Below, one piece after another: positions 1 to 64,000 of a stretch of 64,000 nucleotides of DNA (position 1 is its first letter; each line of letters begins with the position of its first letter). Under the pieces are notes generated by a model. That model did no database searches. It saw only the letters and a program-made list of their open reading frames with translations, and had not been told where the DNA came from. Where the stretch lies: the NCBI RefSeq assembly GCF_007830115.1, contig NZ_VLKP01000003.1, positions 310,001-374,000 of the forward strand. Direction: 5' to 3'. The position numbers were made by a program, and so were the translations under genes. Source of the stretch: Aerolutibacter ruishenii. GTDB lineage: Bacteria; Pseudomonadota; Gammaproteobacteria; Xanthomonadales; Xanthomonadaceae.

Positions 1-1012
<1,012 letters not shown>

Positions 1013-1240
1013 GGGTGCAGCTCCTTTGGCAGGGTGGCGGGCCAGCCGTGGGGGAAGCGGGCTTGGCTGGCGTCCTTGGGTGCCGCCGGGCAGGCCGGTG
1101 CGGCGCGAACTGCCCCATTATGGCCCCGCCGCATTCAGGTCCGGTGATCGCCGGGCCGGAACGCTGCATCCTTGCATTGGACCTTGGTCTAGTTCGCTTT
1201 GAATGCCTTTGTTTCGGGCCTCGCGAGCCGGTAGGCCAAC

Positions 1241-1279
1241 TTGAGTATGGCCGTTCAGGTATGTATAATTCGTACATAC
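1241..1279 (+). promoter_or_regulatory. Promoter and operator-like dyad of the vapBC-type operon
   Basis: A -35-like TTGAGT (1241-1246) and a consensus -10 TATAAT (1264-1269) are separated by 17 nt. A perfect inverted repeat with 7-bp arms GTATGTA/TACATAC and a 7-nt spacer (1259-1279) sits over the -10. Toxin-antitoxin operons are generally repressed by the antitoxin bound to such a dyad, so this is the likely autoregulatory operator. The operator role is inferred; the repeat itself is read directly. Confidence 0.75.
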
Positions 1280-1297
1280 TTCGATGCGGAGGCCGCC

Positions 1298-1543
1298 ATG
1301 GAAGCAACCGTCGGCGAGCGTGGCCAGATCACCCTGCCCAAGGCCGTGCGCGATGCGCTGGGCCTGGCCAAGGGCGCCCAGCTCAAGGTCGAGCTGGAGG
1401 GCAACCGCATCGTGCTGCGCAAGAGCGTGGATGACGCCATCTCCCGTGCCCGGGGCCGTTTCAAGCTGGACGGCTTCGAGTCCACCGACGAGGCGATGCG
1501 CGCCATCCGCGGTCGCGCGCCGGGCGAGCCGCTCGAGTCCTGA
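1298..1543 (+). CDS. AbrB/MazE-type antitoxin (VapB-like)
   Basis: An 81-residue protein with an N-terminal swapped-hairpin AbrB DNA-binding domain (about residues 1-45; motif GQITLPKAVRDALGL) and a charged C-terminal tail that would wrap the toxin. The ATG at 1298 is preferred because it follows a GGAGG box and lies downstream of the TATAAT promoter; an in-frame TTG at 1241 lies inside the -35 element. It is followed after 15 nt by a PIN-domain toxin gene, the standard antitoxin-then-toxin order. It is likely to repress its own promoter through the 1259-1279 dyad. The exact family name (VapB or another AbrB-fold antitoxin) is not settled by sequence reading alone. Confidence 0.85.
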   Translation: MEATVGERGQITLPKAVRDALGLAKGAQLKVELEGNRIVLRKSVDDAISRARGRFKLDGFESTDEAMRAIRGRAPGEPLES

Positions 1544-1558
1544 CCGGGCGACGCGCCG

Positions 1559-1960
1559 ATGATCGCCATCGATTCCTCCGTCCTGATTGACCTGCTGGCC
1601 AACGGTCCGCAAGCCGATGCCGCCGAAGCCTGCCTGCGCCAGTGCCTGGGCAACGGCCCGGTGGTGATCAGCGATGTGGCGCTGGCCGAGGTGTGCAGTG
1701 CATTGCGCGACGGCGCCGAGGCGCTGGCCGTGCTGGAGGAGATGAGCATCCGCTTCAGTGCGCTGGAGTCGAAGTCGGCGCTGCGTGCCGGCGAGATGCA
1801 GCGTCGCCATCGCCAACGCGGTGGTCCGCGCGCGCGCGCAGTGCCGGATTTCCTGATCGGGGCCCACGCACTGCTGCAGTGCGATGGCCTGATCACCCGC
1901 GACGACGGGTTTTATCGCCAGTACTTCAAGGGGCTCAAGCTGATCGTGCCAACCGCTTGA
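1559..1960 (+). CDS. PIN-domain toxin (VapC-like ribonuclease)
   Basis: A 133-residue PIN-domain protein. Acidic residues expected for the Mg2+ site are visible: Asp5 in IDSSVLIDLL, a Glu in the ALAEV segment near residue 44, and Asp residues in PDFLIGAHA and in ITRDDGF near the C-terminus. VapC toxins are endoribonucleases, often cutting tRNA or rRNA, that are neutralised by the upstream antitoxin. The ATG at 1559 follows the antitoxin stop by 15 nt, implying one transcript. The pair occupies the space between acnA and acnB and looks like a small insertion into an otherwise core locus. The actual RNA target cannot be read from sequence. Confidence 0.88.
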   Translation: MIAIDSSVLIDLLANGPQADAAEACLRQCLGNGPVVISDVALAEVCSALRDGAEALAVLEEMSIRFSALESKSALRAGEMQRRHRQRGGPRARAVPDFLIGAHALLQCDGLITRDDGFYRQYFKGLKLIVPTA

Positions 1961-2125
1961 GGCCTTGCGGGGAAGGAGCCATGCCGGACCGGAGCCGTCA
2001 GGCCGGGTCTGTCACTCCCGACCTGCAACACCATATTTTGAAAACTTGTTTCGCGTTATCGCTGCATCCCATTTCAAGAACCCGGATCCCTTCGCTGGGG
2101 TCCTGCAAGCCACCGGAGTCATCAC

Positions 2126-4714
2126 ATGCTCGAAGCCTATCGCCAACACGTCGCCGAACGCGCCGCGCTGGGAATCCCGCCGCTGCCGCTGACCGCGCAG
2201 CAGACCGCCGACGTCATCGAGCTGCTAAAGAACCCGCCGGCGGGCGAGGGCGAGTTCCTGCTGGATCTCATCACCAACCGCGTGCCGGCCGGCGTGGACG
2301 ATGCCGCCAAGGTCAAGGCCTCGTACCTGGCTGCCGTGGCCCACGGCACCGAGAAGAACGCGCTGATCAGCCGCGCCCGCGCCACCGAATTGCTGGGCAC
2401 CATGCTGGGCGGCTACAACATCCACCCGCTGATCGAGCTGCTGGATGACGCTGAACTCGGTCCCGTCGCCGCCAATGCGCTCAAGCACACCCTGCTGATG
2501 TTCGACGCCTTCCACGATGTGCAGGAAAAGGCCGAGCAGGGCAACGCCAACGCCAAGTCCGTGCTGCAGAGCTGGGCCGACGCCGAGTGGTTCACCAGCA
2601 AGCCGGAAGTGCCCGAGTCGCTGACCATCACCGTGTTCAAGGTGACCGGCGAGACCAACACCGACGACCTGTCGCCGGCGCCCGACGCCACCACGCGCCC
2701 GGACATCCCGCTGCACGCGCTGGCGATGCTCAAGAACGCCCGTGACGGCATCACCCCGGAAGAAGACGGCAAGCGCGGTCCGGTCGCCTTCATCGAGTCG
2801 CTGAAGGACAAGGGTCACCTGGTTGCCTACGTCGGCGACGTGGTGGGCACCGGTTCCTCACGCAAGTCCGCCACCAACTCGGTGCTGTGGTTCACCGGCG
2901 AGGACATCCCGTTCATCCCGAACAAGCGCTTCGGCGGCGTGTGCCTGGGTTCGAAGATCGCGCCGATCTTCTACAACACCATGGAAGATGCCGGTGCGCT
3001 GCCGATCGAGCTGGATGTGTCGCAGATGAACATGGGCGACGTGGTCGAGCTGCGTCCGTACGAAGGCAAGGCGCTGAAGGACGGCCAGGTCATCGCCGAA
3101 TTCGCGCTGAAGTCCGACGTGCTGCTGGACGAAGTCCGCGCTGGCGGCCGCATCCCGCTGATCGTGGGCCGTGGCCTGACCGCCAAGGCGCGTGAGGCGC
3201 TGGGCCTGCCGGCCTCGACGCTGTTCCGCCTGCCGCAGAACCCGGCCGACACCGGCAAGGGCTACTCGCTGGCGCAGAAGATGGTGGGTCGCGCCTGCGG
3301 CCTGCCGGAAGGCCAGGGCGTGCGTCCGGGCACCTACTGCGAGCCGAAGATGACCTCGGTGGGTTCGCAGGACACCACCGGCCCGATGACCCGCGACGAG
3401 CTGAAGGACCTGGCCTGCCTGGGCTTCTCGGCCGACCTGGTGATGCAGTCGTTCTGCCACACTGCCGCCTACCCGAAGCCGGTGGACGTGAAGACCCACC
3501 ACACGCTGCCGGAGTTCATCTCCAACCGCGGCGGCATCTCGCTGCGTCCGGGCGACGGCGTGATCCACAGCTGGCTCAACCGCATGCTGCTGCCCGACAC
3601 CGTCGGCACCGGTGGCGACTCGCACACCCGCTTCCCGGTGGGCATCTCGTTCCCGGCCGGTTCGGGCCTGGTCGCGTTCGCCGCTGCCACCGGCGTGATG
3701 CCGCTGGACATGCCGGAGTCGGTGCTGGTCCGCTTCAAGGGCGAAATGCAGCCGGGCGTGACCCTGCGTGACCTGGTCAACGCGATCCCGCTGGCCGCGA
3801 TCAAGCAGGGCCTGCTGACGGTCGCCAAGCAGGGCAAGAAGAACATCTTCTCCGGCCGCATCCTCGAGATCGAAGGCCTGCCACAGTTGAAGGTGGAGCA
3901 GGCATTCGAGCTGTCCGACGCCTCGGCCGAGCGTTCGGCTGCCGGCTGCACCGTGCACCTGGACAAGGCGCCGATCATCGAATACATCAACAGCAACATC
4001 ACGCTGCTGAAGTGGATGATCGCCGAGGGCTACGCCGATCCGCGTTCGCTCGCCCGCCGCATCAAGGCGATGGAAGCGTGGCTGGCCAACCCGCAACTGT
4101 TGGAAGGCGATGCCGATGCCGAATACGCCGCGGTCATCGAGATCGACCTCAACGAAATCGTGGAACCGATCCTCGCCTGTCCGAACGATCCGGATGACGT
4201 GAAGACCCTGTCCGACGTGGCCGGCGCCAAGATCGATGAAGTGTTCATCGGCTCGTGCATGACCAACATCGGCCACTTCCGTGCCGCGGCCAAGCTGCTG
4301 GAAGGCAAGCGCGACATCCCGACCCGCCTGTGGGTCGCGCCGCCGACCAAGATGGACGCCTCGGAGCTGACCAAGGAAGGCCACTACGGCACCTTCGGCA
4401 CCGCCGGTGCGCGCATGGAAATGCCGGGCTGCTCGCTGTGCATGGGCAACCAGGCGCAGGCGCGCGAGGGCGCGACGGTGTTCTCCACCTCCACCCGCAA
4501 CTTCCCGAACCGCTTGGGCCGCAACACCAACGTGTACCTGGGCTCGGCGGAACTGGCGGCGATCTGCTCGCGCCTGGGCCGCATCCCGACCCGCGAGGAG
4601 TACATGGCGGACATCGGCGTGATCAACACCAACGGCGCCGAGATCTACCGCTACATGAACTTCGACCAGATCGAGGAGTATCGCGAAGTGGCGGAGACGG
4701 TCACGGCAGCCTGA
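2126..4714 (+). CDS. acnB: Bifunctional aconitate hydratase 2 / 2-methylisocitrate dehydratase
   Basis: A full-length AcnB (862 residues; family about 865). It interconverts citrate and isocitrate in the TCA cycle and can serve the methylcitrate pathway. Domain order is as in AcnB: N-terminal HEAT-like domain, swivel domain, then the three catalytic domains. The cluster ligands are visible as the Cys in [13 protein letters not shown] and the two Cys in GCSLCMGNQ. The N-terminus [13 protein letters not shown] is the usual AcnB start and follows a GGAG box. A strong hairpin terminator follows the stop. No promoter is obvious in 1961-2125; a TTGAAA near 2037 lacks a convincing partner -10. Confidence 0.98.
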
Positions 4715-4737
4715 CTCCGCCGGGCGTGATGTGTTGC

Positions 4738-4772
4738 AGGAGGCCCGGCCATGTGCCGGGTTTCCTGTTTTT
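4738..4772 (+). terminator. Rho-independent terminator of acnB
   Basis: A 12-bp stem (4738-4749 with 4755-4766, two G-U pairs, 5-nt loop) is followed by a T-rich run GTTTTT. It lies 24 nt after the acnB stop and also precedes the 3' end of the convergent membrane-protein gene. Confidence 0.85.
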
Positions 4773-4802
4773 GGCCGTCGCGTACCAGGCCATCGCGAGG
4801 TC

Positions 4803-5606
4803 TCAGGGGGCGTCCAGCCGGGGATCTTCGCGGAGCGCGGCCGACGCCCCCCCAACCTCGGACGCGGCCGCCATCGGGACGGCGTGTTCTCGTGCCTTCA
4901 GCGCGATGATGACGCCGCCAGAGCGGTTTGCGAGCAAGTCGAGCAGGGTATGGATGAGCAGGATGGCGCCGATCATCTCCATGCCCTCCTCGATACTGAC
5001 GAAGGCGTGGTACACCACGTTCCGGTTGCCATGCCCTTCCCGCCACCAGCCTTCCGCGAGTTCGACCCCAAGGGCGCCCCCGAAATAGATAGCGGCGGAA
5101 ACGAGCAGCATGGCCCCAGTCCGGGTGGGAAGACGGCGCACGAACGGCAGGAAGCAGATGCCGAGCGCCACCACAAGGGCGATGCCCGGAATCACCCACG
5201 CGAAGTAGAAGATGCCAAACCGTTCAATGCCCAGGGAGTCGTGCATCAGTGCGCGGAGCGGGTCGATCAGGCGCTCATGCAGCGAAAGGGATTCATCCAC
5301 GCCCATCAGCAGCAAGCCTGCCGCCAGGATGGCCCATTGGATGGCATCGGCGCCGCCGCGCGTGCGCTCCACCCATGCGATACATGCCAGGATCACCGAC
5401 GACGTGAGCAGCAGCAAGGTGGAGAACAGGGCAGGGACGTTGTTCTCATGGTCCAGGCTCATCATGGGCAAGCCCATGACGTCGTCCTGCTGCAGGAGGA
5501 TCTGACATGTCTGCAGCGTCATGTTGATGACCACCAGCGTCAATGCGACGACTCCAAGTCGCCGACAGAAGACCACCGGGTCGAGCTGGAGCCTGGCTGT
5601 CTCCAA
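4803..5606 (-). CDS. Integral membrane protein with intramembrane acidic/His motifs, divergent from the NRPS-PKS operon
   Basis: I do not recognise a named family. The protein has about six hydrophobic segments: LGVVALTLVVINM, ALFSTLLLLTSSVILACIA, AIQWAILAAGLLLMG, IPGIALVVALGICFLPFV, AMLLVSAAIYFGGALG, MEMIGAILLIHTLL. Polar residues cluster at membrane borders: DESLSLHE after segment 3, VELAEGWW after segment 5 and SIEEGMEM before segment 6. This spacing suggests a metal site or a membrane-embedded hydrolase/transferase, which is inference. The stop at 4803 is firm. The start is not: a TTG at 5606 (267 residues) is used here, with GTG at 5576 and ATG at 5522 as alternatives and no clear Shine-Dalgarno for any. 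It is divergent from the NRPS-PKS genes, so a role in export, tailoring or self-protection for that product is possible. Confidence 0.65.
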   Translation of the reverse strand: METARLQLDPVVFCRRLGVVALTLVVINMTLQTCQILLQQDDVMGLPMMSLDHENNVPALFSTLLLLTSSVILACIAWVERTRGGADAIQWAILAAGLLLMGVDESLSLHERLIDPLRALMHDSLGIERFGIFYFAWVIPGIALVVALGICFLPFVRRLPTRTGAMLLVSAAIYFGGALGVELAEGWWREGHGNRNVVYHAFVSIEEGMEMIGAILLIHTLLDLLANRSGGVIIALKAREHAVPMAAASEVGGASAALREDPRLDAP

Positions 5607-5861
5607 AGGATTGTGTCCCGTTTGGTGAAACGCTTCTTGGCGCTGTCGCCCTGTCTGCGACAACGGCGTGGCGTTCCGTGAACGGTCAGGACGGAGCGCA
5701 TCCGGCCATTTGGCCGAACGCCCCCTTTCGCGACGTTGATCCCACACATCAGCGCGACCATCATTCTCCAGTTCATGGATGGCACCCGGCAGGGTGGTGG
5801 CGACCAACGACAGTGGCGACGCCCGCCGCTGGCGCGATGTGGCCGAGAACGGGGAGGAGGC
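5607..5861. promoter_or_regulatory. Divergent intergenic region between membrane protein and NRPS-PKS operon
   Basis: This 255-bp space must hold the promoters of both divergent units. The only clear symmetry is a 14-bp palindrome, CGGCCATTTGGCCG (arms CGGCCA/TGGCCG, 2-nt centre), at 5703-5716, which could be an operator. No convincing -35/-10 pair is visible. An in-frame ATG at 5736 has no ribosome binding site, while GGGGAGGAGG at 5851-5860 fixes the NRPS start at 5862. Confidence 0.4.
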
Positions 5862-8800
5862 ATGAGCCAAGAGATCGCCGGGCGTCCGTGGGATCGGGCC
5901 CCGCGGCCGGAGTTGCCGTGTATCCATGAACGGGTGGAGCAGCAGGCGGCGCGCACACCGGAAGCCGTCGCGGTCACCTGCGAAGGAGTTGAACTCACGT
6001 ATCGCGAGTTGAATCGCCGATCCAATCAATTGGCCCACCGCCTGCGTGCGCTCGGGGTTGGGCCGGAGTCCCTGGTCGCGATCGGACTGGAGCGTTCCGC
6101 CGAGATGCTGGTGGGCCTGCTGGGCATCCTGAAAGCCGGCGGCGCCTACCTGCCCATCGATGCGACGTACCCGCATGACCGGGTGCAATTCATGATCGAG
6201 GACGCCCAGCCTGCGGTGCTGCTGACATCGCCATCGCAGCGGGAAGCGCTGCCGACCGTGGACGTACCCGCGCTGATGCTGGAATCGACCTGGGCGGAGT
6301 TCCAGACGGAGTCGGATCATGATCCCGAACCCCGGGCGACCGGGGACAACCTCGCCTATGTCATCTACACGTCCGGTTCCACCGGCAAGCCCAAGGGCTG
6401 CCAGGTGACCCACGCAAACGCGGCCCGGCTCTTTACCTCCACCGAAGCCTGGTTTGGATTCGGGCCCGGGGACGTATGGACGTTCTTCCATTCACATGCC
6501 TTCGACTTTTCGGTATGGGAAATCTGGGGCGCGCTGGTTCACGGTGGCCGTGTGGTGGTGGTGTCCTACCTGACCAGCCGATCGCCGGAGCAGTTCCTCG
6601 CTTTGCTGCAACGCGAAGGCGTCACGGTGCTGAACCAGACCCCGTCCGCGTTCAAGGCGCTGGTCCACGCGGACCGGGTATCGGGGACCGATCCATCGAC
6701 CCTTGCGTTGCGTTACGTGATCTTTGGCGGCGAAGCGCTTGAGCTGCAGATGCTGCGCCCATGGATGGAGCGACATGGCGACGCGCAGCCCAAGCTGGTC
6801 AACATGTATGGGATCACCGAGACGACGGTGCATGTCACCTACCGGCCCCTGGGCATTGACGATGTCGAACGCAACGTCGGCAGTCTGATCGGGCAGCCCA
6901 TTCCCGATCTCGGGATGTACCTGCTGGATGCCGATCTCGACCTGGTCCCGGTGGGTGAGACAGGGGAGATATACGTGGCAGGGGCAGGGGTCTGTCGCGG
7001 CTATCTCAATCGCCCCGAATTGACCGCCGAACGGTTCTTCGACTGGTCGACGCCCGAGGGGACCACCCTGCGCGTCTACAAGACCGGAGACCTGGCGCGG
7101 CAGCTGCCAGACGGCGACATTTTGTATCTTGGGCGAAGCGACCAGCAGGTGAAGATTCGCGGTTTCCGAATCGAAACCGGTGAGATCGAGAGCGTGCTTG
7201 CCCGTCACGATTCGGTCAGCGCATGCGCAGTGATCGCAAGGCATGACGACGGGCAATCAGATGCGCGCCTGGTTGCCTATGTCGTTCCCGACGTCCGGCC
7301 GGCTTCGCAGGCGGAGCTGCGCCGCCATCTCGCGGAAATGTTGCCGGACTACATGATCCCGACCGCGTTCGTCGAACTTGAGCGCCTGCCACTGACCGGA
7401 AACGGAAAACTCGACCGGCAACAACTCCCCGCTCCGCCTCGCGGACGTCCGGAGTTGGCGCATGGATACGAGCCGCCATCCGGGGCCGTGGAATCGATGC
7501 TGTGCACGTGCTTCGGCGAGATCCTCGGCATCGATGAAGTGGGGCGGCATGACAACTTCTTCGAGCTGGGCGGTGATTCCTTGCTGGCGACCGGGCTGAT
7601 GGACCGCGTCCGTGGATTGCGGGAACATGCGGCCGCAGCGGCAATCACGACGGCCGACCTGTTCCGCAACCCGACACCCGCGAGGTTGGCGGCCGTGATC
7701 AGGGGCACGGATACGGGTGACATCGCCGCCTCGCGGTTCAGTTCAATCCGCGGACGCGAAGGTGGAAGGCTGGAAGAACCCATCGCCATTATCGCGATGG
7801 CGGGGCGGTTTCCGGGCGCATCTGACGTTGAGGCGTTCTGGAACAACCTGTGTGAAGGACGGGACACCATCACCTTCTTCTCTCCCGGAGAACTCGACCC
7901 TTCGGTCACCGCGCAGGAGCGTGACGATCCATGCTACGTCAAGGCGCGCGGCATCATCGATGGGGTGGAACTGTTCGATGCTGGATTCTTTGGAATAGGG
8001 CCGAGGGAAGCGGAGTTGATGGATCCGCAACAGCGGATACTGCTTGAGTTGGCGTGGGAGTGCATCGAGCGGGCAGGTTACGTTCCCGATGCAATGGCCA
8101 GTCCTGTCGGCGTGTTCGCGGGCATGTTCAATGCCAGCTACTTCCAGCGACATGTGTCGCCACGTCCAGACCTCATCGAAAAAGTCGGCGCCTTCCAGGT
8201 GATGCTCGACAATGAGAAGGATTTCATCGCCACCCGTGTCGCCTACAAGCTCAACCTGACCGGCCCCGCCATCAGCATCCACACCGGGTGTTCGACATCG
8301 CTGGTCGCCATCTGCCAGGCGATGGACAGTTTGCGGCTTGGCCACTGTGACATGGCATTGGCTGGCGGCATCACGATTACCTGCCCACCCCGGAGCGGGT
8401 ACATGTACCAGGAAGGCGCGATGCTTTCGCCGGACGGCCACACACGAACCTTCGACGCCAAGGCCCAGGGCACGGTGTTCAGCGATGGCGGCTGCACGGT
8501 GTTGTTGAAACGCCTGTCTGATGCTCTTGTCGATGGTGACCAGGTGTTCGCCGTCATCGTGGGCGGCGCGGTCAACAATGACGGAGGCGGCAAAGCCAGC
8601 TTCACCGCGCCGAGCAGTGATGGACAAGCCGCGGTGATCGCGATGGCGCAAGATCGCGCACGCATCGACCCGCGGAGCATTGGCTACGTGGAGGCCCATG
8701 GGACCGCTACCCCATTGGGAGACCCCATCGAGATAGAAGGCCTCACCCGTGCGTTCCGGCGCGGCACGGATGCATCTGGGTTCTGCCGCATCGGCTCCGT

Positions 8801-10955
8801 GAAGAGCAACATCGGTCATCTTGTGATCGCCGCGGGTGCCGCAGGCGTGATCAAGACGGCGCTGTCGCTATCCGAGGAACGGATTCCACCCAGCCTTCAT
8901 TTCCAGGCGGCCAACGCCGACATCCCGTTCCAGTCATCACCTTTTGTCGTCAATGCATCGCTGGAAGCGTGGCCCAGGTCGGGCATTCCGCGACGGGCAG
9001 GCGTGAGCTCGTTCGGCGTCGGCGGCACCAATGCGCATGTCATCCTCGAGGAGGCCCCCGAGCTGCCTGAATCGGAACCCGGTGACGGGCCCCAGCTGCT
9101 GGTGCTTTCCGCGCGCACACCGGGTGCGCTGGCAGAGGCCGCCAGCAGGCTGGCGGACCATCTTGCGTTGCATGATCCGTGCAATCTTGCCGACGTTGCG
9201 TGGACGCTCGCGGTGGGGCGCAAGGCGTTCCCTCACCGGCTGGCCATTGTCGCGGAGAGCGCTGGGGATGCGGTAGAGCAGTTGCGCAGCCCAGGCGTCG
9301 TCGCGACCACGGCACGCAGCAGGCCTGCACGGGAAAGCCAGGTCGTATTCCTGTTCCCGGGCCAAGGGGCGACATACCCGGGGATGGGACGAGCGCTTCA
9401 TGCGTCGGAGCCCGTGTTCCGGGCCGCGTTGGACGAGTGTGTCGAGGCCCTGGGGGAGCGCTCGGGGCAGGAGCTTATCGGGTGCATCTTCAGCGACAAC
9501 CCCGATGTGATGTTGCCGACCGCCATCATGCAACCGGCGACGTTCGCGATCGAGTACGCGCTGGCCCGGATGTGGCTGGCCCATGGCATCGTCCCGGTCG
9601 CCATGATCGGACACAGTGTAGGAGAGTTCGTGGCGGCAACGCTGGCCGGCGTGTTCGACCTGCCGGCTGCCATCGGACTGGTCGCCACCCGCGGCAAGCT
9701 GATGCAGGCACTGCCGGGTGGAGGGATGTTGTCGGTTCGCATGGCACTGGGCGACCTGCTTCCCCTGTTGCCGTCGGAGTTGTCGCTGGCAGCCGAAAAT
9801 GCGCCCGGCAGCTGTGTCGTGTCTGGATCGCATGACGCGATTGCCCGCTTCCAGGCCACGTTGGAATCCACCGGCGTCGCATGTCGGGCGCTTCGCACAT
9901 CGCATGCGTTCCACTCCCTCATGATGGAGCCTGCCGTGGCGCCATTTCGTGCCGCGGTGGCGAAGCTGCAGCTTTCGGTACCGCGCATTCCCATCGTTTC
10001 GACCGCCACCGGAGACTTGCTCACTCCACAGGAGGCGGTCTCGGCGGATTACTGGGCCTCACACCTGCGACAGCCCGTCCGGTTCTCATCCGCGATCGGG
10101 CACGTCCTGGGCACCGAAACCCATGTGCTGCTGGAAGTTGGGCCGCGCGCCACGTTGTGCACATTGGCCCGCCAGCATCCGGGCGGTCAGCATCACCCCG
10201 TGGCTGCGTTGCCGACCCTGGGCGACAGCCCCGCAACCGAGGACGCTTCGGTGCGTCTGGCCACGGGACAGTTGTGGGCGCGGGGCGTGGCCATTGATCC
10301 TGTGCGGTTCGATCGCCGGCTGCGCCGACGCCGGGTCCGCCTGCCCACGTATCCATTCGAGCGCCAGCGCTACTGGATCGAAGCGGCCACACCAGTCAGT
10401 GCCACCTCTCGTCCGTTGGAACACGCATCCCCACAACCGGTGGCGCAGGCACCGGAGTCAGGCGGCGTTGTTGATGCCGTCGGCAACGACGTCGGTGAAG
10501 ACCGTCGCAGCCGACTGCTTGCACAACTCAGGAGCATCATCGAGGACACGGCGGGGTTCCGGCTCAGCGATGCGGACTCGGAGGTGGGCTTCATTGAGCT
10601 TGGCCTCGATAGCCTGATGCTCACGCAGGTTGCCCTGCAACTGCAGCGTGCCTTCTCCGTGAAGATTTCATTCCGCCTGCTGATGACGTCTTACGCGAGT
10701 CTCGCCCGGCTTGCCGAGCACCTTGATGCGGAGTTACCGGACGATCCGCACCTCCATGCCCGTGCCGATGATGCCGTTGGGATGGAACTGCCCGCTGGCG
10801 ACGCCGGCCGCCGTCGCCGCATACGGCGAATGGGAACGGATGCTTCGAATCCGGTTTTGCCCGGGGCCCGCCTGGGTCGCGATCCCGATGGTCGGCCTGC
10901 ATGGTTCGTGACGGATCCGCAGCGATCAGGAAAGTTCCTGAGGGTGGGGACATGA
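5862..10955 (+). CDS. Hybrid NRPS-PKS, A(Thr)-PCP-KS-AT(malonyl)-ACP
   Basis: A 1697-residue assembly-line enzyme. Residues about 20-520 are an adenylation domain (TSGSTGKPKG near 171, YGITETT, YKTGD, NGKLDR near 514). The ten specificity positions read by hand give DFWNIGMVHK, a canonical threonine code. A carrier domain follows (FELGGDSLL, Ser573), then a ketosynthase (about 640-1060; Cys810 in GCSTS, His946 in EAHGTAT, His986 in NIGH), an acyltransferase (about 1160-1450; Ser1252 in GHSVGE and HAFHS at 1348, pointing to malonyl-CoA) and an acyl carrier (ELGLDSLML, Ser1584). There is no ketoreductase or dehydratase. With no N-terminal condensation domain it should initiate with threonine and add one ketide unit, leaving a beta-keto thioester. 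The tail ends PDGRPAWFVTDP, like linkers before condensation domains in hybrid lines. The stop overlaps the next start (ATGA). Confidence 0.93.
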   Translation: MSQEIAGRPWDRAPRPELPCIHERVEQQAARTPEAVAVTCEGVELTYRELNRRSNQLAHRLRALGVGPESLVAIGLERSAEMLVGLLGILKAGGAYLPIDATYPHDRVQFMIEDAQPAVLLTSPSQREALPTVDVPALMLESTWAEFQTESDHDPEPRATGDNLAYVIYTSGSTGKPKGCQVTHANAARLFTSTEAWFGFGPGDVWTFFHSHAFDFSVWEIWGALVHGGRVVVVSYLTSRSPEQFLALLQREGVTVLNQTPSAFKALVHADRVSGTDPSTLALRYVIFGGEALELQMLRPWMERHGDAQPKLVNMYGITETTVHVTYRPLGIDDVERNVGSLIGQPIPDLGMYLLDADLDLVPVGETGEIYVAGAGVCRGYLNRPELTAERFFDWSTPEGTTLRVYKTGDLARQLPDGDILYLGRSDQQVKIRGFRIETGEIESVLARHDSVSACAVIARHDDGQSDARLVAYVVPDVRPASQAELRRHLAEMLPDYMIPTAFVELERLPLTGNGKLDRQQLPAPPRGRPELAHGYEPPSGAVESMLCTCFGEILGIDEVGRHDNFFELGGDSLLATGLMDRVRGLREHAAAAAITTADLFRNPTPARLAAVIRGTDTGDIAASRFSSIRGREGGRLEEPIAIIAMAGRFPGASDVEAFWNNLCEGRDTITFFSPGELDPSVTAQERDDPCYVKARGIIDGVELFDAGFFGIGPREAELMDPQQRILLELAWECIERAGYVPDAMASPVGVFAGMFNASYFQRHVSPRPDLIEKVGAFQVMLDNEKDFIATRVAYKLNLTGPAISIHTGCSTSLVAICQAMDSLRLGHCDMALAGGITITCPPRSGYMYQEGAMLSPDGHTRTFDAKAQGTVFSDGGCTVLLKRLSDALVDGDQVFAVIVGGAVNNDGGGKASFTAPSSDGQAAVIAMAQDRARIDPRSIGYVEAHGTATPLGDPIEIEGLTRAFRRGTDASGFCRIGSVKSNIGHLVIAAGAAGVIKTALSLSEERIPPSLHFQAANADIPFQSSPFVVNASLEAWPRSGIPRRAGVSSFGVGGTNAHVILEEAPELPESEPGDGPQLLVLSARTPGALAEAASRLADHLALHDPCNLADVAWTLAVGRKAFPHRLAIVAESAGDAVEQLRSPGVVATTARSRPARESQVVFLFPGQGATYPGMGRALHASEPVFRAALDECVEALGERSGQELIGCIFSDNPDVMLPTAIMQPATFAIEYALARMWLAHGIVPVAMIGHSVGEFVAATLAGVFDLPAAIGLVATRGKLMQALPGGGMLSVRMALGDLLPLLPSELSLAAENAPGSCVVSGSHDAIARFQATLESTGVACRALRTSHAFHSLMMEPAVAPFRAAVAKLQLSVPRIPIVSTATGDLLTPQEAVSADYWASHLRQPVRFSSAIGHVLGTETHVLLEVGPRATLCTLARQHPGGQHHPVAALPTLGDSPATEDASVRLATGQLWARGVAIDPVRFDRRLRRRRVRLPTYPFERQRYWIEAATPVSATSRPLEHASPQPVAQAPESGGVVDAVGNDVGEDRRSRLLAQLRSIIEDTAGFRLSDADSEVGFIELGLDSLMLTQVALQLQRAFSVKISFRLLMTSYASLARLAEHLDAELPDDPHLHARADDAVGMELPAGDAGRRRRIRRMGTDASNPVLPGARLGRDPDGRPAWFVTDPQRSGKFLRVGT

Positions 10956-13900
10956 GCACCGCAGCCATTGCAGCGACTCCCATTCTGGAGCCGGTGGATT
11001 ACGATCCGTTCGCCGGGGGGGCGCTGGAGCGTGTGGTGCCGACCACCCGCGCCCAGCGCGAGATCTGGCTGGCGGACCAGTTGGGCCAGGATGCGTCGTT
11101 GGCGTTCAACCTGGCCGTGCGGTTGCGATTCCACGGCGAACTGGATGTCGATGCCTTGTGCCAGGCATTGCAGGATCTCGCGGATCGGCACGATGCGCTG
11201 AGGGCAAACGTTGCTCCGGATGGCCTGGAGCTGTGCATTCGATCCAGCGCTCCACTTCCAGTCGAGTATTTCGATTTCGCCGGGTTCGGACCTGTTGACG
11301 CCGGGGCTGCCGTCTCCGAGCGGTTCGACCGGGCGGTACAGACGCCATTCTCGTTGGCCGTGGATCCGCTGTTCCGGGCCGAACTGATGCGCATCGGGGC
11401 GGGCGAACACGTCCTGCTGCTTGCCGCGCACCACGTGGTCTGCGATGGCTGGTCCTGGTGGGTGATCGTGCGCGAGCTGGGTGCGCTGTATGGACAGCAT
11501 CTGGCACGACGAGAGCCCCAACTTCCGGAACCGGCAACCTTTGGGGATTTCTGCCTCGACGAGGCGGAGTCGTACGAACCTTCAAAGCGCGAGGCGGATG
11601 AAGCGTACTGGCAGGGCCGCTTTCCCGGTGCTGCGACCGTACTGGAATTGCCGGCCGACAGGACCCGCCCACCGGTTCGCAGCTTCGCATCGGCATGGGT
11701 GGACCATGTACTGGATGAAGACCTGCTCTGCGCACTGCGACACGTCGGCGCACGTCGCAATGCGAGCCTTTTCGCCATGCTGCTGGCGGGGTTCTCGGGC
11801 CTGCTGGCCCGATTGACCGGCCAGTCCGACATCGTCATCGGAATTCCTGCCGCCGGGCAGCCCGTTGCGGGCTGCGATGACCTCGTCGGGCACTGTGTCA
11901 ATACCCTTCCGCTTCGTTTCGACGTCGATGCATCCGATGCGTTCTCGAAGCTGCTGGATGTTGCCCAGGGCACCTTGCTCGACGCGTTGGACCACCAGCA
12001 GTGCACGTTGGGAACATTGTTGACCCGGTTGCGGCTTCCTCGGGATCCAGCCCGAATGCCATTGGTGAGCGTGCTGTTCAACCTGGACCAGGCCATCGAC
12101 CAGCAGAGCGAGGCCTTCGAAGGCCTCGCGATGGAATTCGACAGCGTTCCGCGAACTTTCGAGACGTTCGAATTATTCGTCAATGCGGTCCAGGCGAAGG
12201 GGCAACTGAGGCTTGAGTGCCAGTACAACACCGACCTGTTCGACGCTGCGACCATCCGCCGCTGGCTGCGGGCCTACGAGTGCCTGCTGCGTGGCGCCGT
12301 GGAATCGCTGTCGACGGAGTTGCGCAGGCTCCCCATGCTGGATGCGGAGACCAGGAGCGAGCTTGGGCAGTTGCAGCCCGGGCCAGTGGAATACGATTAC
12401 GCGTGCCGGGTGCACGAGTACTTCGAACGGCAGTGCGATCGTACGCCGATGCGTCGTGCGGTCCTGGCTGGAGGCACCGGTTGCAGCTACCAGGATCTCG
12501 AGGCGCGCGCCAACCAGATCGCACATGTGCTGCGTGAACACGGCATCGGGAGGGGCGCCCTGGTGGGCGTGGCGATCGGGCGTGGCGTGGACATGCTCGC
12601 GGCGTTGCTGGCGATCCTGAAGTCCGGTGCCGGGTATGTTCCGCTGGATCCCGCATTCCCCACCGAGCGCCTCGCGTTCATGGCTGCGGACGCAGGGCTG
12701 GCCATGCTGGTGACCACGCGCGAGCATGCTGATCGCGTTGACCTGCGGGGTCGCCCCGTGCTCCTGCTGGACGCGGACTCTGGACGAATCCACGACGCGT
12801 CCGCGCAGAGGCTTGGCCCGGACGCCGATTGCGCTTCGCCGGAGGACCCCGCCTATGTCATTTATACGTCGGGCTCCACCGGCCGACCCAAGGGCGTGGT
12901 GGTGCCACACCGGGCCGTGTCGAATTTCCTCTCCAGCATGCGTGCAAGCCCCGGCCTGTCCGAGCACGACCGGTTGGTGGCGGTCACGACCCTGTCCTTC
13001 GACATCGCGGTTCTCGAGCTGCTGCTGCCATTGAGCGTCGGCGCGGAAGTGATAGTGGCGGACCGTGATACGGCGAGTGATGGCCAAGCGCTTCGGGCGT
13101 TGGTCGAATCCAGCAACGCTACGGTCATGCAGGGAACGCCATCGAGTTGGCGATTGCTGCTGGAGGCGGGCTGGAAAGGTTCGAGCGCGTTCAAGGCCCT
13201 GTGCGGTGGTGAGCCGATGGCACCCGATCTGGCTGCATCATTGCTGTCCCGGTGTGGTTCAGTCTGGAACCTGTATGGCCCCACGGAGACGACCGTCTGG
13301 TCAACGTGTGCCCACATCGAGCGCCGTGGGGACGGGGCGATGCCGGACGTCCACATCGGGCGTCCAATCACCAATACCAGCATCTGGATCGTGGACGGCG
13401 GTGGAGAGCTCTGTCCGCTCGGCGTGCCGGGTGAGATCTGCATAGGCGGGCACGGCGTAACCCGGGGTTACCTGGACCGGCCGGAGTTGACCTCGGCGCG
13501 TTTCATCCCGGACCGCTACACCTTTGCCGAAAGCAATGACCTCCACCCGGTCGTGCCGGCATGGCTCTATCGGACAGGCGATCGCGGCCGCTGGCGGAAG
13601 GACGGAAACCTTGAACACATGGGAAGGCTGGACAATCAGGTCAAGGTTCGTGGCTATCGCATCGAACTGGGTGAGATCGAGGCAAACCTGTGCGCCTGCA
13701 CCGGAATCGCACGGGTGGCCGCGATCGTCCGGGAGGATCGGCCGGACGACCTGCGGCTGGTGGCCTACGTCGTCCCGTTACCCGGTACCGTGCTCGACGA
13801 GGCGGCGCTGAAGAATCAACTTCAGGGCGTGTTGCCGGCCTACATGCTGCCGCAGCACATTGTCGTACTGGATGGCCTGCCGGAGCTTCCAAACGGCAAG

Positions 13901-14290
13901 ATTGACCGCAACGGACTGCCACCGCCCCTTGCCAAGGCAAGCGCCCCGGCTGCCAAGGTGGAGGCTCCAGCCACGGGGATCGACCCGAGGGTCCGCTATC
14001 TGTCCGGGCTCTGGTCCGAGCTGCTGGGAGTGCCGGCCAGCGCGGAGGACAATTTCTTTGAACTCGGCGGCCACTCCATGCTGGCCGTCCAGATGGCCAG
14101 CCGGGTGCAGCGCGACACCGGCCATCGCATCAAACTGATAAGCCTGGGAGCGGAGACCCTGTGCCAGGTAGCATCGCGGTTGCCGATGCCGGACAGCAGC
14201 GGCGGGAGCAGTGCGGGTGTTGGCGGGCGAATCGGCAGTGGATTGCGCCGACTGTTGGGCATGGACAAGGCAGACCAGGAGGCACGGTGA
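10952..14290 (+). CDS. NRPS module, C-A(Gly)-PCP
   Basis: A 1112-residue NRPS, translationally coupled to the preceding gene (ATGA at 10952-10955; GGGTGGGGA box just upstream). Condensation domain about residues 25-450 with HHVVCDG (His160-His161) in the HHxxxDG site. Adenylation domain about 490-1000 (TSGSTGRPKG, YGPTETT, YRTGD, NGKIDR). The hand-read specificity residues are DILQLGLVWK, matching glycine codes. Carrier domain with FELGGHSML (Ser1042). The protein ends shortly after (GMDKADQEAR) with no thioesterase, reductase or terminal condensation domain. Combined with the first enzyme, the predicted thioester is threonyl-C2-ketide-glycyl. Release may be spontaneous, by Dieckmann-type cyclisation, or by an enzyme encoded elsewhere. 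No phosphopantetheinyl transferase lies nearby. Confidence 0.93.
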   Translation: MSTAAIAATPILEPVDYDPFAGGALERVVPTTRAQREIWLADQLGQDASLAFNLAVRLRFHGELDVDALCQALQDLADRHDALRANVAPDGLELCIRSSAPLPVEYFDFAGFGPVDAGAAVSERFDRAVQTPFSLAVDPLFRAELMRIGAGEHVLLLAAHHVVCDGWSWWVIVRELGALYGQHLARREPQLPEPATFGDFCLDEAESYEPSKREADEAYWQGRFPGAATVLELPADRTRPPVRSFASAWVDHVLDEDLLCALRHVGARRNASLFAMLLAGFSGLLARLTGQSDIVIGIPAAGQPVAGCDDLVGHCVNTLPLRFDVDASDAFSKLLDVAQGTLLDALDHQQCTLGTLLTRLRLPRDPARMPLVSVLFNLDQAIDQQSEAFEGLAMEFDSVPRTFETFELFVNAVQAKGQLRLECQYNTDLFDAATIRRWLRAYECLLRGAVESLSTELRRLPMLDAETRSELGQLQPGPVEYDYACRVHEYFERQCDRTPMRRAVLAGGTGCSYQDLEARANQIAHVLREHGIGRGALVGVAIGRGVDMLAALLAILKSGAGYVPLDPAFPTERLAFMAADAGLAMLVTTREHADRVDLRGRPVLLLDADSGRIHDASAQRLGPDADCASPEDPAYVIYTSGSTGRPKGVVVPHRAVSNFLSSMRASPGLSEHDRLVAVTTLSFDIAVLELLLPLSVGAEVIVADRDTASDGQALRALVESSNATVMQGTPSSWRLLLEAGWKGSSAFKALCGGEPMAPDLAASLLSRCGSVWNLYGPTETTVWSTCAHIERRGDGAMPDVHIGRPITNTSIWIVDGGGELCPLGVPGEICIGGHGVTRGYLDRPELTSARFIPDRYTFAESNDLHPVVPAWLYRTGDRGRWRKDGNLEHMGRLDNQVKVRGYRIELGEIEANLCACTGIARVAAIVREDRPDDLRLVAYVVPLPGTVLDEAALKNQLQGVLPAYMLPQHIVVLDGLPELPNGKIDRNGLPPPLAKASAPAAKVEAPATGIDPRVRYLSGLWSELLGVPASAEDNFFELGGHSMLAVQMASRVQRDTGHRIKLISLGAETLCQVASRLPMPDSSGGSSAGVGGRIGSGLRRLLGMDKADQEAR

Positions 14291-14377
14291 CGAGGCGCTG
14301 ATGTTCATCGGGCCAGCGCCGCATCGCATTTCATCGATCGCCTGTGGACATCGCCTCCGGGCCGGCACGCCCCTTCC

Positions 14378-15001
14378 TCAATCCAGATGCGCGCTGATCG
14401 CGGACACGATGTCGCGGCGGCGCAGCAGGAAATCCCACAGGCTGCCGCCCAGCTGACGCCAGAGCACGGCAGAGCGTACGGCGGCCAACAGCACCGCGCG
14501 TACCTCCGCCACCACGTTGGCCTGGCCCAGGTAATGCGGGTTGCCCTGCACCAGCACGCGCGGACGCAGATGACTGAGCGTTTCGGCATACAGCCCGCCC
14601 AGTGCGGACAGGACGTCCGGATGGGTGGTGCCTTCGCGCTCCGCCAAGGCGGCCTGGGACTGGATGCCGTGCTGCACGCGACGGCCCATTGCTTCGTCCG
14701 TCACGAAGCGCCGCTCCAGTTGCAGGACGGCCAGCGCAAGGCGCGGCAACTGTTCGTCGCGCGACTTGCTGGAGAAATACTCACGCAGCAACGACAGCCC
14801 GGGACGCAACGACTCCACGCCGCCGTAAACGGCCGCGGGCGTCGCCGCGTCGATCCTGAATACCGAGTCCAATGCCGTCGACAGCACGCGCTGCTCCGCC
14901 GTGCCGGTATCGGCGATGCGACGCACCTGCGCCAGGGCCTGCGCCAGCCCGGCGAGTGCCAGGACGCGCTCGGACATGGGATTTGTACGGGATTCGCTCA
15001 T
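14378..15001 (-). CDS. hflD: HflD homologue (lysogenization regulator family)
   Basis: A 207-residue, mostly helical protein ([20 protein letters not shown] at the core N-terminus). HflD in E. coli is a peripheral membrane protein that affects lambda CII; its general cellular role is uncertain. Identification rests on length, the helical pattern with segments such as GNPHYLGQ, and above all the nudJ-mnmA-hflD order, which is the same as in E. coli. The ATG at 15001 overlaps the mnmA stop (ATGA), giving the reported start; an internal ATG at 14977 is an alternative. It converges on the NRPS gene with 87 nt between. Confidence 0.88.
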
Positions 15002-16116
15002 GCAGCTTGGACCTTCAGGCGTTGTTCCAGGGGGGCATCGGTAGCGGCGATCACCGCACCACCAAGGCACTCATCTCCGTCGTACAGTACGAGCGACTGG
15101 CCTGGCGTCACGGCGCGCTGCGGACGGGCGAAGCGGACCTCAAGCGTGCCGTCGTCCTGGACGGTCACCTCGCAGGCCTCGTCGGCCTGGCGGTAGCGCG
15201 TTTGCGCCGAACACTCGAAGCGTTGGGCGGGCGGTGCGCCAGAAATCCAGTGGGCCGCTTCCGACCATAACCGACCCGACTGCAGCCATGGAAAGCCGAT
15301 GCACTGGTCCACGTACAGCACGTTGCTGGCCACGTCCTTGCCCACCACGAACCACGGCGCCGGCTCGAACCCGCGCACGCCACCGATGCTGAGCCCTTCG
15401 CGCTGGCCCAGTGTGTAGAAGAACACGCCGGGGTGCTGCCCGATCACCTGGCCTCCGGGCGTGCGCATCTCACCGGTCCGGGCCGGCAGGTAGCGTGACA
15501 GGAACTCACGGAAGTCGCGCTCGCCGATGAAGCAGATACCGGTCGAGTCCTTCTTCGCGGCGGTCGGAAGACCGGCCTCCTGCGCCATGCGGCGCACGTC
15601 GGTCTTGACCAGCTCGCCCAGCGGAAAGCGGGTGCTGGCCAGTTGCCGTTGTCCCAACTGGTGCAGGAAATAGCTCTGGTCCTTGTTGCGGTCGCGGGCG
15701 CGCAGCAACTGGAATTGCCCGCGGTGCTCCGCGACGCGTGCATAATGCCCGGTGGCGATGAACTCGGCGCCCAGGTCATGGGCGGCATCGAGGAAGTGCT
15801 TGAACTTGATCTCGCGGTTGCACAGCACGTCGGGGTTGGGCGTGCGTCCGGCTGCGTACTCGGCCAGGAAGTGCTCGAACACGCCTTTCCAGTACTCGCC
15901 CGAGAAATCGCGGAAATGGATGGGAATGCCCAGCCGCCCGCATACCGCCACGGCATCACGCCGGTCATCCTCGGCACGGCATTCGCCGCTGCCGTCGTCG
16001 GCCCAGTTCTGCATGAAGAGTCCGGCGATCGGCTCGCCGGCGTCGCGCAAAAGCATTGCCGCGACGGACGAATCCACGCCGCCGGACATCCCGACGATGG
16101 TGCGGACCTCGCTCAT
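14998..16116 (-). CDS. mnmA: tRNA-specific 2-thiouridylase
   Basis: Installs the 2-thio group on U34 of tRNA-Lys, -Glu and -Gln using ATP and sulfur relayed through the Tus pathway. The 372 residues match the family length. The N-terminal PP-loop motif [12 protein letters not shown] binds ATP. The first catalytic Cys lies in [14 protein letters not shown] and the second in [11 protein letters not shown], both intact. The start overlaps the nudJ stop and the stop overlaps the hflD start, each by ATGA, so the three genes are translationally coupled. Confidence 0.98.
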
Positions 16117-16589
16117 GCCAGGTGCTGCACCACGTCGAGCGGCTGGCGGCGGCCGGCAAGGAAGTCCTCGGCGGCACGCCAGACCAGCGGGCTGCGGTGC
16201 CGCGGTGCCTGGGCCTGCAATTCGGCCGGTGACAGCCAGAGGGCCCGCACGATGCCCTCATCCAGCGGGCGTGTGGGATCGTGGGCAACCGGCTCGGCGG
16301 CAAAGGCGAAGCGCAGGTAATGGCGGCCGTTGCCCCCATCCCCGGACGGGGCCTTCCACTGGTATGCGCCCACGAAGGCGGTCAGGCGGACGTCCCACCC
16401 GGTTTCCTCGCGCGTCTCGCGCAGGGCTGCCTCGAGGAGGCTTTCGTCGGGCTCCAGGTGGCCGGCCGGCTGGTTGAGCACCAGGCGCCCGCCCACGCTC
16501 TCTTCCACCATCAGCAGGCGGCCGTCCGCGACCACCACCGTGGCGACGGTGACGTCAGGTTGCCAGAAGCGGCCTTGGCGGTAGGTCAT
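16113..16589 (-). CDS. nudJ: Nudix hydrolase, NudJ-type phosphatase
   Basis: A 158-residue Nudix protein. The Nudix box (pattern GX5EX7REUXEEXGU) is complete, beginning GHLEPDES and ending RETREETGW at roughly residues 43-65. NudJ hydrolyses nucleoside tri- and diphosphates and HMP-pyrophosphate in E. coli, where it also sits directly upstream of mnmA; that synteny is the main reason for the specific name. Start at ATG 16589 ([12 protein letters not shown]), the usual N-terminus. First gene of the nudJ-mnmA-hflD operon. Confidence 0.92.
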
Positions 16590-16677
16590 GGGCGTCGGGC
16601 TGTCCTGTGGGTGGGGTAGGGGTTGGGGTTGGGTGTGGCCGGCACTGCTGGGCTTCCCGACACCCGGCGGTAGGGCC

Positions 16678-17163
16678 TCAGAGCTCGTCCCGGTCCGCCG
16701 ACAACTTGATTTCCATGTCGTCGGCCGTCTGTGCCGCGATGTCCATGGCCGATTCCAGTTCGGCGCCGGACAGGGTGTCGGGCAGTTTGAGCACGAAGTA
16801 CAGGACATCGCCGCCCAATTCCCAGCTGCCAAGCTTGTTGTTGCGGCTTTCGGCCAGCAGTTCAAGGGCTTTGGCGCCGTCGATGGCGTCCTTTCCGACG
16901 CGGCCAGCCGGCGAGAATATCTCGCGCACGATGAAGCCGCCCAACGTTTCCGTGCGGCCCGAGACGAACACCAGCTGGGTGCGGCCTTCCTTGGCGTAGT
17001 TGTAGGTCACCTTGTAGTCGCCGTCCCCATCCACCTCGTGCTTGACCCCACGTGCGTCCAGGCGTGCCTTGACCGAGGCATCCGCCGCGGCCGCAGGTCC
17101 GCCGATGATGGTGAGCAGCAGGGTTGCGGCCAGCAACAGGCCGTGGCCGATGCGCATGGGCAT
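16678..17163 (-). CDS. Secreted YbjN-like protein of unknown function
   Basis: A 161-residue protein with a Sec signal peptide (GLLLAATLLLTIIGGPAAAADA, cleavage expected near AAA-D, about residue 27), so probably periplasmic. The mature part (KARLDARGVKHEVDGDGDYKV followed by an alternating strand/helix pattern) resembles the YbjN/secretion-chaperone-like fold; this is a low-certainty guess from pattern only. Starts at 17163 (MPM) and 17157 are both possible. It lies 88 nt upstream of nudJ on the same strand and is divergent from clpS. Confidence 0.75.
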   Translation of the reverse strand: MPMRIGHGLLLAATLLLTIIGGPAAAADASVKARLDARGVKHEVDGDGDYKVTYNYAKEGRTQLVFVSGRTETLGGFIVREIFSPAGRVGKDAIDGAKALELLAESRNNKLGSWELGGDVLYFVLKLPDTLSGAELESAMDIAAQTADDMEIKLSADRDEL

Positions 17164-17229
17164 GTCCAGTGTGATGAAGGTGGCATTGTGTCGCGGCGGG
17201 TGGTGCGTCGTCCACGCCGCGAAGGCCGG

Positions 17230-17264
17230 GGTGGCTGCAAGGAGCCACCGGGTATAATTGCCCG
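17230..17264 (+). promoter_or_regulatory. clpS promoter, apparently giving a leaderless mRNA
   Basis: A consensus TATAAT (17253-17258) ends only 6 nt before the clpS ATG (17265), so transcription would begin at or next to the start codon. No Shine-Dalgarno fits in TTGCCCG. Just upstream is a perfect inverted repeat with 7-bp arms GGTGGCT/AGCCACC around a 6-nt centre (17230-17249), covering the -35 area, which itself has no good hexamer. The dyad may be an activator or repressor site. Confidence 0.6.
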
Positions 17265-17585
17265 ATGGCCAAGCAGACCGACCATGAGCACCACCACGGC
17301 GTCCTGGTGGAAACCGGAAAACCCGAGATCGCCCGCCCCCCGCTGTACTCGGTGCTGCTGCTCAACGACGACTACACCCCGATGGACTTCGTGGTGGACG
17401 TGCTGATGCGCTTCTTCCCGGTGGACATCGAAAAGGCGACGCAGATCATGCTTCACGTCCATACCCGGGGCCGGGGCGTGTGCGGGGTTTTCACACGCGA
17501 GGTGGCCGAGTCGAAGGTCGCACAGGTGAACGAATACTCAAGGATCAACCAGCACCCCTTGCTGTGCACGATGGAAAAGGCCTAA
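17265..17585 (+). CDS. clpS: ATP-dependent Clp protease adaptor ClpS
   Basis: A 106-residue N-end-rule adaptor that binds N-degron substrates (Leu, Phe, Tyr, Trp N-termini) and delivers them to ClpAP. The diagnostic core is visible: [16 protein letters not shown] (NDD and the hydrophobic pocket), then [21 protein letters not shown]. It directly precedes clpA, 141 nt apart. Its partner Aat, which makes N-degrons by adding Leu/Phe, is encoded a few genes downstream in the opposite direction. The start codon may be leaderless. Confidence 0.97.
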
Positions 17586-17726
17586 AACGGGTCCAAGGGA
17601 CGTACTGATCTGTAGGAGGGGTTGTCGACCTCGCCGGCCGGTCGGGAGTTCCGAAGGGGGCGCATGGAAAAGCACCTTGCGTGTCCCCATCTAGGACCGC
17701 AGTAGCTTTTTTGGAGGCTTGCCCCC

Positions 17727-20012
<2,286 letters not shown>

Positions 20013-20098
20013 CGGTGATGTCCATGCCGCGCCACAAGCGGGCGCGGCATGGGGATGCATCGCGTCGGTCGAGCGCGTTGCGGCAACCATTGGAAACG

Positions 20099-20128
20099 AA
20101 AAAGGCGACCCAAAAGGTCGCCTTTTTT
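20099..20128. terminator. Bidirectional rho-independent terminator between clpA and infA
   Basis: A near-perfect hairpin with stem AAAAAGGCGACC/GGTCGCCTTTTTT and a 5-nt CAAAA loop gives a T-tract on both strands. It serves clpA on the plus strand and infA on the minus strand, whose stop is 17 nt away. Confidence 0.93.
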
Positions 20129-20144
20129 CAATGCGTTACCGCAA

Positions 20145-20363
20145 TTACTTCATGCGATAGGTGATGCGGCCCTTGGTCAGGTCGTAGGGGGTCATTTCGA
20201 CCTTCACCTTGTCGCCGGTCAGGATGCGGATGTAGTTCTTGCGCATGCGGCCGGAGATGTGGGCAATGATCTCGTGCCCGTTTTCGAGGCGCACCCGGAA
20301 CATGGTGTTCGGAAGGGTTTCCGCCACCGTGCCCTCGAATTCGATCACGTCGTCTTTTGCCAT
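20145..20363 (-). CDS. infA: Translation initiation factor IF-1
   Basis: A 72-residue OB-fold protein identical in plan to bacterial IF-1 ([19 protein letters not shown] at the start; RITYRMK at the end). It binds the 30S A site during initiation. The ATG at 20363 gives the canonical length. It is a single-gene unit pointing at clpA, with the shared terminator between, the same arrangement as E. coli clpA-infA-aat. Confidence 0.98.
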
Positions 20364-20541
20364 GTGTTCCCTGAGTGTCGCGAAGAGCGGCCGTTTCCCG
20401 GCCGCGAAGCCCAGCATTGTGCCACGTTGCGGTAGCTGGCGCAAAAGTGGGGGGTGAGTGGTTCAGCATGCGGCGAAGGGCGGCTGTGTGCGCCGCGCCC
20501 GCGCCCGCCGCGGCTGGCTGGCCGGGGCGAGCTCGCCCCGC

Positions 20542-21282
20542 TCAGTCCGTTCGAGCCAACTGGGCACAGGTCAGTTCGCCGAACTGTCGTGTCCACGGCT
20601 CCGCTGTCGCGGTCAGTGCGGTCAGCCCTTCCACCTGGGCCAGGAACTTCTCGCGTCGGATCAGCCGAGCGCCCAGCGAAATCAGGTGCGGGTTCTCGAC
20701 CTGCGCATCGATCAACGGCCAGCCCCATTCGCGCAACCGGAAGGCCAGGGCCGCGAGGGCCGCCTTCGAGCCACCGGAGTCGGCACTGAACATGCTTTCG
20801 CCAAAGAACATGTGGCCGATCGAGACCCCGTACAGCCCACCAGCCAGGCGATCGCCGTCCCACACCTCGATCGAATGCGCATGCCCCAGGCGGTGCAGCT
20901 CCACGTAGGCATCACGCATCTCCGCCGTGATCCACGTGCCGTCCTGCCCGTTGCGCGGCGACCGGGCGCAGGCATCGATCACGGCCTCGAAGTCGGTGTC
21001 CGCGCGCACCACCCAGGGCAGCGCCCGGAGCGTTCGGCGGAATCGCGTCGAAAGCCGGAAGCCGTCCGTGCGGAAAACCGTGCGCGGATCCGGGCACCAC
21101 CACAGGATCGGCTGGCCTTCCGAATACCAGGGGAAGATGCCGTGCCGGTAGGCGTTCAGCAGGCGAACGGGCGACAGGTCGCCACCAAGGGCCAGCAACC
21201 CGTCTGGCTGCCGCAGCGCGCTCTCCCCTGGCGGGAAGGGCGCGGAAGGGTCCACCGGCAGTTGGGGCAAGCGCAGGGACAT
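20542..21282 (-). CDS. aat: Leucyl/phenylalanyl-tRNA-protein transferase
   Basis: A 246-residue enzyme that adds Leu or Phe from aminoacyl-tRNA to N-terminal Arg/Lys, creating N-degrons for ClpS/ClpAP. Family motifs are visible: ALRQPDGLLALGGDLSP, AYRHGIFPWYSEGQPILWW, and GLYGVSIGHMFFGESMFS. It is 4 nt downstream of the DUF482-family gene, so probably cotranscribed with it. An 18-bp palindrome (20523-20540) abuts the stop but lacks a T-tract. Confidence 0.97.
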   Translation of the reverse strand: MSLRLPQLPVDPSAPFPPGESALRQPDGLLALGGDLSPVRLLNAYRHGIFPWYSEGQPILWWCPDPRTVFRTDGFRLSTRFRRTLRALPWVVRADTDFEAVIDACARSPRNGQDGTWITAEMRDAYVELHRLGHAHSIEVWDGDRLAGGLYGVSIGHMFFGESMFSADSGGSKAALAALAFRLREWGWPLIDAQVENPHLISLGARLIRREKFLAQVEGLTALTATAEPWTRQFGELTCAQLARTD

Positions 21283-21286
21283 GCGT

Positions 21287-22468
21287 TCAGCTTGTCACGT
21301 CCCGGGCGCTGGCGTCTGCCCCCTTGAAGGGGGATCGTGCGGCCAGCCGGCGCGCATGCTGCAGCACGGCCACTGTCTCTTCGTGGCACCAGTCGCCCAG
21401 CGCGTCGCGAAAGCCGTCGTGGGCGATCCAATGCCGGCTGCGTACCAGGGTCGGCAGGAAGCCGCGGGCCAGTTTGTGTTCGCCCTGGGCGCCCGGTTCG
21501 AATCGCGTCAGTCCTTCGCGCAGGCAATACTCGATGCCCTGGTAATAGCAGGTTTCGAAATGCAGGCCGGGCAGGGTGGCGTCGCCGCCCCAGTACCGGC
21601 CGTAAAGCGTGCCACCACCGCGCAGGCAAAGCGCTCCCGCGACGGCCTGGCCCTGGAACTCGGCGAAAATGATCACCAGGGCCTCGGGACAGGCCACGGC
21701 CAGGTGCTGCAGGAACGGCAACGTCAGTGCCGGATGGTTTCCGTAGTCGGCGAACGTGCGCTGGTAGAAGCGATGCATCGTCGCCAGGTCGGCTTCGGTG
21801 GCGCCCGCGCCGTCGACCACGCGGAAGCGCACGCCGGCCTCGGCCACCTTCCGGCGCTCCTGCCGGACGTTCTTGCGGTGCTTGTGGTCGAACGCCGCAA
21901 GGAAATCGTCGAAGGTGCGCCAGCCTGCATCGTTGTGCCAGTGGTACTGCATGTCGGTCCGGACCAGCCACCTGTCGGGGTTGCCCGGATCCGTGTCCAT
22001 GGCGTGATCGAAGGCTTCGTCTTCAATGGCGTCATGAAAGTTCACGTGCACGGACGACAGCCCCAGCGCGACACATTGCGCCACCATCGTCTGGGCCAGT
22101 GCGTGCCGAACCGCGGGCACACGGGCCAGCAGGCGCGGGCCGGTGACGGGCGAATACGGCACGGCGCAAAGCCACTTCGGGAAGTAATCCAGCCCGTGCC
22201 GCTCGTAGGCATGCGCCCAGGCATGGTCGAAGACGAACTCCCCGTGAGAGTTCGTCTTCAGGTACATGGGGGCGGCACCGACCAGCGCCCCGTCTTCCCA
22301 CAGCGACAGGTGCCGGGGCGTCCAACCCCAATCCGGACGCACGCAGCCATGCTGCTCCAGGCCCGAAAGGAACGCATGGCTGACGAACGGGTTGTGTCCG
22401 TCATGCAGCGCATCCCATTGCCCGGCGGGAACGTCGGCCAGAGAGGCCAGGAGGCGGACGTCAGGCAT
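21287..22468 (-). CDS. GNAT-like N-acyltransferase family protein (DUF482/COG3146)
   Basis: A 393-residue protein of the DUF482 family, related to GNAT/FemX-type acyltransferases; the substrate is unknown. Recognised from the N-terminus (DALHDGHNPFVSHAFLSGLE), the HVNFHD block, the DHKHRKNVRQERRK basic block near residue 195 and the GRYWGG..HFETCYYQGIEYC block near residue 300. It forms a tight pair with aat (4 nt between), a gene order I recall from other proteobacteria, hinting at a shared process, but no function can be assigned. The gap to the upstream trxB is 38 nt, so the three may be cotranscribed. Confidence 0.85.
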   Translation of the reverse strand: MPDVRLLASLADVPAGQWDALHDGHNPFVSHAFLSGLEQHGCVRPDWGWTPRHLSLWEDGALVGAAPMYLKTNSHGEFVFDHAWAHAYERHGLDYFPKWLCAVPYSPVTGPRLLARVPAVRHALAQTMVAQCVALGLSSVHVNFHDAIEDEAFDHAMDTDPGNPDRWLVRTDMQYHWHNDAGWRTFDDFLAAFDHKHRKNVRQERRKVAEAGVRFRVVDGAGATEADLATMHRFYQRTFADYGNHPALTLPFLQHLAVACPEALVIIFAEFQGQAVAGALCLRGGGTLYGRYWGGDATLPGLHFETCYYQGIEYCLREGLTRFEPGAQGEHKLARGFLPTLVRSRHWIAHDGFRDALGDWCHEETVAVLQHARRLAARSPFKGADASARDVTS

Positions 22469-22506
22469 GGCGGTAGGCGCCCCGCGGGGCAGGGCGCCGG
22501 AGGGAC

Positions 22507-23511
<1,005 letters not shown>

Positions 23512-23633
23512 TTACAAGGCAAGGTTGGCGAAAACACCGTTGCAGCAACCGCACGGCGGGTATTGCCGGTGCGGCATCCACGACGCCGCCCATGCGGCGT
23601 TCCCCGAGGGCCAGCCACGGTTGGGAGGTCGCG

Positions 23634-24701
23634 ATGCGTATCGGAGTGCCCCGCGAGACCAAGACACTTGAAGGACGGGTCGCCCTGGTGCCCGCCGCGG
23701 CCGGGGATCTGGTCCGGCGAGGCCATGAAGTATGGCTGGAACAGGGTGCCGGCCTGAAAAGCGGCTTCAGCGATGCGCAGTACGCGCAGGTGGGCGTCAA
23801 CATCGCACCGGATGCGGCGGCGCTGTACGACAAGGGCGAGCTGATCGTGAAGGTCAAGGAGCCGGTCGAGGGCGACCTGCGCCACCTGCGGCCGGACCAC
23901 CTGTTGTTCTGCTACCTGCACCTGGCGCCGGAGCCCGCGCTGACCCGTCGGCTGCTGGACATCGGACTGACCGGGGTCGCGTTCGAAACCGTGGAGCTGG
24001 ACAACGGCACGTTGCCCTTGCTGGCACCGATGTCGATCATTGCCGGCAAGATCGCGGTGCAGATCGGCACCCACCTGTTGCACCAGCCGCAGGGCGGCAA
24101 GGGTAGGTTGCTGGGTGGGCTGCCTTCGACGGAGCGGGGCAAGGTGGTGGTGTTTGGCGCAGGCCAGGCGGGCGGACATGCCGCTGCGTTGGCGGCCGCG
24201 GGCGGTGCCAACGTGGTGGTGTTCGAGAAGCGGCAGGACCGCATGGACGAGATGATGCGGCTGGGCAACAACGTGACCGCACTGTACCCCTACGACGACG
24301 ACGTCGCCCGCGAGGTGGCGGGTGCCGACCTGGCGGTGGGTGCGGTGCTGATCCCCGGCGCGGTGGCGCCGCACGTGCTGACCCGCGAGATGCTCAAGGG
24401 CATGGAGGACGGCAGCGTGGTGGTCGACATTTCCATCGACCAGGGTGGCTGCTTCGAGACCTCGCGGCCGACTACATGGAAGGAGCCGACCTTCGTGGAG
24501 GAGGGCGTGACCCACTTCTGCGTGACGAACATGCCCGGCGCGGTGCCGCAAACCTCGTCGCAGGCGATCTGCGCGGCGATCCTGCCGTGGGTCGGCAAGT
24601 TGGCTTCGGGCCATTGGCGGGACAGTGCGCCGCTGGTTCGCGGCATCAACGTGGAGGGCGGCCGGCTGGTGCACCCTGCGCTGCAGGGAATGACGCTGTA
24701 A
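23634..24701 (+). CDS. ald: Alanine dehydrogenase
   Basis: A 355-residue NAD-dependent enzyme that interconverts L-alanine and pyruvate plus ammonia. Typical N-terminus [18 protein letters not shown], Rossmann motif [14 protein letters not shown] in the middle, and the signature [14 protein letters not shown] near residue 270. The ATG at 23634 follows a GGGAGG box; an upstream in-frame extension would run into the trxB promoter region. No dedicated Lrp-type regulator is adjacent. It lies just ahead of ftsK but probably has a separate transcript. Confidence 0.95.
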
Positions 24702-24798
24702 TTTAGCCATGGAACGCCCGGCGCACCGGGCTGTGAATCCATGGCATTTCGCCGTATATTCAACGACTAACGCAATCGATTTAAGGCAGAACATCACG

Positions 24799-27153
24799 GT
24801 GGCGCAAGCGTCCGCAGCAAGCCGAAAGAAGGTCACGGCCGAAAAGGCCCCGCCATCGCCCCGTCGCCAGCGGCTCATGCGCGACATCGCGCTGATCATC
24901 ATTGCGCCGTTGCTGGTGTACCTGCTGGTCAGCCTGGTCACGTATTCGCCGCAGGATCCAGGCTGGTCGCAGTCCGGCAGCGTTACCGCACCACTGCACA
25001 ATCTCGGCGGCAAGGTGGGGGCGCTCCTCGCCGACGTGCTGTTGAACCTCACCGGTTACGTGGCGTTCCTGCTGCCGCTCATCCTGGGGCTGATCGCGTG
25101 GATCGCACTGTTCGGGATGGACACCGATGGCGATGGTCATGCCGACCTTGGGCCGGCGTTGCGGCTGGTGGGCATCGTCGGCTTCCTGGTTTCGGCCACG
25201 GGGTTGCTGTACCTGCGCTTCAACACCGCGTCGGACTTTTCCGCCGGCAGTGGCGGCATCCTCGGGCAGGTGGTGGGCAAGTCGCTGTACAAGGGCTTTG
25301 GCCCGGTGGGCGGCAACCTGTTCCTGTTGGCCTTGCTGCTCATCTCCATCACGCTGGCCACCGGACTGTCGTGGTTGCACGTGATGGACAAGCTGGGCCA
25401 GTGGACGCTGGCGCTGGGCCCGCTGCTGGGGCGCGTGTTCAAGCGCGGCAGCAAGCAGGCCACGGAGTGGCAGCAGACCCGCGCCCTGCGCGAGGAGCGC
25501 GAAGAAGTCCGCAAGGTGGACTCCGAACTGCGCGCCAAGCGCGCCCCGGTGAAGATCGAACCGCCGCCGGCACCGGTGGTGGAAAAGAGCGAGCGCGCCA
25601 AGCGCGAGACCCAGATCCCGCTGTTCAATGCCGGTGACGGTTCGGGCCTGCCGCCGCTGGCGCTGCTCGATGATCCCAAGCCGCAACCCAAGGGCTACGA
25701 CGAGCAGACGCTGGAAACCCTGTCGCGGCAGATCGAGTTCAAACTGAAGGACTTCCGCATTGATGCGCAGGTGGTGGGCGCGTATCCCGGGCCGGTGATT
25801 ACCCGCTTCGAGATCGAGCCGGCGCCCGGGGTGAAGGTCAGCCAGATCAGTTCGCTGGACAAGGACATCGCCCGCGGCCTGTCGGTGAAGTCGGTGCGCG
25901 TGGTGGACGTGATCCCCGGCAAGTCGGTGGTCGGTCTGGAAACGCCCAATACCCAGCGCGAGATGATCTTCCTCTCGGAGCTGCTGCGCTCAAAGGAATA
26001 CGACAAGTCGGCCAGTGCGTTGACGCTGGCGCTGGGCAAGGACATCGCCGGCCGCCCGACGGTGGCCGACCTGGCGCGCATGCCGCACCTGCTGGTGGCC
26101 GGCACCACCGGCTCGGGCAAGTCGGTGGCGGTCAACGCGATGGTGCTCAGCCTGCTGTACAAGGCCTCCGCGAAGGACCTGCGGATGCTGATGATCGACC
26201 CGAAGATGCTGGAACTGTCGGTCTACCAGGGCATCCCGCACCTGCTGGCGCCAGTGGTCACCGACATGAAGGAGGCCGCCAACGGCCTGCGCTGGTGCGT
26301 GGCGGAGATGGAGCGCCGCTACAAGCTGATGAGCGCGGTTGGCGTGCGCAACCTCGCCGGCTTCAACAAGAAGGTGAAGGACGCGCAGGACGCGGGCCAG
26401 CCGCTGATGGATCCGCTGTTCAAGCCCAACGCCGAACTGGGCGAAGCGCCGCGGCCGCTGGAGACGCTGCCGTTCATCGTCATCTTCATCGATGAATTCG
26501 CCGACATGATGATGATCGTCGGCAAGAAGGTGGAAGAGCTGATCGCGCGCCTGGCGCAGAAGGCGCGTGCCGCCGGCATCCACCTGATCCTGGCGACCCA
26601 ACGCCCGTCGGTGGACGTGATCACGGGCCTGATCAAGGCGAACATCCCCACGCGCATCGCGTTCCAGGTGTCGAGCAAGATCGACTCGCGCACCATCCTC
26701 GACCAGTCCGGTGCGGAGACGCTGCTGGGCCACGGCGACATGCTGTACCTGCCGCCGGGTACAGCGATGCCCGAGCGCGTTCATGGCGCCTTCGTCAGTG
26801 ACGAGGAAGTGCACCGCGTGGTGGAGCACCTCAAGCAGATTGGTGGCGGCCCGGACTACATCGAGGGCGTGCTGGACGAAGTGCAGACCATGGGCGATGG
26901 CGTGGTGGTCGGTGCGACCGGCCTGCCGGAAAGCGGGGGAGGGGGCGATGAGTCCGACCCGCTGTACGACGAAGCGGTGCGCATCGTCACCGAGACCCGT
27001 CGGGCCTCCATCTCCGGCGTGCAGCGTCGGCTCAAGATCGGCTACAACCGTGCCGCGCGCCTGATCGAAGCGATGGAGGCGGCGGGGGTGGTCTCTTCCC
27101 CGGAACACAACGGTGACCGCAGCGTGCTGGCGCCTCCGCCTCCGCGTGATTGA
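24799..27153 (+). CDS. ftsK: DNA translocase FtsK
   Basis: A septum-anchored translocase that pumps chromosome termini and activates XerCD. The N-terminal region has about four or five membrane segments (residues about 30-200), then a charged linker, which at about 100 residues is far shorter than in E. coli. The motor follows ([14 protein letters not shown] Walker [15 protein letters not shown] Walker B), then a winged-helix gamma domain ([21 protein letters not shown]) that reads KOPS. The GTG at 24799 is chosen: it has AAGG about 12 nt upstream and gives 784 residues. An upstream ATG at 24709 would add a peptide with no Shine-Dalgarno. A TATATT at 24755 could be its -10. Confidence 0.96.
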
Positions 27154-27340
27154 AGACACCTCGCGAGGTCGGCAGCGACTGGCGCTTCCCACCATCCGGG
27201 TTGGGGCGCCTTCCGCCGATGCTCCTGCGTGGGGCACCTCGCGTTGAGTGGCAGGTCTCGGCGCATCCCTTGATCGGCTATTCAGCTTCCGCGCCACACA
27301 CTTCGGCCATCGCATCTGCGTTTGCACCTGGAGCAATCCC

Positions 27341-27979
27341 ATGACTCGTATTTCCCGGTGGACTGCCCGCGTCGGCGCTGGCCTTTTCGCGTTCGCGTTG
27401 TCCGCATCCCCGGCGTTCGCCGCCGCCCGCGATGACCTCAATGCGTTCACCAAGGGGTTGAAGGGACTCAACGCCACGTTCACCCAGCAGGTCTTCAATG
27501 AGCAGGGGAGGCTGAAGGAGTCTTCCAGCGGTCGCCTGGCGCTGTCCGCGGCGCGCCTGTTCCGTTGGGAGTACATCAAGCCGTACCCGCAGCTGATCGT
27601 GGCTGACGGCCGCAAGGTGTGGGTCTACGATCCGGACCTGCAACAAGCCACGGTCAAGCCGCAGGGGCCCGAGGAGCAGAACAGCCCGTTGGCGGCATTG
27701 ATCGATCCGACCAAGCTGGATGCGCAGTTCGTGGTCAAGGAAGCGGGCACCTCGGAAGGCATGAGCTGGTTGACGCTCGCGCCCCGAACCGACGAAGCCG
27801 GTTTCCGGACCGCGCGACTGGGTCTGGCCAAGGGCGAGTTGGTGAAAATGGTGATCGTGGACAGCCTGGGCCAGCGCACCGAGATCCGATTCAGTGGCTG
27901 GAAGCGCAACCCGGCGTTTGCTCGCGGCACGTTTACCTACACGCCAGGCAAAGGCGTGGACGTGATCGGCGAAAGGTAA
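27341..27979 (+). CDS. lolA: Outer-membrane lipoprotein carrier protein LolA
   Basis: A 212-residue periplasmic chaperone that ferries lipoproteins from LolCDE to LolB. The signal peptide is clear (GAGLFAFALSASPAFA, cleavage near residue 27). Family features: TFTQQVFNEQGRLKESSSGRLAL, then FRWEYIKPYPQLIVADGRKVWVYDPDLQQ. The start follows GGAG. The ftsK-lolA-rarA order is conserved from E. coli, with an extra secreted-protein gene inserted between lolA and rarA here. Confidence 0.96.
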   Translation: MTRISRWTARVGAGLFAFALSASPAFAAARDDLNAFTKGLKGLNATFTQQVFNEQGRLKESSSGRLALSAARLFRWEYIKPYPQLIVADGRKVWVYDPDLQQATVKPQGPEEQNSPLAALIDPTKLDAQFVVKEAGTSEGMSWLTLAPRTDEAGFRTARLGLAKGELVKMVIVDSLGQRTEIRFSGWKRNPAFARGTFTYTPGKGVDVIGER

Positions 27980-28111
27980 TCGGCGGAACACAATCCGCAC
28001 AGGGAGCGTTCACGTTCCACGTCCTGGAATCACGGCACATCCACGGGGCCGGCGGCACTCTGCCTGCCATGCCCCGCATCCGTAACGGGGTCGGCCAGGA
28101 TTGGATGCGCC

Positions 28112-28822
28112 ATGTTCCGTACCGTCATTTCCTCCGCAGTGCTTGCCTCCGCTGGTGTGATGGGCCTGGTCTTCGCAGTGCCCAATGACCCGCAGCTGGA
28201 TTCGCAGCCGATGCCCGTGTTCCACGCGGCTGCGTTGGACCGGGCGGCAGAGTCGAGGGCGGAAGGCGAACTGGCGATGGATGACTCGGTCGCCACTTCG
28301 CTGGTGGGTGCGATCACGTTGCAGTTTCCCCGCCAGCAGGTGGAGGTGCAGCTGGACAAGGTGGACGTGGCACCGTTGAGCGTGCGCGACCGTGTCGTCT
28401 CCGGCGAGGGCCGGTTGCGCATTGGTGACGACGACACATGGATCCCGCTTGCGTTCAACGCGCTGTACGACACGCAGGACACGGTGGTGACACAACCACG
28501 CCTGGTGCTGGGCAGCGATGCACCGTCGAGCATGGTTTCCAGCCAATCCCCGCTGGTGCGGGGACTCCTGCAGCAGGTCAGCCGCGCCATGGCGGCGGAG
28601 TTCATCCAGCAGGCGGTGGAGGTACGCATTGACCACGCAAGCACGTCACCGGCGGGGCGGCGCTACCTGCATGTGCAGGCAGTGGGGCAGGCGCGCTTTG
28701 AGGGCGAGGGCATGGCCCCGGCGAGCATCGAGGCGCTGTACGACCGCACGACGGGGCAATGGTTGCGGGTCAACTATGATCTGGACGCCGCGGCACCACG
28801 CGATGAACCGGCGCGCAGCTGA
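28112..28822 (+). CDS. Secreted protein of unknown function
   Basis: A 236-residue protein with a likely Sec signal (VISSAVLASAGVMGLVFAVP). The mature part is acidic, has no cysteine-rich or catalytic motif I can recognise, and alternates short hydrophobic strands with polar turns (LHVQAVGQARFEGEG; ASIEALYDRTTGQWLRVNYD), suggesting a small beta-rich periplasmic domain. It sits between lolA and rarA on the same strand with gaps of 132 and 77 nt. Codon usage resembles the core neighbours. Possibly lineage-specific. Confidence 0.75.
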   Translation: MFRTVISSAVLASAGVMGLVFAVPNDPQLDSQPMPVFHAAALDRAAESRAEGELAMDDSVATSLVGAITLQFPRQQVEVQLDKVDVAPLSVRDRVVSGEGRLRIGDDDTWIPLAFNALYDTQDTVVTQPRLVLGSDAPSSMVSSQSPLVRGLLQQVSRAMAAEFIQQAVEVRIDHASTSPAGRRYLHVQAVGQARFEGEGMAPASIEALYDRTTGQWLRVNYDLDAAAPRDEPARS

Positions 28823-28899
28823 TCCGGCAACGCGACGCCGGGCCGCCCGGCTCGCTTAGTTGCTATCTTGTGGGGCCGTCCTCCATCCGTTGAATCACC

Positions 28900-30279
28900 G
28901 TGCCACGGCCGAGCCCACCTCCGTTTCCAGATGCCGCCCCCAGCCTGCTGAGCGCCGACCAGGATGCGATGCGGCCACTGGCCGAGCGCATGCGTCCGCG
29001 CACAGTCGATGAAATGGTGGGCCAGCGTCGCCTGTTGTCGCCGGGCAGCGCCTTGCGGCGCGCGATCGAATCCGGTCGCATGCATTCGATGATCCTGTGG
29101 GGTCCGCCGGGTTGCGGCAAGACCACGTTGGCGTTGCTGCTCGCGCGTTATGCGGATGCCGAATTCCGCGCGATTTCCGCGGTGCTGTCGGGGCTGCCGG
29201 AGGTGCGCCAGGTGTTGGCCGAAGCGGCACAGCGCTTCGCGGGCGGTCGCCGCACGGTGCTGTTCGTGGACGAGGTGCACCGGTTCAACAAGGCGCAGCA
29301 GGATGCATTCCTGCCGCATATCGAACGGGGCACGATCCTGTTCGTGGGAGCGACGACGGAGAACCCGTCCTTCGAGCTCAACTCCGCGTTGCTTTCCCGC
29401 TGCCGCGTGCACGTGATGGAAGCGGTTTCACCGGAAGACATTGCCGCCGCCCTGCAGGCCGCCTTGGGCGACGCCGAGCGCGGACTGGGCGGGCAGGGCA
29501 TCCACGCGCCGGATGACGCGCTGCGCCTGATTGCCAGTGCTGCCGATGGCGATGTCCGGCGCGGCCTGACGTTGTTGGAGATCGCCGCGGAACTCGCCGT
29601 GGAGGACGGCGGCGAGATCACAGAGTCCACCCTGGCGCAGGTCCTGGCCGATCGTACGCGCCGGTTCGACAAGGGGGGCGAGCAGTTCTATGACCAGACG
29701 TCGGCGCTGCACAAGTCCGTGCGCAGCTCCAACCCCGATGCGGCGCTGTACTGGCTGACGCGGATGCTCGATGGCGGATGCGACCGCGCATACCTGGCCC
29801 GCCGCCTGACGCGGATGGCGGTGGAAGACATCGGGCTGGCCGATCCGCGCGCGTTGCAGATGGCGATCGACGCGTGGGACACGTATGACCGGCTTGGTTC
29901 GCCGGAGGGCGAACTCGCCCTGGCACAACTGACCCTGTACCTCGCCAGCACGGCCAAGTCCAACGCCGCCTACATGGCATACAAGGCCGCCCAGCAGGAC
30001 GTTGCGGAGTACGGCACCCAGGAGGTCCCCATGCACCTGCGCAATGCACCCACGCGGCTGATGAAACAGTTGGGATACGCCAAGGGCTACCAGTATGACC
30101 ATGACCGGGAAGGCGGGGTCGCGCTGGACCAGACCGGATTCCCCGACGCCATGGGCGAGCGCGTCTACTACCGGCCGGCGGAGCGGGGCCTGGAACTGAA
30201 GCTCAAGGAAAAGCTGGACCGCCTGCGCGAGGCGCGGGAAGCGGCGCGGGGTGGCGAGGGCGGTCACGCGAAAGGGTGA
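28900..30279 (+). CDS. rarA: Replication-associated recombination protein RarA (MgsA)
   Basis: A 459-residue AAA+ ATPase related to clamp loaders, acting at stalled replication forks. Walker A GPPGCGKTT, Walker B TVLFVDEVHRFNKAQQDAFL, sensor 1 ILFVGATTENPSFELNSALLSRCRV, and the C-terminal tetramerisation domain (APTRLMKQLGYAKGYQYDHD) are all present. GTG at 28900 gives the full length; an internal ATG at 28969 would still retain the AAA core. Last gene of the conserved ftsK-lolA-rarA run. Confidence 0.96.
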   Translation: MPRPSPPPFPDAAPSLLSADQDAMRPLAERMRPRTVDEMVGQRRLLSPGSALRRAIESGRMHSMILWGPPGCGKTTLALLLARYADAEFRAISAVLSGLPEVRQVLAEAAQRFAGGRRTVLFVDEVHRFNKAQQDAFLPHIERGTILFVGATTENPSFELNSALLSRCRVHVMEAVSPEDIAAALQAALGDAERGLGGQGIHAPDDALRLIASAADGDVRRGLTLLEIAAELAVEDGGEITESTLAQVLADRTRRFDKGGEQFYDQTSALHKSVRSSNPDAALYWLTRMLDGGCDRAYLARRLTRMAVEDIGLADPRALQMAIDAWDTYDRLGSPEGELALAQLTLYLASTAKSNAAYMAYKAAQQDVAEYGTQEVPMHLRNAPTRLMKQLGYAKGYQYDHDREGGVALDQTGFPDAMGERVYYRPAERGLELKLKEKLDRLREAREAARGGEGGHAKG

Positions 30280-30362
30280 CGGTTGCGATGCGGCACGGTC
30301 GCAGGCAAGCTCAGCCTGCCCCCGCTCCACCTGAAGCAGAAGCAAGTCCTGGGGAGGACCTG

Positions 30363-30941
30363 ATGCGAATCGCAATAGCCGCCCTCATCGGCGGGATCGT
30401 GATGTTCCTGTGGGGTGCCGTGGCGCACACGGTGTTGCCGCTGGGCGAGATGGGCATGCGCACCGCCGTCGGGCAGGATGCGGCATTGAGCGCGATCACC
30501 CAAGCCGCGTCCAGCGGTGAAGGCGTGTACATGCTGCCCGGCATGGACCCTGCCATTTATGCGGACAAGGCCGCCAACAAGGCCTTCGTGGAAGCCAATC
30601 GCGACAAGCCCTATGCGCTGGTGATCTACCAGCCGGGGGGCAACCCGGCGTTGGAGAACATGGCGCCCAACCTGGGCAAGCAGTGGGCGTCCGATACGCT
30701 GGCGGCACTGGTGCTGGCGTGGATGCTTTCGCTGGGTGCATGGAGCATGGGGCGCCGCGTGATGGTGGCGGCCGCTGCCGGGGTCTTCAGCTGGTTGACG
30801 ATCAGCGTGCCCTACTGGAACTGGTACATGTTCCCGCTGGATTTCACCTTGTCAGGCCTGGTGGAGGTGGTGGCGGGTTGGGCGATTACCGGCTTGGCCA
30901 TGGCATGGTGGCTTGGGCGGGGCGAGAAACATGTGGGTTGA
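30363..30941 (+). CDS. Membrane protein of unknown function
   Basis: A 192-residue protein with an N-terminal membrane segment (IAALIGGIVMFLWGAVAHTVL) and about three more in the last 80 residues (LAALVLAWMLSLGAW; VAAAAGVFSWLTISV; VAGWAITGLAMAWWLG). The central part (about residues 30-110) is soluble and probably periplasmic. The pattern with AHTVLPLGEMGMR recalls small uncharacterised proteobacterial membrane proteins; no function is assigned. ATG 30363 has a GGGGAGG box. It is 28 nt upstream of crcB. Confidence 0.78.
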   Translation: MRIAIAALIGGIVMFLWGAVAHTVLPLGEMGMRTAVGQDAALSAITQAASSGEGVYMLPGMDPAIYADKAANKAFVEANRDKPYALVIYQPGGNPALENMAPNLGKQWASDTLAALVLAWMLSLGAWSMGRRVMVAAAAGVFSWLTISVPYWNWYMFPLDFTLSGLVEVVAGWAITGLAMAWWLGRGEKHVG

Positions 30942-30968
30942 GGCTGCAGAACAGAGGGCGTGCGGCTG

Positions 30969-31373
30969 ATGGCGGGCCTGGGTTGGCAGCCGCTTGTTCT
31001 GGTGATGCTCGGCGGTGCGCTGGGGGCCGCCGGACGTCATTGGCTGGGCGGCCTGCTGCTTCGCCAACTGGGTAGCGGCTTCCCCTGGGGTACGTTCGCC
31101 GTCAACATGTTCGGCTCGTTCGCGATCGGTTTCATCGCGGTCTGGCTGGAGGGCCGTGGTCCGGCTGCGCTGTACTGGCGCGCCTTCCTGATCGTCGGGT
31201 TCCTGGGCGCGCTTACCACCTGGTCCTCGTTGATGCTGGAATGCCTGCTGATGGCGCGTTCCGACCGGAACGCGATGCTGGTCGGTTACCTTGGCCTGTC
31301 GCTGGTCTTGGGGCTGGTCCTGGTATGGGCAGGCACGCGCATGGCCGGATGGATGCGGCCAGTGGTTTGGTGA
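30969..31373 (+). CDS. crcB: Fluoride ion channel CrcB/Fluc
   Basis: A 134-residue four-helix inner-membrane protein that exports fluoride as a dual-topology dimer. Hallmarks: GGALGAAGRHWLGG at the N-terminus, WGTFAVNMFGSFAIGF with the conserved Asn, and GFLGALTTWSSLMLE carrying the phenylalanine/TTWS segment. ATG 30969 is preferred over GTG 30960, which is too close to the AGAGGG box. I looked for a fluoride riboswitch upstream and saw none. Confidence 0.94.
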   Translation: MAGLGWQPLVLVMLGGALGAAGRHWLGGLLLRQLGSGFPWGTFAVNMFGSFAIGFIAVWLEGRGPAALYWRAFLIVGFLGALTTWSSLMLECLLMARSDRNAMLVGYLGLSLVLGLVLVWAGTRMAGWMRPVVW

Positions 31374-31406
31374 TGGATCAAACAGGTGGATGGGAGTGGT
31401 AGCGCC

Positions 31407-31859
31407 ATGAAGGCAAAGCGGTGCGTAATCGCGGTATTGATGGTCGCGGCCCCGATCCTCGCTTGGGGACAGCAGGCGGGTGAGGTGCGCAAATGCGTAT
31501 CCAGCAAGGGGGCCGTGAGCTTCCAGCAGGCGCCTTGCAGCGCAGGCGGCAGACAGGTGTCGAGCCATGCCTACGTGACGGAGCGGGCCCCAACCGCTGA
31601 GGAGCTTCGTGCGCGTGCGGTACGCGAGCAGGCGGCACGCGCGGAGTCGGCGGAACTGTCGAGGCGTGCGGGCACGATGCCTGGTCCCGGCAGGCGGATG
31701 GGCGGTGGCGCGCTGCACCGGGTGTCGATCGCCCGCGATGACGCTGCCTGCCAACGGGCACGACGGAACCGCGAGCAGACGTTGGCCGCGGTTGGAATGA
31801 AGCGGACCTACGATCTGCTTCGGACCTTGAACCACCAGGTGGCGGAGGCGTGTCGTTAG
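31407..31859 (+). CDS. DUF4124-type secreted protein
   Basis: A 150-residue exported protein with a signal peptide (VIAVLMVAAPILAWGQ). It carries the DUF4124 pattern right after it (VRKCVSSKGAVSFQQAPC: a Cys pair around a short beta-hairpin), followed by an Arg/Ala/Glu-rich helical region and a second Cys pair at the C-terminus. Function unknown; family members are abundant in xanthomonads. Its stop overlaps the convergent serine-hydrolase stop by 4 nt. Confidence 0.82.
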   Translation: MKAKRCVIAVLMVAAPILAWGQQAGEVRKCVSSKGAVSFQQAPCSAGGRQVSSHAYVTERAPTAEELRARAVREQAARAESAELSRRAGTMPGPGRRMGGGALHRVSIARDDAACQRARRNREQTLAAVGMKRTYDLLRTLNHQVAEACR

Positions 31860-32998
31860 CGCGGCAGGCCGGTCGTGCCTGGCGCAACGCCCTGCATGTC
31901 GCGCAGGAAGGCTTCTCCGATGGCACGCGCGGCGACATAGGGTTCTGGATCGTCGCGGTTGCTGAGCAGGATCACCGTCAGCCGCTGGGCCGGCCAGCGC
32001 AGGATCACGTTGCGGAAACCGATGGTTTCGCCGGAGTGCCAATGCATGCCGTTGTACAGGCGCCAGCCGTAGCCGTAGGCATCCACGTCGGCTTCGCCGG
32101 TGGCGGTGGTGGTCTGTGGCGAGAACGCCAGACCGCGCGAGCGCGCCGACAGCAGGCGATCGTCGCGCAGCGCCGCGTCCCACTTGGCCAGGTCGTCTAT
32201 CGAGGAATAGATGCCGCCATCGCCAAGCACCGCGCTGGTCGTGGACTGATCGGTGCGGTTCCAGCCCCGGCGGTCGAGGCTATGGCCGTAGGCACGTGCG
32301 GGCACGGTCGATGCGCCGTCGACGAAGGCCACCGTGCCGTCCATGCCCAACGGCGCGAAGATGCGCTGGCGCAGGAACTCCGGGTAGGGCTGGCCCGAAG
32401 CCCGTTCGACGACCAGCGAAAGCAGGGCGTAACCCGTGTTGCTGTACCGGTAGGCGGTTCCTGCCGGGAAGTACGGTGGGCCCAGGCCAGGGACCGGCTC
32501 GATGGTCCCGGCATCAGCGCCACAGGGCCGGCCCGACGCCAGGAGACACGGAATATCGGCGTCATGCACCTGGCCCTTGAAATCGGCCGCCATCAGGTCT
32601 TCATAGTCGTGCAGGCCCGAGGTGTGGCTGAGCAGGTGATGCAACGTCACATCGTTGGCGTTGGCCGGAAGCTGCGGCAACCAGTGGCTCACGGGATCGT
32701 CGAGGTGCAGGCGGCCGTCCTCGGCCAGCAGCAGCACGGCGGCGGCGGTGAACTGCTTGCTCACCGAGGCCAGGCGGAAATTGGTGGATAACGTGACCGG
32801 GATGCCGGCATCGACATCGGCCAGGCCCACCGCCCGGCGAATGACAGGCGTCCCATCGTGCAACACCAGCAAAACCGCGCCCGGTACGTCACCGGTATAG
32901 CGCTCGAGCCGTACGTCGACTTCTTGAGTGGCATTGCTTGCGACGGCGTCACCCAGAGGCATTATCACCAACGGCAGGAAGAGTGCGGAGAGGCGCAT
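31856..32998 (-). CDS. Serine hydrolase, class C beta-lactamase-like family
   Basis: A 380-residue exported protein of the beta-lactamase/penicillin-binding (AmpC-like, EstB-like) fold. The signal peptide ends near VASN. The catalytic SxxK is SVSK in FRLASVSKQF, the second motif is YSN in AYRYSNTGYALL, and a third-motif equivalent HSGETIGF occurs near residue 325. Such proteins are more often esterases or D-amino-acid peptidases than true beta-lactamases; the substrate cannot be deduced. Single-gene unit, convergent with the DUF4124 gene. Confidence 0.88.
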   Translation of the reverse strand: MRLSALFLPLVIMPLGDAVASNATQEVDVRLERYTGDVPGAVLLVLHDGTPVIRRAVGLADVDAGIPVTLSTNFRLASVSKQFTAAAVLLLAEDGRLHLDDPVSHWLPQLPANANDVTLHHLLSHTSGLHDYEDLMAADFKGQVHDADIPCLLASGRPCGADAGTIEPVPGLGPPYFPAGTAYRYSNTGYALLSLVVERASGQPYPEFLRQRIFAPLGMDGTVAFVDGASTVPARAYGHSLDRRGWNRTDQSTTSAVLGDGGIYSSIDDLAKWDAALRDDRLLSARSRGLAFSPQTTTATGEADVDAYGYGWRLYNGMHWHSGETIGFRNVILRWPAQRLTVILLSNRDDPEPYVAARAIGEAFLRDMQGVAPGTTGLPR

Positions 32999-33162
32999 GG
33001 ACGGAGTCTACCTGCACTGGTGCCCCAGGGCTTTGTTAATCCGAGTCCTCCTTTGCCGCCAGGTGGGGAAGGCTTGTAGAGCCATTGGCAGCGGCCGGCG
33101 GCTGTATCCGGCAAGGGCACGACCCGAGGAATCGCTTGCAAGCACCGCATGTGTCCCTTATT

Positions 33163-33178
33163 GTAAGCAAGTGCTTAC
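33163..33178. promoter_or_regulatory. TetR-type operator upstream of the efflux operon
   Basis: A perfect 16-bp dyad, arms GTAAGCA/TGCTTAC with a 2-nt centre, lies 22 nt before the TetR start codon. The half-site GTAAGCA recurs loosely nearby (GCTTGCAAGC at 33134-33143 is another small palindrome). It is the natural site for autoregulation of the operon by its first gene. Confidence 0.75.
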
Positions 33179-33200
33179 TTACCAGAGGCAGGCTTTCAGC

Positions 33201-33806
33201 ATGCGAGCGACCCGTCTTTCCGCCGAAGAGCGGCGCGCGACCACTGTGGACACCGTCATCGACATGGCGGCCGAGCAGAACCCCAGCGACATCACGACAG
33301 CCGCGATCGCGGAGCGAATGGGCCTGACCCACGGGGCGTTGTTCAGGCACTTCCCCTCCAAGGACGCGATCCTGCAGGCCGTGTTGTCCTGGGTCGCAGA
33401 GCGCCTGCTGGCACGGGTGGACCGGGCCGCAGAGGGTGCGACCTCGTCCATGGCGGCGCTGGAAGCCATGTTCATGGCCCATGTTGACTTCGTGGCCGAG
33501 CGCCCTGGTGTGCCGCGCATGCTGTTCGGGGAGTTGCAACGTCCCGTCGACACGCTGCCTCGCAAGATGGTCCAGACCCTGATGGGCCGCTATGGCGAGC
33601 GTTTGCGATCCCTGCTTGAGGCCGGCAAGGCGTCCGGGGAGCTGGACCCCGGTCTGGACGTGGAGGCGGCGATACTGCTCTTCATCGGCACCATCCAGGG
33701 TCTGGTGATCCAGGCGATGGTGGCAGGCGATGTTGGCCGCATCCGTCGCGATGCACAGAGGGTGTTCTCCATTTATCGCCGGGGCATCAGCGGAGGTGGT
33801 CAGTGA
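33201..33806 (+). CDS. TetR-family repressor of the ABC exporter operon (CecR-like)
   Basis: A 201-residue regulator. Helix-turn-helix at about residues 28-60 (ITTAAIAERMGLTHGALFRHFPSKD), then an all-helical ligand domain. It leads a five-gene exporter set in the same order as E. coli cecR-ybhGFSR, so a CecR-like role is likely. The start at 33201 lies after the 16-bp dyad at 33163-33178, which is the probable autoregulatory site. The stop overlaps the next gene's GTG (GTGA). Confidence 0.9.
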   Translation: MRATRLSAEERRATTVDTVIDMAAEQNPSDITTAAIAERMGLTHGALFRHFPSKDAILQAVLSWVAERLLARVDRAAEGATSSMAALEAMFMAHVDFVAERPGVPRMLFGELQRPVDTLPRKMVQTLMGRYGERLRSLLEAGKASGELDPGLDVEAAILLFIGTIQGLVIQAMVAGDVGRIRRDAQRVFSIYRRGISGGGQ

Positions 33807-34846
33807 GCACGAACAGGATTTCTCCCACGCGCAAGCGGGTCATCGCGATCAGCGCCGCCGTCGTGGTCGTACTCGCGGTTGCGGTAGTCCTGTTCAAACG
33901 CGCGGGTGACGACAACGGTGCCCTGGTGCTGTACGGCAACGTCGACATCCGGGAGGTGCAGCTGGCCTTTCGGCAGCCGGGCCGGGTAAAGGAAATGGCG
34001 TTCGAGGAGGGTGATGCAGTCACCGCGGGAGACCGCGTGGCGCTGCTCGATGCCAAGCCTTACGAGGACGCGCTTGCCGCAGCAAATGCGGCGGTCCGGG
34101 TGGCCGAGGCCGAGGTCGGCAAGCTGCATGGCGGTCTTCGCCCGCAGGAGATCACACAGGCCCGCGAGGCGCTGAACCGCGCGCGAGCCGTGGCCATGGA
34201 CGCCGGGCGCAATTACGAACGCCAAGCAGGCCTTTTGCCGTCGGGCGCGATCAGCAAGAGCATGATCGATGCGGCGCGCGCTGCGCGCGATCAGTCCGTT
34301 GCGAATGTCCGGGCGGCCGAAGCGGCATTGTCGCAGGCCGTGGAGGGCTTCCGCAGCGAGGATATCGCTGCAGGCGAGGCGCGGTTGGCCGCGGCCGAGG
34401 CAACGCGCGACCAGGCGTTGACGGCATTGGCCGATACCCAACTGATTGCACCCGCCAACGGCACGATCATCGCGCGGATTCGCGAACCGGGAAGCATGGT
34501 CGCCAACCAGAGTGCGGTCTACAGCCTCAGCCTGGACCGGCCGGTGTATGTGCGGGCCTACGTCGGTGAAACCGACCTGGGTCGCGTTGCTCCGGGCACC
34601 CCGGTACGGGTTCGCAACGATTCGTCGAGCAAGGCCTACCGGGGCAAGATCGGTTTCGTTTCACCTCGCGCGGAATTCACGCCCAAGACCGTGGAGACCC
34701 CGGACCTGCGTACCGACCTGGTCTACCGCCTGCGCGTGGTCATCGATGACGACCAGGTGGACGGCGGGCTGCGGCAAGGGATGCCCGTGACGGTCGAGGT
34801 CGACGCCGCGCCCGGGTCTGACGCACCCCGCAAGGGCGCCCGCTGA
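33803..34846 (+). CDS. HlyD-family membrane fusion protein (YbhG-like)
   Basis: A 347-residue periplasmic adaptor with an N-terminal anchor (VIAISAAVVVVLAVAVVLF). A lipoyl/barrel-sandwich half (GNVDIREVQLAFRQPGRV) is followed by a long coiled-coil hairpin rich in Ala/Glu/Arg (about residues 85-210) and the closing half (LIAPANGTIIARIREPGSMV). It should connect the inner-membrane ABC permeases to the NodT outer-membrane factor encoded at the end of the operon. GTG start, coupled to tetR; GGAGG precedes it. Confidence 0.92.
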   Translation: MSTNRISPTRKRVIAISAAVVVVLAVAVVLFKRAGDDNGALVLYGNVDIREVQLAFRQPGRVKEMAFEEGDAVTAGDRVALLDAKPYEDALAAANAAVRVAEAEVGKLHGGLRPQEITQAREALNRARAVAMDAGRNYERQAGLLPSGAISKSMIDAARAARDQSVANVRAAEAALSQAVEGFRSEDIAAGEARLAAAEATRDQALTALADTQLIAPANGTIIARIREPGSMVANQSAVYSLSLDRPVYVRAYVGETDLGRVAPGTPVRVRNDSSSKAYRGKIGFVSPRAEFTPKTVETPDLRTDLVYRLRVVIDDDQVDGGLRQGMPVTVEVDAAPGSDAPRKGAR

Positions 34847-34847
34847 C

Positions 34848-36632
34848 ATGGCCACCACCACGCACCCGCCAGTCGCGACACACGGTCGCCATGACGACGC
34901 GGCCGTGGTGATCGAGGGCGTCGACAAGCACTTCGGTGCCGTACAGGCGCTGCGCAAACTGGATGCCCGCATCGAATACGGCCGCCTCACCGGTCTTGTC
35001 GGTCCCGACGGCGCTGGCAAGACCACGCTGATGCGGATCATGACCGGTCTTCTGCAGCCCAATGCCGGACGCGTGACCGTGGCTGGCTTCGATGTGGTCG
35101 ACGACAACGATGCCATCCACGTCGCCACCGGCTACATGCCGCAGCGGTTCGGCCTGTACGAAGACCTTTCGGTGATGGAGAACATGCGCCTGTACGCGCG
35201 TCTGCGTGGCATGGATGCCGAGCACAATGGCGCACTGTTCTCCGAGTTGCTTGATTTCACCCGGCTGGCGCCGTTCACCACGCGTCTTGCCGGCAAACTT
35301 TCCGGTGGCATGAAGCAGAAGCTCGGCCTGGCGTGCGCGCTGATGGCGCGGCCGCGGGTGCTGTTACTGGACGAGCCCAGCGTTGGCGTCGACCCGGTCA
35401 GCCGCCAGGACCTGTGGCGGATGGTACAGACGCTGACCGACGAAGGCATGGCGGTGGTGTGGTCGACCGCCTATCTGGACGAAGCCGAGCGCTGCGACAC
35501 GGTGCTGCTGCTCAACGAGGGCGAACTGGCCTTCGCTGGCCCGCCGCAGGAGCTGACACGGTTGCTCGAGGGTCGCAGCTTCCGACTGGAGGAGGTGGGC
35601 GACGAACGCCGCGCGGTATTGGCCCAGGCGTTGGACATGAAGGGCGTTGGCGACGGCGTGATCCAGGGTGCCGGCGTTCGGCTGGTGATGCGGGAGGGTG
35701 CCGATACCGGTGAGGTCCAGGCGCTGGCCGATCGAATCGGTGCGCGTTTGGCGCCCGTGCCGGCGCGCTTCGAGGATGCGTTCATCGACCTGCTTGGCGG
35801 CGGTCCTGGCGGCACCTCGGCGCTGGCCGAACGCATGCCGCCGGTGGAACTGGAGTCTGACATCGCCGTGTCGTGCCAGGCGCTCACCAAGCGTTTCGGC
35901 GATTTCACGGCCACCGACGACGTCAGCTTTCAGGTGCGCAAGGGCGAGGTATTCGGCCTGCTCGGTCCGAACGGCGCCGGCAAGTCGACCACGTTCAAGA
36001 TGCTGTGCGGCCTGCTCACGCCGACCGCGGGCGAGGCCCATGTGGTCGGTCTGGATCTTCGCCATGCCACCGGTGCGGCCAAGGGCCAGCTGGGCTACAT
36101 GGCGCAGAAGTTCTCGTTGTACGGACTGCTGTCGGTGCGCCAGAACCTGGAGTTCTCCGCAGGCGTGTACGGGTTGGAGGGCGCCACGAAGCGTGCGCGC
36201 ATCGACGAGATGATCCAGACCTTCGACCTTGGGCGCTGGCTGTCCGCGGCGCCCGAGTCGTTGCCACTGGGCTACCGCCAGAGATTGGCGCTGGCCTGTG
36301 CGCTGATGCACCGGCCGCCGGTACTGTTCCTGGACGAGCCGACCTCGGGCGTGGACCCGATCACCCGCCGCGAGTTCTGGACCCACATCAACGGCCTGGC
36401 GCGCAAGGGCGTGACGATCATGGTCACCACCCACTTCATGGACGAGGCCGAGTACTGCGACCGGGTGGCGATGCTGTACCGGGCGCGGCTGATTGCGCTG
36501 GACACGCCGGATGCGCTCAAGCGCGGCGCGGCCGACGCCGACAACCCGGATCCGACCATGGAGGATGCCTTCATCCATCTGGTGGAGTCGGTCGACCTGG
36601 CCGAGCAGGCCGGGGTGGGAGCGGCGGCATGA
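34848..36632 (+). CDS. Double-NBD ABC transporter ATP-binding protein (YbhF-like)
   Basis: A 594-residue protein with two fused ATPase domains. NBD1: Walker A GPDGAGKTT, signature LSGGMKQK, Walker B LLLDEPSVGVD. NBD2: Walker A GPNGAGKST, degenerate signature LPLGYRQR in place of LSGG, Walker B LFLDEPTSGVD. The atypical second signature is also what I recall of YbhF, so it is a family trait rather than decay. It drives export by the two following ABC-2 permeases. Starts one base after the upstream stop; its own stop overlaps the next ATG. Confidence 0.95.
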   Translation: MATTTHPPVATHGRHDDAAVVIEGVDKHFGAVQALRKLDARIEYGRLTGLVGPDGAGKTTLMRIMTGLLQPNAGRVTVAGFDVVDDNDAIHVATGYMPQRFGLYEDLSVMENMRLYARLRGMDAEHNGALFSELLDFTRLAPFTTRLAGKLSGGMKQKLGLACALMARPRVLLLDEPSVGVDPVSRQDLWRMVQTLTDEGMAVVWSTAYLDEAERCDTVLLLNEGELAFAGPPQELTRLLEGRSFRLEEVGDERRAVLAQALDMKGVGDGVIQGAGVRLVMREGADTGEVQALADRIGARLAPVPARFEDAFIDLLGGGPGGTSALAERMPPVELESDIAVSCQALTKRFGDFTATDDVSFQVRKGEVFGLLGPNGAGKSTTFKMLCGLLTPTAGEAHVVGLDLRHATGAAKGQLGYMAQKFSLYGLLSVRQNLEFSAGVYGLEGATKRARIDEMIQTFDLGRWLSAAPESLPLGYRQRLALACALMHRPPVLFLDEPTSGVDPITRREFWTHINGLARKGVTIMVTTHFMDEAEYCDRVAMLYRARLIALDTPDALKRGAADADNPDPTMEDAFIHLVESVDLAEQAGVGAAA

Positions 36633-37819
36633 GCGCGCAGGCAGACAAACACGTTGCCGCGGGCGTTCCGGATGCGAGTGCCCCGCAGGTTGCGGCGATG
36701 CGCCGCTTCGACGCGGGCCGTCTGGCGGCGCTGGTGCGCAAGGAAAGCCTGCAGGCGCTGCGCGACCCGTCGACGCTGCTGATTGCCTTCGTGCTGCCGG
36801 TGGTGCTGCTGTTTTTGTTCGCCTACGCGGTGTCGCTGGACATCCGCAAGGTGCGCATCGGCGTGGTGGTGGAGTCGCCGGGCGTATCGGCCCAGCAACT
36901 CGCCGCGGCGTTCGCGGCCACCCGCTTCCTCGAAGTGAGCTTCGCCCACGACCGCCGGGAAGTCGGGGACCGGGTGGTGGCCGGGGAGCTGCGCGGGTAC
37001 GTGGTCATCCCGCAGGATTTCGAGCAACGCCTGGCAAGCGGTGGCGAACGGCCGTTGGTGCAGGTGGTGACCGATGGCTCGCAACCCAACACCGCCAACT
37101 TCGTCGCCAACTACGCCCAAGGGGTGGTCCAGACCTGGCGCACGGGAATCACCGGCGACGTGCCATCGACGCCGATCACGCTGGAGCCGCGCTACTGGTT
37201 CAACCCCGAGCTGGAAAGCCGGCGATCGCTGGTGCCAGGCGCGATTGCCATCATCATGACCATCATCGGCACCATGCTTACCGCGCTGGTGGTCGCGCGC
37301 GAATGGGAGCGCGGGACCATGGAGGCGGTGATGTCCACGCCGGCATCGGTGGTCGAAATCCTGATTGGCAAGCTGCTGCCGTACTTCATGCTGGGCATGG
37401 TGTCGACGCTCGTTGCGGCGGTGCTGGCGGTGTTCGTGTTCGACGTGCCGCTGCGTGGCTCCCTCGCTGCACTGATGCTGCTCTCGGCGGTGTTCATGGT
37501 GCCGGCGCTGGGGCAGGGGCTGCTGATCTCGTCGCTCTCGCGCAACCAGTTCCTGGCGGCGCAGATCGCGCTGTTCTCGGGATTCCTGCCGGCGTTCATG
37601 CTGTCGGGCTTCCTGTTCGAGATCGACTCGATGCCGGCGCCCATCCGGGCGATCACCTGGCTTATCCCTGCGCGCTACTTCGTGTCCTCGCTCAAGACCG
37701 TCTTCCTGGCCGGCGACACATGGGCGGTGTTCGTGCCCGACCTGCTGGCGATGGCGGCCATCGGCGTGGTCTTTTTCGTGCTGGCCAAGCGGGCCACGCG
37801 CAAGAACCTGGAGCCCTGA
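36629..37819 (+). CDS. ABC-2 type permease (YbhS-like)
   Basis: A 396-residue permease. One N-terminal membrane helix (LLIAFVLPVVLLFLFAYAV) is followed by a large periplasmic domain (about residues 75-210) and five C-terminal helices, the normal ABC-2 layout. The signature segment AREWERGTMEAVMSTP lies between helices 2 and 3. ATG 36629 (MSAQADKHVAAG) overlaps the ATPase stop, which rules out longer upstream readings. Pairs with the next permease as a heterodimer. Confidence 0.93.
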   Translation: MSAQADKHVAAGVPDASAPQVAAMRRFDAGRLAALVRKESLQALRDPSTLLIAFVLPVVLLFLFAYAVSLDIRKVRIGVVVESPGVSAQQLAAAFAATRFLEVSFAHDRREVGDRVVAGELRGYVVIPQDFEQRLASGGERPLVQVVTDGSQPNTANFVANYAQGVVQTWRTGITGDVPSTPITLEPRYWFNPELESRRSLVPGAIAIIMTIIGTMLTALVVAREWERGTMEAVMSTPASVVEILIGKLLPYFMLGMVSTLVAAVLAVFVFDVPLRGSLAALMLLSAVFMVPALGQGLLISSLSRNQFLAAQIALFSGFLPAFMLSGFLFEIDSMPAPIRAITWLIPARYFVSSLKTVFLAGDTWAVFVPDLLAMAAIGVVFFVLAKRATRKNLEP

Positions 37820-37822
37820 ACC

Positions 37823-38941
37823 ATGGCGGGACTGAAATCCACGCTGCAGTTGGCCCGCCTGCGCGCGCAGATGGTCAAGGAGGTGCTCAGCATCCTGCGT
37901 GACCCACGCAGCCGGATGGTGGTGTTCGGGCCACCGTTGATCCAACTGCTCATCTTTGCCTTCGCGGCCACGCTGGAAGTGAGCAACGTCGGCATTGCCG
38001 TCCACGACCAGGACACGGGGCGCTGGTCGCACGAGCTGGTCGCGCGTCTGGACGGCGCAGGGTTTGTCTCCGAGCTGCACACCGTCCACAGCAGCGACGA
38101 GCTGCGCCAGCTGATCGACCGTGGCGAGGTGATCGCTGGGCTCGACATCCCGGCCGACTTCTCGCGCGACATCGCCGCTGGCGACAGCGGAAGGGTACAA
38201 GTGCTGGTCGATGGTCGGCGCAGCAACGCCGGACAGATCGTCGTGGGGTATCTGTCTTCCATCGCCACCGACGTCGGAGCCGACGTGGCGCCCATGGTTG
38301 CATCACCGCTGGCGGTACGCCACTGGTTCAATCCCAACCTGGTCTACCGATGGTTCATCGTGCCGGGCCTGGTCGGCATCCTGGCGTTCTTCAGCGCGCT
38401 GATGCTTACGTCCCTGTCGATCGCGCGCGAGCGGGAGCTCGGCACGTTCGACCAGTTGCTGGTGTCGCCGACCTCGACGCTCGAGATCATCGTCTCGAAA
38501 TCCCTCCCGGCGCTGGCGATCGGGACCGCGCTCGGCCTGGTGATGATCGGAGCCGGCGCGTTCGTGTTCCGGATCCCGTTCACCGGCTCGTTCCTGCTGC
38601 TGTTGCTCAGCCTGGTGCTGTTCATCCTGTCGGTGGTGGGCATCGGGCTGATGATCTCCGCGATCAGCAAGACCCAGCAGCAGGCCATCCTAGGCGCGTT
38701 CGCGATCGGCGTGCCGGCGGTGCTGATGTCCGGCTTCGCCACCCCCGTGGAGAACATGCCGGTGGCGCTGCAGTGGCTGGCGCAGGCGATCCCACTCACG
38801 CATTTCCTGGTGATCGTGCACGGCAGCGTGCTGAAGGCGATGCCGCCGGCCGACATCCTGTCCAACCTGTGGCCGCTGGCGGCAATCGCGCTGGTGACGC
38901 TGACCGCGGCCACCTTTTTTGTCCGGGGGCAACTGCAATGA
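37823..38941 (+). CDS. ABC-2 type permease (YbhR-like)
   Basis: A 372-residue partner permease with the same topology: first helix VVFGPPLIQLLIFAFAATLE, periplasmic loop to about residue 170, then five helices; the coupling segment is RERELGTFDQLLVSPTS. In E. coli the YbhR/YbhS pair exports drugs such as tetracycline and was also reported as a cation antiporter; the substrate here is unknown. ATG 37823 follows the upstream stop by 3 nt. Confidence 0.93.
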   Translation: MAGLKSTLQLARLRAQMVKEVLSILRDPRSRMVVFGPPLIQLLIFAFAATLEVSNVGIAVHDQDTGRWSHELVARLDGAGFVSELHTVHSSDELRQLIDRGEVIAGLDIPADFSRDIAAGDSGRVQVLVDGRRSNAGQIVVGYLSSIATDVGADVAPMVASPLAVRHWFNPNLVYRWFIVPGLVGILAFFSALMLTSLSIARERELGTFDQLLVSPTSTLEIIVSKSLPALAIGTALGLVMIGAGAFVFRIPFTGSFLLLLLSLVLFILSVVGIGLMISAISKTQQQAILGAFAIGVPAVLMSGFATPVENMPVALQWLAQAIPLTHFLVIVHGSVLKAMPPADILSNLWPLAAIALVTLTAATFFVRGQLQ

Positions 38942-40407
38942 ACCTCACCAGATCTCCCGCTTCCGCCAATGACACTGGTACGCGCGAGGCAGCCAAGCCG
39001 TTTCGGATCCTGACCGTTGGGCTGGCCTGTGTCCTCCAGGCTGCCTGCACGGTGGGCCCGGACTATCGCGAACCACCTCCGGTGGATACGGGCGACGGCT
39101 GGAGTCTGCCCGTTGTCACCGGGTCGGGGATGGAGGACTACGCGAAATGGTGGTCAACGCTTGGCGATCCAACCCTCGACTATCTGGTTGATGCAGCACT
39201 GGCGGAGAACCTCGACCTGTACATGGCGGCCGCGCGCATCGAAGAGGCGCGAGCGGTTCGTGATGGCGTTGCCGGTGCCCGGGCTCCTGTCGTGGAGGCG
39301 AACGCAAGCGTCAACCGGCGCCGCCAAAGCGCGAACGGCTCACTGCCCATTGCATCGATTCCCGGCATGGAAAGGACCCAGACGATCCATGACGTCGGCT
39401 TCGATGCCGCCTGGGAGCTCGACCTGTTCGGCGGCAACAGGCGCGCGCTCGAGGGTGCGAACGCACGACTGCATGCGGCGGGGATCGAGGCGGAGGGCGT
39501 GCGCATGCGCATCGTCGCCGAAGTCGCCCGCACGTGGTTTACCGCGGTCGGTGCCGGCGACGAGGTGCGTGCCCTGGAGGCGGCGGTGGAAGCGCAGCGC
39601 CATTCGCTCCAACTCGTGCAGTTGCGCCATGCCGCGGGCGACGCCTCACTCGCTGAGGTGGATGCGGTGCAAGCACGCGTGGCCGCCGCCGAGGCCTCGC
39701 TTCCTGACATCCGCGCTCGCGAGCGTGCAGCGGGCCTTGCGCTGGCGGTGTTGCTGGGCGAACCGCCAGAGCGCGGATTGGCTTTGCTGAAGGACGCGGC
39801 AGGCCTGCCTGTCTTGACCGGGATTCCGGTAGGTGAGCGCGCCGACGTGCTGCGCCGGCGCCCGGATGTGCTGGTGGCCGAACGGCAGCTTGCGGCCGCC
39901 ACGGCGGATATTGGCGTGGCTATGGCCGAGCTGTTCCCGAAGCTTTCGATCAGTGTGGGGGGCGGCTTCCAGGCGCTCGATGCCGGCGACCTTTTCAATT
40001 CCGACAGCGGTCGCTTCGGTATCCTGCCCTTGATTTCGTGGCGGGTGTTCGATGGTGGTCGCGTGCGCGCGGAGATCCGCGCTCGAGAGGCCGCCCAATG
40101 GAAGGCAGCGCTGGCCTACGAGCAGGCGGTGCTGGCTGCGCTGGCCGACGCCGAGAAGGCCATGGGTGACTACCGGTTTGGGCTGATTTCGCTCGAAAGA
40201 CACCAGGCTTCTCTCGAAGCCAGCCAGCGCAGCTACGATCACGCCGCGCGTCGGTATGCCGCGGGCACCATCACGATGGTCGAACTCCTTGCGGCGCAAC
40301 GGCAGCTGCATGAGGCGCAGGCCGCGGTTACGCGGGCCCACACGTCTGCCGCGGTGCAACTGGGTGCCTTGTACAAGGCGCTCGGCGGCGGGTGGGATGT
40401 GTCATGA
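38938..40407 (+). CDS. NodT-family outer-membrane efflux lipoprotein
   Basis: A 489-residue TolC/OprM-type outer-membrane factor. The lipobox is visible in CVLQAACTVGPDYREPP (Cys about residue 36), and two OEP repeats follow, each with long helices and strands (DVGFDAAWELDLFGG; GILPLISWRVFDGGRVRAEIR). Its ATG overlaps the permease stop by ATGA. Having its own outer-membrane factor makes this a complete tripartite exporter, unlike the E. coli ybh operon, which relies on TolC. Confidence 0.94.
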   Translation: MNLTRSPASANDTGTREAAKPFRILTVGLACVLQAACTVGPDYREPPPVDTGDGWSLPVVTGSGMEDYAKWWSTLGDPTLDYLVDAALAENLDLYMAAARIEEARAVRDGVAGARAPVVEANASVNRRRQSANGSLPIASIPGMERTQTIHDVGFDAAWELDLFGGNRRALEGANARLHAAGIEAEGVRMRIVAEVARTWFTAVGAGDEVRALEAAVEAQRHSLQLVQLRHAAGDASLAEVDAVQARVAAAEASLPDIRARERAAGLALAVLLGEPPERGLALLKDAAGLPVLTGIPVGERADVLRRRPDVLVAERQLAAATADIGVAMAELFPKLSISVGGGFQALDAGDLFNSDSGRFGILPLISWRVFDGGRVRAEIRAREAAQWKAALAYEQAVLAALADAEKAMGDYRFGLISLERHQASLEASQRSYDHAARRYAAGTITMVELLAAQRQLHEAQAAVTRAHTSAAVQLGALYKALGGGWDVS

Positions 40408-40556
40408 AGATCCGGTTCCTTGGCGGGGCAGGGGAGGTCACGGGATCGTGCTTCCGTGCGGAACCGCGCACGGTTCAACTTCGATCCGGCCTCGATCAAC
40501 GTTGTCCTGCTGACCCACGCGCACATCGACCACAGTGGCCTCCGCGAGCCGATTAT
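40404..40556 (+). pseudogene. Remnant of a metallo-beta-lactamase-fold exonuclease/hydrolase gene
   Basis: The start MKIRFLGGAGEVTGSC (coupled by ATGA to the NodT stop) is the typical N-terminus of the RNA-specificity MBL family (YSH1/CPSF-like, normally about 450 residues). About 60 nt later, in another frame, comes FNFDPASINVVLLTHAHIDH with the metal-binding HxHxDH motif, then nothing more of the family. A large internal deletion with a frameshift and loss of the remaining 90 percent has destroyed the gene. Confidence 0.8.
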
Positions 40557-40579
40557 CTCGCCACAACCAGGAGACAACG

Positions 40580-41035
40580 ATGAAGAGAGTGGTATCCGGT
40601 TTCGTGCCAGTGGTGGCGGCAACTGCAATCTTGTTCATTTCCGTGGCATGCCTTGATGCGCATGCAAAAGAGAAAGAGTCGATGGGGCTGCGACTGGTTA
40701 TGGACAAGCTTGGTCGCGACATGCAGGCGACGGCCGGCGCCATCTCCAAAGAGGACTGGACTCTGGTCCGTGCGATTTCCTCAAGGATTGCGGGGCACTC
40801 GGAGCCGCCGGCCATGGAGAAGGTGCGCATCCTCAAGTGGATTGGAACAGGTGCCGGCAAATTCCGAACCTTCGATGCCCAGGTCAAACAGGGGGCGAAT
40901 GGCATGGCGGACGCTGCCGGACGTGGTGATGGAGCCGAGGTGATTCGCAGGTTTGCGGAAATTCAGAACGCCTGCCTTGGGTGTCACCAGCAATTCAGAA
41001 AGCCGTTTGTGGAGTACTTCTACGATTCCCGCTGA
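40580..41035 (+). CDS. Cytochrome c'-like monoheme protein
   Basis: A 151-residue exported protein: signal peptide (VVAATAILFISVACLDAHA) and a helical body with one heme-binding motif, CLGCH, near the C-terminus (residue about 137), the layout of the cytochrome c' / four-helix-bundle group. Possible roles are NO binding or periplasmic electron transfer. ATG 40580 has an AGGAGA box. It starts 24 nt after the MBL remnant and converges on the triheme cytochrome gene. Confidence 0.82.
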   Translation: MKRVVSGFVPVVAATAILFISVACLDAHAKEKESMGLRLVMDKLGRDMQATAGAISKEDWTLVRAISSRIAGHSEPPAMEKVRILKWIGTGAGKFRTFDAQVKQGANGMADAAGRGDGAEVIRRFAEIQNACLGCHQQFRKPFVEYFYDSR

Positions 41036-41097
41036 GAGGAGTTCCGAGATCCGCTGCATCGCGCGTATTGGAACCGCGGCCATCGGCCATGGCGTGC

Positions 41098-42516
41098 CTA
41101 GCGCGGGGCATGCGCCCGCCCTGACCGGGCGCGGCGTCGGCGTCTGATCAGCCACCATGCCAGCGACACGATGATCAGCGCGGCGAGGAGCAACCCTCCG
41201 CGCGCCAGCAGAAGCAGTTGTGCGCCGTTGCCACCGCCCGTTCGCAACCGTGCGATATCGGCTGGGGTGAGCGCGTTACCGCCCGCGCCATACTGTTCGC
41301 GCAGGTAGCTGGTCAGCGTTGCGACCTGCACGTCGGACAGTTCATGGCCGAACCCTGGCATACGCAGGTCGCTGCGATCGCTGCCTCGATGTATGCCCTC
41401 CAGTACGGTCATCACCAGGTTCTGCGGTTGTGCGCGCCCGGTGGCGGTGTTGTGGAACAGCGCAGGCAGCCGCCCATCGAAGCTGCCCTGCGCCTGTGCC
41501 TGGTGGCAGGTGGCGCAGTAGCCGTCGTACAACTGCGGGCCGCTCATCTTGTCCGGATCATCGGGCAGCGGCACGCCGCGGATGGCGGCCAGCTGGTCGG
41601 AGGCTTGTCCGAGCGCGTGCACCGGCTTGGCGTCGGCGCCGTCGTTTCGCGCCGGTACCGACTGCAGGTAGGCCGCGATGGCCTGCAGGTCCGCGTCGGT
41701 CAGGTGCTGCAGGCTGTGGTCGATGGCCTCGGCCATCGGACCGGACGCTTGGCCCTTGCCGGGCACCGCGCCATTGCGCAGGTATTGCACGATCTCCTCA
41801 CGGCTCCACGCACCCAAGCCGCTGGTGGGATCGGAGGTTATGTTGGGGGCATACCAGGAGCCAAGTGGCGCGCCGGCCAGCACGCGCGAGCCATCCTCGG
41901 CCATCAGGAGGTTGCGCGGTGTGTGGCAGGTGCCGCAGTGGGTGAGGCCACGCACGAGGTAAGCGCCGCGGTTCCATTGCTCATCCTTGCCTGGATCGGG
42001 TGCGAACGGCTTGTCCTGCAGGAACAGCAGGTTCCACACCATCATCGATGCGCGGATGTTGAATGGGAATGACAGGCGGGTGGATGGCGCGGCGCCGCCC
42101 ACCGGCGCCACGCGATGCATGAAATAGGCATACAGCGCATGCACGTCCTCGTCGGTCACCAACGCGTACGAGTCGTAGGGCATCGCTGGGTACAGGCGCG
42201 CACCATCGGCACGCACGCCCTTGCGCAGCGCATCGGCGAACTGCTGCTCGGTGTAGGCGCCGATGCCTCCTTCGCGCGAGGGCGTGATGTTGGCGGACAC
42301 GATGTTGCCCACCGGGGTGGCCAACTCCAGGCCGCCGGTGAATGGCTTGCCCCCGGGCTTGGTATGGCAGGCCACGCAATCGCCTGCAGCGGCGAGGTAG
42401 GCGCCGCGCTCCAGCAGCGCAGGGTCCCTGACGGGCTCCCGGGCGGCGACCGGCAGCCAGGGCAAGAGACACAAGGTGGCGATCGCCCAGCGTTGGCAGG
42501 GCGAAAGGCGGCTCAT
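41098..42516 (-). CDS. Triheme cytochrome c subunit of a membrane-bound FAD dehydrogenase
   Basis: A 472-residue protein with a signal peptide (WAIATLCLLPWLPVAA), three c-type heme motifs (CVACH near residue 47, CGTCH near 195, CATCH near 330) and a C-terminal membrane anchor (LLLARGGLLLAALIIVSLAWWLI) followed by an Arg-rich tail. This is the plan of the cytochrome subunit of gluconate, fructose or glucose/sorbitol dehydrogenases, which passes electrons from FAD to ubiquinone. The ATG at 42516 overlaps the GMC stop (ATGA). Last gene of the set. Confidence 0.93.
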   Translation of the reverse strand: MSRLSPCQRWAIATLCLLPWLPVAAREPVRDPALLERGAYLAAAGDCVACHTKPGGKPFTGGLELATPVGNIVSANITPSREGGIGAYTEQQFADALRKGVRADGARLYPAMPYDSYALVTDEDVHALYAYFMHRVAPVGGAAPSTRLSFPFNIRASMMVWNLLFLQDKPFAPDPGKDEQWNRGAYLVRGLTHCGTCHTPRNLLMAEDGSRVLAGAPLGSWYAPNITSDPTSGLGAWSREEIVQYLRNGAVPGKGQASGPMAEAIDHSLQHLTDADLQAIAAYLQSVPARNDGADAKPVHALGQASDQLAAIRGVPLPDDPDKMSGPQLYDGYCATCHQAQAQGSFDGRLPALFHNTATGRAQPQNLVMTVLEGIHRGSDRSDLRMPGFGHELSDVQVATLTSYLREQYGAGGNALTPADIARLRTGGGNGAQLLLLARGGLLLAALIIVSLAWWLIRRRRRARSGRAHAPR

Positions 42517-44156
42517 GGCGCGCTGGCCTCCGCCTGTGCCGCTTGCATATCGGATGGCACGCCGGCCGCTCCCAGCATGTGGTCCGCGGTGCGCAGTGCG
42601 AGCGCGACCCCGGTCAGGGTGGAGTTCATCGTTGCCGACGTCGGCATCACCCCAGTGCCGCACATGAACAGGTTCTCGTGGTCGTGCGCGCGCCCCCAGG
42701 GGTCGGTCACCGAATCGGTTGGATCCGTGCCCATCGAGAGAGTGCCGGTGATGTGCTGGTTGTTGGCGAAATGCTCCGGATCGCTGTAGCGCAACTGCGT
42801 GCCGCCCATCAGCCCGGCGATCCGTGCGAAATCGGCAATGGCGGCCTTGGCGCCGGCCCGCGTGTAGTCGTCGACGTTGTAGTGGACCTGCGGGTGTGGA
42901 ATGCCCAGCGCATCCTTCTTCGTGCCCAACGTGATGCGGTTGGTCGGGTCGGGCAGGACTTCCAGCACCGTCTTGACGCTCATCTGGTGCGCGGCGCGAT
43001 AGCGCAACTGCTTGTCGAACTCCGGTCCGTACACGCCCTCCGCGATCAGCGCTTCCGTGGCCCCCAGCACCTGGGAAATGTTGGTGAAGTCCAACCGATA
43101 GGGGCTGTGTCGACGACGGAACTCGCCGTCGCGCATGGTGTTGATCGAGCTGGGGCTCTGCGGGCCGCGCCCCAGCCACAGTTCCTCGTCGGCATAGAAG
43201 GCCAACGAGGTGCTCGGGTGGTCCATCAGCTTGTGACCGACGGTGCCGGAGCGGTTGGCGATGCCGTTGGGGAAACGGTCGCTGGTGGAGAACAGCAGTA
43301 GCTTGGGACTTTCGATGCCATTCGCGGCGAGGATGAACTGCTTGCCGGTGACACGGTGCGATCCCTTGTCCGGGTCATAGTAGTGCACGGCGCTGACGCG
43401 GTCGCGTGCGTCGTGCTCGATGCGGTAGACCACCGCGTTTTCGACCAGACGCACACCGGCGGCCTCGGCGCCGGCGACCGCGACGCCACCGGTGTACTGG
43501 GCATTCACCGGGCAGATCGGCTGGCAACTGTTGTTGCCCACGCAGGCAGGCCGTCCGCCGTAGGTACGGCTGTTGCGGGCGACGGTGTTGGCGACGACCG
43601 GATACGTGCCTTCCAATCGTTCGCGGATACGGCGCATGGCCCAGGGCTCGGCCACCGGTTCCATCGGGAAGGGCTTGCTGCGCGGCGAACCGGTCTGGTC
43701 CGAGCCGCACACGCCCATGATCTCTTCGGCCTGCTGGTACCACGGGTCCAGGTCGTCGTAGCTGATCGGCCAGTCCACGCCGACGTCGTACAAGCTGCGA
43801 ATGCGTAGGTCGTTGGGTACCAGTCGCCACGCATGCGCCGCCCAGTGCCAACTGGTTCCGCCCACCGCGCGGATGTATTCGGCCGGGTACGGATAGGGAC
43901 CGGCCTGCATCAGGTAGCCGTTGTCGTCGGGTTTGTAGACCGGGTGAGGCGCCCAAGGGGAATAGGGGTAGGGCGCCATCCAGTCACTCTTGCGCGGCGA
44001 ATTGCGGAACGCGGCGACCAGACGGCCGCGGTCCATGCGCGGGCCTGCCTCCAGCATCAGCACGGAGGCTCCGCGCTTGCGCAGTGCCAGAGCGGCCAGC
44101 GCCCCGCAGATACCTGATCCGATGACAACGACATCCGCCGAGAGATTTTCAGCCAT
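42513..44156 (-). CDS. GMC-family FAD dehydrogenase, catalytic subunit (sugar/polyol/aldonate)
   Basis: A 547-residue flavoprotein. FAD-binding VVIGSGICGALAALALRK at the N-terminus, GGTSWHWAAHAWRL, and a Cys cluster CVGNNSCQPICP (about residue 215) of the kind that binds a 3Fe-4S cluster in bacterial FAD-glucose dehydrogenase. C-terminal GMC block GTGVMPTSATMNSTLTGVALA. Probably exported as a complex with the Tat-targeted small subunit, since it has no signal of its own. The substrate cannot be set from sequence: glucose, sorbitol, fructose, gluconate and 2-ketogluconate dehydrogenases share this architecture. It overlaps the small-subunit gene by 8 nt. Confidence 0.92.
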   Translation of the reverse strand: MAENLSADVVVIGSGICGALAALALRKRGASVLMLEAGPRMDRGRLVAAFRNSPRKSDWMAPYPYSPWAPHPVYKPDDNGYLMQAGPYPYPAEYIRAVGGTSWHWAAHAWRLVPNDLRIRSLYDVGVDWPISYDDLDPWYQQAEEIMGVCGSDQTGSPRSKPFPMEPVAEPWAMRRIRERLEGTYPVVANTVARNSRTYGGRPACVGNNSCQPICPVNAQYTGGVAVAGAEAAGVRLVENAVVYRIEHDARDRVSAVHYYDPDKGSHRVTGKQFILAANGIESPKLLLFSTSDRFPNGIANRSGTVGHKLMDHPSTSLAFYADEELWLGRGPQSPSSINTMRDGEFRRRHSPYRLDFTNISQVLGATEALIAEGVYGPEFDKQLRYRAAHQMSVKTVLEVLPDPTNRITLGTKKDALGIPHPQVHYNVDDYTRAGAKAAIADFARIAGLMGGTQLRYSDPEHFANNQHITGTLSMGTDPTDSVTDPWGRAHDHENLFMCGTGVMPTSATMNSTLTGVALALRTADHMLGAAGVPSDMQAAQAEASAP

Positions 44157-44685
44157 GCGCGATCTCCCGGGCAGACAGGGGCGGATTCGACCAACTGCCG
44201 TACGCGCCGTAGGCATAGGTCGGCGGCTTGAGCACGTCCGCCACGACCACGGCGTTGAGCGCGGATTCGTAGGCGATGCAGCGTGCGTCCTTGCCGTCGC
44301 CGACGACCCCGATGGCCCAGGCTCGGACGATCCGACGCGGCCATGGCGCAAGCGTCTCATGCTCCTTGTCCAGCAGCGCCTGCAACTGCAACGGATCGAT
44401 GGGTGCCTTGGCCAGCAGGTCTGCGAGTGCTTGTAGCGCCTTCGGGAAATCGGCGTACTGCGCCGCCAAGGCCGCATGCAGGCGGCCGGCCAGTCCTGCG
44501 TCCAGGACCTGGCGCCCGAGCAGGAAGGAGGATAACGGAACGAACGTGGTCGCGACCGTGTCAGTCGGTCGCGATAGCACCCACGGCACGGACAGCGATG
44601 TCGTGGCCAGCGCACCGAACAACAGGGTGCGCCGCTGTGCATTGAAGTGGGACCAGTGCGGATTGTCGCCAACTGGATCGGGCAC
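44149..44685 (-). CDS. FAD dehydrogenase small subunit (FAD-SLDH family), Tat signal
   Basis: A 178-residue chaperone-like gamma subunit. The twin-arginine signal AQRRTLLFGALATTSLS lies at residues about 16-33, so the flavoprotein is likely to hitch-hike through the Tat pathway. The body (VPLSSFLLGRQVLDAGLAGRL; PRRIVRAWAIGVVGD; YGSWSNPP at the end) fits the sorbitol-dehydrogenase small-subunit family. First of the three overlapping dehydrogenase genes. Confidence 0.88.
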   Translation of the reverse strand: MPDPVGDNPHWSHFNAQRRTLLFGALATTSLSVPWVLSRPTDTVATTFVPLSSFLLGRQVLDAGLAGRLHAALAAQYADFPKALQALADLLAKAPIDPLQLQALLDKEHETLAPWPRRIVRAWAIGVVGDGKDARCIAYESALNAVVVADVLKPPTYAYGAYGSWSNPPLSAREIAHG

Positions 44686-44722
44686 GCATAGCCTCTCTGG
44701 AAACAGGTTTTTCAGCGTCGCC

Positions 44723-47200
44723 TCAACGTTCGAACGTGCCCGCTCGGACCAGACGGTCGGAGGCGCTGCCGATCCAGACTGTGTAGGTGCCGGATGGAAT
44801 CACGAATGTCTTGCGCGAGGCGTCCCACACGCTCAGCGGGTGATGGCTGGCGTTGGGGTCAATGTCGATGGCCACACGCTGGTCGGTGCCGGGTGCGAGC
44901 TGCAGCTTGCTGAAACCGACCAGTCGCTTGGGCGGTTGCGGCAGGCCGGACCCTGACGGCACCGTGAGATATACCTGCACCACCTCCGAACCCGCGCGCG
45001 TGCCGGTGTTGCGCACGGTGGCCTCGACCCGATAAGGGGCACCATCTGTGGACGGGGCCTGCAGGCGAGGCGTTTCGATCGCGAAGGTGGTGTACGACAG
45101 CCCGTGGCCGAAGGCGAACGCGGGGCGCTTGCCGTTGGCGTCGTACCAGCGGTAGCCGATCTGCAATTGCTCGCTGTATTCGACGTGGGGAATGCCTTCT
45201 GCATCCATCACGCCAGGGTATTGCCGGGGCGTCACCGTCTCCATGAAGCCCTGGCCTTCGACCGGGAAGGTGACCGGCAACTTGCCCGACGGGTTGTGTA
45301 CGCCCAGCAGCAGGTCGGCGACGATGTGGCCATCCTCCTGTCCAGGAAACCAGACTTCCAGCATCGCTGGGCCCTTCGTGCCGAGCCAGCGAGCGGGCAG
45401 CGGCACGCCTGCGTTGTCCTTGAGCACCAGCGCGGTCTTGGCATGCGTCGGACGAGCGGTTGTCGAGCGCACGCCGAACAGGCGATCAATCATCGCGATG
45501 GTGTGGCTGTTGCGGCCGGCGTTGTCGCCGCCGTCGAAGGAGAGCGCCTTGGGCAGCGGGGCGTACCAGTCAAGGGAGTCGCCGCGGGCGGTCAGTTTCC
45601 CGCCCGATTTGTCGGCGAAGGTCGCGCGATCCGCGCCTTCCTCGGCGACGGTACCGGCCATGATGACGACCGCATCAGCGTTGGCGGCAGCCTGGAGCAC
45701 GTCATCGAAACCCGCCGCCTTGCCATCGATGGTCGCATCGCCGTTTGCATCGTCCACCAGCGCCAGTCGCACATCGACGGCGGTGTTGCCGGTCTGCGCG
45801 TAGATGGCGCGAAGCCCATCGACGGGGGTGACGGTGTAGAAGGGCACCACATCCGAACTGCCGCCGCCGGCACCCATGACCTTGCCCACCACTGAACCGC
45901 CTGCGACCGCCTGCTGCGCATAGATCTGGCTTGCCTTGCCGACCAGCAACACCCGTTTTGCGTCATGTGGCAGCGGTAGCGCGCCGTTGTTCTGCAGCAA
46001 CACCGCGGTCTCCACGCCAATCGCACGTGCCTGCCTGCCGCCGCCCTCCACATCCAGATCCTGTTGCACGATCGGTTTGTCGAACACGCCGAACTTGAAC
46101 ATCTGCACGTAGCGGCGCCGCAGTGCGGTGTCGATGTCGGCCATGGACAGCTCGCCGGCATCCAGCGCGGCGCGCAGCTTGTCGGGGGCGAAGAACTGCG
46201 GCAACGGCATCTCGTGGTCGAGTCCCGCGCGCATCGCCTTCGCCGTGCTCTTGGCGGCGAAGAAGTCGGACTGCACATAGCCCTGGAAGCCCCACTGGCG
46301 CCGCAGAACGTTGGTAAGCATCTCCTCGTTCTCGCAAGCGAACGCGCCGTTGAGCGCGTTATAGGAGCACATCACCGCACCGGCCTCGCCGTCCTTGATC
46401 GTCATCTCGAACGGCAGCAGGTACATCTCGTGCAACACCTGCGGATCGATGCGTTCGCGCACCGACATGCGGTTGGTTTCCTGTTCGTTGCCCACGTAGT
46501 GCTTGGCGACGGCAATCAGGCCCTTGCCCTGCACGGCGCGCGTCTCGGCCACCGACATCACACCGGCCAGGTAGGGATCCTCTCCCTTGTATTCGAAGTT
46601 GCGGCCGGCCAGCGGCAGCCGCGCAAGGTTCATGCCCGGCGCCTCGAACACATGCAGCGCCAGCCGGCTGCCTTCCTCACCCATCAGCTCGCCGAATGCG
46701 GTCGCCACGTGGGGATCGAACGACGCAGCGATGGCGAGCGCCGACGGCACTGCCGTGGCCTTGGCGGAGGACGGGTGGAAATAGACCGCGTTGTCGACGT
46801 ACAGGCCATTGACGTACGCCATGTCGGGCGGGGTATCGAGCCCGACGCAGTCGTTCTGGCCGATGCCGACCGGGCCGTTGGTGATGCGCAGCGTCGGGAT
46901 TCCCAGTGCGGGAATCCCGGTGGTGTGGCGGGCACCCTTGCAGTGCGGCAACTCGGGCACGATCTCCGGTACCGCTCCGGTCAGCTGCTGGGCCTTCTGC
47001 TCGAAGCTCATCGCGGCCAGCAGCAGGTCGGCCCTGCGCCCGGGGTCCATGCCCTTGTCCATCCATGGCAGGCCAGTCGTTGAGGCGCGGCTCATTCCAG
47101 CCCCCTTGGTCGGAGTGCTGGCGCAACCCGGCAAGGCCAGCACCGCTGCCACCAGTGCGATCGCGGGAAAGAGATGGCCTCGAAAGGATAGGGGCACCAT
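44723..47200 (-). CDS. GH3 beta-glucosidase lipoprotein
   Basis: An 825-residue secreted glycosidase. Signal peptide with lipobox ALPGCAS (Cys about residue 26) predicts an outer-membrane or periplasmic lipoprotein. GH3 N-terminal barrel: KHYVGNEQETNRM, and the nucleophile Asp in YVQSDFFAAKST (SDF rather than the usual SDW). The alpha/beta sandwich contains VVIMAGTVAEEGADR, and a fibronectin-III-like C-terminal domain follows. ATG 47200 has AGGGA 7 nt upstream; ATG 47215 is an alternative. It lies 37 nt upstream of the dehydrogenase genes, so sugars it frees could be oxidised by them. A GC-rich hairpin (47234-47262) precedes it. Confidence 0.92.
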   Translation of the reverse strand: MVPLSFRGHLFPAIALVAAVLALPGCASTPTKGAGMSRASTTGLPWMDKGMDPGRRADLLLAAMSFEQKAQQLTGAVPEIVPELPHCKGARHTTGIPALGIPTLRITNGPVGIGQNDCVGLDTPPDMAYVNGLYVDNAVYFHPSSAKATAVPSALAIAASFDPHVATAFGELMGEEGSRLALHVFEAPGMNLARLPLAGRNFEYKGEDPYLAGVMSVAETRAVQGKGLIAVAKHYVGNEQETNRMSVRERIDPQVLHEMYLLPFEMTIKDGEAGAVMCSYNALNGAFACENEEMLTNVLRRQWGFQGYVQSDFFAAKSTAKAMRAGLDHEMPLPQFFAPDKLRAALDAGELSMADIDTALRRRYVQMFKFGVFDKPIVQQDLDVEGGGRQARAIGVETAVLLQNNGALPLPHDAKRVLLVGKASQIYAQQAVAGGSVVGKVMGAGGGSSDVVPFYTVTPVDGLRAIYAQTGNTAVDVRLALVDDANGDATIDGKAAGFDDVLQAAANADAVVIMAGTVAEEGADRATFADKSGGKLTARGDSLDWYAPLPKALSFDGGDNAGRNSHTIAMIDRLFGVRSTTARPTHAKTALVLKDNAGVPLPARWLGTKGPAMLEVWFPGQEDGHIVADLLLGVHNPSGKLPVTFPVEGQGFMETVTPRQYPGVMDAEGIPHVEYSEQLQIGYRWYDANGKRPAFAFGHGLSYTTFAIETPRLQAPSTDGAPYRVEATVRNTGTRAGSEVVQVYLTVPSGSGLPQPPKRLVGFSKLQLAPGTDQRVAIDIDPNASHHPLSVWDASRKTFVIPSGTYTVWIGSASDRLVRAGTFER

Positions 47201-47233
47201 GGATAGTCCCTGCATGCTGAGTCGAATGGTCCG

Positions 47234-47262
47234 ACCACGACCGGTGGTATGCCGGTCGTGGT
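47234..47262 (-). promoter_or_regulatory. Perfect hairpin between doxX and the beta-glucosidase gene
   Basis: 11-bp perfect arms (ACCACGACCGG with CCGGTCGTGGT) enclose a 7-nt loop. There is no T-tract on either strand, so it is not a classical terminator. It could be an operator or a transcript-processing/stabilising hairpin within the doxX-to-GH3 transcript. Confidence 0.5.
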
Positions 47263-47287
47263 GCGTTACGGATCACGACGTCGTGCG

Positions 47288-47674
47288 CTACTTCCGGCGG
47301 TTTGACAGCACGGCATCCAGGCTGTATCGGCCCGCGCCCGTGGTCCAAAGGATCAGGAAACCACCCGCCATGGCGATGTTCTTCAACAGGTTGACCTGTT
47401 GCGTTGGGTCGGCGACGTTGCCGTGGAACAGGATGCCGCTGGCGAGGCAGAACAGCGTGAAGGCGATTGCCAGCCAGCGAGTTGCAAATCCGGCCAGGAT
47501 TGCCAGCCCACCGCCGAGTTCAAGGAGGATCACCAGCGGCAGCAATACGCCGGGCACGCCCATGGATTCCATGTATTGCTGGCTGGCGGCATAACCCGCG
47601 ATCTTGCCCCAGCCGGAAATGATGAAGATCAGGGACAGGCCCAGGCGGCCCAACAGATTGGCGAAATCGTTCAC
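47288..47674 (-). CDS. DoxX-family membrane protein
   Basis: A 128-residue protein with four membrane helices (LGLSLIFIISGWGKI; LLPLVILLELGGGLAILAGF; WLAIAFTLFCLASGIL; NIAMAGGFLILWTTGAG), the DoxX/DoxD fold. The family is linked to thiosulfate:quinone or other redox chemistry, but most members are uncharacterised. The GTG at 47674 (VNDFANLLGR) follows GGGAGA and gives a proper first helix. Same strand as the beta-glucosidase, 87 nt upstream. Confidence 0.85.
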   Translation of the reverse strand: MNDFANLLGRLGLSLIFIISGWGKIAGYAASQQYMESMGVPGVLLPLVILLELGGGLAILAGFATRWLAIAFTLFCLASGILFHGNVADPTQQVNLLKNIAMAGGFLILWTTGAGRYSLDAVLSNRRK

Positions 47675-47836
47675 GCAGCTCTCCCAAATCAACCGTGAGC
47701 CGGGCATGAGGGTCGGCAGGGAATCGTTACGAACACGGCCAGATCTTCGCTAACCGGTTGATGGATCGGTGAAATTCCACCCTCGGCCGCACTCCCAGGC
47801 CCGGCCCTCCCCAGGAAGCTGTGGCACCATTCAACC

Positions 47837-48389
47837 ATGGCCACCACCTACTATTTCTTAGACACCGAGTGGGCCGATGTAACCGGCAGCGAGCTGGTGA
47901 GCCTGGCGTTGGTGAACGAGGACGGTGATCGCCACTTTTACGCCGAGCGAGCCCGATCTGCCCGAGAGCCCTACCGATTTCGTTCGTCAAAGCGTCTACC
48001 CGCTACTCGACCGCGGCGGCGCGGCCCTGCCGGATGCCGCCCTGACGACCGAGCTGCGCGCCTTCCTCAGCGAGGCCGACGCGCCGGCGGTGTTGGCGGA
48101 TTTCCCGAACGACCTTCAGCTGCTGCGGTATGCCTTGGATGGATTTGAGCTCCCTGATGACCAGGTGGCTGCGTGCGGCCCCCGGCCGGCCCCGGTCATG
48201 ACGCGTATGTCCAAGGAAGGCCTTCCGGGATTGCTGGTGGAAGATTGGTTCGCGGCCCATCCAGAACATAGGGCCAGACGCCACCATGCCTTGGTAGATG
48301 CGCGGGCCTTGCGGATGGCGTGGCTGGTGGCGACCGACCGCATCCCTGCTCCGGCGTGGGCCCACTCCTACCGCCGCGCCCGGGGATAG
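47837..48389 (+). pseudogene. Frameshifted DEDDh-type 3'-5' exonuclease-like gene
   Basis: The N-terminus MATTYYFLDTEWADVTGSELV, with the D-x-E metal motif, is open from 47837 but shifts frame near 47950. The rest continues in another frame (PDLPESPTDFVRQSVYPLL onward) to the stop at 48389, ending with HHALVDARALRMAW, the H-x4-D signature. Removing one base near 47953 would give ...FYAEEPDLPE... and a continuous protein of about 183 residues, like the Rv2179c/DUF5051 exoribonuclease group. Either a recent frameshift or an assembly error. Confidence 0.78.
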
Positions 48390-48410
48390 CGGCATGGCGT
48401 CTATCCCCGG
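48380..48410. terminator. Hairpin at the end of the exonuclease-like gene
   Basis: 10-bp perfect arms CCGGGGATAG/CTATCCCCGG around an 11-nt loop; the arms include the TAG stop. No T-tract follows, so termination is uncertain. A second small dyad (GTGATCG/CGATCAC, 48461-48481) abuts the tRNA-like gene. Confidence 0.4.
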
Positions 48411-48481
48411 TATGCTTGCCCCATGAACCGCCTGAGCCAGCTCGACCCTCGAATACCGGCGTGATCGCATCGATCGATCAC

Positions 48482-48584
48482 GCCCCTGTTGCTCATGTTG
48501 GTCAGAGCGCCGGCCTTATACCCCGGTGAGAGCACGCGCCAGATAAGCGCGTACACGTCGGTTCGATTCCGACCAGGGGCACCA
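48482..48584 (+). tRNA. Atypical tRNA-like gene, anticodon perhaps UAU (Ile)
   Basis: A perfect 7-bp acceptor stem GCCCCTG/CAGGGGC ends with ACCA. The T-arm is perfect (GTCGG TTCGATT CCGAC) and the D-arm normal (GCTC...GAGC, with GG in the loop). An anticodon arm at 48510-48526 has loop CTTATAC (anticodon TAT) but a C-C mismatch at its top pair. Instead of a 4-5 nt variable region there are about 30 nt (48527-48556), which contain a second stem-loop, CGCGC CAGATAA GCGCG, that itself looks like an anticodon arm with GAT. At 103 nt it could be a long-variable-arm tRNA, a tRNA with an insertion, or a fusion of two tRNA pieces. It borders the accessory island, so it may be the integration site. 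Confidence 0.5.
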
Positions 48585-48587
48585 CCG

Positions 48588-49214
48588 TCAGCGACGGAAG
48601 AAACGCTCCACTTGCGCGCCATGACAGCGCTTGTACTTGCTGCCGCTGCCGCACAGGCACGGTGCATGCTCGCGCAATCCCGCACCGAGTGACTGGCCCA
48701 GGAAATCCCTCGCCTGCAGCAGGGGCTGGATTTCATTGGCGGGCACACTGACCTCGCCATACTGGGATGATCGCTCGCCGCGGTTCATCACCTGGACAAT
48801 CGCTTCGGACATCTGGATGAAGTGCTTGATTAGTAGGTCATCACGTAGCGGCATGCGGACATTGTCGATGGCCAAGCCCTCGTAGCGTCTGCGCGGATCC
48901 GGTACGAAAAGAATACGTGTCTCACCTTCGGGCTTTGGCGTGATGTCGACCAGTTCCCCTACGGGGCTGATCCACACGGCATGGAACTCTGCTTCCACCA
49001 GCACGTGGGGCCATTCCCACAGCTGCCAACCGCACAGCATCTGGCCGCCATCCTGCGCGACCTTGGCCTGCACGTTGGGAAAGCACTCGTGCACGATCGC
49101 GTCGGCTTCCGGCTGTACATCGAGATAGACCGGTTCTGCGCCGCGCACGACCGAATCGGCTAGGCGCCGCACCGCACGGGTGATTTCCGGGGGTGTGGTG
49201 GTGACTACGCTCAT
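48588..49214 (-). CDS. SEC-C motif protein of unknown function
   Basis: A 208-residue protein ending in a SEC-C zinc-binding motif (APCLCGSGSKYKRCHG), as in the C-termini of SecA and YecA-type proteins. The preceding 150 residues (QMLCGWQLWEWPHVLVEAEFHAVW; LFVPDPRRRYEGL) look like a small alpha/beta domain I cannot name. The stop lies only 3 nt past the tRNA-like CCA end on the opposite strand. It is 45 nt downstream of the KfrA-type gene, same strand, suggesting one accessory operon. Confidence 0.8.
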   Translation of the reverse strand: MSVVTTTPPEITRAVRRLADSVVRGAEPVYLDVQPEADAIVHECFPNVQAKVAQDGGQMLCGWQLWEWPHVLVEAEFHAVWISPVGELVDITPKPEGETRILFVPDPRRRYEGLAIDNVRMPLRDDLLIKHFIQMSEAIVQVMNRGERSSQYGEVSVPANEIQPLLQARDFLGQSLGAGLREHAPCLCGSGSKYKRCHGAQVERFFRR

Positions 49215-49259
49215 GGCACTGCTCCTTGCGATCGTTGCGCCGGGTTTTCTCTACGCAGG

Positions 49260-50312
49260 CTATGGCGCCGGCGTCTCTTCCGATGAGATCCGCTTGGCGC
49301 CTTTGCCGCCGGCACTGGCCGGCTGCAGCTGGGCCAACAGCGGCTCCAAGGTGCTCAGGCGCACTGTGGCGCGCAGGGTTTCCGCTTCGGCCTGCTCGCG
49401 TCGTTCCCGCTCCTGGGCCAGCTCGGTCCGGGCCTGTGCGAGGTCTTGCCGAGCGGCGTCCAAACTCTGAGCGTCTTGGCCCCAGCGCACCTGCAGCGCC
49501 TGGTGTTCGGCCGCCGTCAGGCGCAGCGTATCGAGCTCGCCCTGTTGCGTCTGGATGGTCTGGCGCAGCTGCGCCACCTCCTTTTCCAGTCGAGTGTGAC
49601 GCTCCAGCCACTGGCCGTTTTCCCGGTTGAGCTGCACCAGATCGTGGTTCTTGGCGGTCAACGCCTCGTTGGCCTGGCGCAGGGTGACCTGCAGTTCCTG
49701 CACCTGGTGCTCGTGCCGGCGTTGCTCCTGCTCGCGCTGGTCTTTGACCGAGGTGCGGTAGTGCTCAAGGGCTTCCCTGGCATGCTCGTGCTTCTGCTCC
49801 AGGGAGCGCGCGTGGCTTTCGTGCTCTGCCAGCCGCGCCGTGAGGCCGGCAATGCGCTCCTCCAGTTGGGCCAGTTCGGTGGTGCGGCTGGCCACCTCGC
49901 CCTTGGCGGCTTCGCTCGCCTCGCGTTCTGTCTGCAGAGCTGTCTCGGTGCGCTGAAGCTGCACACTGAGGTTCCCGGCCTCTTGCCGGGCCTGTTCCAA
50001 GGCTTGGGTGCGCTCGTGCAACTCGGCTTGGAACCGTTCCTGTGCCTGCGCGACCATCGTTTCGGCCTCGACATGCAGCCGTTCGGCCAGACGACCGACC
50101 AAGTCCTGCAGGGCGTCGCTGATCGCGATTTTGGCGCCTGGGCCTTGCCCTTCCTCCTCTTCCAGCTCCTTCAGGTGGCGGTGGATGGTGGTTTTGGACC
50201 CGGTGTTGCCCAGCGCCACGCGGACGGCGTCTACCGAGGGGTTCTTGCCTTCGGCCCGGAGGCTGTCCCGGGCACGCTGCACATCGCTTTTGTACAAGCC
50301 AGACCGAGCCAT
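49260..50312 (-). CDS. KfrA-type DNA-binding coiled-coil protein
   Basis: A 350-residue protein. The N-terminal 60 residues match the KfrA N-terminal DNA-binding domain (YKSDVQRARDSLRAEGKNPS; NTGSKTTIHRHLKELEEEE), followed by about 240 residues of uninterrupted heptads rich in Glu, Gln, Ala and Arg, i.e. a long coiled coil. KfrA of plasmid RK2 is an autorepressor and scaffold for plasmid partition. Homologues on chromosomes usually mark integrative elements. The ATG at 50312 follows GAGAGG. A 17-bp dyad (50340-50356) lies just upstream, suited to autorepression. Confidence 0.88.
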   Translation of the reverse strand: MARSGLYKSDVQRARDSLRAEGKNPSVDAVRVALGNTGSKTTIHRHLKELEEEEGQGPGAKIAISDALQDLVGRLAERLHVEAETMVAQAQERFQAELHERTQALEQARQEAGNLSVQLQRTETALQTEREASEAAKGEVASRTTELAQLEERIAGLTARLAEHESHARSLEQKHEHAREALEHYRTSVKDQREQEQRRHEHQVQELQVTLRQANEALTAKNHDLVQLNRENGQWLERHTRLEKEVAQLRQTIQTQQGELDTLRLTAAEHQALQVRWGQDAQSLDAARQDLAQARTELAQERERREQAEAETLRATVRLSTLEPLLAQLQPASAGGKGAKRISSEETPAP

Positions 50313-50339
50313 GCGTCCTCTCCGGTTATTGCGTAATGT

Positions 50340-50356
50340 ATTACATACCATGTAAT
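50340..50356. promoter_or_regulatory. Operator-like dyad upstream of the KfrA-type gene
   Basis: Perfect 7-bp arms ATTACAT/ATGTAAT around ACC. Overlapping partial copies flank it: GTAAT-GT-ATTAC at 50333-50344 and the palindrome GTAATTAC at 50352-50359. This nested A/T-rich symmetry in a GC-rich genome, 28 nt from the start codon, is a likely KfrA-type autoregulatory site covering its promoter. Confidence 0.7.
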
Positions 50357-50406
50357 TACGTACTATTCAACGTCGAGGATGGCCGAGACTACGGCCTAAA
50401 CATCAA

Positions 50407-50431
50407 GCGGGATAATGTTGAATTATCCCGC
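50407..50431. promoter_or_regulatory. 25-bp perfect dyad in the leader of the OLD-nuclease gene
   Basis: 10-bp arms GCGGGATAAT/ATTATCCCGC with a 5-nt centre GTTGA, about 155 nt upstream of the OLD-family start. No T-tract follows on either strand. Could be an operator for the defence operon or a recombination/processing site. Confidence 0.55.
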
Positions 50432-50585
50432 GTGACAAGCGCCTTGGCCATTTCCAGCCGTCAAAACAGTACGAAACCGCCCAGGACTGGCGATCGCTGG
50501 GTAGTATGGCCCAGAGCGAAAAGGAGGCCAGCCGGGGTGCAAGCAGGCGCCGCCACCGAACTCTTTGGCCATCAAAGGACTGTGC

Positions 50586-52166
50586 ATGCCGATCGAACGT
50601 ATCGTCATCGACAACTTCAAGTCGTTTCGCCATCTGGACCTGCCCCTCAACGCCCACATGAACCTGGTGGTGGGCGACAACGAGGTCGGTAAGTCCACCC
50701 TGCTGGAGGCCATCCACGCGGTGGTCACCGGGCAACTGCATGGGCGCAGTCTCGCCTACGAGCTCACGCCCTACCTGTTTCACCAGCCCACGGTGCAGGA
50801 ATATTTGGCGACCCTTGCTGCGGGCACGCCGGCCTCGCCGCCACGGATCTCCATCGAAGCCTACTTGGGCGCAGACGCCGCGCTGGCGTCGTTGCGTGGC
50901 ACCAACAACTCCCTGCGCCTGGATACCGCCGGCATCCGCCTGCTGGTCGAGCTCAACGACGACTACCGCGAGGAGTTCAACGCCTACCTGCAGCAGCACC
51001 AGGGCGCGGTCAGCCTGCCGGTGGAGTACTACACGGTGCGCTGGTATTCCTTCGCCAACAATGGCGTCACCGCTCGCAGCATTCCGTTCGACTCGACCAT
51101 CATCGACACGCACGGCATCAAGACCTTGTCCGGTGCTGATCGCTATATCGCCGGCATCATCGAGCAGGCATTGACGCCTTCGCAACGTGTCTCGCTGTCG
51201 CTGAGCTTCCGCCGCATGCGGCAGAGTTTTTCTGAAGAAGCGGACGTGGCGGCAATCAATACGTATCTCACCGAGCACACCGGGGACATTAGCCACCGGG
51301 CGCTGACGGTGGGTGTGGACACATCGCCGCGCTCAACGTGGGAAACCAGTTTGTCACCTTACCTGGATGAGCTCCCGTTCACCCAGGCCGGCAAGGGCGA
51401 GCAAAGCGCGGTAAAGATGAAGCTGGCGATGCACGCGGCCGGCGCGGCCCACGTGCTTCTGATCGAGGAGCCGGAGAACCATCTGTCCTATTCCAGCATG
51501 ACCCAGCTGATCGACAAGATTGCGGCCCTCTCCACCGCCCAGCAGGTGATTATCGCCACCCACAGCAGCTTCGTGTTGAACAAACTGGGCGTGGACAACG
51601 TGATCCTGTTCAGCGCGCAGGGCCAGATGAAGCTGGACCAGCTGCCGAGCGATACGCACGACTATTTCATGAAGCTGCCGGGCCACGACACGCTGCGGTT
51701 GATCCTGGCCAAGCAGGCGATCCTGGTGGAAGGCCCTTCCGACGAGCTCATTGTGCAGCGCGCCTACAGCGACCACCACGGCGTGACGCCGATGGCTCGC
51801 GGCGTAGACATCATTTCGGTCAAGTCGCTGGCATTCAAGCGCTTCTTGCAGATTGCAGAGCGGCTGAAAATTCAGGCCAAGGTGATCACCGACAACGATG
51901 GTGACATCGCGGTTGTGCAGGAACGCTATGCCGAGCACCTCACCGCGATTTACTACGATTCCGACGAAAGCGCCCCATCGCTGGAAGAGCAGCTGATCAA
52001 AGCCAACTCGCTGGCCGAACTCAATATCGTGCTGGGCAAGACGTTTGCCGATGAGGTGGCGCTGCTCAAGTACATGAAGGGCCATAAGACCGATACGGCC
52101 CTGGCGATCTTCAACAGCCCGCACTCGATCAGGTTCCCGGACTATGTCCAGCGTGCCATCGCCTAA
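50586..52166 (+). CDS. OLD-family ATPase/TOPRIM nuclease (GajA-like)
   Basis: A 526-residue protein. SMC-like ATPase head: start IERIVIDNFKSFRHLDL, Walker A VGDNEVGKSTLLEA, Walker B LLIEEPENH, switch IATHSS. C-terminal TOPRIM nuclease domain: ILVEGPSDE (about residue 382) and TDNDGD (about 436), the metal-binding acidic residues of OLD nucleases. It is paired with a UvrD-like helicase that overlaps its end, which defines class 2 OLD proteins, i.e. the GajA/GajB Gabija anti-phage layout. The ATG 50586 is preceded by AAGGA. Slightly shorter than GajA (about 578). Confidence 0.85.
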   Translation: MPIERIVIDNFKSFRHLDLPLNAHMNLVVGDNEVGKSTLLEAIHAVVTGQLHGRSLAYELTPYLFHQPTVQEYLATLAAGTPASPPRISIEAYLGADAALASLRGTNNSLRLDTAGIRLLVELNDDYREEFNAYLQQHQGAVSLPVEYYTVRWYSFANNGVTARSIPFDSTIIDTHGIKTLSGADRYIAGIIEQALTPSQRVSLSLSFRRMRQSFSEEADVAAINTYLTEHTGDISHRALTVGVDTSPRSTWETSLSPYLDELPFTQAGKGEQSAVKMKLAMHAAGAAHVLLIEEPENHLSYSSMTQLIDKIAALSTAQQVIIATHSSFVLNKLGVDNVILFSAQGQMKLDQLPSDTHDYFMKLPGHDTLRLILAKQAILVEGPSDELIVQRAYSDHHGVTPMARGVDIISVKSLAFKRFLQIAERLKIQAKVITDNDGDIAVVQERYAEHLTAIYYDSDESAPSLEEQLIKANSLAELNIVLGKTFADEVALLKYMKGHKTDTALAIFNSPHSIRFPDYVQRAIA

Positions 52167-53241
52167 CCGGGTACTGCTCTCAGCGGCCGGCTCTGGCAAG
52201 ACCACGCTGCTGGTCCGGCAGGCCTTGGAGCGACCTGGGCGCCGCATCGCCATTGTCACCTACACGCTGGAAAACCTTGAAGAGATCCGGCGCTCGTTTG
52301 AGGTCCACGCCGGCGCGGTCCCCGCGCATGTCACCTTGCACAGCTGGTATGGCTTCCTGCTGCGCCAGTGCATCCGCCCGTACCAGGCGGCACTGTGCCC
52401 TGAGCCTCGCATCGAGACCATCCTGTTCGTAGAAGGCGTCACCAACAACCGGGCCCCACGCACACAGGTAGCGCGCCACTACCTGGCAGGCAACCGGATG
52501 TATTCGGACCGGGCGGCCGACTTTGCTGTGCGCTGCGATGAGCTGACCCAAGGTCAGGTCATGGCGCGCCTGGCGGCCATGTACGACGAGCTCTACATCG
52601 ACGAAGTTCAGGACCTGGCCGGCTTTGATCTGGATCTGGTCGAGCGGCTGTTGAAGAGCGATATCGCCATCACGTTGGTGGGTGATACGCGCCAGGCGAC
52701 GTATGCCACCAACTATGCGCAAAGGCACAGCCAGTATCGTGGGCCCAATCTGGCAGCGCTGTTTCAGATCTGGGAGTCGGACGGCTTATGCCAGCTGGAT
52801 CACCGCCTCATCAGTCTGCGCTGCGTTCAGGCCCTGTGCGATATGGCTGACACGCTCTATCCGCAGATGCCGCCGACCCAATCAGGCAATGGCGAGGTCA
52901 CCGGGCACGATGGCATCTACCTCGTCGCTCCAGGGGATGTTGCGGCGTACGTGCAGGAGTTTGCCCCCACCGTGCTTCGGCATGATCGGCGGCAAGCCTG
53001 CGACGGACTACCAGCGGTGAACTTTGGGCAGTGCAAGGGCCGCACCTACAGTCGGGTCCTTATCTTTCCGAACGGGCCGTTGACGCAGTACCTGCGCACG
53101 GCCGATGCGGCGCGCATCACCGCGCCACCGAAGTACTACGTGGCCTTCACCCGGGCACGGCAAAGCGTGGCCTTTGTGTATGCCGGCGCGTGCGCCTTGC
53201 CGGGTCATCAGCTCTACATCCCTGCCAGCGCAAGCACATAG
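52144..53241 (+). CDS. Compact UvrD/Rep-like helicase (GajB-like)
   Basis: A 365-residue superfamily 1 helicase-like protein: Walker A SAAGSGKTTLL (about residue 14), motif II IDEVQDLAGFD (about 153), motif III LVGDTRQATY, motif IV/V area QLDHRLI, and motif VI YVAFTRAR (about 335). It is much shorter than GajB (about 494) or UvrD (about 720), implying that the 1B/2B accessory domains are reduced. It overlaps the OLD gene by 23 nt, so translation is likely coupled. Role inferred: defence complex with the OLD nuclease. Confidence 0.8.
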   Translation: MSSVPSPNRVLLSAAGSGKTTLLVRQALERPGRRIAIVTYTLENLEEIRRSFEVHAGAVPAHVTLHSWYGFLLRQCIRPYQAALCPEPRIETILFVEGVTNNRAPRTQVARHYLAGNRMYSDRAADFAVRCDELTQGQVMARLAAMYDELYIDEVQDLAGFDLDLVERLLKSDIAITLVGDTRQATYATNYAQRHSQYRGPNLAALFQIWESDGLCQLDHRLISLRCVQALCDMADTLYPQMPPTQSGNGEVTGHDGIYLVAPGDVAAYVQEFAPTVLRHDRRQACDGLPAVNFGQCKGRTYSRVLIFPNGPLTQYLRTADAARITAPPKYYVAFTRARQSVAFVYAGACALPGHQLYIPASAST

Positions 53242-53328
53242 AGAAGCGTTGGATCTTGTGGCATTCGCGGTTCCCGGAGCCTAAGCAATACGTGGCTTGA
53301 AAGGTGCCGGCACCGCAATGATTGCATC

Positions 53329-53346
53329 CTACAAGGATCGTTGTAG
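53329..53346. promoter_or_regulatory. Operator-like dyad of the ars operon
   Basis: Inverted repeat CTACAA/TTGTAG with a 6-nt centre, ending 9 nt before the arsR start codon. Placement over the presumed promoter fits ArsR repression relieved by arsenite. Confidence 0.65.
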
Positions 53347-53355
53347 AATTGACGA

Positions 53356-53703
53356 ATGAACGATGACTCTGCCGTCTCAGCGCTCTCTGCTCTTGCGCAC
53401 TCCGACCGCCTGGCCGCATTCAGGATGCTGGTGCGCGCTGGTCCCAATGGCATGCCCTCAGGTGAAATTGCCGAAGCGCTCGCGATTCCGCCACCGCGCA
53501 TGAGCTTCCACCTTGCGACCTTGGAGCGGGCGAGCCTACTGCGCTCTTGGCGCGACGGGCGGCGTGTCCTGTACGCCGCCAGCTACGAGGACATGCGCCA
53601 GCTTCTTGAATTCCTCACCGAGGACTGCTGCTCCGGGAATCCGGACATCTGCGGCGCCCTCAATAACCTCGCCACTCCTTGTCCCGCGGAGACCTGCGCA
53701 TGA
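53356..53703 (+). CDS. arsR: ArsR-family arsenite-responsive repressor
   Basis: A 115-residue winged-helix repressor. Recognition helix near residues 46-60 (PPPRMSFHLATLERA). It lacks the classical ELCVCDL site in the helix but has Cys91, Cys92, Cys99, Cys109 and Cys114 at the C-terminus (EDCCSGNPDIC), so As(III) is probably sensed by a C-terminal thiolate site, as in other divergent ArsR types. First gene of the ars operon; its stop overlaps the next ATG. Confidence 0.92.
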   Translation: MNDDSAVSALSALAHSDRLAAFRMLVRAGPNGMPSGEIAEALAIPPPRMSFHLATLERASLLRSWRDGRRVLYAASYEDMRQLLEFLTEDCCSGNPDICGALNNLATPCPAETCA

Positions 53704-54230
53704 GCTTCCCTCAGCCGTTTAACGTCCTGTTCCTATGCACCGGCAATTCAGCCCGCTCGATCCTGGCCGAGAGCGTCCTTCGCAAGATCGGCGATGGCCG
53801 TTTCAATGCGTTCTCCGCCGGCAGCCACCCCAAGGGTGAGGTCCACCCGCTGGCAATCGAGACGCTGCGTCAGGCCGACTACCCAGTCGAGGGGCTGCGC
53901 TCCAAGGCGTGGGACGAGTTCGCCGTGCCAGACGCCCCGGCCATGGATTTCGTTTTTACCGTCTGTGACCAGGCAGCCGGCGAGGCCTGCCCACTGTGGC
54001 CAGGACAACCGATCACTGCGCATTGGGGCATCGAAGACCCGAGCCGAGAAGCGCGCGGGGACATGTGGCAGCGCGCCGCCTTTCGGCAGGCGCTGGTGTA
54101 CATGGAGAACCGCATCAAGGCGTTCGTCGCACTTCCGATCCACACGCTAACCCGGACGAGCTTGGCCGCGCAGGTGGGCGAAATCGGGAAGTTCGAGGGC
54201 ACCACGTCGCCCCGACCCGACGTGGCTTGA
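53700..54230 (+). CDS. Arsenate reductase, low-molecular-weight phosphatase type
   Basis: A 176-residue protein with the LMW-PTPase P-loop CTGNSARS (Cys13) at the N-terminus, as in thioredoxin-linked ArsC (S. aureus type) and related ArsC proteins. It reduces As(V) to As(III). The general-acid loop region contains HWGIEDPS. Internal Cys residues that could relay the disulfide are CDQAAGEAC. ATGA overlap with arsR, GGAGA box. It is one of two unrelated arsenate reductases in this operon. Confidence 0.9.
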   Translation: MSFPQPFNVLFLCTGNSARSILAESVLRKIGDGRFNAFSAGSHPKGEVHPLAIETLRQADYPVEGLRSKAWDEFAVPDAPAMDFVFTVCDQAAGEACPLWPGQPITAHWGIEDPSREARGDMWQRAAFRQALVYMENRIKAFVALPIHTLTRTSLAAQVGEIGKFEGTTSPRPDVA

Positions 54231-54239
54231 GGGATCATC

Positions 54240-54653
54240 ATGACGCTGACGATCTACCATAACCCTGCCTGCGGCACGTCTCGGAATACCCTGGAAATGA
54301 TGCGCCAGTCAGGTGAAGACCCGGTGGTCATCGAGTACCTGCAGGCGCCGCCCACGCGCGAGAAGCTGGTCGAGCTGCTCGCCGCGATGGGCATGTCCCC
54401 TCGTGAGCTCCTGCGCCAGAAGGGAACACCTTACGCGGAGCTGGGCTTGGACAATCCCGCGCTCACCAACGAGCAACTGGTGGACGCGATGATGGCGCAT
54501 CCGATCCTGATCAACCGTCCCATCGTCGTTTCCGGCCGGGGCGCGGCCCTGTGCCGACCGTCCGAAAAGGTGCTCGCGCTGCTGGACAAGCCGGTGTCCT
54601 CCTTCACCAAGGAAGACGGCGAAACCGTGACGGTTGCCGGAGCGTCTACGTGA
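54240..54653 (+). CDS. arsC: Arsenate reductase, glutaredoxin-linked ArsC type
   Basis: A 137-residue thioredoxin-fold ArsC. Catalytic Cys in [16 protein letters not shown] (about residue 11). The Arg-bearing loop [17 protein letters not shown] fits the E. coli plasmid R773 type, which uses glutathione/glutaredoxin. It lies 9 nt after the LMW-type reductase; its stop overlaps the arsH GTG (GTGA). Confidence 0.95.
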
Positions 54654-55375
54654 TCGATCGCATTGCCGCAGATCTGCCGAGCATCGACGCAACGCAACTT
54701 GCACCGATCGACGTTGATGCACTAGCTGGGCCCGGCGACCCCAGGCACCCGCCCCGGATCCTCATCCTCTATGGCTCGCTGCGGGAACGCTCTTATTCCC
54801 GGCTGCTGGCAGAGGAAGCCGGCCGACTCTTGCGCTGGTACGGCTGCGACGTGCGAATCTTCGATCCGCATGACTTGCCACTGCCTGACGGAGCCACCCC
54901 GGATCATCCGAAGGTGGGTGAGCTGCGCGAGCTCGCGTACTGGTCCGAAGGCATGGTTTGGGTCAGCCCGGAACGCCACGGCGCCATGACCGGAATCATG
55001 AAGGCGCAGATCGACTGGATTCCGCTGGCCGACGGGGCCAAGCGCCCGACACAAGGCAAAACCTTGGCGGTGATGCAGGTGTCTGGCGGCTCGCAGAGCT
55101 TCAACGCAGTAAACCAGCTGCGCGTACTCGGCCGTTGGATGCGCATGGTCACCATCCCGAACCAGTCCTCGGTGGCCAAGGCCTTCCAGGAATTTGATGA
55201 GGCTGGGCGCATGAAGCCGTCTGCGTACTATCAGCGCGTTGCTGACGTATGCGAGGAGTTGGTGAAGTTCACCTGGCTGGTGCGTGGTCGCTCAGCGTAC
55301 CTGACCGATCGCTATTCCGAACGTGTTGAGAGCGCCGAAGAACTGTCCAAGCGCGTGAATCAGCGCTCCATCTAA
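54650..55375 (+). CDS. arsH: ArsH NADPH-dependent FMN reductase
   Basis: A 241-residue flavodoxin-like protein. FMN phosphate loop [13 protein letters not shown] and the ArsH block [21 protein letters not shown], then [15 protein letters not shown]. ArsH oxidises trivalent organoarsenicals and reduces quinones, so it extends resistance to methylated arsenic. GTG start at 54650, coupled to arsC with GGAG upstream. Confidence 0.95.
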
Positions 55376-55393
55376 TCCTTGTCGGAGCGGTGC

Positions 55394-56698
55394 ATGCTTG
55401 CCCTTGCGATTTTCATCGTCACTCTTGTATTCGTCATTTGGCAGCCGCGAGGGTTCGGTATCGGTTGGTCGGCACTGGCCGGCGCCGCAGTAGCGTTGGC
55501 CACCGGCGTCGTCGGGTGGGGTGACGTCGCCACGGTGTGGGGGATTGTCTGGGATGCGACGTTTACTTTCGTCGCACTCATCATCATCTCGCTCATCCTA
55601 GACGCGGCCGGCTTCTTCGCATGGGCGGCGCTGCACGTGGCGCGCTGGGGCGGCGGCAGTGGTCGGAAACTCTTTCCGCTGATCGTCTTGCTTGGCGCTG
55701 CGATCGCGGCAGTGTTCGCCAACGATGGCGCGGCTCTCCTGTTGACGCCGATTGTTCTTGCCATTCTGTTGCGCTTGAACTTTCCACCCGCGAGTGCGCT
55801 CGCGTTTACTGTGGCCTGCGGTTTCATCGCTGATACGGCCAGCCTGCCGCTGGTTGTCTCGAACTTGGTCAACATCGTCACCGCGAACTTTTTTGACGTC
55901 TCGTTCGGGCGCTACGCAGCGGTCATGGTGCCGGTGAATCTGGTGTCGGTCGGCGCCACGCTGATCGTCCTGTGGCTCTGGTTCCGCCGCGACATTCCCC
56001 GCACCTACCCGGTCCACGATCTTGAAGCGCCGCATGAGGCGATCCGCGACAAGGCGGTCTTCCGCGCCGCCTTGCCCCTGCTCGCATCACTGCTCCTTGC
56101 CTACTTCGTGACCGGGCCGCTGGGCGTCCCGATCGCCTTGGTGACGGGTGTGGCTGCGCTGGTGCTGATGGCAATTGCAGGTCGCTGGGCGACAGGCGGC
56201 CGAGGCGCCACCATGGCCGTGACCAAGATTCTGCGTGGCGCGCCCTGGCAGATCGTGCTGTTCTCGGTTGGCATGTATCTGGTGGTTTATGGGCTTGGCA
56301 ACGCCTGGCTGACAAAGGCTGCAAGTGCGGTGCTTGAGTGGCTGGCGGCGCAGGGAACCTTTGTGGCCACGATCGGCACCGGCTTCGCAGTGGCGGGCCT
56401 CGCTTCGATCATGAACAACATGCCGGCGACGCTGGTGGGCGCACTGGCCATCGACGGGGCCAATCTTCCGGCCGCCACCCGCGAATTGATGATCTATGCC
56501 AACGTCGTGGGCAACGACCTTGGCCCCAAGCTCACTCCGATTGGGTCGCTCGCGACCCTGCTGTGGCTGCACGTCCTCGCCGGCAAGGGCCAACGGATCA
56601 CGTGGGGACAGTACATGAAGGTAGGGCTAATCCTCACGCCCCCGGTCCTGTTGGCCACGCTCGTCGCCCTCTGGATTTGGCTGCCGCTCGCTCAATGA
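55394..56698 (+). CDS. arsB: Arsenite efflux permease
   Basis: A 434-residue integral membrane protein with about 12 helices of the ArsB/NhaD type. Conserved blocks: [45 protein letters not shown] and [21 protein letters not shown]. It extrudes arsenite. ATG 55394 has CGGAGCGG upstream; a TTG at 55379 is a weaker option. Last gene of arsR-C-C-H-B, converging on the czc operon with 28 nt between. Confidence 0.95.
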
Positions 56699-56726
56699 CC
56701 CTGTCGGCGCACAGGGCCGCAGGCGA

Positions 56727-61151
<4,425 letters not shown>

Positions 61152-61155
<4 letters not shown>

Positions 61156-62429
61156 GGGGTTTCTCCAATGGAAGCGGCCGCCGGCGGCGTTACAAGCGCC
61201 TGGCCGGTCAGTCGTTGAATTTCGATCAGGGCGCGTTGCGCATCCAAGGCCACGTCCAGCTGCTGCTGGGCCATGGCCGTGCGTTCGGACTGCAACTGGG
61301 CCCATTCCAGGTAACTGATCGCTCCGGCGCGATAGGCACGCTCAGCGGCCCGCTCGGCTCGGGCCAGCTTCGGCAACACGTCGCTGTGCAGGCGCGCCAC
61401 CTCGGCTTGTGCGACGGTGTAGCGGCCATGGGCCTCGACCAGCGTGGAATACAGCGACAAGCCCTTGGCCTCGCGCTCGATCGTCAGGACCTCCAGTTCG
61501 GCTTCGCCGGCGCGGATCTCTGGCTGTGCGCGGCTGCGGCTGCCCAGCGGTATGGACATGCTAGCGACCAGTGCAGTGTCGTCGGTCTCCTGCAGGCGGC
61601 GCACGCCGAGCTGCCAGGACAGGTCCGGTGAGGCCGCTGAACGTGCCAGCTGCAGTCGTGCCTGCGCGATCCGTCGGGCGTCGGCAAACTGCGCCAGTTC
61701 CGGAGTCCGCTCCAGCTCATCGGCCAGCGTCTGCATGGAGGCGATCGCCGGCAGGGCCATCGGATCGGCCGGAGCCACCTCGAAGGTGGGAGTACGTTCG
61801 CCCCACAGCGCGGCCAGATGCTGACGGGCGGCCAATCGCTGTTGCTCGGCCCGATCACGCGTCAGCTCGGCCCGCGCCAGCGCTGCCTGCGCGGTGAGCA
61901 GCACCGATTCGGGTGAAGCGCCGGCCTGCAGGCGTTGCCGGGCAGCGGCCACGGTTCGCTGGCGCTGGCCAACATCCATGTCCGCCAGGCTGTGTTGCCG
62001 GTCGGCACCGACAACGGCCAGATAGCGCTGCGCCGTCTCGGCGAGCAAGTCCAGCCGCCCGGTCTCGCGCTGCACGGCCAGTGCATCAATCCGGCTTTGG
62101 GCCAAGGTGCGCCGGGCGTCGAGCTTGCCGCCGCGCTCCAGCACCGAGCTCAGGCTCAAGGTCAACTCGGCGCTGTCCAGACCGCGGGCCGCGCCAGTGC
62201 CCAACGCATTTTCGACCTCGGCACCGAGCGTCCACGGTGGGCGCTGCACCGCCTGGTCGCGCTCGGCAGCGAGCACGGTGGCCCGCGCATCGACCAAGCG
62301 CAGCTCGGGGTGGGTTTGGGCCACGCGCGCGAACGCGTCGTCCAAGGTCATCAGTTCGGCCGCTGCCGCCGGCGTTGTCGCCGCAGTCAGCAGCAGCCAT
62401 GCGGCCAAGGCCGCCAATCGCACATGCAT
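61152..62429 (-). CDS. czcC: Outer-membrane factor of the metal RND system, CzcC family
   Basis: A 425-residue TolC-like protein with a signal peptide (LAAWLLLTAATTPAAAAE). Two OEP repeats are seen as long amphipathic helices; YRAGAISYLEWAQLQSERT is the second-repeat turn. No lipobox Cys. First of the three RND genes in transcription order; its stop overlaps the czcB ATG. Confidence 0.93.
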
Positions 62430-62515
62430 GGAAGTACTCCGAAGGGTTTCGACATCAACAAACGATCACCACCGCGCACAGCAGCAGGTCGCTAGGCCGG
62501 CGCTGCCGGCGGAGA

Positions 62516-62872
62516 TCACCCTGCGATCGGAGGCCGGAACGGCGCGACCGGCTGCTCGTGCGGATACGGGCGCGTGTTGACTTGCATCACCGGCAAATGC
62601 CGGCCGATGTCCGCAACGGTCAGCAGGATCTCAGGGGGCTGTGCGGCCTGGCTGCAGCACAGCGCCAGCTGCTGAAGGCGGTGCAAGGCGGCGCCGATGC
62701 CACCCTCAGGTGCCGGTGCGGCCACTGCCGGCGCATGGGCGGCAATGGTCGGATGGATGTGAACGTGCAGTTCGCTCGCCAGACCCAAGACCGGCTGGAC
62801 CAGCAAACCCACCGCCAGCTGCGCCAGCAGCAGCCAGCGTAGGCCCGTCCGCAGCCGGCCACGGGCGGTCAT
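62516..62872 (-). CDS. Small CzcI-like exported protein
   Basis: A 118-residue protein with a hydrophobic N-terminal segment (WLLLAQLAVGLLVQPVLGLA) and a His-bearing stretch just after it (ELHVHIHPT), plus LCCSQA later. Small His-containing proteins of this sort (CzcI/DUF2946-like) often precede czcCBA, where they are thought to modulate induction. Identification is by position and pattern only. Its ATG overlaps the CDF stop (ATGA). Confidence 0.65.
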   Translation of the reverse strand: MTARGRLRTGLRWLLLAQLAVGLLVQPVLGLASELHVHIHPTIAAHAPAVAAPAPEGGIGAALHRLQQLALCCSQAAQPPEILLTVADIGRHLPVMQVNTRPYPHEQPVAPFRPPIAG

Positions 62873-63486
62873 GCAGGGGTCTTGCGCGCGTCGGCACGTG
62901 CCCGGCGAGCATCACCAAGAATCTCGAAGGCCTCCTTGATCACATACAGGCCGATCAGGGCGCCGATCACGAAATCCGGGTACGGGCTGGCCAGCCACCA
63001 CACCAACAGGCCGGCCAGGATCACCCCGACGTTGGCCACCACATCGGCGCGGGTGAACAACCAGGTCGCCCGCAGGTGCACCTCGCCGGACTTCAGCGGC
63101 GCCAGCATGCGCAGCACGGTCATATTGACCACCAGCGACAGCAGCGCCGTGCCGATCATCCAGCCACTGACCGGCTCGGCGCCGTACATCACGCGACGGC
63201 CGACCTCCACCAGCACACCCACGCCCAGCACCAGCAATACACTGCCGCTGACCCAGGCTGCGTTCGCCTTGAAGCGGGCCGTGCGCCCGATGGCGACCAG
63301 GCCAATGGCGTAGGCGGTGGCGTCAGACAGCATGTCCAGCGCGTCGGCCAATAGGCCTGTGGAATGGGCGACCCAGCCGGCGATGCCGCCGATCACGGCC
63401 ATCGCCGCATTCAGGGCAAGGGCGATCCAGAGCACGCGCCGCTCCTGCGCGTTCTTGGCCTCGTGGTGGCAGCCGCAATCACTCAT
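62869..63486 (-). CDS. Truncated-form cation diffusion facilitator (CDF) transporter
   Basis: A 205-residue six-helix CDF protein without the usual cytoplasmic C-terminal domain (typical members are about 300 residues). The N-terminal CGCHHE could bind metal. Helix 2 has DALDMLSDA (DxxxD, as in FieF/YiiP). Helix 5 has FTRADVVANV, so the expected HxxxD becomes FxxxD and one metal ligand is missing. First gene of the czc operon, read from the MerR-type divergent promoter. Confidence 0.88.
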   Translation of the reverse strand: MSDCGCHHEAKNAQERRVLWIALALNAAMAVIGGIAGWVAHSTGLLADALDMLSDATAYAIGLVAIGRTARFKANAAWVSGSVLLVLGVGVLVEVGRRVMYGAEPVSGWMIGTALLSLVVNMTVLRMLAPLKSGEVHLRATWLFTRADVVANVGVILAGLLVWWLASPYPDFVIGALIGLYVIKEAFEILGDARRARADARKTPA

Positions 63487-63549
63487 CGGAACATCTCCAG
63501 TCGCAGGGAAGCCAGGCCCAGGCGGACCGCTGGCATGGCACAGCTGGTG

Positions 63550-63580
63550 AGGGTAAAGTCCGTAGCTACTACGGAGTCAA
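63550..63580 (-). promoter_or_regulatory. MerR-type promoter/operator driving the czc operon
   Basis: On the minus strand: -35 TTGACT (63575-63580), a 19-bp spacer holding the dyad CCGTAG-N3-CTACGG (63560-63574), then a weak -10 TACCCT (63550-63555). The over-long 19-bp spacer with a centred dyad is the hallmark of promoters that MerR/CadR-type proteins activate by DNA distortion. Confidence 0.85.
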
Positions 63581-63591
63581 GCGTACTACGA

Positions 63592-64000
63592 ATGAAAATC
63601 AGTGAGGCTGCCGACGCCAGTGGGTGCCATCTGGAGACCATCCGCTATTACGAGCGGATCGGCCTGCTGCCGCGCCCGGGGCGCTCGGGCAATGGCTACC
63701 GGGTCTATGGCCCGGCCGACATCGAGCGACTGCGCTTCATTGCGCGCGGCCGGGACCTGGGCTTCAGCCTGGAGGAGGTCCGCAGCCTGCTGCAGCTGGC
63801 CGGCGATGAAGAGCTTTCATGCGGGGACGTGGATCGGCTGGCCCGCAGCCATCTGACCGACGTGCGGGCGCGCATGGCCGACCTGCAGCGCATGGCAAGC
63901 GAGCTGGAACGGGTGATTGCCAGTTGCCACGGCGGGCAGCGGGCTGAATGCACCATCCTGTCAACGCTGCGGCAGCCGGCCTCGGTGGAGGCCACGCGCC
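63592..64000 (+). CDS. MerR-family metal regulator, CadR/PbrR-like (runs off the right edge)
   Basis: 136 codons are visible, probably nearly all of the protein (family about 135-150). N-terminal winged helix-turn-helix (MKISEAADASGCHLETIRYYERIGLL), then a dimerisation helix. Cys77, Cys112 and Cys120 match the three thiolate positions of CadR/PbrR, implying Cd(II), Pb(II) or Zn(II) sensing; the CHGGQRAEC loop is at 112-120. It is divergent from the CDF-czc operon and controls it through the 63550-63580 site. Confidence 0.9.
   Translation, partial: MKISEAADASGCHLETIRYYERIGLLPRPGRSGNGYRVYGPADIERLRFIARGRDLGFSLEEVRSLLQLAGDEELSCGDVDRLARSHLTDVRARMADLQRMASELERVIASCHGGQRAECTILSTLRQPASVEATR

Follow-up and report, generated by a model that had tools for sequence, protein, structure and literature searches.

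A threonine-type NRPS-PKS line of Aerolutibacter ruishenii that looks like a trimmed member of a Lysobacterales family mostly found in exopolysaccharide loci

Two coupled genes and the chain they are predicted to build

How is a chain taken off a hybrid assembly line that ends in a carrier domain, and what is such a chain for? The question is raised by two genes of Aerolutibacter ruishenii located, within the window (the whole stretch of 64,000 nucleotides that was analysed), between the housekeeping genes acnB and hflD, flanks that the initial annotation had already recognised as such. It had set the start of the line at 4803, which is too low, since positions 4803 to about 5606 correspond to a separate membrane-protein gene on the minus strand, with no Pfam or NCBIfam match, and the line itself starts at 5862. 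The features are as follows.

2126 to 4714, plus strand: acnB, left flank
4803 to 5606 (approximate limits), minus strand: divergent membrane-protein gene
5862 to 10955, plus strand: hybrid NRPS-PKS gene 1 (1697 aa), A(Thr-type)-T-KS-AT(malonyl-type)-ACP plus a C-terminal linker
5937 to 7409 (limits by Pfam), plus strand: first A domain, code DFWNIGMVHK, Thr-type
7482 to 7697 (approximate limits), plus strand: first T domain, GGDS
7776 to 8903, plus strand: ketosynthase (KS), HTGCSTSL
9345 to 10172, plus strand: acyltransferase (AT), GHSVG and HAFH, malonyl-type
10524 to 10724, plus strand: ACP, GLDSL
10860 to 10952, plus strand: putative relic linker PGARLGRDPDGRPAWFVTDPQRSGKFLRVGT, end of protein 1, resembling the post-AMT linker of relatives
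10952 to 14290, plus strand: NRPS gene 2 (1112 aa), C-A(Gly-type)-T*
11027 to 12364, plus strand: condensation (C) domain, HHVVCDG intact
12422 to 13900, plus strand: second A domain, code DILQLGLVWK, Gly-type
13955 to 14185, plus strand: terminal carrier T*, 149.9 bits against a T* profile with the window T in its training set
14378 to 15070, minus strand: hflD, right flank

The two genes are coupled by an ATGA overlap. In Pfam (E<=0.001) protein 1 matches AMP-binding, PP-binding, KS, AT and a second PP-binding, while protein 2 matches Condensation, AMP-binding and PP-binding, in agreement with the domain order first proposed, and at the same threshold no KR, thioesterase (TE), reductase or second C domain was found in either protein. 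The absence of KR and of a release domain in cis is thus upheld, but a candidate release pair is present on another contig, C13, of the same genome. A C-terminal PF00975 domain, by which TE-terminated hybrid lines were recognised, is absent from the window line, and the whole genome contains just two weak matches to it (25.0 and 22.3 bits, with a cut-off of 26.4). Inspected by eye, the motifs of KS (CSTSL, HGT, KSNIGH), AT (GHSVG, HAFH), ACP (GLDSL), C (HHVVCDG) and the T domains (GGDS and GGHS) are intact, the KS reading HTGCSTSL versus HTACSTSL in the consensus of eight aligned Thr-starting lines. Alignment recovered both previously reported A-domain codes, in columns that we take to follow the GrsA numbering, and according to specificity-code tables we assume Thr for DFWNIGMVHK and Gly for DILQLGLVWK. 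Together with the HAFH motif, expected for a malonyl-type AT, the threonyl-beta-keto-glycyl thioester originally predicted follows from domains and codes. As two long coupled ORFs with homologues of 69% identity in a same-genus genome, the genes are not a product of chance.

Relatives, loss of AMT and origin of the copy

The line had been regarded as an orphan, and it is not: homologues of protein 1 were detected in 44 of 198 family genomes and in 56 of 299 order genomes, with a core identity within the family of 41-72% over the matched part. In the 21 relative loci that were compared, each read at about 20 kb and with L027, a repeat of L055, counted once, the order A, KS, AT, ACP, C, A and a Gly-type A domain are always kept, and the first T went undetected only in L052 and L053. 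A KS tree places the window line inside an eight-row Thr-starting clade (support 100/99) nested in a Lysobacteraceae group, and the same eight-row clade appears, also with 100/99, in a tree of protein 2; moreover, a pattern scan with the first A domain, which is A-domain-generic, put Luteimonas weifangensis (L087) and Lysobacter concretionis (L097) close among 79 loci. The family is one of little-studied NRPS-PKS lines located mostly in exopolysaccharide (EPS) loci, and no paper recognisably describing an NRPS-PKS from the EPS locus of a Lysobacterales species turned up in the literature searched. To judge from its sequence, the window line looks like a threonine-starting, AMT-less, trimmed member of this Lysobacterales family of short lines.

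An AMT domain, absent from the window line, is carried by 14 of the 21 relative loci, a count that excludes the short locus L028 (scored as having no AMT, with a flank of only 1.5 kb). In L040, L043, L044, L047 and L056 the AMT domain is followed by the same linker with which protein 1 ends, so that this linker would mark a deleted AMT domain. Seven of the eight Thr-starting lines are devoid of AMT, L040 being the one that retains it, and a beta-keto group would consequently be left in those seven; since the family from which the line derives carries AMT, the open beta-keto position appears to be a derived state. The ancestral form is presumed to have had KS-AT-ACP-AMT-C, an arrangement like that of the AMT-containing lines for beta-amino acyl chains of mycosubtilin/iturin and microcystin, from which the window line differs by the deletion of AMT. 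The AMT lines of EPS loci (L040 and that of Lysobacter concretionis, L097) share with it the A-T-KS-AT-ACP core, the Gly-type A domain and T*; the window line, in contrast, has a Thr start and a place away from the EPS locus, and contains neither AMT nor a third module.

Since its relatives are found mostly inside EPS clusters beside separate hydrolase genes, here called hydr1 and hydr2, the window copy looks displaced. It has no physical linkage to EPS genes or to hydr2-hydr1, with no match to either hydrolase gene in positions 1-24000 of the window, whereas the same-genus line L033 is linked; in its own genome it is likewise detached from the PPTase, EpsB_2 and hydr genes. The seven Thr-starting loci among the 21 relatives, and only these, have a homologue of the neighbouring membrane protein near the line. 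The dS to the same-genus line is 1.49 and 1.76 for the two genes, far above that of five neighbouring genes (acnB 0.22, clpA 0.27, PIN 0.54, mnmA 0.80, hflD 0.90), indicating that the copy was moved or horizontally gained. On these data a horizontal gain appears at least as likely as vertical inheritance followed by a mere move within the genome; because of the dS excess and this possible gain, the copy may have no long shared history with the hydrolase pair on C13 of its own genome.

Terminal carrier, hydrolase pair and EPS genes

In 18 of the 21 relative loci T* lies immediately upstream of the hydr2 gene. The T* profile was built from seven sequences, the window T among them; in the 12 of these 18 loci that are outside the training set T* scores 58-138 bits, and other T matches there do not exceed 41 bits, except for a fragment of the split L054 T*. 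T* stands alone before hydr2 in L043, though this line ends in a TE, and comes after a TE-like segment in L047. By tblastn, a hydr2 homologue was detected in 19 of the 21 loci and not in L052 and L053; that of L050 is not beside the last T. At 10 order-level loci outside the family neither hydr1 nor hydr2 was found within the stretch. A putative T*-hydr2 Rosetta-stone fusion in L038 was discarded, the T domain leaving frame near its end in a frameshift-like manner.

In hydr1, Cys117, Asp140 and His250 are invariant across 14 aligned sequences, with Asn in place of the Asp in the distant homologue from L102. In hydr2, Arg161 is invariant in all 13 aligned sequences and stands, by eye, at the nucleophile elbow, so that hydr2 is probably non-catalytic and was ruled out as a catalytic partner. 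Both by profile and by predicted structure (a model of moderate confidence, mean pLDDT 70.9, from three sequences) hydr1 resembles esterases. The hydr1 profile has 21 PDB matches (E<=0.1) and the model 1486 Foldseek matches; NcmC appears by name neither among the former nor among the best 50 of the latter, so at the depth covered neither profile nor fold supports hydr1 as a TrdC/NcmC homologue.

Regarding EPS genes, a tblastn search with the EPS glycosyltransferase EpsB_2 of L033 rendered homologues in 17 of the 21 relative loci and none in the other four stretches, and EpsB_2 exceeds the TIGR03013 cut-off in the ten genomes tested. The genome of the window line has one EpsB_2, one hydr2 and one hydr1, all in the EPS locus on C13, where a C-A-T protein 56% identical to protein 2 is encoded beside them. 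Identity between the C13 hydr pair and that of the same-genus genome is no more than 41-45%, so the former may be specific to the C13 line. In a sister family (f12) a GT2-like glycosyltransferase gene, confirmed by Pfam in one case, is next in five of the six flanks read past T*.

N-acyl amino acid synthases are reportedly linked to XrtA/PEP-CTERM-associated genes, a finding attributed to Craig et al. 2011 in PMC7293339 and PMC4897644. These XrtA-linked systems and the present family have in common that EPS genes lie next to genes for a small product derived from amino acids. Compared with the XrtA/PEP-CTERM genes (TIGR03013, TIGR03100, TIGR03101), EpsB_2 is over the cut-off, whereas hydr1 and hydr2 are distant relatives that fall below the curated cut-offs of TIGR03100/TIGR03101, and a multimodular NRPS-PKS takes the place of the acyltransferase. 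The exosortase PF09721, over its cut-off in 13 of 198 family genomes, has no match in the genome of the window line; the XrtA parallel is therefore incomplete, and a true exosortase/PEP-CTERM locus was rejected.

Proposed release in trans and rival readings

The explanation that we favour, which we hold to be about evenly poised between right and wrong, is that a displaced, AMT-less, Thr-starting line of the EPS family is served in trans by the C13 pair and that its product is made for or onto EPS. Protein 1 would load Thr and, by a malonyl extension, convert it into 4-amino-5-hydroxy-3-oxohexanoyl-ACP; Gly would be added by protein 2, and the chain (calculated free acid C8H14N2O5) would stay on T* until the two alpha/beta hydrolases hydr1, with its invariant Cys and His, and hydr2, a pseudo-hydrolase candidate, take it off in trans, the releasing pair being that of the EPS locus on C13 of the same genome. 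The Thr-C2-Gly product would then be attached to EPS or made for it, a use that is probable from the gene contexts described. We infer in this scheme the substrates, the trans release across loci, the release chemistry and the use in EPS. If it is true, these NRPS-PKS lines, common in an order of environmental bacteria, work for the cell surface and do not make a secreted metabolite of the classical kind, and genome mining has to extend to the EPS locus or to other contigs to find the enzymes of release. For the question of how a trans release pair recognises its carrier, the family would also provide a ready-made set of variants, with AMT present or absent, differing starters and T* of one type throughout. 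A more general proposal, which we advance tentatively and consider rather doubtful, is that the short Lysobacterales NRPS-PKS lines make amino-acid-C2-Gly on T* as polysaccharide substituents, handed to EPS by the hydr pair or a neighbouring glycosyltransferase, and that in the Thr clade deletions of AMT, which probably occurred repeatedly, turned beta-amino into beta-keto units.

It can also be the case that the same line has its Thr-C2-Gly set free by hydrolysis, as a diffusible acid or amide (a signal, chelator or inhibitor) with no tie to polysaccharide. The detachment of the genes from the EPS locus of their own genome, the esterase-like character of hydr1 and the thioesterase domain inside the line of some relatives (L043) are consistent with such a product, but the frequency of EpsB_2 in the relative loci, the glycosyltransferase-like genes after the sister-family lines and the nature of the genes directly beside the copy, namely acnB, the membrane-protein gene and hflD, make it rather unlikely. 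Less probable still is the outcome suggested initially, in which the beta-ketoamide glycyl thioester, with hydr1 or spontaneously, undergoes a Dieckmann closure that gives a 3-threonyl tetramic acid (C8H12N2O4 by calculation). In its favour, the beta-keto group would be left in nearly all Thr-starting lines, and a TE-less terminal C-A-T with an expected beta-ketoacyl chain is shared, by architecture only, with TrdC/NcmC-type lines. According to two papers (PMC4979870, PMC10956176), the stand-alone Dieckmann cyclases of tirandamycin (TrdC), streptolydigin (SlgL) and nocamycin (NcmC) are, like hydr1, alpha/beta hydrolases with an invariant Cys, and use a Cys-Asp-His set comparable to the invariant residues of hydr1; KirHI, according to the former (PMC4979870), converts an N-acetoacetyl-glycyl thioester into a tetramate. 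The chemistry is possible, but the same hydr pair is also found with lines that have an AMT and should yield no ketone, as well as with the C13 line, which has no KS; it is not adjacent to the window line, NcmC is missing from the profile and Foldseek matches given above, and the Asp is replaced in L102. Of the genes directly beside the window line, acnB and hflD do not encode cyclases and the membrane protein matches no family. Since the pair occurs with lines expected to carry no ketone and hydr1 is esterase-like, the closure is not specifically supported by an enzyme.

About as improbable as the closure is that this genome gets no product from the window copy, either because it is a relic or because it arrived recently and lacks its partner genes. 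Its distance from PPTase, EpsB_2 and hydr genes, the lost AMT domain and the dS excess over the neighbouring genes would fit this possibility, as would a third-position G+C of 0.75-0.77 in the window genes versus 0.91-0.94 in acnB and clpA, but the value for L033, 0.77, is just as low. On the other hand, both ORFs are open across 8.4 kb with their motifs intact, and the NG86 dN/dS against the same-genus homologues is 0.15 for both genes, as an average over both lineages at a dS (1.5-1.8) near saturation; if the copy was horizontally gained, this value would mostly reflect its stay in other genomes.

The two synthetase genes and the aminotransferase domain

The assembly line is encoded by two genes coupled by an ATGA overlap (5862-10955 and 10952-14290), next to a membrane-protein gene:

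4803 to about 5606, minus strand: membrane-protein gene, separate from the synthetase genes
5862-10955, plus strand: gene for protein 1 (1697 aa), A-T-KS-AT-ACP by Pfam
10952-14290, plus strand: gene for protein 2 (1112 aa), C-A-T by Pfam

Pfam found neither a KR, TE or reductase nor a further C domain in the line. The A-domain codes are DFWNIGMVHK (protein 1) and DILQLGLVWK (protein 2), which, with columns picked by GrsA numbering, we take to be a Thr and a Gly code, respectively. Among the PDB matches of the second A domain that consist of one matched stretch, 5u89 (415.6 bits) ranks first; this is presumably DhbF, a glycine-loading NRPS. The AT of protein 1 carries the motifs GHSVG and HAFH. 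The hybrid line without release domain observed in the initial annotation is thus confirmed, except that its start at 4803 belongs to the membrane-protein gene.

One full copy of protein 1 is present in the genome (3.36 Mb), and one other genome of the genus has a 69% identical homologue. At E<=1e-250, protein 1 has matches in 44 of the 198 family genomes (17 of 54 genera) and, across the order, in 56 of 299 (24 of 85 genera); relatives with species names are Luteimonas weifangensis and Lysobacter concretionis, which identifies the family as Lysobacteraceae. Among 34 distinct lines taken from 45 family matches, the first A domain is Thr-type in eight, the non-Thr ones being Val-, Pro- or Ser-like or lacking an assigned substrate. 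A Gly-type A domain occurs in all 22 loci covered at length, including the window, and other second-A codes, e.g. DIMQVGGVYK, in several lines of a sister family (f12).

From the 45 matches, 21 loci of ~20 kb each (L033, L037-L056) were picked to span the identity range. In 14 of them the line includes an aminotransferase (AMT) domain, which according to Pfam is of class III and placed between ACP and C in the two loci checked, L040 and L043. It is missing from the window, from Thr-starting L033, L037, L038, L039, L041 and L042, and from Ser-starting L046. The domain has evidently been deleted from the window line, because the last stretch of protein 1, PGARLGRDPDGRPAWFVTDPQRSGKFLRVGT, corresponds to the linker 3' of the AMT in L040 (PGARLGRAPDGSPAWFVPDPDRTGKFLKVGT), and also in L043, L044, L047 and L056. 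L038 and L039 retain a Gln-rich EQQMQLLQQQL resembling the ACP-AMT spacer of several AMT-bearing lines, and L041 retains neither stretch (the linker comparison has no row for L042); these different remnants suggest separate deletions in the Thr lines. The eight Thr lines group as a single clade (100/99) in the KS tree, nested in an AMT-bearing group and with the AMT retained in L040 only. L040 changes position between trees, grouping with L039/L041 by KS (91/86) and with the window/L033 by protein 2 (96/91), and this conflict makes recombination, and regain of the AMT in L040, alternatives to repeated loss. In Ser-starting L046, the post-AMT linker and two glutamine-rich repeats remain.

Terminal carrier, hydrolases and EPS genes

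A profile of the special terminal carrier, T*, was built on the T domains that end seven of the Thr lines, that of the window included. In 18 of the 21 relative loci (exceptions L050, L052 and L053) the top-scoring T lies directly 5' of hydr2, which with hydr1 makes up an alpha/beta-hydrolase pair. Twelve of these 18 loci lie outside the profile set, and in them T* scores 58-138 bits and the remaining T hits <=41; the highest of these T* (L038) is itself from a Thr line. The T* of L054 seems split by a frameshift, and in L043, whose line has a thioesterase end, T* is a separate gene before hydr2. At L047:17729-19078 (plus strand) the line closes with a TE-like segment, after which comes a T*, immediately 5' of hydr2; this T-TE-T* order is unusual. 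A 3094-aa frame at L038:4780-14064 (minus strand) joins the assembly line to hydr2; its T domain exits the frame before its end, so that a frameshift, biological or from sequencing, is likelier than a designed T*-hydr2 fusion, which we rejected.

Cys117, Asp140 and His250 of hydr1 are invariant in 14 sequences, Asn replacing Asp in a distant homologue (L102), and Arg161 of hydr2 is invariant at an apparent elbow in 13. Hydr1 matches esterase-type hydrolases by profile and by fold, the latter from an AlphaFold model with pLDDT 70.9 and pTM 0.75.

A homologue of the EPS glycosyltransferase gene EpsB_2 was found in 17 of the 21 loci, above the TIGR03013 cut-off in all ten genomes checked, and one of hydr2 in 19; in L033 there are, in addition, genes for a GINT1_N-domain protein and for an HfsF-like flippase, which is under its cut-off. 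Ten loci from elsewhere in the order were covered. In nine, all of family f12, the line has an AMT and ends in a carrier resembling T* (57-82 bits); L180, of family f9, holds another kind of line. Within these ten stretches no hydr1 or hydr2 was found, and EpsB_2 is nearby in three. T* is followed by a GT2-like gene in five of six f12 flanks and the sixth has an opposite-strand GT4-like gene, Pfam confirming one GT2 and one GT4; L177 has a polysaccharide deacetylase.

The EPS-context genes, including hydr1/hydr2, resemble exosortase-A accessory genes. This is not classed as an XrtA system, however, because hydr1/hydr2 fall under the curated cut-offs and no exosortase was found in the genome. 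No recognisable description of such NRPS-PKS lines in EPS loci was found in searches of open-access papers. A Luteimonas species description mentions an unspecified NRPS cluster (PMC12281983). For small molecules derived from amino acids next to EPS/exosortase genes, the N-acyl amino acid synthases cited in PMC7293339 are a precedent.

The C13 locus and the predicted release

Contig C13 of the genome carries EpsB_2, a PPTase, hydr2 and hydr1 together with a further NRPS set. This set comprises a formyltransferase protein, a C-A-T into which a luciferase-like monooxygenase is embedded, and a second C-A-T with 56% identity to protein 2. The first two lie in that order at the EPS locus (L034:3322-9522), with the monooxygenase inside the A domain, of the type known from terminal-amide formation in myxothiazol. 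The genome has a single hydr2 and a single hydr1, and PF00975 gave just two weak matches across it, both under cut-off.

From the architecture, Thr would be loaded first, extended once with malonyl without reduction and followed by Gly, leaving on T* a chain whose free acid is calculated as C8H14N2O5. The C13 pair would remove it in trans, and the product would be used for or on EPS. The weak point of this mechanism is action across loci, as the C13 pair shares only 41-45% identity with that of the same-genus genome. The Dieckmann closure proposed in the initial annotation is possible, though with no specific enzyme assigned to it, because hydr1 shares only the Cys-Asp-His outline with the stand-alone tetramate cyclases (described as Cys-Asp-His hydrolases in PMC4979870 and PMC10956176) and also accompanies lines predicted to lack a beta-ketone.

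The acnB-hflD site and the origin of the copy

The line of the window lies at an unusual site, between acnB and hflD. The homologous line of the same-genus genome lies in the EPS locus, and the acnB-hflD interval of that genome holds what reads like a TonB-receptor gene. Spacing of the two genes is 1.1 kb in G100 and 131 bp in G038, and they are not within about 6 kb of each other in G015; G048 was left out because of a contig end. Homologues of the membrane-protein gene adjoin all seven Thr-starting relatives and none of the 14 others, which argues that this gene and the two synthetase genes are one unit and arrived together at the site. The window pairs with the same-genus line in both trees (KS and protein 2), and dS to that genome is 1.49 and 1.76 for the synthetase genes as against 0.22-0.90 for acnB, clpA, PIN, mnmA and hflD. 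These values may reflect either horizontal gain from a near relative, copy exchange in one of the two genomes, or a move combined with fast evolution.

Between acnA and acnB (1241-1957, plus strand) are genes for a MazE/AbrB-like antitoxin and a PIN-domain toxin (Pfam), the PIN gene being 99% identical in the same-genus genome. No rRNA family match was found in the window. Its 47000-56000 segment, around a lone tRNA-Ile (48512-48584), has a G+C of 0.60-0.67, mostly under the window norm, and is possibly an island.
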